Of a stretch of DNA of 64,000 nt, positions 1-64,000 are shown one piece after another. Position numbers and translations under genes: made by a program. The notes below the pieces were generated by a model. That model ran no database searches. It was not told the DNA's origin and was given only the letters and a program-made list of their open reading frames with translations. This stretch comes from Isoetes taiwanensis. Its lineage: Eukaryota > Streptophyta > Lycopodiopsida > Isoetales > Isoetaceae. Numbering within the stretch: the stretch's first letter is position 1; every line of letters begins with the position of its first letter. The DNA is taken from NCBI GenBank assembly GCA_021234155.1, contig JAJEKV010000149.1, forward strand, positions 372,001-436,000, written 5' to 3'.

Positions 1-1240
1 GCTCTAGCCAAGAGACCGGTTAGTCTTTAGACAGCTTGTGTTTCAGATGGATGGTTAACTTCTCTATTATGTGCTATTAGATGCGGATGATTACTTTGTT
101 TATGTTTATGTTCTCTCTTTCTGTTCCTCATGTGTGTCTGGGGGTTAAGGGTGGGTAGAGACCTGAAAGCTTCCTAGTAGTAGATATGTCTCTAGTTAGA
201 GCCCTTAAGACCCAGTAAATGCGGCCTGTGCACAAGAGCCCACCTGACTATCGATGCTACATTGTGATTCAGCACCAGATAACAGGTATGATGGTGAAAT
301 GGGGTGGGGATCTTGCCTAACGTGGCTACAAGATACCTATGGTGTGCTAGGCTTATAGTCGATCACTGAAGGGGCCGGGTATGAGTCTGACACTCCCTGG
401 GTTACAGGATATGGGCATTGAGCATCCTTAACTCGAACAGGCGTGGTGAGCCAACCTTTAGATTTAGGGGAGTAAGTCGGGTACAGATGGGGGGTTGCTG
501 ATGTGGCACATGTTCTCTAGCACACCCAGGGATCCATTGTGCCCGGGGAGGGGACACCTGCCTCATCGGATCGGGGAGATGTAACTCGGAGCAGTCTCAT
601 AAAGTGATTCCATGAGATTGCATCTCCGGATGGCTACAATCGCGCCATAGCATGATTCAACCTATCTGCAAAGTGTGCACAGGAGGGGCGGATGGAGTGG
701 ACTACCCTAACCATTGTTCTATGCCAGCCAATGCCATGTTATATCTCTGTCTGTTGTTATCCAGAGACCTTGACCATCAGTCGACCCCATGAAATCTGAG
801 TCCGGGGTAGAGCCTTAGTTACGGTGTATTTTCTCATGTTATGTTGGTATTGTATTGTTGCTTATATGGAGATGGATGGACCACCCTTCGTGGTGGTATA
901 TTATCTTGTGTATGATTGCTAGGTGCTAGTATGTATGTACACTTCTGTTGTATAGGATTCCCATAGAGGACGTGGGACGAATGACACCTCTGTGTCCTTC
1001 ATCCGAACACTTGGCCATCCGAAGTGGTCCGAGTTAGACAGAGGGCCTTTCCATGGTGATGTAGTCACCACGGGAGGGGAATTCCCCGTATTTATACGAT
1101 GAGAGCATTGTATAGATTTTGGGATCGTCACAGAAAGGGATCCGAAATAATAGAATCTGGAAGAAATAATGTGCAATTATTAAATGTCAAATCCCACAAA
1201 GGTCTGACCTTCTGTGCTATCAAATTTAAAGAAACAATCA
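1..1240. other. Non-coding stretch, possible LTR or promoter remnant
   Basis: I see no convincing coding region here. On the minus strand there is a TATA-like block (TATAAATACG, about 1088-1097). The density of short GC-rich phrases resembles a retrotransposon LTR, but no matching second copy is in the window, so the identity stays open. Confidence 0.25.
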
Positions 1241-1249
1241 GAACAATTA

Positions 1250-1992
1250 ACTGGCAGCCAATAATTGGATATAAATCTTACCAAGATTATGAGTTTGAAG
1301 AGTTTTTCCTAGAAAGAGACATCGAAGATTGGGACACGTCTTTAGAAGTGGCTCAAGCACATCATTGTCAAAATCATCACAGTGAACTAGTTCATGAACA
1401 ACAGTAGAATCTGGAACAACTTCTGCAAATTCCCTTAGATTCACAATTCTCTACATCAATAATATTGGCACTTCCTAGCAACTCTCTTTGCAACTCATCA
1501 GCAAATTCCGAACTACCGTCCTTTTTAAACTTTTTGTCTTCTGTCTCATTCTCACTTCCAACCTCTTCGTCTTCATTTTCAAGCCATTCAGAATCCATGT
1601 ATTCAAAACTAGAGGATGCTTCTGATGGTCTGCTAGTTCAAATTTTGGATCCAATGCTACTATACCTCTTTCTGTCCCCTTGGGAAGCATCTTAATCTCA
1701 TGAAGCCTTTATTCAAAACCTTCGACGTCCGACTTATCCAAGATATCATCCATATTACTCAGGTCTGTACTTTGAATGATGCTTATGTCAGACTTATTTG
1801 AACCACTAGGCATATCAGTTACGGGTTTTTTATCTTCTTCACCAGCGTCGGCTTTTTCCATTGTTTCCAATGTCTCAATGAAAGACCTCGAAAAATGGCA
1901 TACCTTATCATCAAATTCAATGGCCAGTTGTACTGGCTAGAAAAAGAAATTAGTACACATCCATCTAAAGGAACCAGCTACATAACCATATG
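1250..1992 (-). pseudogene. C-terminal fragment of a DNA-methyltransferase-like transposon protein (copy 1)
   Basis: Read on the minus strand, several overlapping frames match the C-terminal half of the better copy at about 48421-49260. The phrase KVCHFSRSFIETLE corresponds to KVCRFLRAFFETLD there, and SDISIIQSTDLSNMDDIL to PDISITQNTDLSKLDSIL. Further on, an acidic linker and an ELQRELLGSANIIDVE block match the tail of the other copy. The motif I region (VLDFFSTGRF in the good copy) is present only as decayed sequence. Stops and frameshifts break it into pieces, so it cannot be functional. Homology stops exactly at 1992/1993, where the end of another transposon begins. The protein family assignment rests on the better copy. 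Confidence 0.7.
1989..1992. repeat. 4-bp target-site duplication (CATA) at a transposon junction
   Basis: Reading the minus strand, the methyltransferase-like gene resumes with CATA directly after the transposon end TTTTACCC. The same four bases lie at 39497-39500 on the other side of the insertion in copy 2, while the uninterrupted copy near 48425 has CATA once. This is what a 4-bp target duplication looks like. Confidence 0.6.
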
Positions 1993-2080
1993 GGGTAAAA
2001 GCACGCTGTGGTGTATCAAAAACGCGCATTTTGACGCCACATTTTGGCACCACCTTTGTGGTAGAATCGGGTGGTGCATA
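1993..2080 (+). repeat. Transposon terminal and subterminal repeat (end A)
   Basis: The first 20 bases, GGGTAAAAGCACGCTGTGGT, are identical to 39501-39520. About 50 bases further in, both ends carry a CACCAC..TTTGTGGTA block, which with the GTGGT inside the terminal 20-mer gives repeated ACCAC/GTGGT steps such as a transposase might bind. The end abuts methyltransferase-like coding sequence in both places. I infer a terminal inverted repeat of a cut-and-paste element. Confidence 0.65.
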
Positions 2081-2220
2081 CCGAAGCAGAGATTGCGGGA
2101 GTGCGAATTAATGAGCGTCGGTTATTTTGAATTTTATGCCACGTCATTGTCCACCTTTTTGAATTAAGAAATAATCATCTCTTCTTCTGTTTTTTTGCCG
2201 CTTCTTGCCGATTGAACCCT

Positions 2221-4700
2221 AATGGAGTCAGAATTGAACGCCACTGGTTACACGATGAAATCTCTCCTCAAACAAGAGATTGTGCCCCATGAAGATCTAA
2301 AGAGGCTTTGGGGTGACAGAGTTCCAAATAAATCATCAGGCTCTGTGTATTTTCCCCAAATGTTTTGTTCAAAACCGAAAAATTAAGGCATATGTTTTCT
2401 TGTATGCAGGTTGAAGAATCACGAGCAATGAACAATACAAAGAGTTCATGCAAATTTACAAAAGAATTGGCTGGGGAAGCCACATACATGGGGTGGAATG
2501 GCTCACGGAACACAGGCAGCGTGGCTTATTATCACGCATATAAAGAGGGAGGCATTGTTAATTGGAAGAGCTTCTCGGATTATTATAAAACTCCCGATGA
2601 GAAAGCAGAGGCCAGTTCTTCTAGACCCAAGAGAAAGCATAGGCAAATGCAACCTGACGAGGAGGAAAATAGTAAAAGTGACAGGGATGATGAAGATGAT
2701 AGGGAAAAAACCAAATCAGGTTCCTCTAGACCACACATTCAATCTGAACTCACAATCAAAACTGAAAAGCAGAGCAATGTTCTGAGACCAAAACATGCCA
2801 TTGCAGGTATGTTCAATTATTAGTTGTGTTACAACAGAAAAAAATCTCAAGCTTGACGTAGATTGTTTCTATCAACACAGAAAAGGTAACATCAAATCCA
2901 CTTCAAGAATCAGGTAACCATCTAAAGAATCAAATCCACCACCACCACCACACTTCACCACCCTGCACAATGTCCCAACACACCTTGCTACCACCACAGC
3001 GTGTTGTGTGGTGTGTACTGTGCAGCATATATTGTGTGGTGTGTGGTATGTGGTGGTGTGTAGAGACTACCTTGTGTTGTGTGGTGTGTGACTGTGGTTT
3101 TCCATCAGTACGTGGCTTACTATGTTAGGAGGTTGACATATACGTAGTGTTTTGTTTTGCAGACTATGGCAGACTTGTGAAGGAATGGTTGGCTGCAACA
3201 TCAACTAGGTTTGATAGATGCAAGCAACGATTGCAAGCAAACGAGGATAGGAAAAATGATATCAAAAGAAAGATTGAGTTGATGGAGCATAAAGCATCAG
3301 AAATTAGAGCTGATTTGCACGGATGGCAATCAATCATGACAACAAATCCAGCGGCAGAGGGTGTTGGGTTGTTGTCGCGAACTAAAGGATGAAGAGCTAA
3401 ATGGTACGGTGTTGCACGGGCTGAATCAATTAAATAAGGAACTAGCGAAAACTGAAATTGAGCTAAAGGCATCCCGAAGACTTAATCTGGAGCCGCAACC
3501 TCGAATGCAAAGATTTGAGATTTTTTTGAACATAGTGGTCATGACACTCCTTTAGATCCTGCACTTCCAATGCTTCCTGAGGCAGAGAAGAGGGTGATGA
3601 AGGTTGTCCATTTTGTAGACGTTGGTCTGAAATGAGAGGGTAAAATGTTGCCAGTTGTGATAGCAGAATGCAGTCACCAGTATCACATTCCATGTCTATC
3701 ACACCATTTGAGGTAAATATTATCATCTCTAACTCTCGTCTAAAGACTCTATTGATTTTGAATTTGTTTTTGCGACACTCTAGAACGGGCGCAGCCCTGA
3801 TTGTGCCCACATTATGACCGAGATATGGCTTTTGGCTTTTGGTGTTCGAAAGTGGTACCACAAGAACCAATAGACACAAGTAAGTGCCTTAACTAATGTT
3901 TCTTGATGTTGTCACAGGTCTACCGACTTAGTGTTTGCAGAAGTGCGAAATTTGAGACCAAGGATATCCAACAGTTATCCACGTCTCAATCAGTTATGAG
4001 ACTGCAAGATACCTCCCGGTTGTACCTAGAATTCACCCCATTTGATACTCCTAAGTCAATCCCAGCTGCTGACGGTGTGGAGACTCCAAAAAGAAATTTG
4101 GATAGTGAACTGAATGCAGTTGTATCAAGTAAGTACCGATGCCACATACATGATTTATTTTTTTGTATTTTTCGTGGTCTTCCTCATTTCAATTATGTTC
4201 TGAGAGATAAATGCTTTTTAGCTGGAAGCCATCACGAAGAGATTCCTAGTGCATCTTTTTTTGGGGAAAAATTAATTCCCTTGAGATTCATTTTGCACGG
4301 GGTCCTTCACCGAAAAAAAAGTTTTAAAGTCTTTGGACATGAGCCAAATGCGTCATGCGGTGATGAAGTTGACAAAGAAACCGGGATCTGGACAAGATCA
4401 GATCGCTCAACGAGTCAATACAACCTCAACCAAGAAAAACCAAGAGGTTAACCGAAATTCTCCTTGTTCGGATTTTAATGGGGTTTTAGGCAAGTTTTAT
4501 GACTTGAAAAGAGGATCCCCTGCATCGGTAGGAGCGGAAGTGACCCTCCGTAAATTGAACTATCAAAAGCTAGCGTTTCCAAGCCGGATTCTGGGAGTTC
4601 TTAGAATGGTGTTTTTCAAAATTTGAGATTGCATTGTGGTCCAAAGATGGCTAAGAGTAATGTTGACTTGTTGATGAGAAAGTTGCTGCAGAATATAAGG
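2221..4700 (+). pseudogene. Multi-exon transposon-borne gene remnant, unknown function
   Basis: A start codon at 2221, about 230 bp inside the transposon end, opens an acidic/basic protein that I do not recognise. Exon-like blocks with good splice sites follow. Block 2411-2805 contains MGWNGSRNTGSVAYYHAYKE, then an acidic, Lys-rich low-complexity tail. Block 3164-3540 is strongly helical and charged (DRCKQRLQANEDRKNDIKRK), probably coiled coil. Block 3546-3720 includes a Cys/His-rich CSHQYHIPCLSHH segment that resembles a small zinc-binding fold. Block 3920-4130 ends at a strong donor (GTAAGTA), and block 4330-4625 is another Lys-rich stretch. Frames change between and within blocks (for example near 3360), so it is probably dead. 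Its position just inside the terminal repeat suggests it belonged to that transposon. Confidence 0.4.
2935..3095. repeat. CCA / TGTGG low-complexity tract inside an intron
   Basis: A short CCACCACCACCACA tract followed by an irregular TGTGGTGTG-rich stretch. It lies between two exon-like blocks and is composed of the same words as the larger arrays at 5584-5745 and 51085-51705. Confidence 0.6.
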
Positions 4701-4709
4701 GCGATTTCT

Positions 4710-5345
4710 TTTTAGTTGGAATCGGGATGGCGCACCAACACAAAATTAAAAGTGGTTAATAAGCCAATTTTCCTTAAGGATCCGGTCCAAAGTGTACCAG
4801 AAATTTTGGAAATACCCGGTGACAAACACATTGTTGATAGATGACATCGGATATAAGGGTTACGCCCAACCGGTAGAAACACAATGATATGTCCAAATAG
4901 TTTTGCTCCCGAAAGGTTGGATTCCAATTTCCTTCCGGAGCAACTCAAACCATGGTGAAGGGACTTCGGCCGCGAGAAAGTGTGCCGACTTATGTGAAGG
5001 AACATCAAATGTGGAACATGTGGGATTCGAGGAGTCGCAAGAATTGCATGAAAATGCTCGACAAGTATTTTCATAAATGAATCTTGTAAAACTCTTTGAA
5101 AGTCAATATAAGTAAAAAAAATTCTATGATATGTGTTATACTTTTTCAATTTAAAATATTTGAATGGATTGTGAGCAAATGTTCTCGTGTGTTTAGAACT
5201 AGAGATGATAGAGCTTAAGCGGTCCTGTCTATCTAAAGCCAAATACACATCCGGAAGTGGTCTTTGAGTGGAACTCAAACCGCTGTCGTGATTAGCTCCA
5301 CCGACATCAAAATTTTGGAAGGCGTCACGCAGTGGTTCAATGATC
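4710..5345 (+). pseudogene. Uncertain coding remnant downstream of the 2.2-4.7 kb gene
   Basis: Both strands have short open stretches. On the plus strand a clean 42-codon run starts at 4951 (MVKGLRPRESVPTYVKEHQM) and ends in a stop at about 5077; upstream, phrases such as VPEILEIPGDKHIV are split by frameshifts. It may be the tail of the transposon gene to its left. I do not recognise the protein, and a long open frame on the minus strand across the same bases is an alternative. Confidence 0.25.
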
Positions 5346-5579
5346 AATTGATCCTCCTCTTCTCAAGGTGATACTTTCATCCGATTTGTGATCATCCGGG
5401 ATTGTGCCATCATATACATATGTTTGCAGATACATGGAATACTACTTGATGCTCCAAGGAATGAGCCATCCCTTTCATTTCTTTGACCCCCTTTTTCACG
5501 CGACATTGTCGAAGGACACAAATAGTTACAAAACGATAAGGAAACATGTGAACGGATAAGTGCGGTACATGTTTTGCTT

Positions 5580-5748
5580 GTGATGGAGTGTGGTGGTGGG
5601 GGTGGTGGTGGGTGGAGTGGTGGTGGTGGGGGTGGTGGAGGTGTGTGGTGGTGGTGGGGGTGGTGGGGGGGAGTGTGGTGGTGGAGGGCGGTGGGTGGTG
5701 TGTGGTGGTGGTGGGGTGTGGTGGTGGTGGAGTGGTGTGTGGTGGTTC
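5580..5748. repeat. G-rich GGT array, possible G-quadruplex former
   Basis: Almost uninterrupted GGTGGTGGGGGTGGTGG-type repeats over about 165 bp on the plus strand, strictly G on one strand and C on the other. Open frames here encode only Gly/Val/Trp or Pro/His/Thr strings and are artefacts of the repeat. Confidence 0.9.
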
Positions 5749-6216
5749 AACCTGATATTTTTGTTCTACTGTAAGAGAATCGAAGTTGATATGGTGATGC
5801 TCGGGAGAGTGGCTACGGGAGCAACAAAATGAGAAAGAAAGTTACAAATGTTGATACCAAAGCCTCGAGCCAAATATTTAAGCCAAACTTTCCATAAATT
5901 TGTGATTTGCTAGATTGAGGATTCTCTAGTAGCTAAATTATTTCCTTTAAGCCTTTCTTATTCCAATATTCACGATTTCTTGGAGATTTGCTTGCTCAGG
6001 ATAGCCCGGTTGGGTGATGAGCTTTATCCCTAAGGGGTGGATTTGTGTTTATTTGTTTTAATTCCTGATGATAGTTTTGCAGATACAACCTGGAATTTAA
6101 TGATTCGTATCAGAAGTAACTTATATAAACCTTTCTAACCGTAACAGTAAGCAACAAAATCTTCACTAGCAATTTTAATTCGATAGTTCAAACTGAGATT
6201 TTTGCCCTATTCTAGA

Positions 6217-6445
6217 ATCCAAGTATCAAACTAGTTAGACTCTTCACTAACAAATGTAAGACCTCTGAAAGTTCTAACTGAGATTCTTGCCCGACTTATT
6301 TTCTAGCTGACATTTAAGAATTGGTATCAAGCATCAAGCTAGTTAGAATGAAATATGAATTACATTGATTTGAGGGGGCCGCATGCACGCAAGCCCCTGC
6401 TACCACAAGTTATGATGTGCACTATGTTAAGACAGTCTATACTTT
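6217..6445 (+). repeat. Dispersed ~225-bp repeat linked to Helitron exons (copy 1)
   Basis: This segment is present again, inverted, at about 52670-52886. Matching words include the block around CAAACTAGTTAGACTCTTCA near 6228 and the GTGCACTATGTTAAGACAGT block near 6418. Here it directly precedes a Helitron N-terminal exon; the inverted copy directly precedes a Helitron helicase exon. It may be Helitron intron or leader sequence, or a small repeat in its own right. Confidence 0.75.
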
Positions 6446-6471
6446 AGTATCCTAGGCCATCGGCTCCTTGC

Positions 6472-6744
6472 CTTTTGAAGAGATGCACCTACTGTCAAAT
6501 TCCAATGTTAAATGTTGAAAGAAATGGCTTTTGTTGCAATGAAGGAAGATGGCTATTGCCGCCATTGCCTCCTTTTCTTGCAGCACTATATGATCTCTAT
6601 AACATACCAGAATTTGCAAAACTAGCAAGAAAGGTGAATAGATTATTCTGCTTTAGTGTACTTGGAGTAAGTGGTAAATTTGTAGACTTAGACTTTCCTA
6701 CATCCGTAACCATAACAGGTCGAACATATCATCGACTGATGTAG
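6472..6744 (+). pseudogene. Helitron Rep/helicase N-terminal fragment (Helitron_like_N)
   Basis: The frame reads a CxxC pair (RCTYCQIPMLNVE), a double cysteine (FCCNEGRW), the LPPLPPFL proline block, then KLARKVNRLFCFSVLGVSG and a closing ITGRTYHRLM. This series matches the N-terminal region of plant Helitron helicases, where CC..G, LP..P, the R.YN..F.F.S.G phrase and the HRI/HRL ending recur. Helitrons are rolling-circle transposons whose RepHel protein nicks and copies the element. Only about 90 codons remain; no Rep HUH motif or helicase follows within the next kilobases. The real start is probably a splice acceptor near 6470 and not a methionine. Confidence 0.75.
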
Positions 6745-6910
6745 AGTACATGTATTTTATTACATTTATAAGAGATACATTATGGCCATTAAAAAATATT
6801 TAATGGCCTCACCACAGTCTTGAGGCTATCGTCATGTAAGTGATTAAAGAGCCTCTAATATTGTGCTTCTGTTTGCTTACATTTTCTTATAGTTTGCTTC
6901 AAATTTTTAC

Positions 6911-7660
6911 ATGGACTCGAGTCCGTATTCCTCTCTTTACTCTTTCAGTAAGAGTATTTTTATATATTTTTTATAAAATTGTCTTATTTGAATACAGATC
7001 ACGGACTTAAGTCTGTGGATGCTTTTCTTCTTTATGTAATATTGAAGAATATCTATGGACATCCTTCTTCTTATTTTATTTGAATAAGATCACAGACTTA
7101 AAGTCCGTGATTTTCTTCTTGCTTATGTAATATTGTTCAATAGCTCTAGATTTTTTGAATAAAATCATGGACTTAAGTCAGTTGTTTTCTTCTTCTTTAT
7201 GTAATATTGTTCTTCCGCCGTTTTTGAATATGATCACTGACTTAAGTCCATGGAGGTTCTCCTTCTTTACGTACAATGTGTGAATGTCTTATATTCACGG
7301 ACTTAAGTCCATGATTTTCTTTCTCTTTACGTAATGTTGTTCAATAGCTCTAGATATTTGAATAAAAGTGTGTGGATGTTCTTCTTGGTGTTCTTCCTAT
7401 TTGAATAATTTCACGGACTTAAGTCCGTGATTTTCTTCTTCTTTATGTAATATTGTTCTTCGTCCTTTTTTGAATATGATCACGAACTTAAGTCCATGGA
7501 GGTTTTCCATCTTTATGTACAATGTGTGAATGTCTTATATTCATGGACTTAAGCTCGTGTGTTCTTCCTATTTGAATAAGATCACGGACTTAAGTCCGTG
7601 GAGGTTCTTATTCTGCATGTACAATGTGTGTCTTATATTCACAGACTTAAGTCCGTGAAT
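6911..7660. repeat. Array of 11 copies of a CTTAAG-centred palindrome
   Basis: The ideal unit is CACGGACTTAAGTCCGTG. Copies centre near 6919, 7009, 7100, 7175, 7244, 7305, 7421, 7490, 7551, 7592 and 7649. Between them lie related T-rich spacers (TTCTTCTTTATGTAATATTG or ATGTACAATGTGTGAATGTC types) of 40-115 bp. Most substitutions keep the dyad partly intact. No coding frame crosses the array. Confidence 0.9.
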
Positions 7661-7897
7661 GTCAATTTGCTTCTTAATGTCAATGTGCCTCATTCTTACC
7701 TATGGATGTTCTTCTGACATTGCCCAATGTACAATGTATATTAGTTGGGGATAAATCTTCAAGAGAGAAGGTGGAATCCCTATAATAAATTATTTCAAGT
7801 AGATATCTGTGGTATGAAGCCAATAGCATGCTAGGTTGTGGAGGTTCAACAGTAGTCTCTTCTCTTCTTCTTCTTCGTACTTATAGAAGTCCTAGAG

Positions 7898-8291
7898 TTT
7901 CTACACAAACATTACTCCTACACATATAATTAAAATCCCCCTAAAACCCCCTTTGGTTTGGGTGCATATTCACACGGGGGGTGACGTAGGGCAGTGAGAG
8001 CCTCTTTGTCGTATAATACATGTACAAAGTCAACACCATTTAGTACATTGCTTCAAACCTTATAGTATTTCGCAAACCTCATTATACAGTATACTAAAAC
8101 TTGTACAAGCATACCCCATAAACGAGGATTGAGGATTGCTATCTATGGTTTAGATCGAGGAATAACTGGCAAATATGCCCATCCAACAGCTCTCGATGCC
8201 CGGAGTCACCCCCGTGTGAATATGCACCCAAACCAAAGGGGGTTTTAGGGGGATTTTAATTATATGTGTAGGAGTAATGGTTGTGTAGAAA
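7898..8291. mobile_element. Foldback / MITE-like element with ~105-bp terminal inverted repeats
   Basis: The left arm (about 7898-8006) and right arm (about 8185-8291) are nearly perfect reverse complements. They share TTTCTACACAA, ATTACTCCTACACATATAAT, AAATCCCCCTAAAACCCCC and GGGTGCATATTCACACGGGG. About 180 bp of unrelated sequence separates the arms, and no transposase is encoded. I could not recognise flanking target duplications with certainty. Confidence 0.85.
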
Positions 8292-8295
8292 AAAA

Positions 8296-8317
8296 TTTGG
8301 GCCCTTCGGGCCCTTAA
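8296..8317. repeat. GGGCCC-TTC-GGGCCC hairpin
   Basis: Two GGGCCC arms at 8299-8304 and 8308-8313 flank a 3-base spacer, next to the right end of the foldback element. It can form a short hairpin, and because GGGCCC is itself a palindrome, cruciforms too. Confidence 0.7.
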
Positions 8318-8319
8318 AA

Positions 8320-9960
8320 AAAATATTGTTGATATTAAATATAAGAAAAATTCAATGGAACAAACATGAGAAAAGTGCAATAGAACAAACATGTAATGAA
8401 TAGCAACTTTACAATATGGAATTTGAACCCAAGGTATCCTTGCGAAACCATAGTGCCTATACCTTGCAAAACTATACCAATCTATATGTTTGCCAAATAA
8501 GGATGAATGACCGTTGTGCACAAAGTGAACAATTGTTGAAGCTGTGCTACATATTCGTCGAATAGAATGGATGTTATGACACAAAAACTATGGCGATAGA
8601 GGACGAATAGAAATGATAAACCTAATAGAAATGATAAACCTAATAATGAAGTGCACCGGTATTTTTTTATTCTAGCATTGCAAAATGCTTTTGCATTCCA
8701 TCTTGGTAAAATGCAAGTCTGTCTTTGCACTTAGTGACCATCCCAGAGCATGCATTGTTTCAGGAGATTCAAGATTGCACATGACCAGCAAATAACCAAA
8801 TAGCCGAGCTGGTATTGCGGCAACTTACTGACAGTAATAACTAATAACGCCAAGCAATGATTTACATTGCAAATAGGCATGTATAGGCATCCCAAGTTGG
8901 TTCTTTGCAAAGCATTTTTGCCCCCTTTTTTCCACCTGATGGATTCGTGCAAGCCCTTAGAAGGGATCTGGAAATGACCCTTGAGATGCCCTCGCATCAT
9001 ATGAAAGATGCACTACTGCTAATAAAAAATTGCATAAATAGGTATATGTTTGCAAAAATCGAGAACATCGACTCTAATCTGCTTCAGTTGGAGAAAAAGT
9101 AGCCATACAAGAAACATGCACTCCAAGTCTATTGCAGATGACAAGATTTGACATCATGTGGCATATGCAAGATCCAATCTATGTTAAAAAGATCATGTAA
9201 AAGACCCCAGTTACTCTGTTACCCTTGTTCCACTTTCATCCATTGCCTCCATTAAGAATCCTGTTGAGGAGCACAAAATCTGAGCAGATGCAAATAGCAT
9301 AATAAAGGAGCATGTATAAATCATAAGTAACTAGTGCCGGAGAATGTAATAGAGGTGAACATAATAGATCTTATTATATGCAAATGTTAAACATTGCTAA
9401 ATGGAGAAGAATACAATTTGTCTATGTCTCTATCAGATGCTTCTGAGTATAAAACTACATACCCTGAAAGACCAACTTCTACACAGTTAGAAACAAGCTC
9501 CTATGTTTGACACAGATCTGTGTTTTAGTTCATCTCATTTCCATCCTTCCTTTAGTGCCACTGCAGCCAATACAACTTCATCCACACAAGCATCAAGTAT
9601 GCACACCATTTGGACTTATCTGTTTCTGTCTAAATGAAACCAACTTACCTCAGATGAATAAATGTTTTTACCTCCACTCCTCGTTATATCTTTGCTTCAC
9701 TTTGACGGATGGAGCTGACACCCTGGCACAAAATCTCTTTAGTTTCTATATTTTTGCTGAAGCTCTTCCTCCTCAATCTTGAATCTAGTTTATAACTGGC
9801 ACTACCTGAAGACATAGCTTAAGACCCTATAACTCTGTCGCAGCCCCAAGATCCTTCCATATAAGCACCACCTTCCTCAATGCTGCAGCTCAAGAGCTCT
9901 TGAAACATCGTGAAGGGTTTAAAAAGCAACTAAAGAACATGCTGCAGTCATTCTTGTATG
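8320..9960. other. Intergenic, no gene recognised
   Basis: AT-rich sequence with only short random frames. A near-perfect doublet of an 18-bp word (AATAGAAATGATAAACCT) lies at about 8606-8642. I see nothing else to support. Confidence 0.5.
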
Positions 9961-9961
9961 T

Positions 9962-10245
9962 CTAAGAAAAGAAGCCAAGTGCATTATCGTGACTGGTAAC
10001 GGCAACCTTATCAGGTTGTATGTCTTCTTCCAGCATCCGTTCAAAGAACTGAAGAGCTCGCTGCAGTTGTCCACGCTGAGTATATGCAGAGATCGTAGCA
10101 GTCCATGCTGCAACATCCCTCTGGTCCATCTGCTGAAAGGTTTGGAGTGCAACTTCAAGCTGTCCCTCCTGTGCATAGGAAACAATTATGGCAGTGCATG
10201 CAATTGTATCACGATGAAGCATTTGGTAGAAGATTGTCTTCCTCA
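9962..10245 (-). pseudogene. PPR protein fragment (about two and a half repeats)
   Basis: The minus-strand frame reads DTIACTAIIVSYAQEGQLEV, ALQTFQQMDQRDVAAWTATI and SAYTQRGQLQRALQFFERML, then EDIQPDKVAV before decaying. These are pentatricopeptide repeats (W/T..I..Y...G....A...F..M spacing, 31-35 residues each), the modules with which plant organellar RNA-binding proteins read RNA. No flanking repeats, start or DYW/E domain is present. Upstream, LRKTIFYQM fits the end of a preceding repeat. It is a gene fragment or one exon of a broken gene. Confidence 0.75.
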
Positions 10246-10299
10246 GCAGTTAACTGATTATGACTATAGAAAGCTAAGAAATGACTAGAACATGTTTCA

Positions 10300-11430
10300 A
10301 ACACCGATCTATAAACCATTTTACATCATTTTTGGGATCGATAAAAACTCCAGATACATCTGAGAAAGGGAGATTGAAACATAAAATAGAGCCTCTTGTG
10401 TCGTTCCCTAACCAAGCAGCGCTCCTTGTTCTATTAATCAAATAACTGAAACCCTAAGGCAGGTAAATCCTACCCTAGAAAGGAATAGCTCGATATCTGC
10501 ATGCGAGTTTTGAGATTTACCAGAAGCTAAATGGGGCTTCAATATCATCCCTTGATTAAGAACTTAAAGAGTCAATCTTGGCCATTAAACACGATGGTAA
10601 ATTTGGATGGCACAAAAACCATGCAAACATGGGGCTAAACTAAGAATTAAAACATGGAATACAATGTGCACTCTAGATGTACGCATTAGTATGTGCCATG
10701 TAATACGGCCATCAAATCATATGAAAACCTTAGGATAAAACGTACAAAAATACAAAATAAACCCCTCGTTATTATGCTACATATTCTAAACGAGGTGCAC
10801 CCTGGACTACCACAGTCGTCGGATTCATCGATCCTACGACCCAGATTGTATGTTGGGGCCTGTGGGCACCTCTCGTTTCGCTTATAGTCATTTATGATTG
10901 GAGGCGCCTATGATTTTGAAATATGAAATACGATTTTGCCTAAGGTTTTGAGAGAATATCAAACCTCTATACGGCTTTGTCTAAGATTTTAGAATATGAA
11001 ATACGAGGCCTCGAACATCTACCAAAATAGCTCAATATTCTAATAAGACTACTTTAACCAATATACCTAGTGAGCTAATGTGATTATTTTTTATCTTGAA
11101 TCTATGTTTTTTTTTTTATAACAACCCATTCAATTTTTTTAGAGATATATGGTCTATGGTTTCAGGAGTTGTTATTTTTACAATATCAAATCCCCCTGGA
11201 ACCCCCTGTTATTTTGCTACATATTGATGGATTCTGCTCACTTAGAGTGCAGGTTGATCTGAGTTTTGAGCAATCAATGCACTGTTTTTTGGCAGGTTAT
11301 CTACTATTTGGTTATGTGTATCTTCTGGCAGATCAAAGCAGTTTCCACAAATCTTGCTCAACTCAAAACAAACAAAAGTAACTAAATGACTATAAACATT
11401 ACATTCTGGTTCATTCACCAGCAACTCGTA
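10300..11430. other. Intergenic, no gene recognised
   Basis: No coding signal. A CCTCGTT/AACGAGG stem spans about 10765-10795, and the phrase TTATTTTGCTACATATT-like appears near 10770 and again near 11210, suggesting a short repeated remnant. Confidence 0.45.
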
Positions 11431-11439
11431 TTTGCTGCC

Positions 11440-12180
11440 CTAAGAACGTATAGAATTGGCCAATAACAACGGCTCAGGATAGTCTTATCCTGGTTTCGGG
11501 GATCCCAGAGGTAAAAATACTGTCCTCCGGTATCACCACCAGGGCTCGACGGAACCCGTTCCAGGCCTCTCCATTTCACCGTACTAGCACACGTGAGGGG
11601 CCCTGCACCAATCTCGGTCGTCTGCTTCCGCGCCACATCCGGGCCATCCGTGGTGTTCCCCGCCTCCGGTATCGCCATAAAAAGTAAGCGGTGATCCCGG
11701 TGTCCGGAATCACCAACACATGATCCCGGCCTCCGGGATCCCCATGCCGTGGCCGATAACAGCGCCCCGATATCAGCCGTGGTGAATCCCTCTTCCGCGA
11801 TCCCCGAATCCGACGGATGTGATCCCCTGCTCCAAAATCGCCATCGCTCGTCCGATATCGGCGCTCGATATACGCCAGGTTATCCCGGCCTCCGGGATCA
11901 CCACCATGGCCGACATCGGCCGACATCGGGGCCCCGGGAAAATGCTGCCCTCCGGGATCCCCGCTAGGACTCTTCGGTGAAAACGTCCTCCGGAATTACC
12001 CGGATCCCCGCCTCTGGGATCCCCACGTACTTTATGCATGAAAATGGACGGTGGCCTTGTGAGTGGACCCGATCATGCGGCGGTTTTGAACATGCCAGCC
12101 CATGCACGGACCAACCATTGAGATCCGACACAGGATGTCGGAAACCACCCTCGGGATCCCACATTTGTCTTCCGTAATTT
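11440..12180. repeat. GC-rich array of GGTGATCCCGG / CCGGGATCACC dyads (array 1)
   Basis: About ten imperfect copies of GATCCCGG..CCTCCGGGATCACC-type words, on both strands, occur at about 11495, 11515, 11665, 11690, 11720, 11785, 11885, 11950, 11985, 12005 and 12148. Spacing is irregular. Open frames across it have skewed Gly/Arg/Pro/Asp composition and stop at random, so I treat them as by-products of the repeat. The same words recur at 14.4-15.1 kb and singly near 16115, 17945 and 40370. Confidence 0.75.
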
Positions 12181-12379
12181 CTTCATACGCCGCATATGCA
12201 CGCATATGTTGAGCGGCCCCCGTAGCTATGGACGTTTGGGGGTCGGAGGAGAAGATAGCAATGGTATTTATCCGCTTAAGATTATTTTAGGAGGTAAGAA
12301 ACGATATCCGGCTCCTTTTTTCGCCATTCTACTTGCGTGCTGAAATACATGTGGAGTCACCCTTAATGGCATTTTCGAC

Positions 12380-13440
12380 TACAAAGAAACCTACACCGGC
12401 TTCCCCAAGAGCACCAAGTTCCTTTCATGCGGGGAGGTGGAGAAATGCTTGTCCGGACTGCTACTTCCCAACAAACCCAGGGTTGAAGACTTCATTCTTG
12501 GAGAGCAAAGAAATTGTGTGGCACCGCAGTGCGGCTTCTACTTAAGGAGTTCCAATCCCGAGAGGGTGCTAAAGAGGCCAACCAGGGATTCTTATTTGAC
12601 TATGAAGAGGTATGTATTTCTAAAACCCTATCCTCTAGTTTACTGCTGTTGTTTCTGTAGTAGCAAACATTGTAGCCCAAGTATATTTAATTCTTAGATG
12701 TACATGCACTACTTTCATGCACTAATTTTGAACACTCAAAATAGGTATTGGTGCACATATGGTCTCCAGGACAAGACTTTGAACACTCACATGGTTGCTA
12801 ATGGACCACGTCAACCTGGCACACGCAGGAAAAGAGTTGAGAGGGGTAAGAGTGTGCGTAGGGGCTGCCAATGCCATTTTACCATTAGGCAAATCTACCT
12901 TCTCCCAGAATGCTCGCAAGTTACTTATTATGGGTTTGAGCATAGAAATCTCCAAGGTGAGCCTTCCCATGGTAAATTTGTTGACGTAGGGAAAGGTATC
13001 AGATTCAAGCTAGCACCGTGGATCTCTCTGGAATTGAGGGAATGGGTTAGAGAAAAGCTCGTGCATTGGCACGCCCCACGAAGTGTTATGAACATGCACG
13101 AGGAGAGGTGGAGATTTAAACTAGATGTGCATGGCAAGGATAGTATGTGTAGGGATGACATGCTGAAGATCCGGGATGTTTACAACATTGAGAAGAGTGT
13201 TGTTAGAAACACTTGGAAGCTACATGAAGACCTTCCCACTAGCAGCAACATGTGGGTGCAACAACATCTAGAGTCCGTGTTCTTGTATGAACATGGTGAC
13301 ACGTTCCAATTGGGAGTGATGACTCCAATCCAAAGAGAGGTAATGCTGAAGTTTGGAAAGAATAGGGCGATTGCATGGATGCAACCTTCAAAACTAATGA
13401 CAAGAGGTACACTACTTTGGATTCATTTCCATTCTAGATC
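12380..13440 (+). pseudogene. MULE / FAR1-like transposase, frameshifted and truncated
   Basis: An N-terminal exon (about 12380-12609, frame broken) ends with LFDYEE at a GTATGT donor. A 135-bp intron follows, and exon 2 opens at 12745 with RYWCTYGLQDK. Next comes a Cys/His DNA-binding part with RRGCQCHFTIRQIYLLPECS and YYGFEHRNLQGEPSHG, then a region with NMWVQQHLESVFLYEHGDTF and LGVMTPIQREVMLKFGKNRA. This is the layout of MULE-type transposases before their catalytic domain. The expected MDATF signature, holding the first catalytic Asp, is present at 13375-13389 but in another frame, so at least one indel lies just upstream. The rest of the DDE domain and any SWIM finger are missing. No terminal repeats were identified. 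Confidence 0.75.
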
Positions 13441-13626
13441 TTTTCCATAGTCCATTTAAAATGGCTATAGCATTTCAATTCTAGCATTTAAAATGGCTAT
13501 AGCATTTCAATTTTTAATGGTCTATTTATTTCCATTGTTTCAATGGTTTAATTCTATTCATTTGAATGGTTGAATGTTTCAAATGGATCATAAGTTACAA
13601 TGGCTTAAAACTGACATTCTAATTCA

Positions 13627-14330
13627 GAATCATTCTGAATCAACATCAAGCACTGTTGCCATGCCTTCTGCCCGGACGTCCTCAACAGTTACATCTGGCA
13701 CACCGCAGGGTAGTCTCCATATCATGTGATCGAAGATATCGCACAGGTATGGATCAGACCCCTCTAGGACTTCCCTGATCAGAACCTTCTTTCGCATCCT
13801 CCATGCAGCATACATTTCCTCGAAGCAGGCTTTTAGGGTGTTGCCTTCCCAAACAACGTCTGTAGCTAGCAAATACTTCAAAGCCTTGCCCTGGATAATA
13901 CACCTCTTCAATTCAGCCAGCAATGCTGCATGGGTTGGCCTACGAATGTCAGAGTCGAGAGGCCTAGGGGTCTCTCTGAATTCCCCATTCTCCACGGTCT
14001 CTGCATGAACCATGAGGGGATCGTGAAAAGATTAATATGAAAGTAGAACATGAATATGAAGGAAGACAACAACATGCTTACTTTTGAACGTTTTGATGCT
14101 GTTAAGTTGGGCGAGATCTAGCCCTACATCCTCCTGAATTTCATTCAAGTGGACGAGAATATTCTCAAGACTGTGGGCATTGATGGCACTGCTCTCAACA
14201 AGCTGTTGTCAGGTCCTCACCATCTGTCACTTGGCTTGAGCGGTAAGCAAATGAACTTCGCTCTTGAACTCAACTGAAACCAACTAACTTTCTACCAAGA
14301 ACAACTAAGGCAAGGGTATATATAGACTCA
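13627..14330 (-). pseudogene. Unknown two-exon minus-strand remnant
   Basis: Exon 2 (about 14007-13627) encodes some 120 residues, including AALLAELKRCIIQGKALKYL and MYAAWRMRKKVLIREVLEGS, ending at a stop. Exon 1 (about 14300-14085) reads NAHSLENILVHLNEIQEDVG and similar helical sequence but contains two in-frame stops. I do not recognise a domain. It has the same strand as the protease/zinc-finger remnants at 15.35-17.7 kb, so it could be their 3' end, separated by the repeat array. Confidence 0.35.
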
Positions 14331-14404
14331 TGAATCAACCGTTGTACTATCCGTTGTACACCAGTTAAGTCATAATTTCAATTTCTAAGGGTAAAGTCCA
14401 CTTT

Positions 14405-15130
14405 TTCAATGGCTAGGGCCTTTACATGGTCTCTGGGATCCCCATCTGGCGGACGGAATTTTTTAATGGCTAAGTAATTCTATTCTTTTTTTGGTCATGC
14501 GGGTATCCCGGCGATCTTCTTGTGGTGATCCCGTCCCGTTCGGGATCACCACGATTGATCCCGCCCCCTCCGGGATCACCACACTTGATCCCGCCCCTCG
14601 GGATCACCTGGCAGGGATTTTTTTTTTTAATTTTAATGGCTAAGTAATTCTATTCTTTTTTTTTTGGCTGTCTGGGGATCCCGGAGGACAAAATCTTATT
14701 GTGGTGATCCCGTCCTCCGGGATCACCATAACCGGTGATCCCGTCCTCCGGGATCACCACACAGTTGAGCCCGCCCCCCTCAGGGATCACCAAAGCGGGG
14801 GACGAGATTTTTTAATGGCTAAGTAATTCTATATTTTTTTTTTTTTGGTAATGCAGGGGATCGGGAGGACGGAATCTTATTGTGGTGATCCCGTCCTCTG
14901 GGATCCCCAACTGGAGGACGAGATTTTTTAATGGTTTATTTCAAATGGTTTTTTTTTACGATGGGGATACCATCCTCGGGGATCTCCATCCATGGTTTTT
15001 TTAGTGGTTTGTCTTTTTTAATGGTTGTTTTATTATTTGGCTCCCCGGGGATCCGGAGGTGTTCAAATTCGGGATCCCGTGAGTCGTTTCAAGTTTCGGG
15101 ATCCCAGATGTGTTCAAATTCAGTTCATCT
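14405..15130. repeat. Tandem ~170-180-bp repeat carrying GATCCC/GGGATC dyads (array 2)
   Basis: The phrase TTTTAATGGCTAAGTAATTC recurs with starts near 14465, 14635 and 14814, and in altered form at 14930. Each unit continues into a T-run, then GGTGATCCCGTCCTCCGGGATCACC-type dyads. Distances are about 170, 179 and 116 bp, so the last unit is shortened. Confidence 0.85.
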
Positions 15131-15350
15131 GTTATGAAGTGCTTGAATGGTTTCAGTGATTTTCAATGAGTACCATGGGATGCAGATTGACAAGTCAAGA
15201 GTGAACCCAGACAAGAAAAAAGGAAAGCAAGTTCCCACTTCAATTAAGCATTGAAAAACTGAGATTTTGAAGTCATATTTTCAAACATAGCAGACAATTT
15301 ACATGTTGAACAAGGAACAACCTTTTTTTCTGTTATGGAGAGAGTTCAGA

Positions 15351-16690
15351 TCATGGACCATTCAGCATCAACCGAGTCAAGGGCCGTGCGAATTGGTTGC
15401 TACCCTCGGGCAAGTAGAAGGTTGATTTTCCTGCATTTACGCAGTCACTTAACTTCTGCAGCATCACCTTGAAGCCTGTCCTCAAATTGCCCATGTCTTC
15501 TTTGGCAAACCAGTCCCGGTTGATCACCATTTGAAGACAGTAGATTATAAATGGACAGTACATAAATTTGCTAACCAAAAAGACAAAAGATAAGACAATG
15601 ATAACTCACATCTGTCTCCTTGTTGTAGATTTCTTTGATGAATTTCTGCACACAACCAATAACATAGATGCCACAATCCTGGTTGTTGTGCTGCTGTGGA
15701 GCTTCCATCAAGATTACTGGTGCATTATGCAATGCTGATGCCTCATGCCTCCACCTCTTAAATACATCACTTAAAAACCTGCAAGTCAAGGCATTAGAAG
15801 ATAGGCTATGAATGTATAGTTAGCAAATGTTACACTCACAAAGTGATGAACCCGCATATTGGAGCATGGAGGGGATCAAAGGAATCGAAATGCAATATGC
15901 AAGGGCAAGGCTTATTGAGTTTCTGGCATGCCAAAGGATCAGCCACCAAAATGAACAGGCTTCAATGGCCACTGCAAAGAACAAGCTGTAATCAATTCAA
16001 ACCAGAACTAGAAATGCAATAAAAATTCCACTTCCCAAACCCAATTTACCTAGCATTAACCCCTATATAGTAGAACTGTGCATACTGGATTTTCCACACG
16101 GCCTTACCAAACGGGGATCCCGGAATTAGCTTCACAAACTGCTCGTAGGCACCACACAGGCCTGGTTTCGTACCATTTAGGAACAGGCCAAAAGCAGCAG
16201 GGTGGAGGAGGACATGGTGACATCGTTTATGGGGCGGAATTGAGTGTGCAAGCACCCTGAAATGCTGAATTTAGCTTACAATGGAAAAATAGATCCTATA
16301 TGAGCTACACACTTACAGTAAATACCCCCCTAAGCAGTCGGCATCGATCTCAGAATCCTCGGAACCCGGGGCACCTGCAATAGTGGACAATTTGACGGCT
16401 TCTGACTCAAAGATATGGAATTCAACGTCGGATGATTTGCTGCCCACCTTCAAGAGAGGACTCTCGACCACAATTGGGTAATTTAAAGACAATTTGAACT
16501 GCCAAAGCTCCCTTCTGATTCCTCTCTCATATGATAATAGATTCTCAAAGAATAAGGGTTCGAGCGTATACAAATAATACAATTTGATCTTCTTTGGGGA
16601 GGGGAGCCAATTCATCTTCAGGTGCATGCTCTTCTTCCTTTTTCTTGCTCCTTGTCCTCTTCTTGGTGAATAATATGGTTCGGGGCCATC
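15351..16690 (-). pseudogene. Ulp1/SENP-type (C48) cysteine protease, transposon-borne, with a nonsense mutation
   Basis: Exons on the minus strand can be joined by good splice sites. The first ends at a GTAAGTG donor near 16315; then 16256-16050, 15971-15840, 15778-15610, and a last exon near 15530-15351. The C48 triad is visible: His in GH-stop-SLFILVADPL (His codon 15965-15967), Asp in CILHFDSFDPLH, Cys in APQQHNNQDCGIYVIG (Cys codon 15673-15675), with the oxyanion Gln nearby. The Trp that normally follows the catalytic His is TGA (15962-15964), a nonsense change that removes the Cys. Ulp1 enzymes cleave SUMO or similar conjugates, and several plant DNA transposons carry copies. Together with the C2H2 and DDE-like parts upstream on the same strand, it looks like part of one mobile element. 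Confidence 0.75.
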
Positions 16691-16731
16691 TGAGCAAAAT
16701 CCCTCTTACGGCCACACACTAAGATCGGGCT

Positions 16732-17717
16732 TCAAGGGGGGCGGGCTGGGGTAATAGAACTCGGAGTTTTGGGAGGAGGGGAGGTAAATTCACGGGTCCT
16801 TGCAACCTCTAACTCTTCGTCCACATCGTCATCATCCAATTGGCGCTGCTCAAAGCTCAGATCACCAAACAATTCCTTGTCTGGTAAATTGCCATGCCGC
16901 CCCCTGATCCTTTCTTTGATCTCCCTTATCCGCTCTTCCTGCAATTCAAGTTCTTGGGCCTCCTTTCTTTGCACCTGCAGATTAATGGACTCGCTCCGGC
17001 CCGTTTCATCGAGAAGGCCGAGGGCGATTTGGTCATCTGCCATACGTTCAGCTGCTGCCCTTGCCCTATGGAGTTTCCTGGTGAGATTGTGGCTGAATTT
17101 GAAATCTGGATCAAGAGACCTCTGCACCCTGATCTTCCCATAGTCTCTTACCCTTACCTTAGCTTTATCTTTGGGAATTCGGCCCCTTGGTGCATCTGGA
17201 ACCATGAAATTTTCATATATTTGATGCACCCGGAATCTGTGATTCTCCAATTCCACCTTCCTGCTGTAGGTTTTGGTGCAGTCATCGACTTGGCAAAGCC
17301 ATCTTCGAAGAATCTGATCATACCTGTAATCTTTCAAAGGATCGGAACCTGCCAATTCCTCGCCTGGATTTACATTGAAGAATTCTACATTATTTTTCAA
17401 GGCCTCCTCTGCATCTCCGCTGCCCTTTGTGGCACCAAGTTCTGCATTTTCTTTCTCCCTTGCCTCCTCCTCCCACTGACTGTCGACCGAACCCTCTGGA
17501 ACTGGGGAAACCTTCTTTGGCGAAACCCCTTTGGCTCTGGCCTCTGCCCTTAATTTTTTTTGTTCGGGGATTGAACCTCTTGGTCAGATCCAAGGTCTGC
17601 GATGTCTTTGAAGCAGTCCGGCATCTTCCAGGCCGAGTTTTCTTCTAATGCACCATTCCAGTTCTCGTTAATCGATGTGTTTAGGCTGATTTTGAGGTTA
17701 ATCGACTCCTCCATCTG
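16732..17717 (-). pseudogene. Single C2H2 zinc-finger protein with coiled coil; frame broken in an A-run
   Basis: A splice acceptor (TTTTTTTACAG) precedes ATG at 17717. The first 53 codons run into a stop just after an 8-A tract near 17560. One extra A there would carry the frame into an open stretch that reaches 16732 unbroken. The long part has a finger with spacing C-x4-C-x12-H-x4-H (LCQVDDCTKTY..ENHRFRVH), a basic segment (RIPKDKAKVRVRDYGKIRVQ), then a Glu/Arg-rich helix (AQELELQEERIREIKERIRG) likely to be coiled coil, and an acidic end. A C-run near 16735 marks a second possible frameshift before the protease exons. A homopolymer sequencing error is as likely as true decay. I do not know its function; the neighbouring protease and transposase suggest a transposon accessory or DNA-binding protein. 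Confidence 0.6.
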
Positions 17718-17861
17718 TAAAAAAACATAAAGGCTTAAAATAAGCTTTGAATACAAAAAAAAAAAACAGAGTTCCTGATGGCGCTAGCTCTGTTTATTAC
17801 CTTAAACTAATCGTCGGAGTCAAGCGCAGCGACAGCACTTGTGAGATTTGGCAGCAAAATG

Positions 17862-17893
17862 GCCCTTTCCGTTCAGAGCCGGTCGGAAAGGGC
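17862..17893. repeat. 10-bp-stem hairpin
   Basis: GCCCTTTCCG and CGGAAAGGGC form a perfect 10-bp stem around a 12-base loop. It lies between the transposase and zinc-finger remnants and could be a terminator-like or end structure of a nested element. Confidence 0.7.
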
Positions 17894-17921
17894 AAAGGAT
17901 CTTGGCGCACAAATGTCGGAC

Positions 17922-19166
17922 TTAGCCATCGCCAGAATGAATTCCCTTCCTCCGGAATCCCCACCGTCTGCCAAACTTTTGACCCCATGGATCTTTGAAT
18001 GCCTTCTCCACCACATATTCGACCTTAGTGCACTTGAGAACATAAAAGTCTACATTCTCCTTATTATCAGGCTCTGAAACTACAGAAAAATTATCTCCAA
18101 CTGCAAGAATGTCTGACTTCCATTGAAAATCACCTTCAAAAACAGGGCCATCCACAACATCTTCCACATAATTAGCACTTGGTCTTAGCTCAGAGTATTG
18201 ACATGTACCTATTCTACCTTTGTTAGGACACTTGCCATGTTTGCCTAAACAAGAGTTATGACAAAAGCAACTGTAATCCATATGAGCAACTTGTGTAGGG
18301 TCTGTAATTTGAATTGGCTGGATAGAATGGAACTTGCTCGAACCAGAAAGTGTAGCACAATCATATCTCTCTAACCTGTCGATCTCATCCACTTTAATTT
18401 CCCAAAAATCCTATGTAAGAAAGACTATATGAGAAAATCATTACTGTTGACAAGAAAAAGCAGTATTTCAGCATACCTATATCTGTCCCTAAAATGTTTA
18501 ATCAGGAAAACTACTGCATCATGTGCATTTCTAAGTGGTACTGAGTCTCTTTTCAACATTTCATTCATTTGATGACACCTCTTGCACCATCATGCTCACC
18601 TGTTCCCATAATTGTCGGAAAAAAACACAAAATAAAACTACTACATTCACAGAAAATACGGTTACCTTTGCCATGATAGGAAGCAAAGTGATTCCAATTT
18701 ATTGGAATGCCATTGTCATGGTAGTTCATGCCAAGGAAATAAAAGGTCCTTGCTCATTTGAACTGATGAAAGCATCCATAAGACCACATGATATGTTTGT
18801 CATGCTTTACACCTCTGTTTATCAAAAATGCATGATGCTTATTCAAACAATACTGCACAAACAAGGTGTCACAGTCCTGGTCATCTGATATATAGAAGTG
18901 AGTTTCCTTTATAATTCTTCTGTCATTCTCATCCAAATTTGGGTCATCTAACAATGTTGCATGTCTATATGTACAATGCACTAAAATTGTGCATTGATCA
19001 TTCTTCCAATGTAGGCTCCTTCAGATTGTTGTTTAAATTGTTGCAAGCTTGATAGAATTGGACCAGGATCATATTGTACTCGGTTCTTAGCCAAGGAGCT
19101 GAGGAAGGCGGAATTCCAGTCCATATTAGATAGATGAATGAATTGCAAGAAAATTTGCAAGAACAT
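17922..19166 (-). pseudogene. DDE-like transposase of the HFYISDD / WSDGC / GKGEHDGA family, inactivated
   Basis: Several exon blocks read on the minus strand. About 19130-19010 gives an N-terminal piece. 18981-18670 reads THFYISDDQDCDTLFVQYCL, IMWSYGCFHQFK, then after a stop FYFLGMNYHDNGIPINWNHF and YHGKG; it joins across an intron to EHDGARGVIK and AHDAVVFLIKHFRDRY. 18405-17940 reads DFWEIKVDEIDRLERYDC, CFCHNSCLGKHGKCPN and VDFYVLKCTKVEYVV. I recall this order from a widespread transposon family in plants and animals where SDD, WSDGC and GEHDGA carry acidic residues. Here the WSDGC Asp is Tyr (codon 18778-18780) and a stop follows at 18754-18756, so the copy is dead. Calling these residues catalytic is inference. 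Confidence 0.6.
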
Positions 19167-19199
19167 GACACTACACCATTTAGAATTGCAGATTAGCTC

Positions 19200-20195
19200 T
19201 GGCGCTAGAAAAGAATTTTCTCCCGCTCAGGAAATTTCGATGATGGCCGAATGAAGGGCAAAAATTGAGTGACGAACAAAGAAGGGCGTGACATTCGCGT
19301 TTGAAGTTCGAACAACGGTTTTCAAGCATAGGTGTTGCCCATATGCTTTTTTGCATATATCAAGCAAAAACACACCCATTTGTGTTAAATCTCATTGGAT
19401 GCAATATGGGAATTTGAAGAATTAGCCAAACATACTATTATAAAGAAACTAGCAAAGAGGAATGAGTCAAACAAAACAAGGATGTGGACACTATGAATTT
19501 ATTACTCTTTTCGACTAAGCATGGAAGAACTGGAGTTCAATTTGGGATATGGATAGGAAATCCCCCTGGAAAGCCAAGCAATTCATTCTTCAGCATTTCT
19601 TTATGAGGCTAGCACAGGGTCTGGGTGATGACATGCTCCCACTAACAGAAAAAATATTAAGTGGTGAGGCGTTATTAAAGCCAAAAAGAATTCTCATGAT
19701 TTAACATCACATCATATTGCCAAACAGGAGCTGCAGTCCAAAGAGCTCAACGAATGAATAAAGTATAAAGTATATCTTTCAAGGAAAGAAATGATCTAGT
19801 TGATGTGGCTGATCAAAAATCCCATATGGATTGCATAAAATAATTAAGCGCGGGACAACCTAGATTGAAAACTAAACAAGTGCATTTTCTTCTAGTTCAA
19901 AGAAAAGCCAAAGGATCCCATGTAAAAACTGGGGCCATCTGAAGCTCCTATCTTCAAAAGATGCAAATAACAATAAAAGCTTCTGGGAGCAAGTTTTAGG
20001 CTGCGCGCTAACTTGGACCTGGACTACCATCCTCCATAGAAGTACTAGAATAGGCGATACACCCTGTCTTCTTGCTATGCCCAAAGGGTGGTCTATTCAC
20101 TCCCCTGCACATCCATCTACCAATATAAGCCACTAAATCCTCTTTCTTCATTCCAAATGTGCGAACATGAACCTGCTCGAAGAACCATCTCTTCC
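19200..20195. other. Intergenic, no gene recognised
   Basis: No supported coding region. The sequence may include the 5' flank of the transposase remnant on its left and the insertion site of the LINE on its right. Confidence 0.4.
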
Positions 20196-20529
20196 CCTTG
20201 CTGGGACAGGGGGCGGCCAGCATTAAAGAAGGCCACAGCCTTTATAGTTTTAGGCACAGAGGGCAGACTGTGAGAAACTATCCGCCACATTCTCCTAAAA
20301 TGCATAAGGTTGCAGAGCCTCTAACTGTCTATTTGGCTCTCAATAAAATCAAGAACCCTAGCATTAGCCAAGAATCGCTAACTGCTAGCCTAAACTGCAA
20401 CCTCAAAGTAGACGAACAACAATTGGAAGCTCTATTTCTTCTGATGTCAAAATCCATCACAAGAGTCGAAGCAATGAAGGCAGCAGACCCCCTCACTTTC
20501 ACTAGATACTGGCGCTTGATATTTCGTAT

Positions 20530-21227
20530 ATGGCTCGAGGTAAGAAGGCAGACCTCATCGATCACGATGGGGATCCTGCAAGGCTGATCACGCTGGTAAC
20601 GGAATTGAAAAACGAAATATCATCCTTGAGATCGGAAGTGGCAGGAATCAGGGGAACACTTGAAGAGCTAAAAGCTCTAAACAAAAACCAGACTGCGGAA
20701 TTGGCTTCCAATCTGCAGAAACCTGCTACCGATTTTAGGGCACAGATCACTGACCTGGAACACAAGCTAGCTTCTTTAGTGGCAGAAACAACCAAGGAGC
20801 AAATGAAGATACATCAAGCTGAGGTCTCGTCGGAGCAATTGGATCAGGAAATTCGCACCAAAAACCTCAAGATATCTGGTATTCCAGAATCCGAAGGGGA
20901 AGAAATCATGGACACGGTACGTTTCTTTTCTTATATGATGCACTTACCTGACCCCCTGTTTGTATCCTCACGAAGATTGGGGAAACCGGGATCATTTACC
21001 GCCCAATCTTGGTGAAATTTGAATCTAAAGAAGCAAGAGATCGAGTACTCCATAACCGGAATGCTCTGAAAGGTGAAAAAATATGGCTGGACAAGGACTT
21101 AACTCCGGCTCAGCTGGAAATTCGAAAACAGGAATGGGCAAAGGTTAAAGAAGCCCGGGATAAGGGGTTAGTGGCATACTTGGACCAGAATGGCAAGGGA
21201 ATTATTACAAGCAGGAAGTTCAAATAG
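20530..21227 (+). pseudogene. LINE ORF1: coiled coil plus RRM-like domain, one frameshift
   Basis: The first frame (20530-21012) opens with a Lys/Asp-rich start, a long heptad-like helix (residues about 18-110) and RTKNLKISGIPESEGEE, the usual entry of the L1 ORF1 RNA-binding fold. The second frame (21009-21227) continues it with VKFESKEARDRVLHNRN and ends in a stop before ORF2. The break is around 20995-21012. ORF1 proteins coat LINE RNA as trimers. The start codon is the first methionine of the open frame and is uncertain. Confidence 0.75.
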
Positions 21228-21239
21228 GAAGTAAGGGCT

Positions 21240-22499
21240 TTGGGAATTTGCCTATGGAACTTACATGGGCTAACCCAGGCTAAAATAAATGCAACAGTGG
21301 ATATGTGGAAAGAAGATTTACTGTGTTTCACCGAAACTTGGGCTCATCAGTCTCGTTTACTACCAGACATACCAGGATACATCTTGCTGACCCAAATATG
21401 GAATGATAAAAAAATAGGAGCAGGTCATGGTTTCGGAGGAATAGCAATATATATGAAAGAGGATGCAGCATTTGAATTTCAGATTACAAAACAAGACCAA
21501 TATAAACAGTATGTATGGATCCAAATACGTGGGAGTGGGCAGCCAATCTTCTTGGCTGTATGCTATTTTGCACCGGAGAATTCTCAAGTTTATAGGATGC
21601 TGGATATAGACAAAGAGAATCCGTATGGTAACATTTATGCAGACATCCTGGAGTACTCAGCTCTTGGGGAAATTTATGTCATGGGGGACTTCAATGGCCG
21701 CACAGGCAACCAGCAAGCAAAAACATATGAGGATCTTACAAATTTGCACTTAGACGAGCTAAGGGATCCCACTTATGACAGAAATTCAGAAGACACAACC
21801 TCAAACGAGATGGGCTTAAGGCTGATTGAACTTAGTACCGCGTGCCAATTGCAAATCATCAACGGTATTGCATCTTTTCCCAGTTCTGGAAATCTGACAT
21901 ATAAAAATCATGTAGGCGGTAGCACAATAGACTACCTACTAGCAAAGGATAAAGAACATATTGCAGATTTTTATATTGGAGATTTTCTCCCTAAATCAGA
22001 TCATGCTCCTTTACATCTTGAATTAAAGGCAAAAGCTCAAGGAGGCACTCCATCTCCCTTATTCCATCCTAAACTAAAAGTGAGATACCAGCTACATTAC
22101 AATTACAACGTAAAGGTAGAAGACATGATGGCTGCCACTACATGGTCAGATTCTTTGGAAACAGATGCTGGCCGCTTTGAAGAGATATTGCTCTCAGCAG
22201 GGAAAGCGATTTTTGGGCTGACCAAAAAACAGACCCGAGGGAAGCCGTGTAACTCATGGTGGGATGCAGAATGCACAAATGCAAGGAAAAAACTGACACA
22301 ATTCTGTATATGCAAACCAAAGTGGTACAAAAATTTCATAAGGAAAAAGAAGAGAAAATATTATGCCCGTAAGCAACACGAGCTGTCTGAGCAGCTCACT
22401 ATGCACCCCAAAAGCTTCTGGAATACTCTTCAAGGCGCTCCCCAAAAGGTTTCTTTGGATAATCTGGATCCGCTAAACTTAGTGAAGGCGCTTATATGA
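21240..22499 (+). CDS. LINE ORF2 N-terminus: apurinic-like endonuclease domain
   Basis: A 419-codon open frame. Residues about 1-260 show the exonuclease-endonuclease-phosphatase fold: an N-terminal WNLHGL motif, CFTETW (metal-binding Glu), LAVCYFAPENSQ, GDFNGRTGNQ (catalytic Asp/Asn), STIDYLLA and closing SDHAPLHLEL (catalytic Asp-His). In LINEs this enzyme nicks the target DNA to prime reverse transcription. The remaining residues form the basic linker toward the RT, with KKQTRGKPCNSWWDAECTNA. The frame stops at 22499 where an uninterrupted element would run on, so it is a truncated ORF2. Confidence 0.85.
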   Translation: MGICLWNLHGLTQAKINATVDMWKEDLLCFTETWAHQSRLLPDIPGYILLTQIWNDKKIGAGHGFGGIAIYMKEDAAFEFQITKQDQYKQYVWIQIRGSGQPIFLAVCYFAPENSQVYRMLDIDKENPYGNIYADILEYSALGEIYVMGDFNGRTGNQQAKTYEDLTNLHLDELRDPTYDRNSEDTTSNEMGLRLIELSTACQLQIINGIASFPSSGNLTYKNHVGGSTIDYLLAKDKEHIADFYIGDFLPKSDHAPLHLELKAKAQGGTPSPLFHPKLKVRYQLHYNYNVKVEDMMAATTWSDSLETDAGRFEEILLSAGKAIFGLTKKQTRGKPCNSWWDAECTNARKKLTQFCICKPKWYKNFIRKKKRKYYARKQHELSEQLTMHPKSFWNTLQGAPQKVSLDNLDPLNLVKALI

Positions 22500-23800
22500 A
22501 AAAGGAAGGCGCTTCTTCGCATGCCAAAAATAGCTCCTATGATGGACCTTTTCACCGCTGCTGAAGTTCAAAAATATCTAGCCAAGACGTCCAACAATAA
22601 AGCAATGGATGCAGATGGCTTATCGTTGAGCTCCTCAAATGGGAGGGAAAAGAACTTCGGCTTTTCAGCGGATCTGCTAAATAATAAGAGTCTCACTCAA
22701 GGGCTTCCGGCCAATTGGAGGATCAATAGGGTCCAACCAATTCATAAGGGAGGAGACAAAAGGACATTGGAAATTCTGAGAACTATTTTGATAGGCAGCG
22801 TGTTCTCCAAAATTCTTGGAGGTCTTTTGGAAAACAAGATCGATTACATGGGCGAGCAAGCACTGTGTTCGGTCTCAATATCAGGCTGGCTTTAGAATGA
22901 GCCACAACACCCTAGATCACGTGCTTACGCTCGGGACTCACGATAGAAAAAGCTAAGGCGCCAAACTCCTCTCGTACATGGCATTCATAGACTTCGGCGT
23001 TTGACACTACTATCCCTGAAAAGAACTTCAAATAAAGGCTTGTCCAAATTGGAGTCCCTCTCGAGTTAAGAGCGGCCAGTGTATCCCAGCTATATGAAGA
23101 GGTTCTCGATCAAAGTTTCTGGGATTGGGACACCAAGATCAAAACTGTCGGTGTCCGCTAGGGGTTGCCCTTTATCCCGACTTTGTTTGGGATTTTCATT
23201 GGACGAGTTTGACGATTGGTTGAGAGCAAAATCACCGGCAGGAACAAGGGAGGAGTTGTGCGAGATATGTACCCATTTTCTACGCTAGATGATATGGTCC
23301 TACTTGGAAGCAAAAAGGCCACACTTCAAAAACATTTAGACATTACGGAAGGCTTTTGTGAAGAAAAAAAAATGTCGTAAACCTTGCCAAATCCAAAATC
23401 ATGGTGTTTGGGGCTGAGGGACCGCCTGATTTCACCTACAATGGGCAGATCTTGGAGACAAGAGACTCTTACAAATACCTTGGCATAGATCTAGCTTCAA
23501 ACTATATTTGGAAGAATTGTCTTCAAAGAAGAGTTCTAGGTGGGAAAGCGACCCATTCAAGCATGCTAGCAAGATGCGATAAGGCCTCCCTCACAGATTG
23601 GCATTTGAAGAGTATCTTTGTTCAAGACCCCAGGTACAAACCGTGGTTCTTTATGGGGTTCCCATTTGGGGCGGATCTCTCATCTCGGATGTGGACACAC
23701 GGTGGAAAGCATCCAAAAGCATTCTGAAAATCGAACTTGGGATCAAGTCTCAAATTCCTTATGCATTGATGCTTTCGAACCGGGTCATTCCCACTTGAAG
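22500..23800 (+). pseudogene. LINE ORF2 reverse transcriptase, heavily mutated
   Basis: Pieces in all three frames align with the RT of the same element. NNKAMDADGL and LPANWRINRVQPIHKGGDKR come from the early RT blocks. TILIGSVFSKILGGLLENKI is the block preceding the first catalytic Asp. After many stops, a degraded active-site block reads FSTLDDMVLL where FYADDMVLL would be expected, so the YADD box is damaged. Later phrases DSYKYLGIDL (23470-23500) are the usual post-RT segment. No enzyme can be made from it. Confidence 0.8.
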
Positions 23801-24457
23801 TAGAGGGTTTATATCGAGCGATCCAACTTCTATAATAGAATTATGGCAATGAGGGGATCCGGATCGGGCCGTCTTATGAAGCCATGGCTAATTCAATTGG
23901 CCGAAAAAATGGCGGCATGGGCCAACGGATGGGGCTCGATGTATCCCACCGCCCAGCGGATAAGGGAGAACTCGGAAACATCCTAGAGAAATTGGCAAGG
24001 AAGGCTATGGGCAGCTCCTGGAAAACGGATGCAAATATACACAGCGCAGGTCAATCACATGGAAAATTATACAAGCCAATCTTACTTGGGAGCAACTATA
24101 TCCCCAGCTCAAAGAAGGCGATTGCGGATATAGAATTTGGTTCCCACAGCCGGGCAATAGAAGCGGGTCATTTGGGCCAAGATTCCAATTGAAGAAGCGA
24201 ACATAAACTTCGCGTGATCTGAGGGTATGTGGAAGATGAGGATCATGTTTTCATAACATGCTTTGCATATGAAGACATCAGGAACAATTTCGACATAAGG
24301 GCACAGGATTTTTATTCTCTACTTACTGTTGTACCAAAAAAATTGGCAGTGTATATAAGGGCGGTGGACTCACACCGTGCCCTGTTACAAAAGTTGTAAC
24401 TAGTTTTGCTCATGTGCTCCATAGCCTCCCAAGGCTCAAGTGAGCATTAGACATAAT

Positions 24458-24484
24458 ATTATTATTATTATTATTATTATTATT
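24458..24484. repeat. (ATT)n tail of the LINE
   Basis: Nine ATT triplets close the LINE's 3' end, just after an AGCATTAGACATAAT phrase. Confidence 0.9.
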
Positions 24485-24489
24485 GCAAT

Positions 24490-25150
24490 AGTTCTAAATA
24501 ACAAAGAAATAAGATACACTAGGGCTTCATAATAAACCTCTTCTTTTAAATGATTGGGACCGTGGCATCAATATCTAGCAAGGTTTCTTCAGAAAGATGG
24601 ATCTATTCAAAATATCAACAAATGCGCAATTCACTTCATCTATTCAAAATCAGCAAATGCAAAATTCACTTCATTTATTATAAAGCATGAAGATTTTTTA
24701 AGCACCAAGGGTCAAATATCTGCTATAGTCAATTCATCTGTCTGTGTTACGTGTTGAGACCTTTGAAAACAATAAGTTTGAAAAAATTGGCTCTACGTGG
24801 AAAAGTTACAGTCCAACAGATAGAGACCTTTGGAGAGCAACTAGACTTGTCACAAAATTTTTAGAAATTGTGAGTCATTAGGAAATCATGACCACTTCTT
24901 AACATGTTCCAACGATATAGGTGCTTTCTTGCATCAAACAAAGTCTTGGAGGTTAGAATGTAATACTGCAGGTGGCACACATCAAAGCAAGATATGATTG
25001 AAGTCATACTTATTCAGTACGATAGTATGACAGTAAGACATTATGCTAATACGACACTACAGGGAAGATCAAAGATGACGATAATATTGATCTGAATCAA
25101 GCTTTGAGTTTATTACAGTAGGAAAAAGTGGTGATAAAGTAGAGATGGAA
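24490..25150. other. Intergenic, no gene recognised
   Basis: Short open stretches only. A near-repeated phrase (TCATCTATTCAAAATCAGCAAATGC type, near 24600-24680) is the only structure seen. Confidence 0.4.
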
Positions 25151-26920
25151 GCGTTTAAAGGCAAGTGCAAGGGCCCAGACTCTCGTGGCGGGGAAAATGT
25201 TGGAATATGAGAAATAAATAACAGTGGCATGTGTCCTGTGGCAGGTGGTGTGCATGTGAATGGTGTAGCATATGAATCAACCTCCACATTAGCTTAGGAT
25301 AAGGCAGTATAATGCTTTCTTCTTCATTTGTGTGTTCATCTGTTTTCTTCCTTGAGATCATTATATGCACAATCTCTGATAGAGACAAGTGTCTCCAAGC
25401 TTCACGTTCATGTGCTCTGCAGAAATCGAGAAGCAATCAGGATGAGCAGCAGGAAATTTTGAGATAATTTACAAAGTATCCTACACAGCCAAAGAGATCC
25501 ACTATGCAGATAAAAATTGTTTGGTCTTATGCCATAGTTTCTCACATGGAGATGAAGTGCCTCTAAATTCCATCCATAAGGACTTGCATTTCTCACCATT
25601 TCTTGACCTAACAGCTTGTCAAAATATTACATGCCATCCATAAATTCCCCATACCAGTGAGATAATTAGATCTGCAGACTGTCGTGAATAACTCGCCCAC
25701 GTTATTTATGCTTTCAACTATGTGAGTTTGTTTGACATGTTTTATGCTGCATATTTCTGAAACATTGAGTGAAAGAAGTGTGTAAGCATTCAGCAATTAA
25801 TCCATGAAATATCACTATATCTCTTGCAATTGCATGCCTCCTTTACACTGCCAAACTTTGCGTATGTCAACAAACAGACTGCCTACAAAAATACGAGAAT
25901 AAAACCCACGTGCACATCTTTTACAGAAATGCGTTTCCCCAGTCACCTGCTCTTCCCAAGTTAATAACTGCTATTCAATCATTTATATAAATAGATATAC
26001 TGAATGCTTGGTTTGCCTCATCTAAACACCACAAGCTAAAAATATTTGAATTAGACACTCAGCTGAAACATTAATCAATCCAAAGCAAACCATTATACGA
26101 AAATGTCGTTCTGGTTGCATTTAATTTGCAGGGTAGGTGGTACAGTAGATTACATTTGAAGTCAACTTTAAAAAGCCTAAGGCCTCGATTCCACTTGATG
26201 GGTGTCGATTTGCCTTGAAGACAAGAACTGCCTTGCTTACTTCTCGAGGCATGATTTTGGAAGTTCTGTAAAACGCATTTGCAAATCCACGTGGCTGATA
26301 TAGAGCAAAACAACAGCAAGCTTCCGGGGGAACTTGCCCAGCAGGAGTTAGATCGATGTTTAACGATGCCATATCTGCAAACTCCAGCATTAAATATGGA
26401 AACTCGAAAAGCAATGGAATTGCTTATTTTAAAGCTTTCTTATTGGGCCATGTTGTGGCACCAAATTTCCCTAGGAACCCCAACCCTAAGAGACATTACA
26501 AGCTGTCTATGCCAAGGGATGAAGGCCAATGACAGAGCATCCTAAAAATTGATTCATGCACACAATTTTCTTTCCCTTCCCTTCCTTCTGATATCTTTTT
26601 CGTGTTTACACTGCATTGTGTGCGGATGCAATGTGAAGCTGCACGTGCCTACAACAATCCAGTTTTTCCTTTTGCATGGCTACTGATACTAATTGCCTTG
26701 CCAATATATTTCAGAAGTTTCTTTGACATAAAGCAGTTTTGTCATTATGAAAAGGGTAAACCTCTAAGAGTTGGGTTCCTAGATGAGCAACATTTCCATC
26801 TGTTGCAGTCAAGATTGATCTTGCTTCATTAAATTTTATGCTTGCAATGGAAAGGCACCAACAATATCCTAGTGGTCCTAGCTCCCATATGGCTTTCTTT
26901 ACCATATTCTGCACGAAACT
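25150..26920 (-). pseudogene. Decayed PPR paralogue of the 27.2-28.6 kb gene
   Basis: Segments on the minus strand match the intact neighbour at nucleotide level: 26720-26920 its 5' end, 25800-26090 the middle (for example GAATGCTTGGTTTGCCTCAT in both) and 25400-25620 the 3' part (YGIRPNNF versus YGIKPNNF). About 600 bp at 26100-26700 have no counterpart and look like an insertion, and much of the repeat region is deleted. Stops and frameshifts are many. This is a local, direct-order duplicate lying downstream of the intact gene on the same strand. Confidence 0.8.
26121..26414 (-). other. 97-codon open frame inside the PPR pseudogene, unknown
   Basis: The frame starts MLFEFPYLMLEFADMASLNI and includes FYRTSKIMPREVSKAVLVFK. 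It lies in the part of the pseudogene that has no match in the intact gene. I cannot assign a family; it may be an exon carried in with the insertion, or chance. Confidence 0.2.
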
Positions 26921-27163
26921 AGGTCACCTCATATTGGATGGCAAAACTCAGATTGCTGCAAGGTATTACAGCACAAATTAAGACGTTGCAGCTGTCTTTA
27001 AAATTGAACACGATAATGCTCATGGTAAGAATCACACTGTCAAATATTCTGGAGCAAGGAACTATACATAAGCATACCTAGAGACTTTTTACTTTAAGAT
27101 CAGTTAGTCTTGCAGGCCTTTTGCGAGAACTCAGTGCAGTTCCTCGGCTAGCATAGGATTAGC

Positions 27164-28642
27164 TTAGAAAGCATACTGAAAATCAGCACAAATATTTGAC
27201 ATAAGCACATAACCTTGGCCACAAGTTGATTTCAAACTAACAAGCTTTGCAAAACATTGGTCTCCAAGCTTCAGATTTCCATGTGCTTTGCAAGAACCAA
27301 GAAGTGATTTCCAGCAGCAAACATCATGCCGAACAGCGGAAAAGTTGAGTAAATTTTCAGCCTCCACAAAATATCCTGCACGGCCAAGGAGATCAACCAT
27401 GCAAGTATAATGAAAGTTATTTGGCTTTATACCATAGGCTTCTCTCATGGATGTGAAGTGCCTACGACCTTCATCCACAAGCCCTGCATGGCTGCATGCA
27501 GTAAGAATGGCAGTGAATGCCATATCATCTGGTGTTGTACCAGCATCTTCCATACTATGAAGCCACTCCACAGCTAACCCAACATCACCATTCTGGGCAT
27601 ATCCAGCAACCATTGTACCCCAAGTTATCACATTTCGAATTAACAACTTGTCAAAGACATTGCATGCTTCCTCCATGTTCCCACATTTAGCATACATGTC
27701 CAGAACCGTATTACCTATTATAAGATCAGACTGCAAACTGCCATGAATAACCTGGTCATGGTATTGCCTGCCATGCTCTATGGCACCCATGTTTCCACAT
27801 GCTTTCAAAACTCCTAAATATGTGACTTTGTTTGGGTGTATGTTCTCCTGCTGCATACTTTCAAAACATTCCAGAGCAAGAAGTTCGTAGCCATATTGAG
27901 CAAATCCGATAATTAATGCATTAAATGCTACAATATCTCGACCTTGCAGCCCATCAAAGACTCTGTATGCCTCCTCTAAGCTACCAAACTTTGCATACAT
28001 GTCGATAAGCATACTGCCTACAAAAATATGAGAACGCAACCCATTTTTTATAATCTCATCATGTAATAACCTTCCTCGGTTGAGGTTTAATGTCAAAAGA
28101 CATGCTTGCAAAACAGAAATATAAATAAATGTGTTGCTTCTGCCACCTAGAAGCCTCATTCTGTCAAACAGCTTAATGGCCTTCCTGCTCTCCCCAAGTT
28201 TAGAATTAGCCGTAATAACTGCAGACCATGTATGCTCAGTAGGCTTTACAACTTTGTTGAATGCTTGGTTTGCCTCATCTAGAACACCGCAAGCACAAAA
28301 AATTCGGATAAGATGATCAGCTAAAACATTGATCGATTCAAGGGCATTTTTGGCCATGAGTGACTGCACACGCATACAATATCCCAAATTTTCATTTTTT
28401 ATGCATCCGCGAAGCAGATGATAAACTTGATCCCTAGACAAAGGAATTCCTTGCATTTGCATGGTTTCTGATACGCCGATTGCTTTGCCCAAATCTTCGA
28501 AACATCTGTTTGACATGAGATAGTTTTGATTACTAAAACAAATCCATGAGAGTTTAGGATTATCAAGTCCATACCTGAGCAAATCTCCATTTGTTGCAGT
28601 CGAGATTGACCTTGTAATACTCTGACAACAATCATCCACCAC
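27164..28642 (-). CDS. PLS-class pentatricopeptide repeat protein, E-domain truncated
   Basis: An unbroken 492-codon frame with about ten PPR motifs. After a degenerate N-terminus (residues 1-65), repeats run from about residue 70 to 440: HTWSAVITANSKLGESRKAI (137-156), the L-type block around YISVLQACLLTLNLNRGRLL, VGSMLIDMYAKFGSLEEAYR, VAFNALIIGFAQYGYELLAL, VTYLGVLKACGNMGAIEHGR, IGNTVLDMYAKCGNMEEACN, ITWGTMVAGYAQNGDVGLAV, FTAILTACSHAGLVDEGRRH and YTCMVDLLGRAGYFVEAENL. Then CCWKSLLGSCKAHGNLKLGD and QGYVLMSNICAD are the start of the E motif, which is cut short by ADFQYAF and a stop. No DYW deaminase follows. Such proteins bind organellar RNA; without DYW it would need a partner for editing. 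The start is the first Met; extra upstream codons occur in other frames at 28749-28400, so the true 5' end, including a targeting peptide, is unclear. Confidence 0.85.
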   Translation of the reverse strand: MVDDCCQSITRSISTATNGDLLRYGLDNPKLSWICFSNQNYLMSNRCFEDLGKAIGVSETMQMQGIPLSRDQVYHLLRGCIKNENLGYCMRVQSLMAKNALESINVLADHLIRIFCACGVLDEANQAFNKVVKPTEHTWSAVITANSKLGESRKAIKLFDRMRLLGGRSNTFIYISVLQACLLTLNLNRGRLLHDEIIKNGLRSHIFVGSMLIDMYAKFGSLEEAYRVFDGLQGRDIVAFNALIIGFAQYGYELLALECFESMQQENIHPNKVTYLGVLKACGNMGAIEHGRQYHDQVIHGSLQSDLIIGNTVLDMYAKCGNMEEACNVFDKLLIRNVITWGTMVAGYAQNGDVGLAVEWLHSMEDAGTTPDDMAFTAILTACSHAGLVDEGRRHFTSMREAYGIKPNNFHYTCMVDLLGRAGYFVEAENLLNFSAVRHDVCCWKSLLGSCKAHGNLKLGDQCFAKLVSLKSTCGQGYVLMSNICADFQYAF

Positions 28643-28759
28643 GTTTCATTCATTTTTATGCTTGCAAAGGAAGGCTCTCGCCTGTTTATTCCTACCTTGG
28701 CTGGGAAAAACATCTCAGCAGTTGTAGCTCGACATAGCCTTCTTGCCATATTCCGCAGT

Positions 28760-29430
28760 AGAGCGTCGTCAATCCATGCAGACCAAAAAGAACAAAATAG
28801 AATAAGGTATATTCTTGCTCATTCATCCAACTAAAGACTCATCAATCTTATGTTCCTTGTAGATCAATCTGGTAAATTCCTTATGATTCCTCCTTCCTAG
28901 AACCATTGTCTCGATGAACTACATATTACAAATTATATGCATGTCTTGCAGTTCATCCAAATCCAAGTGAAGGAGCATTTAGCAATGGGTGTAGATCATA
29001 GATGTTTCAAGAAATCTCTAGATGGAAATTTTAAAGCAACTTCTATCTTTATGCATGCCTGAGATTACTTCGCACTAGGGAGGCGAGCTATCTACCATAC
29101 GCTTAAACAACAAAAGACAATTGTGGAGGGAAGGGGTGTCAATTGTTGACAATCTGCACATCAATTGACAGCTGGTGACATACAATTGTTGTAATTTTCA
29201 TGGCCAACAGATTTCCTGTCAAAATTTATAGATTTTCAAATTGGAAGGGGTCTATTATCCACCTCCCTGCCTGTTTATTGCACACCTAATCGCCCATCCA
29301 CCAGGCACTACTGCCATGCTCCATTTGTCCATTCAACATGAGACCATTGCCCATCAATTGCGCGTAAACAACCCATTCAACGTGATATCCTTATCTATAC
29401 AGCATAAACCCATTCAATGTGATATCCTTA
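28760..29430. other. Intergenic upstream of the PPR gene
   Basis: This is the 5' flank of the minus-strand PPR gene. I see no clear TATA box at a convincing distance and no coding sequence. Confidence 0.4.
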
Positions 29431-29439
29431 TTTATATAT

Positions 29440-29860
29440 CATATCATACCTATATATGTTCTTACATACCTATACATTCTCTTGAGATTCTAATACATTC
29501 TTTAAGATTCTCCTGAGATTCCTTTAGATTCTTTAAGATTCTATTTGGATTTTCCTAAATTCCTTTACATTTCATGAAGAATCCCATATATTCAAAATTT
29601 ATAAGATATGAAGATTCCCTTTGGTTTTATAAAATTTCCTTAAATTCCTTTACATTTTATGAGATTCTCTTAAATCTTCCTGGATTCCCTTACATTCTAG
29701 ACTTTCTAGAACATTCTAGCATTTTTTAGAACAAACTAGAAGGTTCTAGAACGTTCTAGAGCTTTCTAGAACGCGTTAGCAGGTTCACGAAAAGGATTCC
29801 CTTAGATCCTTTAGATTCCCATACCTTCCCTTATATTCTTACAAGAAATTTTATCGCGTG
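29440..29860. repeat. Degenerate TTAGATTC / CCTTACATT low-complexity tract
   Basis: Words such as GAGATTC, TTAAGATTC, TTTAGATTC and TTCCTTTACATT recur every 12-40 bp without a fixed period. It leads into the TTCTAGAA cluster described separately. Confidence 0.7.
29704..29773. promoter_or_regulatory. Cluster of heat-shock-element-like TTCnnGAA units
   Basis: 29704-29719 reads TTCTAGAACATTCTAG, three alternating TTC/GAA units in correct 5-bp phase. 29739-29760 has four to five further units in phase (GAAggTTCtaGAAcgTTCtaGA), followed by TTCTAGAACG. The heat-shock factor site is nTTCnnGAAnnTTCn, so these match its spacing exactly. The nearest supported gene (PPR, minus strand) starts about 1.1 kb away. 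The low-complexity context means chance is possible. Confidence 0.45.
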
Positions 29861-29869
29861 GCCAAGGCA

Positions 29870-31580
29870 ACTAACATTTCTTTGTTGTTCGGCAAAAAAG
29901 ATATTGGATGTAAAAGATACTCGGTGCGAAAGAGTAGAAAATATAGCCATTGCAAAAGAAAGTTTGTGCCACTTTAGAACTTTGTTTGAGAGACCCCGTA
30001 TTCAAAAGTTGTAGTCATGTTCTTTATGGTGCATGATTATCTTGTGCTAAGTTCCATATTAGGCTAGGGCGTAATGCATAAGAATAGCCTCTCCATGCCC
30101 TAAAAAGTAATGCTCTTTTGAGGCATGTGCTTTATGCTTGACAATTGAAATAAATTAAAATATTCTTCATGACATAAAAAATGAACATAAAAAATGTTTT
30201 TTCTGCAACATCCAATCAAATCTTACACATGCCAATCACGTATACAATTTCCACGATTAGATTCTAGCTACCATATTTAGTTTACTAAAAATGTTCCATT
30301 TTTTAGCACCTCGCGTGGCAAGTTTTTAAGGTGTGGCACATAATCAATGACTATCATTTAGGTCTCTTTGACATCTTTGGGCAAACAAAATATCTTTTCA
30401 AAGTTGTCATCGTGTTAGTGCCATCGGTCAGATCAATTATAAAAAGCATATGCATGTATACTGAAATATCGATTGATAACCATCAATTTTATCAACTGTC
30501 ATATGCATTTGCGTATTACAACATGTGTCGACCGTTCATTGAGATTAACATCAGTTATCTCAACCTGTGCCTTTGACAAACAAGTGAATGGCATGCAATG
30601 CTAAAAGGGAGAAAAATTAGTAAGCAAAATGAAGAATGCAGATTCTAAAGTCTCAATGTTAAGTTATAGAATAGCAACAAAATAGAGCCATGAAAGACAT
30701 ACAATTAGAAGTGCAAATCATTGTTGAAAGGACATGCATTCTAAAATGCATGTAACCGATGAAAGAAAATTAGCAACCTCAGTTAACCTTCTACATAAGT
30801 AGATATCTGCAATAACTTCCTTCCCTACTCAATGTAGCTCTCTACTCCATTAACCTGAACCAAAAATCAAACCAGAATTGGAACAAACTAAAATATCACA
30901 TTAATTTCTACTTAGATTTATTTAGAATGCTCACCTATGGAGAAGGTTTAGGGCTATGCCAGGCCTGTACAATAGAGCAAAGCCTTGGCAACAGATATTA
31001 CACTTGATATCACTCACATTATTCTAATGATAAATTGACTAAAGATCACACATTGTTATTTTACTCACACATTATTTCTTGGGCCAAAGTTCTTCAAGCA
31101 TTTAATAAAGCAAATGCTACAAATGGGAAATATCCTGCTCGTGTAGAACATACTAATTGTCCATTGCTCTAAAATATCAAATCCAAGACCATTGAACTTA
31201 GGGTTAAACTAATGAACATAGGACTAATTATACAACCTAGATAAATATGATCCTGCTAGGTCAACACCTCGATTCATTTCTGATATGGGCGAATTCTTCT
31301 TGAGGTTCAAAACCAACATTGCAGATATAACAATATCAGAAGAAACCTAACTTCACTTGAAATCAAGAAACTCTCAATTTGGTCACTAATGTCCAATATT
31401 ATGCCCATATTTTTTGAGCAAAGGTCATTATACCACTTTTCTTGAATAGACAACATGTGCATAATGTTGGATTCGAGAGTTAATAACATGGAGCCAATCC
31501 ATACCACCTTTTTTAAAGAGAACACGTCCACAATGCTGGTTTTAGAGTTACTACATAGAGATGATCCGCATTTAACGAAC
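29870..31580. other. Intergenic, no gene recognised
   Basis: AT-rich sequence without coding signal on either strand. Confidence 0.45.
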
Positions 31581-31587
31581 GAAGGGA

Positions 31588-31639
31588 AGGGAGGGAGGGA
31601 GGGAGGGAGGGAGGGAGGGAGGGAGGGAGGGAGGGAGGA
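31588..31639. repeat. (GGGA)n microsatellite
   Basis: About twelve GGGA units at the 3' terminus of the minus-strand LINE. It may have grown from the LINE tail (CTTCCTCCCTCCC on the minus strand) and is a possible G-quadruplex. Confidence 0.95.
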
Positions 31640-32323
31640 AGTTCTTTTATTGTTCATGAGGCCAATCAGCCTATGGGACCCAAATTAGCACGGGTCAAAG
31701 AAGCAGATTTGCTACCCGGATTAAAAACCCCCTTAGGAGGGAAAAACCGTCAAGAAGAACAACTCACTGGTAAAATGCACAAATATACATATACACATGA
31801 ATTCCCCGACCTGTAGGCTCGGGGCGAGGTGAGTCCGCAGATCCAAAACCTCCCGGAGGTAGGAGCCAAGGATCGAATCTGACCACAGATCGAAAAAGTA
31901 GCTTCGTGGAGGGGGCGCACTGTGTCGCACCAAGAGAATGTAGTGAGCCCGACGACTATAGGTCGGACAGCTACCGAAGGCATGGCTTTCATCCTCAACA
32001 ACCCCCAGCGGCAACACCGACAAAGCCTTGCCCCCGGCGGGGCTCTCCAACCCCATCGGCCGCCTCAAGCCGAAGATGGTGGGCCCTCGCTCGAATGGAC
32101 ACGATGATCCTGGCGCTTCTTCATGGGCAACCGAGAACGCCGGGCCTCAAACCAGGTGGGGTTTATGTGCCGCTTTGTAGTGTGCCACCTTTACCCGTTC
32201 CAGCATGGTGGTCCCAGAGCTTCCCCAGAAACAAGAGTCCAAGTACCCCTCAGCCTATCCCCACGGCCGTCGTGCTCTCATTGCACCTGGGACGCACCTA
32301 TGTGCGCCTACGTTCAGCCAAGG

Positions 32324-33720
32324 CTAGCCACCGGGCTCTCTTGTCCTTCCAACAAGCCCCCGAGTCATTGCGGGCTCATGGCTGGCAGAAGCCAAGTGCG
32401 GGGAGCCGAAAGTGTCGCCCATCTTGGCCACCTTCCAGGAAATAAACAATGTGTCTATCGAGGGGGTCGCGATGCCGGGGGCATGAATCCCGTCTCGCAA
32501 CAAGATTTGATATGGAACCGGAGGGCTTGACCCCAAATGCCCGTCGAGTAAATGCTTTCGGACCTTCTCTAAGTCGTTCCAAGTCGCCAAAGACACCACT
32601 AGGCCCCACACCTCGAATTCCCCATACGTAAGAACTAGCTCCACAAAGTGCCCGGAACAAATGTGACTAGTAGCCCCAATCATACGGCCGCCCCTGTGGA
32701 TTGTTGTTTTGCATTGCGTACACGCCTTCCAACCTGCGGTCACCCGAAGGCGAATGGATGCATCCCAATACATTGAGGACGGAAATTCCACCCCCAGGTA
32801 CTTGTAGCTGGGTGTAACCTCTACCATCCGGCCACGGTGATAAGTGGCCGGAGGTGTCGGATGACGGAGGAGGATATGAGGACCACCTTAGTCTTGGCCG
32901 GTTGACACGCATGTCCGTCGCTGGCAGAATGTGTCCAGGCATCTAGGTGTGCCTGCATGCCCTCTGGTGTATGGGCCAAGAGGTCCACATCATCCACATA
33001 GATGAGCTGCCGGATGACCTGGTGCAAGAGTTGTATACCATCCCCCCATTGGCAGCAAGCCAGGCTTCCAACTGGTCAATGTAAAGTCCAAAGAGTGTGG
33101 GTGAGAGAGGACAACCTTGCCTAACTCCAATTATCGGGCAAATGATCGGCCCTTCCAGCTTGCAGGCGGCCCAGGTAAGCCTCAGATAACAGACATTAAT
33201 CGCGCTCTGCAGATCCATAGGGAGCCCCAGATGGTGCAATCTCGCCCACAACTTTTCCCGGCATCGCGGGTCGTAAAAGCTTTTGCAAAGTCCACTTAAA
33301 CAGAGTACAAAGTCCTCCGACGGTTCCCGCCCCCCACTGTGGCCCCGAGTGTGAAGATGTGATCAATGGTCGAATGTTCGGGTCCGAAGCCCGCCTCGGT
33401 AAGTACCCCGACTCCGCTGCCTCTGCCCATCCGGGTTACCCGCTGTTCGAGAATGCCCGCACGCCTTTGGCAAACACCCGAGCTGATTCATGATGGTTCG
33501 GGTAATTGGTCGGACAAAGCAGGGGTCCCCCGCTTTGTAGATCGGAACAACCCCGCTTGTGGTCCATGATCGGGGAAAACCTCTTGCAACCCGCTGAACA
33601 ATAAAGGCAGCAAGGACGGGCACCATGGGCCGTCCCGCCCACTTGAGCAACTCCGCTTGTAAAGCCATCCAAGTCCGCCGCCTTCCCATTAGCCAGTAGC
33701 CGCACCCCTCTTCGCATCTT
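32324..33720 (-). pseudogene. LINE reverse transcriptase (YVDD box present, frames broken)
   Basis: In minus-strand order: ANGKAADLDGFTSG and RSWTTSGVVPIYKAGDP (early RT blocks, 33700-33540), then GVRQGCPLSPTLFGLYIDQL (33130-33070, the block before the active site), then QLIYVDDVDLLAHTPEG (about 33010-32960, catalytic YVDD). PSYKYLGVEFPSSMYWDASI (32810-32750) begins the post-RT part. Each block lies in a different frame, so at least three indels separate them. The active-site residues are intact but cannot be translated together. Confidence 0.85.
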
Positions 33721-34119
33721 CTTCGCGGATCACCGGGTGGGCCATGTTGCTGGGGACATCCTGCCCATTGTTCCCGGGATCATAAAGCCGCTGTGTATCG
33801 CTTCCCATTGTGACCGGGCGTGATGTTCCCCGGGAGGGTCGTGGCCGGGCCGGGTACCCCTCGGCAGAAAGTTCTCGGTGGGGCCCAAAAGAGGGCCTAA
33901 CATTTCTCCTTGGTGCCTTTTGCCAAGGTACCTTGCCTTTGTTTCCTTGAGGAAGGCACGTGAATGGCCGGTGGCCTAAGCTCGCGGTCCCGGATCCACG
34001 ATGAGACGGAAAAGGCTATGCGTTCCTTACACCTCAAAGATCAAACCATCTCGCTACGCGGGAAAGGTTGCGCCTCGATCTCTCGTGGGGGTCTCCCAAA
34101 GTACCGTCGCCTGCTCGAG

Positions 34120-35095
34120 GAGCTCAACCAGCTGGTCGGTTTGTCGCTTCCGTGCCAGGGCCCGCTAACTGTCGGGAGGGCTTCGCAGCAGAAGCCTCCC
34201 ACCGCCATAATCCGCAGGCAAATCGAGGTCGCAAGGTACCGCTTACCGAGGGGCCGTGAGCGGCCGGGCCGTGCCGCCTTCCACATAAAGCGAGGTGATC
34301 TGAAGTCGGCCTCCTCGCCCCGACCGTCCGCCGACGCGAAAATGGTCGGACAAGGTGTACATCCCGCGCGCCTACCACTATGACATAATCCACGACACTA
34401 GTTCCGGCCCGTGATTGTCCCCGTCCGCAAGTGTACCCGCGGGAAGAGGGCCATTGTGGTAGGCCATTGCATATGAGCAGGTCAAAGATACCCCACATCG
34501 TGAGCAATTAATGCGGGCCGGCCGGTGACTGGACCGTTATCCGAGTGCCGGTGCAAGCCGCCTTGTGGGGACGAACCGGCAAAGACGCCATCCACGAGGG
34601 AGGTCCACCCCGCATGGCTTGTTCCACCCCGCCCGCCGCATTGAAGTCTCCAAGGAGCATGACTCGCCCATCTGTTGTGCTCATCAGATGTCATCATATA
34701 GATCGACATACGGGTCTATCCCCGCCCACCTCAGGATGGTGGGAGAAGGGACTCTCTCAAGATGGGGAAAGTAGCAAACAGCCTTAGGAAGAGAGGATCC
34801 CGCCGGTGGTGCACTCCTCGGATCCACAAGTAGCGGTTATGTATCCGGCTTCTTCCGAGGGAAACCAAATGTGCCAAGGCTATCCGGTAGTAGCAGCAAC
34901 CCCACCGCGCCCGTGTCTCCCCAGACAACCATTGAACACCGAAAAATGCCGGTACCCCGGCAGACGGGCAAAAGTCAGAAGCCCGGTATTCCCATGTCTC
35001 CATGAGGAAGATGAGGTCCATGTCCACGCCATTGAATTGAGGCTATTGCCCTTCTCACACGGGAAACCCCGACAGCCTGCACCACCACTTTGAGG
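34120..35095 (-). pseudogene. LINE endonuclease domain, frames broken
   Basis: DMDLIFLMETWEYRASDFCP (35025-34965) holds the metal-binding Glu in the ETW phrase, and VMLLGDFNAAGGVEQAM (about 34660-34610) holds the GDFN catalytic pair. Between and after them the frame shifts repeatedly. This is the APE-type nuclease expected upstream of the RT. Confidence 0.7.
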
Positions 35096-35799
35096 CACAA
35101 TTCCTATTGAGCCGAGATGCTTGTGTAGTGTGTGTCACTGGGATGGACCAAAGAAGGGGAGCAGATCGAGTTTGGGGGCGACGGACAAGTAAGCGAGGCA
35201 AAGCAGGGCAGCATTTGGTCGAAAGCAGAGCAGCATCGGAGTTGTAGGGGCGGGTTATGAGGATCGTGAGCGAGGCGCAGGGGTAGCATTTTGCCGAAAG
35301 CGTGTGCAACTGTAGCATTTGATCAATCGGGCGGGCGCCCCCGGCCCCGGGCGAACTCCCCCTCCCCGCTGCCTCCCCGCCAGACCGAGTAAGATCCCGC
35401 CACATACGAGATGTGCCCTACAAGAACTTGCCCCGCCGCAAAGATGGCCCTCGAACTCGCGGCATCCGCGAACCGCGGAACACCACGATTTTTCGGCTGC
35501 GGGCTCGGGCGCTGGAACCCCACACCGGCTGGTCAGCAGAAATGAACAGGTCCTGGACCAGGAAACGCCATCGCCCAAGGATGCGTGGTGTATCTTCCGG
35601 GTGATTCTCTCCGGCTCTTCCGCGAAGTCTCGGAACTACCAGTTGTGGGGGCGCTTTAGCGCTCATGGACTCGGCGTCCGTGAGGGCGACCGCCCTCTCC
35701 GCCTGGTGGTGGCACGCTGATGATGATGGTGCGCGGGTATGGCGGGCTGCGGCGCCGGATTGGGTTGACTAGGTGACCCCTGAATTGACGCCTTGCAGT

Positions 35800-36540
35800 T
35801 GTTGGGCTTTATGGCAGCGGTGTGTCATGTGTGCCGCAGCCTCATTCTCCGAAGTCCGGAGGTCAGCTCTGCAAGGCTTGGTCCCTGCCTCTTGCCATCT
35901 CCTCCCGTCGCCATTGTTCATTTGCCATTGTGCTCGAGGCCCTTGCCTTGTTGGGCAATGACAGATCGGAAAGCCGCATTTCCGTCCTGCGCCAAATCCT
36001 TCTCGGCGGGCGATCTGCTGCCTCGTTAACCTCCAAGGCGGCCTGCAACCTCAACTTCCAACTGGAGTGTGGCCTGTGCGCGCCGTGCCATGGCATTGGC
36101 CTCATCAACCTCGATGCGGAGCTGAGACGTGATTGCAAGTGTCTCGCCTCTGCCCCGGTCCCTGTCCTGTCTCGCAGCGTCCAGGGTATCCATGCGAGCC
36201 CGCATATCACGATCACCTACGGGTCTTCTTGTCTCTCGAGTGCACCAGCTTTGATGATGTCGCGTCGGCGGTGTGCTTGGGTCCGCGAACTCGGTGATCC
36301 GTTGTTTCGCTATCACCAACCGTCAAGGCAAGAACGTGGGGATGTTGCGAACTCCATCTCTCCGGGCCCGCACGCGCGCACGCTGGCCTCAACCCCGGCT
36401 TGGATGGTGGCCTGCTGTTCTCGCCCACGGAGGGGCCCCAGGGGCCTGGCAGCCAACTTTCGGCTGCCGACGAAGCCCGGCGGCAGGGCCTTGGCCCGCC
36501 TCCTTCTTCATGGAGGATGTCTCTCCCTTTGCTCATCAAG
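35800..36540 (-). pseudogene. Probable LINE ORF1 remnant
   Basis: Two overlapping minus frames carry a Pro/Arg-rich start and then Arg/Glu/Ala-rich helix (DTLDAARQDRDRGRGETLAI, RIEVDEANAMARRAQATLQL), consistent with the coiled coil of LINE ORF1. No RNA-binding motif could be read with confidence, so the assignment rests on position and composition. Plus-strand frames over the same bases are longer in places but have no recognisable content. Confidence 0.4.
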
Positions 36541-36869
36541 CCACAGACGGGGCCACTTCGCTGGTGGCCCTTCTTGGTTTTCCCCAGGTGCTCGGCCTCA
36601 AGGGAGGTCGGGCCAGGCCGTCAGGCCGGGTTTGCCCGAGGTGGGTGTTGTGGTTCGTGGAAGCTCACCCGCTAGGGGTGAGTCCGACACCGGGCTGCTT
36701 CTCGCGGGCCATGACGGGGTATGGCACGCCAAGCAAGGTTTAGGCTATGGCGTGGGGATTGTCGTCCGGCAGGGCTAGGCAGTTATGGCGGTGGTCGCGG
36801 GCATGCTAGGCAAGGCCAAGAGGCAGTTGGTTGGGCTATGGCAACGTCAGGCAAATATTGGAGCCTAGC

Positions 36870-38210
36870 TCAACATTACTTTGTGCGCTGACTTCCAAAG
36901 GCAGTGGGGTCTCTGGCATACAAAATTGCGCTCAGAATCCAATTTGGGGACCAAAAACGTATGTCAGAGCACCTTTTAGGGGTTTGATTACATTAACTTT
37001 GGCTTGGTGAAAGCAATAGCTTCAACATGGTGTTCTTAGAATCATCTTTTAATTTCAAATCTGGCATGTATTCTTCACATCCACATATGCTAATAGTGAT
37101 GAGGTGGATTCTGCAACAAACATATTTTTTTTCATTTATGTAAACAAATGTCAAAGCACTTGATAATGGCTCAGATCAGCATTCTGGAAACGGACAAGCC
37201 ATCTATCTAAGTGATGTTCATTCTTGTGGCCATTTATCGACGTCTTCTCACAAGCAACATCTCTTGGCCGATCTCTGTGTTCTTTGCGAGTCCCTTACCG
37301 GAATTGTACCACAAGCAAACCAACAAAAAATGAGCAAGCAATTATGCAAAACCATCCCTAATACTACACCATAAGGTAGTTGCAATCCGTAGTGTCTTTG
37401 CACCTTCTTAAGCTTAATGTCACTGACAAAATCTGTGATGTCTTAGTCGAATCAATCTTGTCTACAAAATCCAAATTTTTTCCTCGCCAATGTATCTTGA
37501 ATAATGTTGTTGTTGCTTATGAAGACATGTAAATCACATTCAAAGTCATAAAGCGGTGTATCTTAAGCTATATGATAGATTATGTTTACTAGAGACGTTA
37601 TGAAGCTCCATATACCAGTAAGGTCAACAATGCTTTTCTAGGAGAACCACCTAAATCTTTTTGGTTGGTAACTTGTACCCCTTGGCACCATTTTTATTTA
37701 CAATTGTAGCACATATATGGGCATAAGCATGCTACACCCTACCACAAATCGTACTAATAAGGGACTATAAAACTACCTAAAAGAGTACCTAACACTGGGT
37801 ACTGGATACTTATATAATGTCTCATTAACTAATAAGCCTTGAATTAGATGAATTTATTTTGGCCTCATAGTAATGTCCTTATCTTAACCTTGAATACTGA
37901 CATGATTTGGACTTGTATTTTGAATTGTTGAATTAGTTTTGATGAAAAGAACACGATACCCAACGCAGAAGTAACTAGTGCAGGTACTTTGGCAGGTTCC
38001 AAAAGTGGTAGGCTGTAGCATGTTTATGCCCATATTGTCTCAATTATTTTCCGTTATTACTCATGAGCGCATCATTCAAGATTTGCCTATGCCCATGTTG
38101 TCTCAATTATTTTATGTTTATCATTCAAGATTTGCCTATGAATGATGGTTCTTAAGAGATCGAATGCCACCTCGAAATTTGCCATAAACAAATTTGCCTA
38201 TGCAAGAAGA
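36870..38210. other. Intergenic, no gene recognised
   Basis: AT-rich; short duplicated phrases occur (TGCCTATGCCCATGTTGTCTCAATTATTTT type, near 38025 and 38085). No coding frame. Confidence 0.45.
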
Positions 38211-38219
38211 CAAAACGTG

Positions 38220-39500
38220 TATTGAATGGGAATCTAACCGATGAAGAGTATATTCAACTTTTCGTACAATTTAATAATATAATTGCTAACACTGTACAAA
38301 GAGCCTCTTATTGAAAAGCTCCAACAACATAGATATCAATATAAAGCTTATGGCTGCCCTCCGCAAGCTCTAACTGGGATATCAAAATCTTCAGCCTGGA
38401 AAGTAAGTCTTTTACTATATTCTTAACAAGGTTACGATCGCGATCCTAATGAGTTGTTGAAGTTATGACCACGCTAAAAGTCGAAGCATTTAAAGATGAG
38501 AACCAATTCATCTTTATGCAAGAAGATACTTGGTCTAAGCTAAGGCAAGTTGTTTTCGACCGGGCAATAAAAAACCGGGTTGATGGTCATAACACATTGC
38601 CTGAAAAAACTTAAAAAGATGTAGTAAAACCTTTCTGAGGTATATCCGTGGAATTTCCATTGCAAAAGTATCCCAGTTGATGGAGGAAATTGGAAAAAAA
38701 AATATTTCTGAAGGTGCAATCTAGATACATTGGTCATTTTGACTGTAAGCAAAGGGTCCAGACATTAGGACTCTGACTCTCATTGGTCGTGAAATACTAG
38801 CACGTGCTAATAGTATATATTATAGAATAGAACTAGTTTTGACGAAGCTTTTCAGCCATTTCTTATAACTTAATAAACATTGCCTTTTGGATATTGTTGA
38901 TTCTGATTTTGAATATGTTAAGTGAAATTATAACAAAGAGCATATTCAATAGAAGCTATATCAGGCCAAAAGAAGCTTAAGACTCTAAAAGAGAAAAGAA
39001 AAAATGTGCAACTTGTAAAGAATTTGAGAAGTCCCGGTAATCGACCTATTGTTGAAAATGCCACGATGATCTTCATTGATATGTACTACTCCACTAGGGT
39101 TTGGCAAGTAAAGAAATGTCTGCCATATTTAGCAGAACTGCTTGCATGACAATCGCCAAATTTTATCATATCAAGTACAATGTAGTCTGCATGTTTCTAT
39201 GAGGGCATATGAAGAACAATGTTGGATTAGCAAGAAAATAGTAAAGGAGTTCCAATACTATGTGACACATGTACTTGTCAACAGAATTGAGGCTCAGGTG
39301 ATACCATTGCAACTAGATTTGGAACTTCAACTACTCAAGTGATAAATGCTTCCAAAAAGCATATTTTTTCCACATTATGAGTGGATGGGCTGAAAAGAAA
39401 TATCTAATGTATTTTACTGGTAAGCCTAAATTTACTTGGGTTGGTATGGATGGAGGCTTTCTTCTCAAGAGTCTAGCTCAAACATCTTATGTCTATCATA
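38220..39500 (+). pseudogene. DNA-methyltransferase-like transposon protein, N-terminal two thirds (copy 2)
   Basis: The region follows the better copy at 47000-48425 in order. RVLNGNLTDEEYIQL and the block EKLQQHRYQYKAYGCPPQAL align with EKLQQLRHQHKAYGCPPQGP. An intron carries a GATCGCGATC palindrome at the same position. GHFDCKQR matches GRFDCKQR. MIFIDMYYSTRVWQVKK (about 39066) matches IFIDIPEMNKVWDCKK, the motif IV region. MRAYEEQCWISKKIVKE (from 39199) matches GSYEEMGWESKRRVKE, and KKYLMYFTGKPKFTWVGMDG matches KKYQTLFTGKPRFKWAAMEG. Stops and frameshifts are frequent. Homology ends exactly at 39500, where a transposon end starts, so motif I and the C-terminus are absent. Confidence 0.75.
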
Positions 39501-39595
39501 GGGTAAAAGCACGCTGTGGTATTCCAATTCGGCTGTCCCCCCTCCCCCCCAAAATGTGGCATTGCATCACCACTTTTGTGGTATGAAAGTATAAT
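39501..39595 (+). repeat. Transposon terminal and subterminal repeat (end B)
   Basis: Bases 39501-39520 equal 1993-2012. A CACCACTTTTGTGGTA block follows about 50 bp further in, as at the first end. CATA just outside (39497-39500) is the proposed target duplication. A short C-run lies between the two blocks. Confidence 0.65.
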
Positions 39596-39773
39596 TATGG
39601 CACCGCTCAGCTGCCGTTATTTAAGAATAGAGTCCCAATTTGTGGGGGAAATTCTAATTTCAAAAACTAAAATTCAAATTCAAATTCCTATTCTTTGGCC
39701 CCTTCTTGTTCTTTGCCTACATCATGTTCTTTGGCTCCCTCCCTGCTGCAAGCTCCAATCCATTGTGGATATG

Positions 39774-40330
39774 GATGTCAATGAGGTAATCTGTCCACAA
39801 ACCGGCAATTCAGACAGGAGAAAACGAAGAACCAATGAACAAGAAATGTTGAAGAAAAGACGCCAGAGGAAAAGAAGAAGAGAAGAAAAATTGGAGCTTG
39901 CAGAATTGGGCGTAAGGATCCTGGTTCATCAAGAAGTGCAAGCAAAGAACGCCGTATTGTCCTTAACTTGCTAACGTCTTTCCATAAACAGACCAAAAGA
40001 ATGGAGGATAGCATGAAGAAAGAAATTTTACTTGAGTTTTTGAGGGATAAAACATTGGAAAAATTCATAGGTGAAGAATTAAAGGATTTGGAAGCCAAGA
40101 ACATCGTTATAAGGAGCCTCTGGGACTCCATGCCGGTATCCAAACTCTCTACCAAGCAATGACGCCTAGCAGCCAAGAATAGCTGCCTTGCAATGTCTGT
40201 ACCACGCCGTGCAGATTCTGAAACAAGTGACAAAATCAGCCAGCGAGATCTTGGAAAGGTATTAGGTGTTCACCCAAGAAACCTGCAAAAGGTGCTGAGA
40301 TTCGTTGCCCTGCGTCAATTCGTGTAATGA
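39774..40330 (+). pseudogene. Small basic transposon-borne protein, unknown
   Basis: The first ATG inside the transposon end opens a very basic frame (KRRTNEQEMLKKRRQRKRRR), probably a nuclear-localising or DNA-binding segment. After a change of frame near 39950, it continues LLTSFHKQTKRMEDSMKKEI and LRDKTLEKFIGEELKDLEAK. After another stop it reads KISQRDLGKVLGVHPRNLQK, which resembles a helix-turn-helix. I do not recognise the family. Its position 250 bp from the terminal repeat mirrors the gene at 2221, although the sequences differ. Confidence 0.4.
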
Positions 40331-40482
40331 TCCATCCGATTTGGCTTTCCCGGTTTAATGAGCTATGAGATATCGGGGATCACTACTACAGATCCCGAAG
40401 ATGAATGAATCACTTTGCTTAGCATTGTATAGTGTAAGAGCTCTTGTGTTGAGATGGAAACGCAGAGCGTAACAAATAATAA

Positions 40483-43400
40483 CTAGTCTATTGTAACTTT
40501 CATGTTATGAATGATATAGTAATTATGTAAAAGAGCATTGCATACCTCAAGAGTTCTCATCATCGCCTTAGCTTCTTTAGCCACTAATTCTTGCAACCGA
40601 GCCCTAACACTACTGGGGATCACCACCGACAATGGCCCGGTCTCTACGGCCCAACCATAGTCTATTGTTTTCAAAGGTTGGTAGCGCATGGTCATTAGGA
40701 TTGGGTCTCCAATTTTGCTCCAACAATCCCTATACTGCATTGCATATGAGGTTCCCTTTCTGGCAACAGGTTCAAACCAAGAGACAAACACCTCTTCATA
40801 ATGTGGGAGATTAGGGTCCTCTATTGGGTCCTCTTCGGCAAAACCCATCCATGTCGGGCAGTTATCATGTGGTCTGATTAGCAAGAGCATTCCCTTCTTG
40901 ACATCTTGGTAGGGGTCAATATTTCAACCGGGTTCTTGGTCTACCCGAGAAAGGCCCAACGTAATGAGATGCTTCAATGTGCTCATCCACAAACACTCTT
41001 TCTCGGGTTCTTCCAATGCACTTTGCCCGGTAGCCGGGCCGAAATCCCTGAATGAGAGCTCTACCGCTGCACGCCACCAAGCACTCGCAACAAGGTGGAC
41101 CAATAGTCAATAACTTCATTCATATATGTGTTGGACCATGACTTATCGCCAGCTCTAGAAATAGCTGCCCAGTGCATCATGTACTTGGCAATAGAAGCTC
41201 TTAATGCACCTATATCTTTCAAGCTCCCATATGGCTGCAGGACCTTAGGTGACCCTCTCGGAATCATAGGTAAACCTTGGGCATCCTCCTTCCACATTCT
41301 GATTCCCTTTTCAGGGAGCCACTCCCTATGCCCTGGCCTCATCTTGTAGAACATTAGTGGCCATCCATCCTTCATGCAAAACTTGAAGAGTAGAGGTTCC
41401 AAGTGACCACATAAACGGTCCTTCTTATCAGGGATAAAACCTTTCACGAATTCCTTCCAATCAGGAACCTCTGTCACAAGGTAAGGCATGAAGGAGCCTT
41501 TGAACTACTTTCACTCAAGAGTTGCATAAGCTCGGAATAGTCAATGCATCTGATCTTCTCATTAGAGTAGAGTAGTTTCCAAATAGGGCATCTATGTCAT
41601 CGTGGGTGTGTCCAACCATCATGAATCCCAGCTGCACTTGATCAAATACACCTAACCAAACCAAGTATGACAAGTAAGAGAAAAGATATCTATTCTTATT
41701 CGACTGAAAGCAATTATCTAGCTACAAGTAAAGCCTCCTAGGCAACTTGTTTGCTACCATGGGGCCTTTGATAGGAGGCATAAAATCATTTCTACCGCCA
41801 TTCATCATTTTTGTCCCGAGGTTATCGTGTTTAAAATTGCCGCACCCATTTTGCTTTCAAAGACGATCAAGATCTCTCAAATGGCCCCAATTATCCTCGA
41901 TTTATTCTCCGGTGTCTTCAAGGTATGATTCAAGGATCCCACATGAAAATTAGAATCATCGGGCCGAGGTCCGCTGGAGAAGTGGCCCAAGGCACCTATA
42001 CCATGGCCGTGCATGAGAGCACCTCAGAACACCGACCTTCACGGGCCGCTCACCCCTCCATACGGACTTTGCTAGCTTCTAGACGAGGGACCATGGTCTT
42101 ATTCTGATCCATCTTATCATGTATAATGGTTAAAGCGTGCTTCGGAGATCTATGCGACAAAGCTCTCCAGGACCAATAAAGGCTCCCCCGCAAGAAATCT
42201 GGGCCGCCATATGCATTTCCTCTCTATTGCAAGTACCCTTCTTTCGTTTGGATCTCTCGGTCTTAGCAAGCTTTTCCTTTATGACAATACTGGTGTTACA
42301 CTTGGAAAATGCTATCCTCTTAGCTATTGATACCTCTCGAATGATTCTCTTTCCAAGCGCATTTAAATGACGAAGGAGAAATATGCTTGCCTGTCATCTC
42401 GTCAGAACGGAAATATCTACTTCTTGGTGTATATCCTTCTTAGTCAAGACGTAAGGTAGCCTCTTAACATTTTGTTCGCTACCCCGCCGTAATTTTCGAG
42501 CGGTGTGGCATCGTCTCTAGCGCGTTTTCATCTATGAACATAGATAGCAATAAAGATTGCCACCAAAGTATGAGACCTTGGCTTCTTAGACCCAAGATTT
42601 CGCGTGCTCGCAATTCCCCGCGGGCCATCATTGAAGAGCTTCTTCCACTTGTAAAAAGTGGAAATGGGAATGCCATAGGCTTTATGCCATGCTTTCACGC
42701 GACACCTGTTTGTTATTCAACATCAGTTTGCGGACTACACCATTTTCAGAGCAAAGATCTAGCATGTTATATGCAAAAGTTGTGCGCTCCGAGGACTTCA
42801 TGTTCCAGTAAAAGGTTCTCATGCAAGCTATCTCCTGGGATGTAAAATTTGCACAACATCGTTTCATGCAGCACAGTGATGACCTGAAGTCTAGAATAGC
42901 CTCAGCACTAGTTTTTCTTTCACATTTACTCTGGCCGGGCGTGTTCGGGTCTCCATTGACCATGTTGTGAAGGTCTCTTTTTGGTGATGCCAATTTCGGG
43001 TCTAATGGAGTAAGGTTCATTCTCCACATCCTTCTCCTTCACCGCAACCACAAGAGTAGAAACTGGAATGTTATCAACGAGCACGAGGGCTATGGGCCAT
43101 CTCACAAGGTCATGCAGTTGGGGCATTTCTGCACAGGCCTGGCAGCGCATAGAGATCTTTTCAGGCATTGGAAAAATGTTCATGATAGTAGCAGCTATCG
43201 AGCCTTCCCCTAACTTCACGTCAGACACAGCATGGTTTGGATCGGCAAAAACGATAACACCATAGGCATAAGCCATGTAGCAAAGATTCATGCATGAGTG
43301 TGCACGCCTTTCTCAACTAACTCATCTCTAGAAAGCCCTTGCACATGATTCGTCTCATTACTGGCTAACCCCTCATTCCCTCTGTCCTGCCAGTCTATGC

Positions 43401-43749
43401 GTTTTATCTGACCTGGTGGGGTGCATGCTTCCTCATCTCTATCAAGTTGAGCAGCAATGTCCTTCTTGTACCACAACACAAAAGTCCCCACAGCTTCACC
43501 CATTTTTTCTATTTCCATTTCGGGAATTGGTAGCGGTAACTGTCCATCCAGAACATTCACAATTGAAACGACAACCATACCCTCCGGGACAGTCGAATTG
43601 TGATGGCGCTCGAAATTGTGGACTCTTCCTTCTGCCACCTTTTTCCCCAGCAGATACAGCGGAATTACATCAGCCATCCTGCAAACAAGAGGTCGTGAAT
43701 AGCGCGGCCGCGATCCTCGTAAGCAGAAAGCACTGTGATCACAAACCAC
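40483..43749 (-). pseudogene. DUF7869-like transposase of a DNA transposon, many lesions
   Basis: Read on the minus strand, the order is a region with MADVIPLYLLGKKVAEGRVH and GTFVLWYKKDIAAQLDRDEE (43690-43430) like accessory domains of CACTA-type proteins. Then CCMKRCCANFTSQEIACMRT (about 42885-42825), followed in another frame by a segment like KAWHKAYGIPISTFYKWKKL (about 42700-42640). After a long broken stretch comes GFMMVGHTHDDIDALFGN (about 41630-41580), the hallmark HTH[ED]DID phrase, then VTEVPDWKEFVKGFI, GHLEPLLFKFCMKDGWPLMF and WLPEKGIRMWKEDAQGLPMI (41489-41250). The tail to 40483 is unassigned. I know this layout from DUF7869-containing transposase-like proteins of plants and animals; the function is inferred. 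Frameshifts and stops make it non-coding. Confidence 0.6.
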
Positions 43750-44000
43750 TACAAAAAATAGGAACTGAAAAATAAAAAATGCTCGGGACTATCGCCACCG
43801 CGATCTTATCGAGCATGGGTAAGAACGCGGTCGCGCTTTTTGCAAGCATTCACACTAGCTGTTTCGATAAGAACTCGTGCAAATCACATTTCGAGGCTAG
43901 CTAGTGGTTTCAACTCAAAGTTGTCGATAGCTGGGAGTTCATTGGTCAATAGCAAGTGTAGACGGTTGAAGGTATCGCGACCGCGATCTCGTGGAGCACC
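43690..44000. repeat. GCGATC-palindrome cluster upstream of the transposase
   Basis: Four GCGGCCGCGATC-like dyads lie at about 43703, 43794, 43826 and 43975. They are the same kind of motif as in the methyltransferase-like element to the right. Confidence 0.7.
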
Positions 44001-44055
44001 AAAGTTATACACGACTGACTTACAGAATAAAGCATTACTCATACCTCATAGAATA

Positions 44056-44133
44056 CGGTGGCGTCAACGTCAACTTGTAGCCGGTGGCGTCAACGTCAAC
44101 TTGTAGCCGGTGGCGTCAACGTCAACTTGTACC
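44056..44133. repeat. Three tandem copies of a 26-bp repeat
   Basis: Units begin at 44056, 44082 and 44108 and are essentially identical, each containing GTCAACGTCAACTTG. The perfect identity points to a recent duplication. Confidence 0.95.
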
Positions 44134-44399
44134 CGTCAGAAGCTGCAGTGTCATAAAAACAGTGTTTAGTTTCATCCACATGGAGAAAGAAAGCATATAC
44201 CTGAAACACGTTTACATTGTATAATAAACACACCAGAGTGCACAGTTTTGCTTAGAACATCTATTTTTACATAGTTGCAACAAAGTATCAGGAGGTATCT
44301 TATCAATCCATGCAATACATAGTGATGTTAGTGCAGAGACTCGGAGGTTGTAGTTATAATTAAAATTCAGTGCAACATAGACGTTGAGTTCACTTCAGT

Positions 44400-45090
44400 G
44401 AGGGATATGCATCAGAATAGGCCTTTTACCTCGCCCGAAACCCCGAATTGGCGCGCTTGCAGAATTCAATGTGTAGTGGCAGATTGCAAGCGGATTATCG
44501 CCCTCGCCGGTGCCTTCAATGGATGCGAATTTGCAAAGAAATCCTTGCCCGAACTTGGCCCACTTTTAGGCGCTCCTCCGCCCGAAGATCTTGCAAAACA
44601 ATGAAATTTGAATTGGCTTTTTTTTTCGAATTGGTTTGTTCTCGATTTCAAATTCTCTGCCATCCTTTGGGTCCGGCCCCAGAACCGGATTTTTTGGGGC
44701 ATTTATGGTCGCATAATGTGTCAGGTCCGAAATTACGCCCCGAATTTGAACGCGGACGTCCAAGTGGATAAGGACCTTTCCTACGGATTACTTGCCTTTT
44801 CGGACGGGTATATTCGCACGACCGCATTTATGTCAGGGAATAAATACGGCCGGCCGGCCGGTAATTATTACCGGGCGCAGACGACTCCATTATGGCCTAC
44901 GTTTTTCACGCCTAATTATGAGGGGCGGGCAATTAATTTCAGCGTCGCGTTCTATAAATTGAAACTTCAAACCTTTTAAAACAAATTTCGACTCAAGCGA
45001 TTGCGATTCACGCTTAGCTTTTCGCCCTCCGAGCCTTCTCGAGCCACTCCAAAAGACTCAGATTTAACTCAGCCCGGCGCCAGCGATCCC
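44400..45090 (+). promoter_or_regulatory. Putative promoter and leader of the methyltransferase-like element
   Basis: TATAAATT at 44953 lies about 140 bp before an ATG at 45091 that opens a short exon ending at a GTATTTTC donor. Upstream is GC-rich and includes GGCCGGCCGGCCGG at about 44850. An EBox/TATA-style plant promoter is plausible; no transcript evidence is available. Two frames of 100-120 codons cross the region but have no recognisable content. Confidence 0.4.
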
Positions 45091-48000
45091 ATGGCACCTA
45101 AGGACTCCCTCAAAGAAGGTATTTTCTAACATTTCAGTTTCAAGAAGATCGCGGTAGCGATCTTGCCTACCGAGCTTCTATTGTTTTCATAAGTATTGCC
45201 AAAGCAAGATCGCGGCCCGCGGTCTTGTTTTGATAGGTTTTGTAATTTCTAGACAGCGTTCTTCATAAGTGTAGCTGCTCAACAAGATCGCTGCCGGGTC
45301 TTGCTTGATAGGTTTTGTAATTTCTAGACGGCGGTCTTCATAAGTGTAGGCTGCTCAACAAGATCGCGGCCGTGATCCGGGTGAGTATAGATTTTCTTTC
45401 TTTATATGTTTCATGAGTACTAGTGTAGTACGCCATTAGGTCCGCGACCGCTGATGTTTTCTTGCCGTGCTTAAGTGTTGCTACTAAACGCCGTGCCGCG
45501 ATAGTGTGGAGTTCTATTTTAGCTGCTCGGCAGGATCGCGGTCGCGTTTCTCTACAGTAGTTTCTACCTTTTCCTTGCACCACATTATGCAAAACCCTAC
45601 CGTGCACTCACCACGTGCTTTTTGTTTAAAGACTTGCTCTTCCGAGGACCAGATGTCGAGCCACCAGATTATAACCCCTTCCAATGAAAGGAAATGGTGT
45701 ATTGAGATTGCATGTGCTATACAAAGACATTAAGGGTGACCGCAGGAAAAGGACCCGCGGCTTCGCTTCGCGGGACTGAAAAAAAGCCGAGGACGTTGGA
45801 ACAAGTTGGCATAGTGGTGGCAATGTGGGAAGGCACGAAGAACAATGTGCAAGATGCTATCATATGCAGCATTGAGGACACACAAGCATTGCAGTTTCTG
45901 GAGTACATTTTGAAATGGCGCAATTATGACCCGTCTATGATGACAGCCAGCAAAATGAACAAGCCAGCCACAGGGAAAAACGTCCCCACGTCAGCTAAGG
46001 GTTATGGCTGGTTGTTGCCATCCTATGAATCTCTCTCTTTGTCGTATAAAGGGAAAGAGACATATTGCTTCGGGTTCTCGGCATGCGTAAATGGTTTGTC
46101 TACGACAAGAAGCCTCCGAAGCCGTGCCTTGAAAGCGCTCGGGACGAAGATGCCCTCCCGTGATGGACACTAATTGGCTAAGAGCCGTGGCCAAGAAAAA
46201 AAGAGTGTGAAGCCTATTCTTTGCTTTGGGAGAGACATCAGCATTAAAAAGAAATTGCTCAAGAACCACAATCCACGATAAACCCCTCCCAGATTGTTAA
46301 TCCTACTCTTCCTATTGCTATGAAGGCCCCGGATAGCACTACATCCTGGTGGATTTATTCCAAAAAGTTCCCTCCTTCGAATTAGCCTCGTGAAATCGAC
46401 ACACCTACTGAAGATAGCCCGCAGCCCAGCAGTTCACAACCCCCAGTTACGGATGCTTCCTCTAGACTAGCATTGCCATGGCACCACGCACCTGCCATTC
46501 CAGTCGAGTTGAAGTTCAATCCCGAAGAGGAACGCAAGATGGCAGCAAGCAAACCTTTCGTAAGCTTGAACAGTTCAAAAGGTTCTACCCCTTAGGGGTT
46601 AATTGGTTTACAAAGATTTCTATTTTTTGATTGTGAACCTGCACCAGCAAACTTGACACACAGAATGCGGTCAAATGACCATGTTCAAACTCTGGTTAAA
46701 AGCTTCAAGACATACCTCATGTGAGGTCCTCACCCCTCACGACGCCGTTCGCTTTGACCCTATTACCAGGTAACTAATTCTTTATCTTTTGGACACTCGT
46801 TATGTAGATTTGACCTGACGGTTGTCTATCTTTCAGGAAGAGGGTGACATAGAGCAATCCAGAAGATTTGAAGGGCAAGAAATTTTATATTATTTTCGCA
46901 ACCACGATTTTCGCCGCACAACTCCTTTGTTCTGGCCGCCGGGCGAAGTTCGAAAGAAAAGAACGCAGAATTTGCCAAAGTATATGCTAGAAGACGATCG
47001 AGGGTGCTCAACGGAAATCTTACAGACAAGGAATATATAGAGTTGAGTATTCAATGCAAGTAATTAATTGCAAAACACCGTGTACAGAGAGCCACTGATT
47101 GAAAAACTGCAACAACTTCGTCATCAGCACAAGGCTTATGGTTGCCCTCCACAAGGACCTATAGGGACAGCTAAAACTTCAGCTTGGAAGGTATTTATTT
47201 GTTTTCTACTCGCCAAGTTCGCGGCCGCGATCTTGATGACCTTGAAATTGCTTCTGCAGGATTTCCATGAAATTGCAATGACCACCTTGAAAGTGCAGGA
47301 GCTTAAGGATGAAAAACAATTCATTTTTATGGATGAAAAGGTTTTCAAGAAGTTAATGGAAGTTGCCGGTCTGTGGGTGAGTCGTAAACTCAGTGACGAC
47401 CATGGTGAGTTTCCGGACAAGCCATCCAAAGACTTCTTTAACAAGACCTGGCTCCGGTTGCTATGAGGTATGTCGAATGCGAGAGGTGTCACTGTTTTTC
47501 GATGAGATTATAGAAGGCAAGGCGATATTTAAAGGTGCAAATCGGGTTATAGCGGGGAGATTTGATTGCAAACAACGGGCAACCGACATCAGAACCCTCA
47601 CTTTTATGAGGCGAGAAATTTTTCTTATGCCACAAATTTCGCAAAAGGATTTCGGATAGCTGGGAGGAATTGCTTCGGGCTTTTCCGATTTGGATGAACA
47701 GAGAATATCGGATATATATTGATACCGATACAGAGTAATGCGTGAAGGCTAATTATAACAAGGATCATACACTAGGTAACCTACCGTAGCCTTTTCGAGC
47801 CAATCAGAATATTCTAAAGCCGTAAGAGGCTAGAAAAAGAAAGGAAAAGAAAAATATTGTCATAGCAAAGGACAAAGGATGGCATCCCTACTTCCTCCCA
47901 AGTGTCGAGAATGCGACATTGATATTTATTGACATCCCAGAGATGAACAAGGTATGGGATTGCAAGAAATACACAGATCTATTTACAAGGATAGCTACCA

Positions 48001-49260
48001 TGACGATTGCCAAAGTTTATCACTTGGTTATTATCATGCGCTCAGTGAATTTGCCAAATTGCTTGTACAGTCAGAAGCAAATTCAGGGCGGTGGCTACCT
48101 ATCTTTAGGTTCCTATGAAGAAATGGGATGGGAGAGCAAACGAAGGGTGAAAGAACATCGCGATTTTATTAGTCATATGTGCATTAACAGAGTGATGTTA
48201 GGGTAACACCTCGCGGCAACCGTGAGTTGGAGCTTCACCTATCTCCACACGGCAAGGCTCCTAAGTCAACACCATTGCCTCCAATGCCGCTAACAGTGTA
48301 ATGAGGATGCCGACGAAGATAAAAAAGAAATATCAGACTCTTTTTACAGGCAAACCAAGATTCAAATGGGCGGCAATGGAAGGAGATCTTGTATTGAAAT
48401 GCCAGCTGAAAACCTCCTATGCCTACCATATTGTTGAACAGCTGGTGCCGACTGATGGTTGTGTTCTGGATTTCTTTTCTACCGGACGCTTTCGTGTTGC
48501 TCTTATGCAAGGCAAAAAGAGCGTGGCTTTCGAAAGTTCAGGTAAAGTGTGCCGTTTCCTGAGGGCGTTCTTTGAAACGCTTGATAAAATGGCCAATCCA
48601 AGTGCCGATGGGTTTGAGGAAGAGCCGAAAGCAGAGAGGGTTGAGCCTGATCCAGCTCAACCCGACATCAGTATCACCCAAAACACAGATCTATCAAAGT
48701 TGGATTCCATTTTGGAAAACCTCGATGCTAAGTCCTACGAAGAGAGAATGCAAGAAACAAAGCGCTTGCTTGAAGAGACGGAAAAAGGTATAGAAGCCCT
48801 AGAACCCACTTTTCAAAAATTGAGTGCACTTAATGAGAAGCTTGATGGGTACATGCCTTTCTTTGAAAGCTAACATCAGTTTGAATACGTGGGCATAGAA
48901 CACATGGAAGCGCAACAAAAAGACATGGAGATTGACCAAGATGAGGTTCTTGGGTCACGGGAGCATCAGTAACGGAAGAAGAAGCGAAGCTCTCTCATCC
49001 ACAGCAGAATGCTACTGCATCGGAGCTACTGCAAAACGAACTTATAGGTGGGAGCAGTGCAATGGACAGTGAAGAATGGGAGTTTGATTCACATCTGCAG
49101 CGCATCGCAAAGGCCATGGGTGTTGTAGTTCCAGAGATCACAGGTTATTCAGAGATGGACACAACACAAGCTATGGAATTGGGTAGAGAGCATGTCAATC
49201 GCATGGCCAATGAAATGGGTGTGATACCTGATCAAGTATCTGAAACACAATCAGAATAAT
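45091..49260 (+). pseudogene. Beta-class DNA amino-methyltransferase-like protein of a mobile element (copy 3, most complete)
   Basis: Exon 1 starts MAPKDSLKE at 45091. Later blocks: 45740-46190 (VGIVVAMWEGTKNNVQDAII, GYGWLLPSYESLSLSYKGKE); about 46660-46880 (RMRSNDHVQTLVKSFKTY, faintly ParB-like); 47000-47460 (EKLQQLRHQHKAYGCPPQGP, an intron with a GCGGCCGC palindrome, then FIFMDEKVFKKLMEVAGLWV); 47480-47650; 47880-48170 (NATLIFIDIPEMNKVWDCKK, the motif IV position where DPPY is expected); 48301-48870 (KKYQTLFTGKPRFKWAAMEG, then DGCVLDFFSTGRFRVALMQG and KKSVAFES, motif I plus the acidic residue that holds the S-adenosylmethionine ribose). Motif IV before motif I is the beta-class order of N6-adenine/N4-cytosine methyltransferases. 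DIPE in place of DPPY suggests lost catalysis. A last frame (49062-49259) is an acidic tail. At least four stops or frameshifts occur. The family name is inferred from motifs. Confidence 0.5.
45140..45560. repeat. First-intron cluster of AAGATCGCGGnnGCGATCTTG palindromes with a ~73-bp tandem repeat
   Basis: Dyads at about 45150, 45210, 45287, 45361, 45443 and 45535. Two adjacent units of about 73 bp (from about 45234 and 45307) share TTTTGTAATTTCTAGAC and TTCATAAGTGTAG before each palindrome, so at least two copies arose by tandem duplication. Confidence 0.8.
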
Positions 49261-49369
49261 TATCTCCTTCAATCAGTAATTATGTTGTATATTACTTCCT
49301 TCAATGAAAATTTTTGTTTCGAACTTTGGTTTTGTCTTTACCCATATCTTTTACCATATGTTTAATGCT

Positions 49370-49550
49370 AAAATAATCGCGATCACGATCCTCCTCAGTA
49401 ACAATTATATGGCTTTAAATACTGAATTTTGTGTGATATCCTTGCTCCTCGGTACCTTCTTTTAACACAATGCTCTCATATGGTTTTAATAAAAGGCACA
49501 TTATTTTGTCTCCTTTCAGCTGCGAAACATCGCGTTCGCGCTTCTTGCGA
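49370..49550. repeat. Two further GCGATC-type dyads 3' of the element
   Basis: ATCGCGATCACGATCCTCCTC near 49376 and CATCGCGTTCGCGCTTC near 49527 match the palindrome family seen in the intron, at a 3' flanking position. Confidence 0.55.
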
Positions 49551-49599
49551 GAAGTTTTAACACTCCCTCCTACTACGTTATACTCGCGGTGAACCTTTG

Positions 49600-49990
49600 C
49601 ATTAGCAGTAAAAACTATATTTCCGAATAAGACCGAAGCCTTTGCAGAATTTGTGCAAAAAAACGCCAACTTTTACTCAATTGGTAGTAGTTTTTGCACT
49701 ATATGGCTACCCGCTAACCTATTTCATGCTAAACGAGAATTCCAAATTTCTCTAATTAATGAATTCATGCTTAAGAGGGAAGAGATCGATTACAATGGTG
49801 GGAAATGGGTTTCTTACAAGAGGGCTAAAAGATTCAATGCAATTTCAGATGAACATATAGAAAAGATTCAAAATTTTTGGATTGAGAACACCAGAGTGTC
49901 TCCTAACACAAAGGATGCTAGAACTAGAAGATTGGAGAGAAATGTAAGATAAGAACATGCTGCCCACTATCTGGAGGAATCACAGGTTAG
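49600..49990 (+). pseudogene. Transposase-family fragment (SPNTKD motif)
   Basis: The frame reads REEIDYNGGKWVSYKRAKRF, then ISDEHIEKIQNFWIENTRVS and PNTKDARTRRLERNVR, a stop, and EHAAHYLEESQ. The block F(W/Y)..(.)..R.SP..KD followed by H.L..S/T...Y is one I associate with the segment just before the catalytic part of the DUF7869-like transposases. Only about 110 codons remain and the rest is missing. The assignment is an inference from motif wording. Confidence 0.4.
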
Positions 49991-50397
49991 TTTATTTCTG
50001 TTATTCATGTTTTCTTAGTTATGGTGCTTAGTGTAGTGGTGCATGTGGTGGTTATTGTGTTGTACAGTGATTGTGGTGTACTGTATGCAGCATGTGAATT
50101 GTGTGTAGTTGACTCTAGTCTGAAATGTAATATTTAATGTTTGGAATATTAGAACATGACAGAATTGAGTACTCCTTTACTGGGTGTGTGTACAGTCTAA
50201 AAGTATTTGAGAATGATAACTAACCGATCCTAAGATACAATTTTTTGTTGAAATAAAGACAATTTTTTGTCAGGTTCAAGCACAGCTCTGTTGGAAAGTA
50301 TAATATATTAAAAAAAGGATCTTACAAAATTTGACTTTACAAAATTTGGCTTTCCATTGAAAGCTCTGTACCCGAGAACTAAATTTACATGCATTTC

Positions 50398-50928
50398 CTA
50401 AGCAACAGGAAATGCTGGTATGACTGGCTCGAGAACTGGTGCATCCAAAATTATTGTTTTCTGCACTAAAGCATCTAAGCTTTCTGCAGTCATCCCAGAA
50501 TTTAACAGGATGAGGTTTGCTAGTGCTTCCTGCATCCCCTGGTGGTAAGAACGCAACCCTGCCAGTAATTCCCGTTGTTGCAGAGTCAGAGCGGACAAGT
50601 GATAGAGAACAAATAAACCAGCTGCCCTTGCAGCAGCATGTAACATAAGCTCATGGACCTTGTCTAAGAGCTCACTTCTTGTCAATCTGACCCCAAGCAT
50701 AGCCATTGAAGGCCCAGCATCCAGTCTGTTGTATGCCTTTAGGTTGGATTCGAAATCAGCAAAGAAGGTGGATTTACACATTTCCACCTTCAGACATTGG
50801 TCACGAGCCCTATTTAACATGTGCCGAATGCCCTCCTCGCTCACCCTACAATAGCCGTAGTGATCTCTGAACATCCTTCCTACCATGTTGCCGGAATGAA
50901 CTTGTTCGAATTGAGAATGAAACGCCAA
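50398..50928 (-). CDS. Unknown 176-residue helical protein
   Basis: An intact frame from ATG at 50928 to a stop at 50398. It is rich in Leu and Ala and looks all-helical (LLDKVHELMLHAAARAAGLF, LTLQQRELLAGLRSYHQGMQ), with a hydrophobic, Pro-Val ending (EPVIPAFPVA). No transmembrane segment, zinc site or repeat is obvious. Codon use and the absence of stops make it a better coding candidate than most frames nearby, but it is flanked by transposon debris and simple repeats. It may be a transposon accessory gene or part of a host gene with introns. I do not recognise the family. Confidence 0.45.
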   Translation of the reverse strand: MAFHSQFEQVHSGNMVGRMFRDHYGYCRVSEEGIRHMLNRARDQCLKVEMCKSTFFADFESNLKAYNRLDAGPSMAMLGVRLTRSELLDKVHELMLHAAARAAGLFVLYHLSALTLQQRELLAGLRSYHQGMQEALANLILLNSGMTAESLDALVQKTIILDAPVLEPVIPAFPVA

Positions 50929-51069
50929 AAATCAGATGCAGGAACAGGATTTAGGACCCAGATCCTTTTCTAATGATTAGAAGAGGAATGTAATTATTAT
51001 CAGGGTGTACGAATTTAGGAAATGTTTATGAGAGCAGGCTAGGCAGATTTCTTATGTCGATGAAATAGG

Positions 51070-51150
51070 ATAAAAGTGATGTGATGTGATGTATGGTGTC
51101 GTGATGGTGTGGTGTGGTGTGGTGTGGTGTGGTGTGGTGTGGGGTGCGTT
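51070..51150. repeat. GTGATGTG / TGTGG tract
   Basis: Starts as GATGTGATGTGATG and becomes seven TGTGG units. It has the opposite strand sense to the CCA array that follows, so the two could pair. Confidence 0.85.
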
Positions 51151-51221
51151 ATGTCCATGGTGTCATGTGGGTGTGTGCATGTTAATGTATGATATGTGTG
51201 GATTCAATTTTATTTATTCTT

Positions 51222-51705
51222 CCCCCACCCCACCACACCCCATCATCTATCCCACCACCATAGACTACCACCACATCTTTTGCGACCACCACATTACCAC
51301 CACATGCACCACATTGTCCATTACCACCACACTCCACCACACTCTCTACCGTATCCCACACCACACCCCTCCACCACACTCCACCATATCCCACACCACA
51401 CCCCTCCACCACACTCCACCATATCCCACACCACACCCCTCCACCACGCCTCCACCACCACCACACTCAACCATGTACCACACCACACCCCTCCACCACC
51501 ACCACCACCACCACCACACTCCACCACACCACATCACACCACAATCCACAATACTACACCACCACCACCACCACTACACCCCCCACCACACTCCACCACC
51601 ACCACAATCCACCACACCACACCACATACCACCACCACACCCCACCACGACACTCCACCACACACCACTACACACACCACCACCACCACACCCCACCACT
51701 TAAAT
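51222..51705. repeat. ~480-bp CCACCA / CACTCCACCACAC array
   Basis: C on the plus strand and G on the minus strand throughout. Within it, CACACCACACCCCTCCACCA-type units of about 42-45 bp repeat three to four times at 51350-51490. Long frames here encode only Pro/His/Thr or Gly/Val/Trp strings and are repeat artefacts. Confidence 0.95.
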
Positions 51706-51709
51706 TTGC

Positions 51710-52335
51710 AAAATGAAGATTGTGTTGTTTACTGTTACTGCTAATGAGATTAATATAAACGTTTTTGCAAGGGCATGGATTCGGACGTAGATGTGGCATT
51801 AGTGCTTTATTATCAAACTAGATTAATAGACCATTAATTGCAAGAAAGAGTTGTAAATCAAAATTGGCAATAGCAGTTACAAATGTTGCCTGTATAATCT
51901 ATTGCTCCTCGCTCTTGATTGTTAGGAAAGGGACAAAAAAATAGACAAGGGGTCAAATAATACAGCTTGGAGAGAAGAGTAACATGAATTGGTCTCCAAG
52001 TAGCAGGAGAAAAGATTGATAAACAGCCCAAAAGGCATCTTGCAAAGGTATCGATTGCATTTGAATTAATTTACAATCTGTACTCTTACATATCTATTCA
52101 GGCTCTCATATCAACCATTCCAACCATGGTTATTAAGAGAAAACCAAATTTGCACTGGCAGATGATCGTGATTTGCAGTTCCTTCTCTAGATCTGCAACC
52201 AAAGTCGCACTACATTTTAAATGTTTAATGCTGAAGCAATCTATTATATAGAGGTGGAAGGACAAAGAAATTCGATGATTTTTTGTATTTATAATTCCTC
52301 TCATTGCTTATTGGGATCAAATCTATTCCAGTTCA
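51710..52335. other. Intergenic, no gene recognised
   Basis: No supported coding sequence; ordinary AT-rich spacer between the CCA array and the next minus-strand frame. Confidence 0.45.
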
Positions 52336-52339
52336 GATC

Positions 52340-52654
52340 TCACGTGTTTCCCATGTTGGTCTCATGTGTATTTGTGTATAAAAGCTGTGGGTCCCTGAAG
52401 CAAATATAACGTCCAGAACTGACCATTTGTGAAATGTTAACGGTTCTCATAACATCGTAGTTAAGAGAGAAATAGTGATTGAAATGCAATTGCTCAGCTA
52501 CTACCTTTGGCTCAACTTTTGACCCTTGCAGATTGACAGGACTATATCGAAATGCAGGTAGAACAACAGAGAAGTAGACGTATTCATCTGTTACTCTCTT
52601 TGGAAAAGCTAGAAGGCATAAAATATAAGGTAAGCTGAAGTTGCTTGAATGCAC
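52340..52654 (-). other. 104-codon frame, possible exon of an unrecognised gene
   Basis: The frame contains FPKRVTDEYVYFSVVLPAFR and VEPKVVAEQLHFNHYFSLNY, which read like real protein, with an in-frame methionine start. I cannot name the family. The Helitron copies on either side raise the possibility of a captured host exon, a known Helitron habit. Confidence 0.3.
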
Positions 52655-52669
52655 TTATGGGATATATAC

Positions 52670-52886
52670 TTTGAACTAAGGTATAGACTGTCTTAACATA
52701 GTGCACATCATAACTTGTGGTAGCAGGGACTTGCGTGCATGTGGCCCCCTCAAATCAATTTAATTCATATTTCATTCTAACTATCTTGATCAGCTAGAAA
52801 ATATGTCAGGCAAGAATTTTAGTTAGAACTTTCAGAGGTCAAATTACATTTGTTAGTGAAGAGTCTAACTAGTTTGATACTTGGAA
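52670..52886 (-). repeat. Dispersed ~225-bp repeat linked to Helitron exons (copy 2, inverted)
   Basis: Reverse complement of 6217-6445 with scattered differences. It stands immediately left of the helicase exon. Confidence 0.75.
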
Positions 52887-52929
52887 AGCACTATCAACGT
52901 GCAAGACACTTACTTCTTTTTTGTCCTTC

Positions 52930-53693
52930 AGTTTTGGCACCCCGTCAAGTTTTTGTTTTCGATCTTGTCAGCGACTAGAGATAAGCCTAATTTACATGCT
53001 GTCGACTTTCTTTATCCCTTGGATATCGTCCGAGACCCTGATTCATGTAAGAAACATGCTTTTTTATCTCCAATCAATAGGAGTGTTGATGATTTTAACA
53101 CTCGCATATTAAGTATGGTATTGAACCAAGATAAGTCATACTATAGCTTTGACCACATCACTGAGCAAGACGAAATCATACATGACCATCCATATGCAAC
53201 GTCAGACTTCCTTAATAACTTCACACATTCAGGGATCCCGAATCATGAATTGAAGCTCAAGGTAGGAGCTATATGCCACTTGATGAAACGTTTAGACATG
53301 GAAAAAGGTCTCGTAAAAAATGCAAGAGTCATGATTGAATCAATGCATTCAAGGTTTGTAATGGTTAAGGTTTTGGATGAAGCATCCATAGAGTATGGAA
53401 GCGCATACCCAATCTCGAGAGCTGACTTCTTCTATAGACCCGAAAATCGACCATGGACTATTCATAGACGTCAATTGCCCCTTCGACTGGCATATACAAC
53501 TACATTCAATAGCTGCCAAGGGTTAACATTGAGTCGAGTTGTTATTGACCTGCGAACCAATGTGTTCGCACACGGGCAACTATACACAGCGCCTACTCGC
53601 ATACGCAACAGACAAGATGTGCTCATTCTCCTTGCACCAGAAAATACAACAAAGTGTACTACAAATGTTGTCTACAAGGAGTTACTCTGCTGA
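52930..53693 (+). pseudogene. Helitron Pif1-family helicase, C-terminal part
   Basis: After a pyrimidine-rich CAG acceptor near 52931 the frame runs to a stop at 53691. It includes AFLSPINRSVDDFNTRILSM (the block following the central helicase motifs), GAICHLMKRLDMEKGLVKNA (usually LMRNLD...GLCNGTR), LPLRLAYTTTFNSCQGLTLS (motif V) and VFAHGQLYTAPTRIRNRQDV (motif VI; the ALSR core reads APTR). Pif1-type helicases unwind DNA 5' to 3' and power Helitron rolling-circle transposition. Walker A and B motifs and the Rep nuclease are absent. The altered motif VI and missing N-terminus mean it is not active. Confidence 0.8.
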
Positions 53694-53897
53694 TGAGGTA
53701 TGTTCTATTTAACCTTCTGTTATTGACCTACAAACCAATGTGTTCGCACATGGGAAACTATACACAGCGCTTACTCGCATACGCAACAGACAAGATGTGC
53801 TCATTCTCCTTGCACCAAAAAATACGACAAAGTGTACTACAAATGTCATCTACAAGGAGTTACTCTGCTAATGAGGTACGTTCTATTTAACCTTCTG
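53542..53897. repeat. Tandem duplication (period ~178 bp) of the helicase 3' end
   Basis: 53542-53719 and 53720-53897 are close copies, including GTTCGCACA, ATACACAGCGC and ACTCGCATACGCAACAGACA. The second copy lies after the stop codon and repeats motif VI out of context. Confidence 0.9.
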
Positions 53898-53899
53898 CC

Positions 53900-54235
53900 T
53901 GGACGTTGCCAGGTACATTTTGATCCATCTATAATTCATATTAGAGATGTTGTGCGCATTTCTAACAAGTTTTGTCAACCCAACCTCTAGATTGCATGAC
54001 AGGTTACAGAACAGATAGTTCTCTTCACATTAACAAAATACTTTCATAATAAGGTACGTTCCTTTGAACCTTTTTCAAATCCTTATATTTCATCCATCAA
54101 ATGTGTGTACAAATTCTAAGGACGCTCATCCTCTGAGAATGCACGTTGACTCAATTCCAAGCCTGCAGTATAGACAGTTTGCTGTGCGATGATCATAGGA
54201 TTCCATTCGTTCATACTTTTGACAAAGGAATGAAA
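53900..54235. other. Intergenic, no gene recognised
   Basis: Ordinary sequence between the helicase remnant and the SINE-like repeats; no Helitron CTRR end with hairpin could be identified. Confidence 0.4.
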
Positions 54236-54241
54236 TACATG

Positions 54242-54625
54242 CTCATCGCGTTGGTAGCCTAGTGGTCAGGTCATTGGTCATGGGCAATTCCCATTCAGGC
54301 TCATAACCCTATCGCCGGATGTGTACTCAATAAAAGAAATAAAGAGAGTGAATAAACAAAGAGAAAGTATAAACTCATCGCGGTGATGGCCGAGTGGTTA
54401 GGTCATTGGTCATGGGCTAGCCCACCGAGACTCAAAACCCACTGTCTGCCACGGGACGAAGGAAAAGAAAGGGAGGGAGATAGAGAGCAAACGAGAGTGA
54501 TAAGGTTTAAAATTTAATAAATAAAGAGGAAGTATAAACTCATCGCAGTTGTGGCTGAGTGGTTAGGTCATTGGTCATGGGCTAAGCCCACCCAGACTCA
54601 AAACCCATTGTCTCTGACCGGATGA
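54242..54625 (+). mobile_element. Three tandem tRNA-like (SINE-type) units
   Basis: Units at about 54242, 54375 and 54540 each begin CTCATCGC and contain an RNA polymerase III A-box-like TGGCCGAGTGGTTAGGTC, or variants, followed 30-40 bp later by a degraded B box (GACTCAAAACCC). The 5' part resembles a Ser/Leu-type tRNA (GGCCGAGTGG). Between units are A-rich GAGGAAGTATAAA tails. This fits SINEs inserted next to each other or a tandemly amplified one. None folds into a clean tRNA. Confidence 0.6.
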
Positions 54626-54697
54626 AAGGGAAACAAAAAAAGAGCGTTGGTATTCTATGATTATTAAGCACAACATCCATTTATCCTACAGGCCCAA

Positions 54698-54738
54698 GGA
54701 CGTATAGCTATAATATGGTGGGTTCAAATCCCACTAGT
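54698..54738 (+). repeat. tRNA-like T-arm (isolated)
   Basis: GTGGGTTCAAATCCCAC at about 54718 forms a perfect five-pair T-stem with the GTTCAAATC loop that serves as a B box. The remaining cloverleaf upstream is not convincing. It may be a tRNA 3' half or another SINE scrap. Confidence 0.4.
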
Positions 54739-54873
54739 CTCCACATTGACAAAAATATTTGAAGTAAACAATAATGCAAAATGTAGATGAATGTGTATGG
54801 TAGATATACAATATTTGGTTCAAACCAAATGGGCGATGTTTTCTCGTGCTATGATTTGAAGGGTCTTAACTAT

Positions 54874-55552
54874 TGTTAGCCTAAAACCTGGAATTTTAGT
54901 CTAACCTCAAGGAAGCTCAAACAAAATGGTTAGGACCTCCAGATCACTTAGGGTGATCAATCCTTGACATATGAAGTGAGAAAAGTCATTTTGGAATATT
55001 GGTTTTTCCAAAATCACTAAAGTCCCTGAAACTGAAAAAACTGTCAGAGCAAAAAATGGCCTTGCAGACACACCTTGTGAGATTTTTGAGATGTGATTGG
55101 TGGTATAGATGATCAACAAGCAAAGGAAACTGGGGGTGGAGATTTGACTTGATTTGAATAGGGGAAGGTTGAGAAAATGTAGGTCAAAGTCGGATCAAAA
55201 AGTTGGCGGTGCCAAAGCAGAGAGCCAAAATTTGCGGATGGAGTTTGATAAGGAATCTTGAGTTGGGATCGTGGGAGGCAACTTCAAAATAACCCCTAGA
55301 TCATGTGCATAGGGTTTAAATAGCAAAAAGAGTTTTGGTTTCTCTGTAAGTAGCGAGAGGCCTCGGGGAAAAGAACAAACTCTGTGGATGATTATGAAAA
55401 AAGGTCTTTTTATGTGTTTTCTTTGAATGTGTAGGTCTCTAAGGTTTTTATGAAGATGAAATGCAACTATCTGAAAAGAATATAGCTTGGAATAAATATT
55501 TTGGGTTTTTTTTTTTAGTTTTTAGCTTTAAAAGCACAATGCAGGATTACAA
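54874..55552 (-). repeat. Left LTR (3' LTR), minimum extent
   Basis: Aligns base by base with 63325-64000. The left edge is sharp (TGTTAG). The right edge is unknown because the partner is cut by the window end; the LTR may continue further right, and a CTAACA at 57368-57373 would match the terminal inverted repeat but lacks an adjacent polypurine tract. Confidence 0.85.
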
Positions 55553-58000
55553 AAGATGAATATACAATGGTGACAACAACTTTCCAGGCAAAGACTATGC
55601 ATTATAGAAATGTAACACAAGAAATTTGATAGTGTTAGCAAGGCATTACCAAATTCAAACATATAACAGTGTTTGAAAGTAAAATCCAGGTCTGTCTGAG
55701 CCTTTAGTGAATCTCAGAACTACCAATGAAGCCGAGTGAAATGATTTTTTGAGTTGTAGTTGAAGTGCCTCAGCTGTCGAACAAGTCACACTGGGACAAA
55801 TCTTTCAATCACGAGCAGAGCAGAGCAAATTTTGAATAGAGCAGAGCAAGATAATATCGGAATATCAAAATGCGCCAAGATCACAGAGGTCTATCTCTGA
55901 GGGGACGTGTTGATTTGATCTGTTTCTTGGCTTAAGAACTGTTCTTCCCAAAAGCTAGCTCGGTTGAGTGATTTGAGGCCCAAATTGAGCAATTTCTATC
56001 GAATCAAGTGCCACAAAGGATCCCCATGGTTTCGGAAAAGGTTTAGGAGCTAATTTCGGGCGAAAATTGGCGGGATTCAATCAAATTTAGGCACGAATTG
56101 GCCGGATTTAGCAGGTTTTCCTATTTCTTTAGGGTTCATCGAAAATTCTTAAGGATGATATATCCCACAGGCCGGAGTGGTTCTGGAGGCTCAGGTATAT
56201 AAGGAAAAGTGCTGACTCAACTATTAACTGTGCGTGCCACGCAGAGGGGACACCCAGCCCGTGTCTGGCCCCCACGCCCTGCTGCCACGTGGAAAAATTG
56301 GGGGGGTGACCTGGAACTATGCAGAATTAGATAGGGTAGATAGGCTAGAATAGGTTTTTTATTTTTTTGGCACGCATCCCAAGAATCCAATTTTGAAAGC
56401 CTTCACAAGGGTTTTTTTCAAATTTAAAAAGGCTATGTTAGCTCTTTTTTGCCAAGCTTTCCATCTAGAAGGTTTTCAGGTCAAACTGAAATATTTGAAT
56501 TTTTGTCCATTTTGACCCATGGTCAATGAATATTGCAACATAGGGATGGTGAAAAAGTCATGGGAAAAGATGGGAAAAAGGGTGTAAATAGGCTATACTA
56601 GGGTTTAGGAAGATGAAATGAGAATGAGAAAAGAGTTTTCTTGCCTTTGAAGTTTTTCAAGATCATTAGGGGGCAATTCTCAATTGAGGGTAGGATCAAT
56701 AAGAAAATGGGTAGTGAAATGATGGGAAAAGGTCTCAAAAGTGGAAAAAATGGTGAAAGAAAGGTTATAAAAGGTTCATAGGACATAAAAAGGTGGATAT
56801 GGAATGAAGACAAGATGGGTACCTCTGTAGCACTTGATTTCATCTCAGATTGCCTCTAATGCTCAAATCATACCTCATAGTGAAGATACATTTGCTCAAA
56901 GCCTAAGGGTCTTCCAAACTTCTATAAGGGTCTTCCAAACTTCGAGGCTAGAATAAGAGCACATTTCACTTCCAAGATGGCATCCTTATGTGTGTGACTT
57001 CAAACTACTAATGAAACTCAAGCAAGCTTCATAAGGTTGAGCTTTGGTAAAACAACTTGTGCTTCTTTGATAATCTTGCTATAGCCTTTGCCTGGTCTTC
57101 AAATCAAAGGAAAATGTTAAACAAATGGGAATGTGTCTAAAGGTATTTTACCTCAAGGAAAAGATTAGGCTATAAAAGGAGATCCCCAATGCCTTCCAAA
57201 CTTGGTCAAATGTCTTCCAAACTCTAATGGGATCACAATAGCCTGAAACTTTTCCTTAGAGGAAATATGGATGAAACAAAAGTTTTTGATAATAGATGCT
57301 AGTCCATGTTGCCAGAAATGGGCAACATCTCCTCAAAAAAGGAAAGAATAGGCTGGTCCCCTCGGCCCTAACAGGATGTAAGCTTAGGCCGAGGATCTTC
57401 AAATCTTTGAGTGCGGTGGTGTGAGAATGATGTAGAGTAATGAAATGAGTGGTATGAGTGTGAGATGAACTCTGCTATGGTGGAAATGTGGTGCGAGCAT
57501 TGTAGGGAATGAAAATAAAAAGGATAGAAGGTTGAAATGGAATGTAGGGCAACTTATAGGCGAGATGAAAATGGAGGAGAAAAGAATGAACCTACATATG
57601 ACAGTAAATCAAGGTTAGCATGAGTGCCAAGCAAGATGTGGAAAATTATATATGGATAGCACTCTAGAACTCCAATGGAGAAGCAAGGTCTTTATGAAGA
57701 ATAGGCCAGTTTAGAAGACAGATGAAATGTTTTAACAAATGGTCTGTCATGACAACATAGAGCCCATTAATAGGTAATAATCAAAGTCTTCATCCCTTGT
57801 GGTCACATTTTCTGTGACTAAACAGAAAAACACAATATCAAACCTCAAAGGAATTATGCTAATCAAAAGAAATATTAAAAACTTCGACTTTGAAATTATG
57901 AACTAACCTATTCTAAGCTAGAACAAATGCTTATATAGAAGTGAAGAGGCTCAAGCGGGCATCTTTGAGGCCAATATCTTTTAAGGTGTTGAATATTAAT
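55553..58000. other. Remaining LTR and/or 3' non-coding part of the Ty3/gypsy element
   Basis: No coding sequence is seen on either strand. It contains several short repeated phrases (for example GGGTCTTCCAAACTTC twice near 56910-56940). Confidence 0.5.
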
Positions 58001-58019
58001 GGGATTTGGCGGTTCTAAT

Positions 58020-59144
58020 CTGTACCAAGATCGCCAACCTATAAGATGAGCAGCCCGGCATCTCCTAAAATCGATAGGGACCCTCCGAGGGGATTTTCAA
58101 ATTTTGAAAGCTTTCCTTCATCTTTAGCATTCCACTTTAAAACTAGTTCCATAGGTGCAAACTTGTCTTGTAGTTTGTGAGCAGCCTTGAAAGGCTGCTG
58201 CACTCTTAGCCTTCTTGACAAGTTGTAATTCTACGCAACAAACCTTTCTTCATCTAATTTTAACGAGAACTTCATACATGTGCTTCAAGGCTTCGAAAAC
58301 TCCAACTCCGGCTTGAGTGCCATCCTTAAAGAAGGTATCTCTAACTTCATTTGGAATAATGACCTCTACTCCATATACTAAACTGAAAGGTGAGGCATTA
58401 GTAGGCTGCTTTAGAAGTAATTCTATGAGCCCAAAGAGCATCATATAATTTCAAGTGCCAATCCCTTTGGTTTTGGCAAACTGTTTTACGCAAAATACCC
58501 TTAAGCACTTTGTTAGTAGACTTCGGCTTGGCCATTTCCTTGAGGATAATAAAGGCTGAGCTTTTCACATCTTGATCTTGAGACTTGAAACAAGGAAATT
58601 AATAACTTCATTAATAAAAGTAGAGCCTCTATCGGTCAAAATTTTAAAAGGAATGCCAAACCTAGAGCAAATATTCTCATGCAAAAATCTAGCGTTAGTA
58701 TGGGCATTTGCTTTCCTTAAAAGGTCTTTGCCGACCACTTAGTGAGCAGATCTGTAGCCACAAGAATGTATTCATCTTGGGCTGAGGATGGGGGATTGAT
58801 AGGGCCAACATAGTCCAATCCCCAAACTTGAAATGGACCGGGGAGACAATTCTGTAAGAGGAGGCGAGGATGCAAGATTCTTTTGCCAAAGATCGGCATT
58901 GATGACAAGTCTTTATAATATCATAACAATCTTTAAATAAATGAGGCAAGAAATAACCAGACCTCAATATTTTCTTGGCGGTTATTGTCTGTTTGCGCAA
59001 AATGACCACCACAAACACCTTTGTGATTTTCAGCAAGTACCCGGGCGACTTCATCTTCATCAACACATCTTAAGAGTACACCATCCCTATTTACCTTGCA
59101 CAAGATGTCACCAACCAAGGAGTAAGTCAAACATTTTAACTTAA
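58020..59144 (-). pseudogene. Ty3/gypsy integrase
   Basis: From the right: the HHCC zinc-binding part reads HKGVCGGHFAQT, then SGYFLPHLFKDCYDIIKTCH and QCRSLAKES. The catalytic core follows with FQVWGLDYVGPINPPSSAQD and ILVATDLLTKWS, which hold the first two Asp residues. The C-terminal side has PTNASPFSLVYGVEVIIPNE (58420-58340). The third catalytic Glu could not be located among the broken frames. Integrase inserts the cDNA into the genome. Confidence 0.85.
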
Positions 59145-59399
59145 ACTTGTAAGCTTGGCTTTTGAAAATTCGGAAGGTATCTCGATCTTGAAGGAACCTC
59201 TAATAGGTTGTTGCCAACCTTGAGCTGGTATAGTTGACAAGTCTGTTCATTTACAACAAGGTTAGTCATTTCTTCTTCTTGTATCAACTCCTCATGTTCA
59301 AAGTAGGCAGCGAGGCAAGTATAAACTTCGGGTTGTTCAATACATGAATAACCTTTACCTTTAAATCATAAGATTGAAGCCTACAAGCCCACCTATGAA

Positions 59400-59760
59400 G
59401 TTTAGGTTTTTCTAATTTCTTACCATACAAAAAGGGCATGGGGTTCTCTTGCATGTAGATAGTGGCTTGGGATTTTTGTAAAAGATGACCACTGTCTCTC
59501 GATCAAAAAGATGAGAGCAGCGGCACTCCTTTCTATCTTAGCATACTTCTCTTGAGTTTGAGACCATTGTTTTGCTTGCAAAAGCAATAGGGTGTCTATC
59601 ACGCAAAATGGCAACTCCAGTGACCTTTTTAGTGATAGTTATGTAAACTTTAAATGGTAATGAAAGGTGCGGAGTTTTTAAAAGTGTAGAATGGCAAATA
59701 GCCTCTATGATCTGCAAAAAGCTTTTTCACACTCATCAGTCAAACAACGGGGCCTATATT
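59400..59760 (-). pseudogene. Ty3/gypsy RNase H (native domain)
   Basis: AKQWSQTQEKYAKIERSAAA at about 59575-59515 is the classic RNase H phrase following the RT (S..T...Y...E.E..A). The surrounding frame is broken. It degrades the RNA strand during reverse transcription. Confidence 0.75.
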
Positions 59761-60059
59761 TACTTTCTCTTTTACTAACTTGGCCTACTCTAGTCAACTT
59801 AGAGATAGGACTAATAAGGTGAGAGAAATTAGGCACATACACTCTTAAGAAAGAGGTCATTCCCATAAATCCCTTGACTTCTTTAATTGTCACGGGTGTT
59901 TGAAGCTTTTTAAAGCTATGATCTTCTCTCAGCTACTTGAAGGCCTTTAGCGAGAAACCTCATGGCCTAAGAGCTGGCCCTTGGATGCCAAAAAGATGCA
60001 CTTCTTTGGGTTTAGATTAACTCGGTTTATGCGCACAATGTAAATATCCTTGTTAGCTC

Positions 60060-60730
60060 ACGGAATATGATCACTTGTACCAGTACCTAAGCATAAATCA
60101 TCAAGATAAACTCTGAATTGCTTTCGGGAGTCATGTTTGCAAAAGGCGGTATCCATAGCTCTCTACGAAATGTAGCGAGGGGCATTCATTAAGCCAAAAG
60201 GCATCCTTTTCATTGCATAAGTTCCCCATGGAGTAATGAAGGATGTCTTTGGCTGATCTTCTTTTTGATGCTAATCTGATTAAAACCGGAGAAACCATCC
60301 AAAAATGAGTACATAGACTTGCCCGTACTTTGCATAAAGTATTTCTTCCAAAAAGGCAAAGGGTAACAATCTTTGACGGTAGCTTTATTTAGATCTCTAT
60401 AATCCACACATATTCTTAGAGAACCATTCTTTTTTAGAGCTGGAACAATACAAGAAACCCAAGAAGGGTTCACAATGTCAACTATCAAACGACTCCTGCA
60501 TTTTGAATAATTCTGTTTGATAAGATCTAAAAGTGAGGAATTAATTCTTCTCAATCTCTGCATGGCCGGGTTTAGTATCTTCACGAACTTTTATCTCAAA
60601 CTCACAAATGCTCCTATCAACCCCTTTCAATTCTGAATATTCCCATGCAAAAACATCCACCCAATCTTCAAAGTACTTAATCATTTTACCTTTGCAATCT
60701 TCATCATATAGATCTCCCATTTGCAAAGTC
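60060..60730 (-). pseudogene. Ty3/gypsy reverse transcriptase
   Basis: The N-terminal connector reads KYFEDWVDVFAWEYSELKGV (60675-60615). The fingers/palm blocks are SWVSCIVPALKKNGSLRICV and DYRDLNKATVKDCYPLP (60480-60345). SFLDGFSGFNQI (about 60310-60270) holds the first catalytic Asp, and VYLDDLCLG (about 60110-60085) is the YxDD box. At least two frame changes separate them. Active-site residues are conserved. Confidence 0.9.
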
Positions 60731-60789
60731 TGGACATACCTCCTTTGTGCACTTCAAGTTCTTTGTGTGATTCCTCTTGTGCTAGGTTG

Positions 60790-61300
60790 ATGGTCAAGAT
60801 AGGATGGCTGAGAGAGTTCATCTTCATCTAGGACATCTTCCTTGATAGCTCCCTGAGAGAGATGCTCTAAGAGTGTTTTTCTGCACAAAGAATCAGCCTC
60901 AAAGTTTTTAGACCTTGGAATATGATAAATTTCCCAATGATCAAAAAAAAGTTAGCAATTCTCGAGCTTGTGTGTTCGGATCCTCCATATCTTGATGTTT
61001 TGTTTGGTATTCTCCCGAATCTGTTTGCAAACAAGTTGTGAGTCTCCATAGATAACAATATGGGAAATATTCATGAACCTTGCTTCTGTAGGCCTGCAAT
61101 GAGGGCCCTATATTCTGCTGCATTAGAAGAAATATTAGGATGAATCCTCCCTATCTTAGTCATCAGCTTAAGATCGCATCCTTGAGAATAGCAGCGAGAA
61201 GAAGCAATCCCTAATTTTTAGACATACCTCCATCAAACCAAAGGTAGGCCTTGTTTTCTTTTGGATCAGGGAACTCTACATGAGCAAAGTTGATAACTAC
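60790..61300 (-). pseudogene. Additional (archaeal-like) RNase H domain upstream of the RT
   Basis: In order: AYLWFDGGMSKN (first Asp), SSNAAEYRALIAGLQKQG (Glu), VIYGDSQLVCKQI (second Asp), HIPRSKNFEADSL (last Asp). This D-E-D-D set with AEYRALI and GDSQLV wording is that of the second RNase H found in Tat/Ogre-like plant elements. There it usually lies between the native RNase H and integrase. Here it sits between the protease and the RT. Frameshifts break it. Confidence 0.8.
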
Positions 61301-61649
61301 GCATTTATATCAACATCTAGACCTAAAGCTGTAAACTCCTAACTCTTCTTCTGCAAAATATCCACATCTATGAATCTAATGTTAGCGAGAAGGGTGAGTT
61401 TGGTTTACCAGTTTAATGGAAGTTGCTCCATTTGAAATAGTGCAAATACCTTGAGACCATATAGGCCTAGCATCTCTTTGTTTTCATCCACCTTCTTCCC
61501 AATAATAAATCATAGATGTTAGCATGATTAACATTCTCAAAGTCAACAACCACAAATGTAGCTAAGACAATGATTCCCCCCAGATTATGAGACACATTTC
61601 TCACCACTCCCTTTGGTACTACCTTAGCATTGAAAAGGATTTTTAGAAC

Positions 61650-61860
61650 AATTTTGTCTTCTACTTTGAGATTGGTGTTTTCATAACATGGTAAGGCATG
61701 ACATTTAGGGATGAACCTCCATCCAACAAAACCTTATCTAAATGGGAGGTACCTATAGTAGCACTACAAATAAAAGCACCGGATCTTCGGTGTGCTCGGG
61801 TAAGGCCTCTGAGAAATGTTGTTGCAAGTTTCTGCAGCAATTTCTTCAACATTTTGGGTA
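61650..61860 (-). pseudogene. Ty3/gypsy aspartic protease
   Basis: ICSATIGTSHLDKVLLDGGS followed by SLNVMPYHVM gives the D-G-G-S-S active-site turn and the hydrophobic flap lead typical of plant Ty3/gypsy proteases. The rest of the domain is decayed. Confidence 0.8.
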
Positions 61861-62199
61861 TTCTTGATGAGCTTTTCCCGTATGATGGTGCAATCCTTAA
61901 TAAAGTTAGTAAGTCTACGGTAACCTTGGAGTTTTCATAAGCAATTCAAATTCATCAAGCTCGGAATCTTTACGTTTATACCTTTGAGCAGGGGGAGGAG
62001 CTATATCCCGAGGATTTGGCTGAAATGTTACCTTAGGAGCTACACTTAGTGGGGCAGAACTTGCGGATGTACTGAATGGAGCCTATGCGTGTTTGCACAA
62101 CCATAACATCTTGTTCTTCTTGTTCTTACGCACAAGTCTCAATAAAACTAATATTGGACACTGTTTACCTTTTTCTTGCTTTGCAAGGTAATTCTTGAC

Positions 62200-63110
62200 A
62201 ACTTCTGAGAACTTCTCTTCATGACCTATCTCTTTGCAAAAGAACAAACAGGACATTCTCTACCAAAATGGCCCCTTTTGTGGCATTTAGGACAAGATCT
62301 TGCAAAGCAATTTTCAGCCCTATGATAGGGTTTACCACGTTTGTGCATTCGGTATGGCGAGCTAGAAGAAGGAGCATTATTACTATTTTTCAACTCCATG
62401 AGTTGTTTGGTAACTTCTAAGAGAGCTTCAGGATACCTTACTTATCTCGATTTCATTTCGAAACACGAGGGTCTAGCTCTTCAACTTTTGGCTTCTTCTT
62501 TTCCTTACGAATTTGCATACAGGGGGCAGCATTAGCATAGTGCGACTTCGTGCTCGGTATCATGATGAGGAGGGTAGAATGGATCTCTGATTTCATCATC
62601 GGCGGAGATAGCTTAGCATTTCTACTAAATCTACAGCCTTTACAAATGTCTTATGGATTGAATCTAGCTCACCAAACTTTTGAAGTTTTAATAACTTTCT
62701 ATAAATCTTAGGCCTGGACATCGGACCTCGATAAAGGAAGCAACCGGATGCAAAGTTGGGTGGGAAACATGGTTCCTATTACACACCAGCAAATAAGAGT
62801 TAAATCTTTCCATATCTTGTTTCACACTTTCACCAGATTTAATAGAAAAGGAATTGAGCTCAAAAACAAGGTCACGGGGTGAAGTAGTCTTACCAAACCT
62901 TGATGAGAAACCTTTGTTCCAATTCATCCCACTTAGTACCTATCGACGGTTCGAAATCCAACCAGGATCCGGCCTCATCACCTTTCATGCATTTGATAAA
63001 CTCAAAGCAAACTGGTACCTTTCTTCTTTCCATGCTCCTCATAATATTCTTCAAAATTCTTCAAGAAATGGTTAGCATTCATGGAAGAATCATAACAAGG
63101 GAAGAAGCAG
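62200..63110 (-). pseudogene. Ty3/gypsy gag with CCHC zinc knuckle
   Basis: Capsid-like sequence reads HFLKNFEEYYEEHGKKKGT, then FIKCMKGDEAGSWLDFEPSI, then PRDLVFELNSFSIKSGESVK and DMERFNSYLLVC (63080-62780). After a gap, CPKCHKRGHFGREC (about 62295-62255) is a perfect C-x2-C-x4-H-x4-C knuckle. Gag packages the element's RNA. Several frameshifts. Confidence 0.85.
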
Positions 63111-63301
63111 GGTATAGTGAGCTCAAATTGGTAAGGAGCTTGTGGAGGAAAAGGCAAAGCGAGAAACATTTGTAACATTTCTTTGTGAACTGGTAGCCAC
63201 TTTCATGCTTACCCCTACTAGATCTGGTTGACCTGTTACCTCGGGTTGCTCGGCAGAGCTCGGCCGGTCTTTCTTGGTGCCATGGAGTTCAACTTCGGTG
63301 A

Positions 63302-63321
63302 AAATCTCGGTGGGACCTCCA
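63302..63321 (-). other. Primer-binding site complementary to tRNA-Gln
   Basis: Three bases inside the right LTR, the minus strand reads TGGAGGTCCCACCGAGATTT. This is the complement of a tRNA 3' end ...AAATCTCGGTGGGACCTCCA, which agrees with my recollection of eukaryotic tRNA-Gln plus CCA. It fixes the element's orientation independently of the coding domains. Confidence 0.7.
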
Positions 63322-63324
63322 AAA

Positions 63325-64000
63325 TGTTAGCCTAAAACACGGAATTTTAGTCTAACCTCAAGGAAGCTCAAACAAAATGGTTGGGACCTCCAGATCACTT
63401 AGGGTGATCAATCCTTGACATATGAAGTGAGAAAAGTCATTTTGGAATATTGGTTTTCCAAAATCACTAAAGTCCCACAAACTGAAAAAACCGTCGAGCA
63501 AAAATGGCCTTGCGAGACACACCTTGTGAGATTTTTGAGATGTGATTGGTGGTATAGATGATCAACAAGCAAAGGAAACTGGGGTGGAGATTTGACTTGA
63601 TTTGAATAGGGGAAGGTTGAGAAAATGTAGGTCAAAGTCGGATCAAAAAGTTGGCGGTGCCAAAGCAGAGAGCCAAAATTTGCGGATGGAGTTTGATAAG
63701 GAATCTTGAGTTGGGATGCACGTGCAGGCAACTTCAAAATAACCCCTAGATCATGTGCATAGGGTTTAAATAGCAAAAAAGAGTTTTGGTTTCTCGTAAG
63801 TAGCGAGGCCTCGGGAAAAGAACAAACTCTGTGGCAGTTATGAAAAAAAGGTCTTTTTATGTGTTTTCTTTGAATGTGTAGGTCTCTAAGGTTTTATGAA
63901 GATGAAATGCAACTATCTGAAAAAAGAATATAGCTTGGAATAAATATTTTGGGTTTTGTTTTTAGTTTTTAGCTTTAAAAGCACAATGCGGGGATTACAA
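63325..64000 (-). repeat. Right LTR (5' LTR), cut by the window end
   Basis: Begins TGTTAGCC and aligns over its whole visible length with 54874-55552, with small differences such as ACACGG for CCTGG, GGTTGGG for GGTTAGG and several one- to three-base indels. Confidence 0.9.

Follow-up and report, generated by a model that had tools for sequence, protein, structure and literature searches.

A degenerate Sola-like transposon copy in Isoetes taiwanensis and its second gene, a probable non-catalytic descendant of a ParB-like/DNA methyltransferase fusion

The region described here is a repeated, mobile DNA transposon, as its terminal inverted repeats (TIRs), 4-bp target site duplications (TSDs) and transposase gene demonstrate. 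It lies in a window of 64,000 nucleotides (the whole stretch of DNA analysed, C962:372001-436000) within a genome of 1,658,258,908 bases in 1110 contigs. The reading that we favour, and hold to be likely, is that the window contains a defunct cut-and-paste transposon of Sola-like type, encoding a DUF7869-type transposase and, divergent from it, an accessory protein that arose from a fusion of a ParB-like segment with a beta-class DNA amino-methyltransferase and, once remodelled, was kept by selection. An earlier, sequence-only reading had recognized a repeated, mobile methyltransferase-like family here. Mobility and repetition are borne out, with exon matches at no fewer than 150 places, and the motif I-like and motif IV-like blocks and the two further partial copies that it reported are all present, the latter recovered by tblastn with intact sibling exons. 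Its limits for the locus, 45091-49260, were too small, as the element spans 40291-49772 and includes transposase remnants on the minus strand. The features are as follows.

40291-49772, plus strand: left-truncated and broken transposon copy (full unit about 10.4 kb, two genes), by blastn against full copies
40992-42900, minus strand: remnants of the transposase gene, DUF7869 type, by tblastn with the L015/L016 transposase ORFs (best E 2.5e-116)
45598-46770, plus strand: remnants of exon 1 of the second gene, N-terminal part, by tblastn with the L008 and L013 exon 1 sequences
46817-47244, plus strand: remnants of exon 2, ParB-like segment, by tblastn with L008 exon 2, in three frames
47248-49262, plus strand: remnants of exon 3, methyltransferase-like region and C-terminal tail, by tblastn with L008/L010 exon 3 (best E 9e-180), in several frames
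47931-47942, plus strand: motif IV position, DIPE in the window and DIRG in siblings, from the sequence and sibling comparison
48463-48534, plus strand: motif I-like block VLDFFSTGRF..ALMQGKKSVAFES, from the sequence
49752-49772, plus strand: right TIR, CTAATTAATGAATTCATGCTT, the same end in L007, L009, L012 and L014
38204-39505, plus strand: second partial copy, more decayed, with DMYY at motif IV, by tblastn (best E 7e-39) and translation
1637-1992, minus strand: third partial copy, limited to the motif I side, by tblastn (best E 4e-17)

The boundaries of the element emerge from comparison with its siblings, of which eight were read over about 10 kb each and three were extended 10 kb upstream. 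By blastn the siblings form a single repeat unit, 10.4 kb long in L015+L007 and 13.7 kb in L017+L014, which includes about 3 kb absent from the others, while the L016+L008 copy is without its right end. Against these three copies the left limit of the window copy falls at 40291-40296, and its right limit, 49772, is common to L007, L009, L012 and L014. The TIRs are 21 bp long and imperfect, with 18 of 21 positions alike. Allowing at most two mismatches, the left-end 21-mer occurs at 692+679 places in the genome (reversed control, 0) and the right-end 21-mer at 376+338 (reversed control, 0+2). All 12 copies with both ends read carry a 4-bp TSD (tttt in L015/L007 and gcta in L017/L014 for the full copies), two of them having one flank in common. 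Ten of these copies were hand-picked, out of the first hundred places listed per end, for having both ends on the same strand, and all ten have flanks duplicated over 4 bp or more, in one case over 7 bp in a simple repeat; C51 and C712 have identical flanks and count as one event. A 3-bp TSD, first seen in two copies, was dropped in favour of 4 bp after the ten more had been read. Near the left end there is also a diverged direct repeat of 138 nt, 74% identical (L015 6310-6447 and 6975-7112). Sola2 elements have AT-rich 4-bp TSDs and short TIRs (PMC3627910), and the 4-bp TSD found here is the one expected of Sola, though this length is not unique to Sola. Sola2 elements carrying Fanzor1 are similar in having short imperfect TIRs, AT-rich 4-bp TSDs and an accessory gene besides the transposase (PMC3627910); there the accessory gene is a Fanzor, and the likeness is drawn from the ends and the presence of such a gene.

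Within the unit the transposase occupies the left half on the minus strand, and the sibling ORFs match Pfam DUF7869 with E 2.7e-32 and 4.5e-37. The second gene lies on the plus strand, divergent from the transposase within one element, and is made up of three exons in long open frames, from which its splice sites and exon limits are predicted. Exon matches occur at 150 or more places in the genome: a 106-residue piece gave 1837 first-look candidates, of which 150 were scored, all 150 as matches, the weakest with E 2.6e-35. In intact siblings the ParB-like segment of exon 2 contains IISGNHS, and the end of exon 1 would open this segment. Exon 3 of intact siblings carries motif IV as FIDIRG or F[IV]DMRS, followed within one open frame by motif I (for example VLDFFSAGTASRVALMQGKKSVAFES), which is the order of the beta class. 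The members fall into three subfamilies and are 55 to 95 percent identical to L010. In the window the copy is broken, with exons spread over several frames, and six of its broken frames gave chance-level matches only against Pfam and NCBIfam. Its DIPE differs from the DIRG of the nearest siblings at two codons, and because the copy is broken in this way, DIPE and STGR are, judging from this comparison, decayed readings of the sibling sequence.

Where this gene comes from is best approached through a second family in the same genome, which a search with Pfam N6_N4_Mtase (PF01555) brought up at 150 of 150 scored places above the cut-off (best E 3e-17) out of 1444 first-look candidates, hence at least 150 places. 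Most of these matches span the motif I half of the model only, as expected for a split exon. Fifteen loci were read (L050, L051+L101 and 13 more). Motif I is DAFSGSGTT in all 15, a uniformity that the selection of loci favours, and motif IV, in a census anchored on flanking residues, was readable in 11, as DLPY in nine and DIPY in two. In the L101+L051 element the gene has a ParB-like exon (VLGGNHSFKARRQL) and is divergent from a minus-strand transposase that matches the transposase of the degenerate element by tblastn with E 1.6e-19; the divergent layout in the sister family rests on this one element, whose upstream side was read. In L050 a related transposase stands on the other side, in convergent orientation, and may belong to a neighbouring element. 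The sister family resembles the degenerate one in its ParB-like exon, its beta-order methyltransferase exons and its related transposase; it differs in keeping D[LI]PY and FSGSGTT, and the two have diverged to the point of being linked by profiles alone.

With hhalign, the DAFSGSGTT of the sister motif I exon aligns to the motif I-like block of the degenerate family (score 41.0, E 6.3e-5), a score that none of 100 column shuffles reaches (highest shuffle 21.5, reversed 19.6). The sister motif IV exon gives a marginal match (score 23.1, E 0.028), equalled by two of 100 shuffles (reversed 17.8), and the sister middle exon does not match the degenerate family (E 0.4). Both motif matches fall at the expected places and in the expected order; the hhalign probabilities are low (64.5% and 1.8%) because the alignments are shallow. 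It is possible that exon 3 has another fold and that its two motifs are chance resemblances. In keeping with this, no curated profile matches the degenerate protein above its cut-off (Pfam, PHROGs, intact sibling exons), the 60 of 62 PDB matches listed for the A1 profile include no methyltransferase and are chance matches such as cytochrome c peroxidase, and the AlphaFold2 model of A1 (17 sequences; mean pLDDT 39.5) is too poor for a fold search; the marginal motif IV match and the unmatched middle exon fit it as well. The profile search that the sequence-only reading had named as a check likewise stayed below the cut-off in plain Pfam, where N6_N4_Mtase reached a best E of 0.02 and L010 scored 14.4 bits for a cut-off of 26.7. 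Nevertheless, more members match N6_N4_Mtase (five of 17) than any other family, motif I aligns to the sister family as no shuffle does, and motif IV stands in the right order in elements with related transposases, so that we regard a different fold as unlikely. Since the second gene is co-linear with the canonical sister family, with motif I clear and motif IV marginal, the case for its descent from a beta-class DNA amino-methyltransferase, by common descent with that family, appears good if not final. The beta-class origin claimed by the earlier reading is in this way supported at motif I and left marginal at motif IV.

The ParB-like segment gives a fainter signal. Sibling exon 2 aligns to the sister ParB-like exon with E 0.0052 over 23 columns, a score as high being reached by one of 200 shuffles. 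A search of the genome with ParB_N (PF02195) returned one chance match (E 1.49), by a tool that weak matches may escape. The sister ParB-like exons match ParB-like PHROGs weakly, with E 0.014 to 0.33 and below an unnamed PHROG, and Pfam DUF6551 with E 0.011. The exon 2 alignment weakly suggests that this segment of the second gene descends from ParB.

What sets the degenerate family apart is its motif IV. Among 51 distinct copies outside the window, 48 have D-x-R-[GSAC] at this position: 25 DIRG, 15 DMRS, four DMRA and one each of DFRG, DVRG, DIRS and DMRC. The other three comprise one DMHS, one deletion at motif IV and one copy (L006) that came out in a wrong frame and is treated as unreadable. 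Neither DPPY nor DLPY occurs at motif IV in any of the 50 readable copies of this family (51 examined). This census takes the best match per copy, the copies coming from ranked lists and being mostly hand-picked, and weaker relatives are not represented in it. Because D-x-R-[GSAC] is found in all three subfamilies, it probably took the place of the catalytic motif ahead of their divergence. The sequence-only reading had proposed a genome-wide search for intact DPPY copies and had counted their absence from the family against itself; in part this did come about, in that none turned up among the copies of the degenerate family examined, the tetrad appearing, as D[LI]PY, in the sister family only. 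It had also called the copies catalytically dead on the strength of DIPE and DMYY. The protein does look catalytically dead, but those two tetrads reflect decay, and the tetrad that bears on the matter is the shared D-x-R-[GSAC].

Loss of the motif has evidently not meant loss of constraint. We compared 13 pairs of natural copies by the Nei-Gojobori method, taking L010 residues 196-445 as the methyltransferase-like part. In six unsaturated pairs dN/dS for this part is 0.32, 0.23, 0.10, 0.31, 0.09 and 0.20. The remaining seven pairs, of which four are between subfamilies and three within C, have saturated dS and a dN of 0.15-0.31. For the 46-codon motif IV stretch the ratio ranges from 0.05 to 0.52 across the eight pairs whose dS is finite, with few substitutions behind these values, and the C-terminal tail is looser, with values up to 1.19. 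The copies compared were chosen for long open frames, which biases the ratios toward low values. Because dN/dS is 0.09-0.32 in the methyltransferase-like part, the altered protein appears to have been maintained, and we conclude from these substitution patterns that the D-x-R form was in all likelihood kept as a working protein in the lineages that transposed.

The D-x-R protein might be a methyltransferase that is still active, with an altered active site and another substrate: both the motif IV and the motif I segments are constrained, the motif IV Asp is kept, and so, in most aligned copies, is the acidic residue after motif I. However, enzymes of this class grip the target base with the Pro-Pro and the aromatic residue of motif IV, which are absent from the 48 D-x-R copies, while motif I of the degenerate family is one residue shorter than FSGSGTT. 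An active enzyme therefore seems quite improbable to us. Still less probable, in our estimate, is that the element captured the second gene as a mere passenger that does nothing for it. Transposons do carry passenger genes, and the window copy has decayed; but constraint on the protein extends over three diverged subfamilies, and the single sister element whose corresponding side was read has a counterpart in the same position.

We infer a DNA-binding accessory role, in which the protein would bind the DNA of the element, perhaps through its ParB-like part, and would no longer transfer methyl groups. It could then serve the element's own DNA or its transposase as a DNA-binding partner, recognizing or marking the ends together with the transposase. 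Alternatively, it might protect the element from silencing, or it might compete with the sister family's canonical enzyme. It is tempting, although we think it rather unlikely, to go further and propose that a transposon lineage converted its own methyltransferase into a regulator that is under selection, lacks catalysis and binds either the DNA of the element or the sites that the sister family marks. Such a protein would be a pseudo-enzyme that reads or antagonizes a DNA mark encoded by transposons in a vascular plant. A genome that holds both a canonical family and a selected family without the catalytic motif offers a natural comparison for asking whether transposons employ DNA methyltransferases of their own to evade or shape silencing by the host: marks, if there are any, should track the canonical family, and whatever job remains to the degenerate family must be non-enzymatic. 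With the sister family, a vascular plant genome also contains candidate enzymes for N6-methyladenine or N4-methylcytosine; published claims of 6mA in plants have met with doubt (PMC12695648).

The earlier reading could tie the family to no plant transposon known to it, a gap that is filled in part by algae, where transposons, a Sola1 element among them, are known to carry ParB-methyltransferase accessory genes (PMC12477816). This element, Sola1-1_Ec32 of Ectocarpus, is like the quillwort element in having, on the other strand from the transposase, a second gene with ParB-like and DNA methyltransferase domains; it belongs to a brown alga, is 21.5 kb long and has N4-methylcytosine or N6-methyladenine as the predicted product of its methyltransferase (PMC12477816). 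The quillwort element, compared with it by description only, resides in a vascular plant, is about 10.4 kb long and has its catalytic motif replaced. Such an element was not found for land plants among the matches listed in the open-access literature, which is a weak negative. The kind of element is already known, and what we did not find in print, again a weak negative, is the vascular-plant host and a conserved non-catalytic lineage beside a canonical family. Phages offer a further parallel, as they have a ParB-CTPase fold fused to an N6_N4 methyltransferase, the same domain pair as proposed here but in phage and prophage proteins (PMC12704722). Exon 3 of the degenerate copy L010, run by tblastn on 50,697 phage records, gave no match at E <= 1, nor did the sister ParB-like exon against phages, and scanning viral contigs with L018 yielded seven pattern matches, none of them a relative. 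With the motif I exon of the canonical family, 865 phage records matched, and the 15 listed are annotated as methylases or methyltransferases.

The D[LI]PY tetrad and the FSGSGTT block are both present in a second, canonical family that joins a ParB-like protein to a methyltransferase. It was found in two stretches read elsewhere in the genome and at further genome places from the Pfam profile search, in which all 150 scored places of this methyltransferase family exceeded the Pfam cut-off. A tblastn search of the 64-kb window with an 87-residue query taken from this family returned no copy of it.

Canonical ParB-like plus methyltransferase family
L050, 4173-5523
L051, 2921-5598

For the main, two-gene transposon, the genome-wide pattern count gave 1371 left-end and 714 right-end matches, an excess that may reflect right-truncated copies or variants that escape the right-end pattern. 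The flanks of the copies on contigs C51 and C712 (stretches L026/L027 and L038/L039) agree at every one of the 14 bases displayed to the left and to the right, and the stretch carrying these copies therefore probably occurs twice in the assembly.

Further features of the window
54874-55552 and 63325-64000, two units of a direct repeat (95.3% identity, 688 columns)
52878-53693, plus strand, open frame with a Pif1 helicase 2B domain (E 3.3e-9)
21228-22496, plus strand, Exo_endo_phos domain (E 5.9e-10)
50398-50931, minus strand, resolvase N-terminal domain, weak match under the cut-off (E 0.026)
27164-28645, minus strand, open frame of 493 residues

The units of the direct repeat are spaced 8.4 kb apart and could be an LTR pair. 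We take the Pif1 helicase 2B frame to be Helitron-like and the Exo_endo_phos region to be LINE-like. The 493-residue frame presumably encodes a protein resembling PPR proteins. The G+C content is 0.58-0.60 at 32001-36000, as against 0.35-0.49 in the remaining 2-kb bins.
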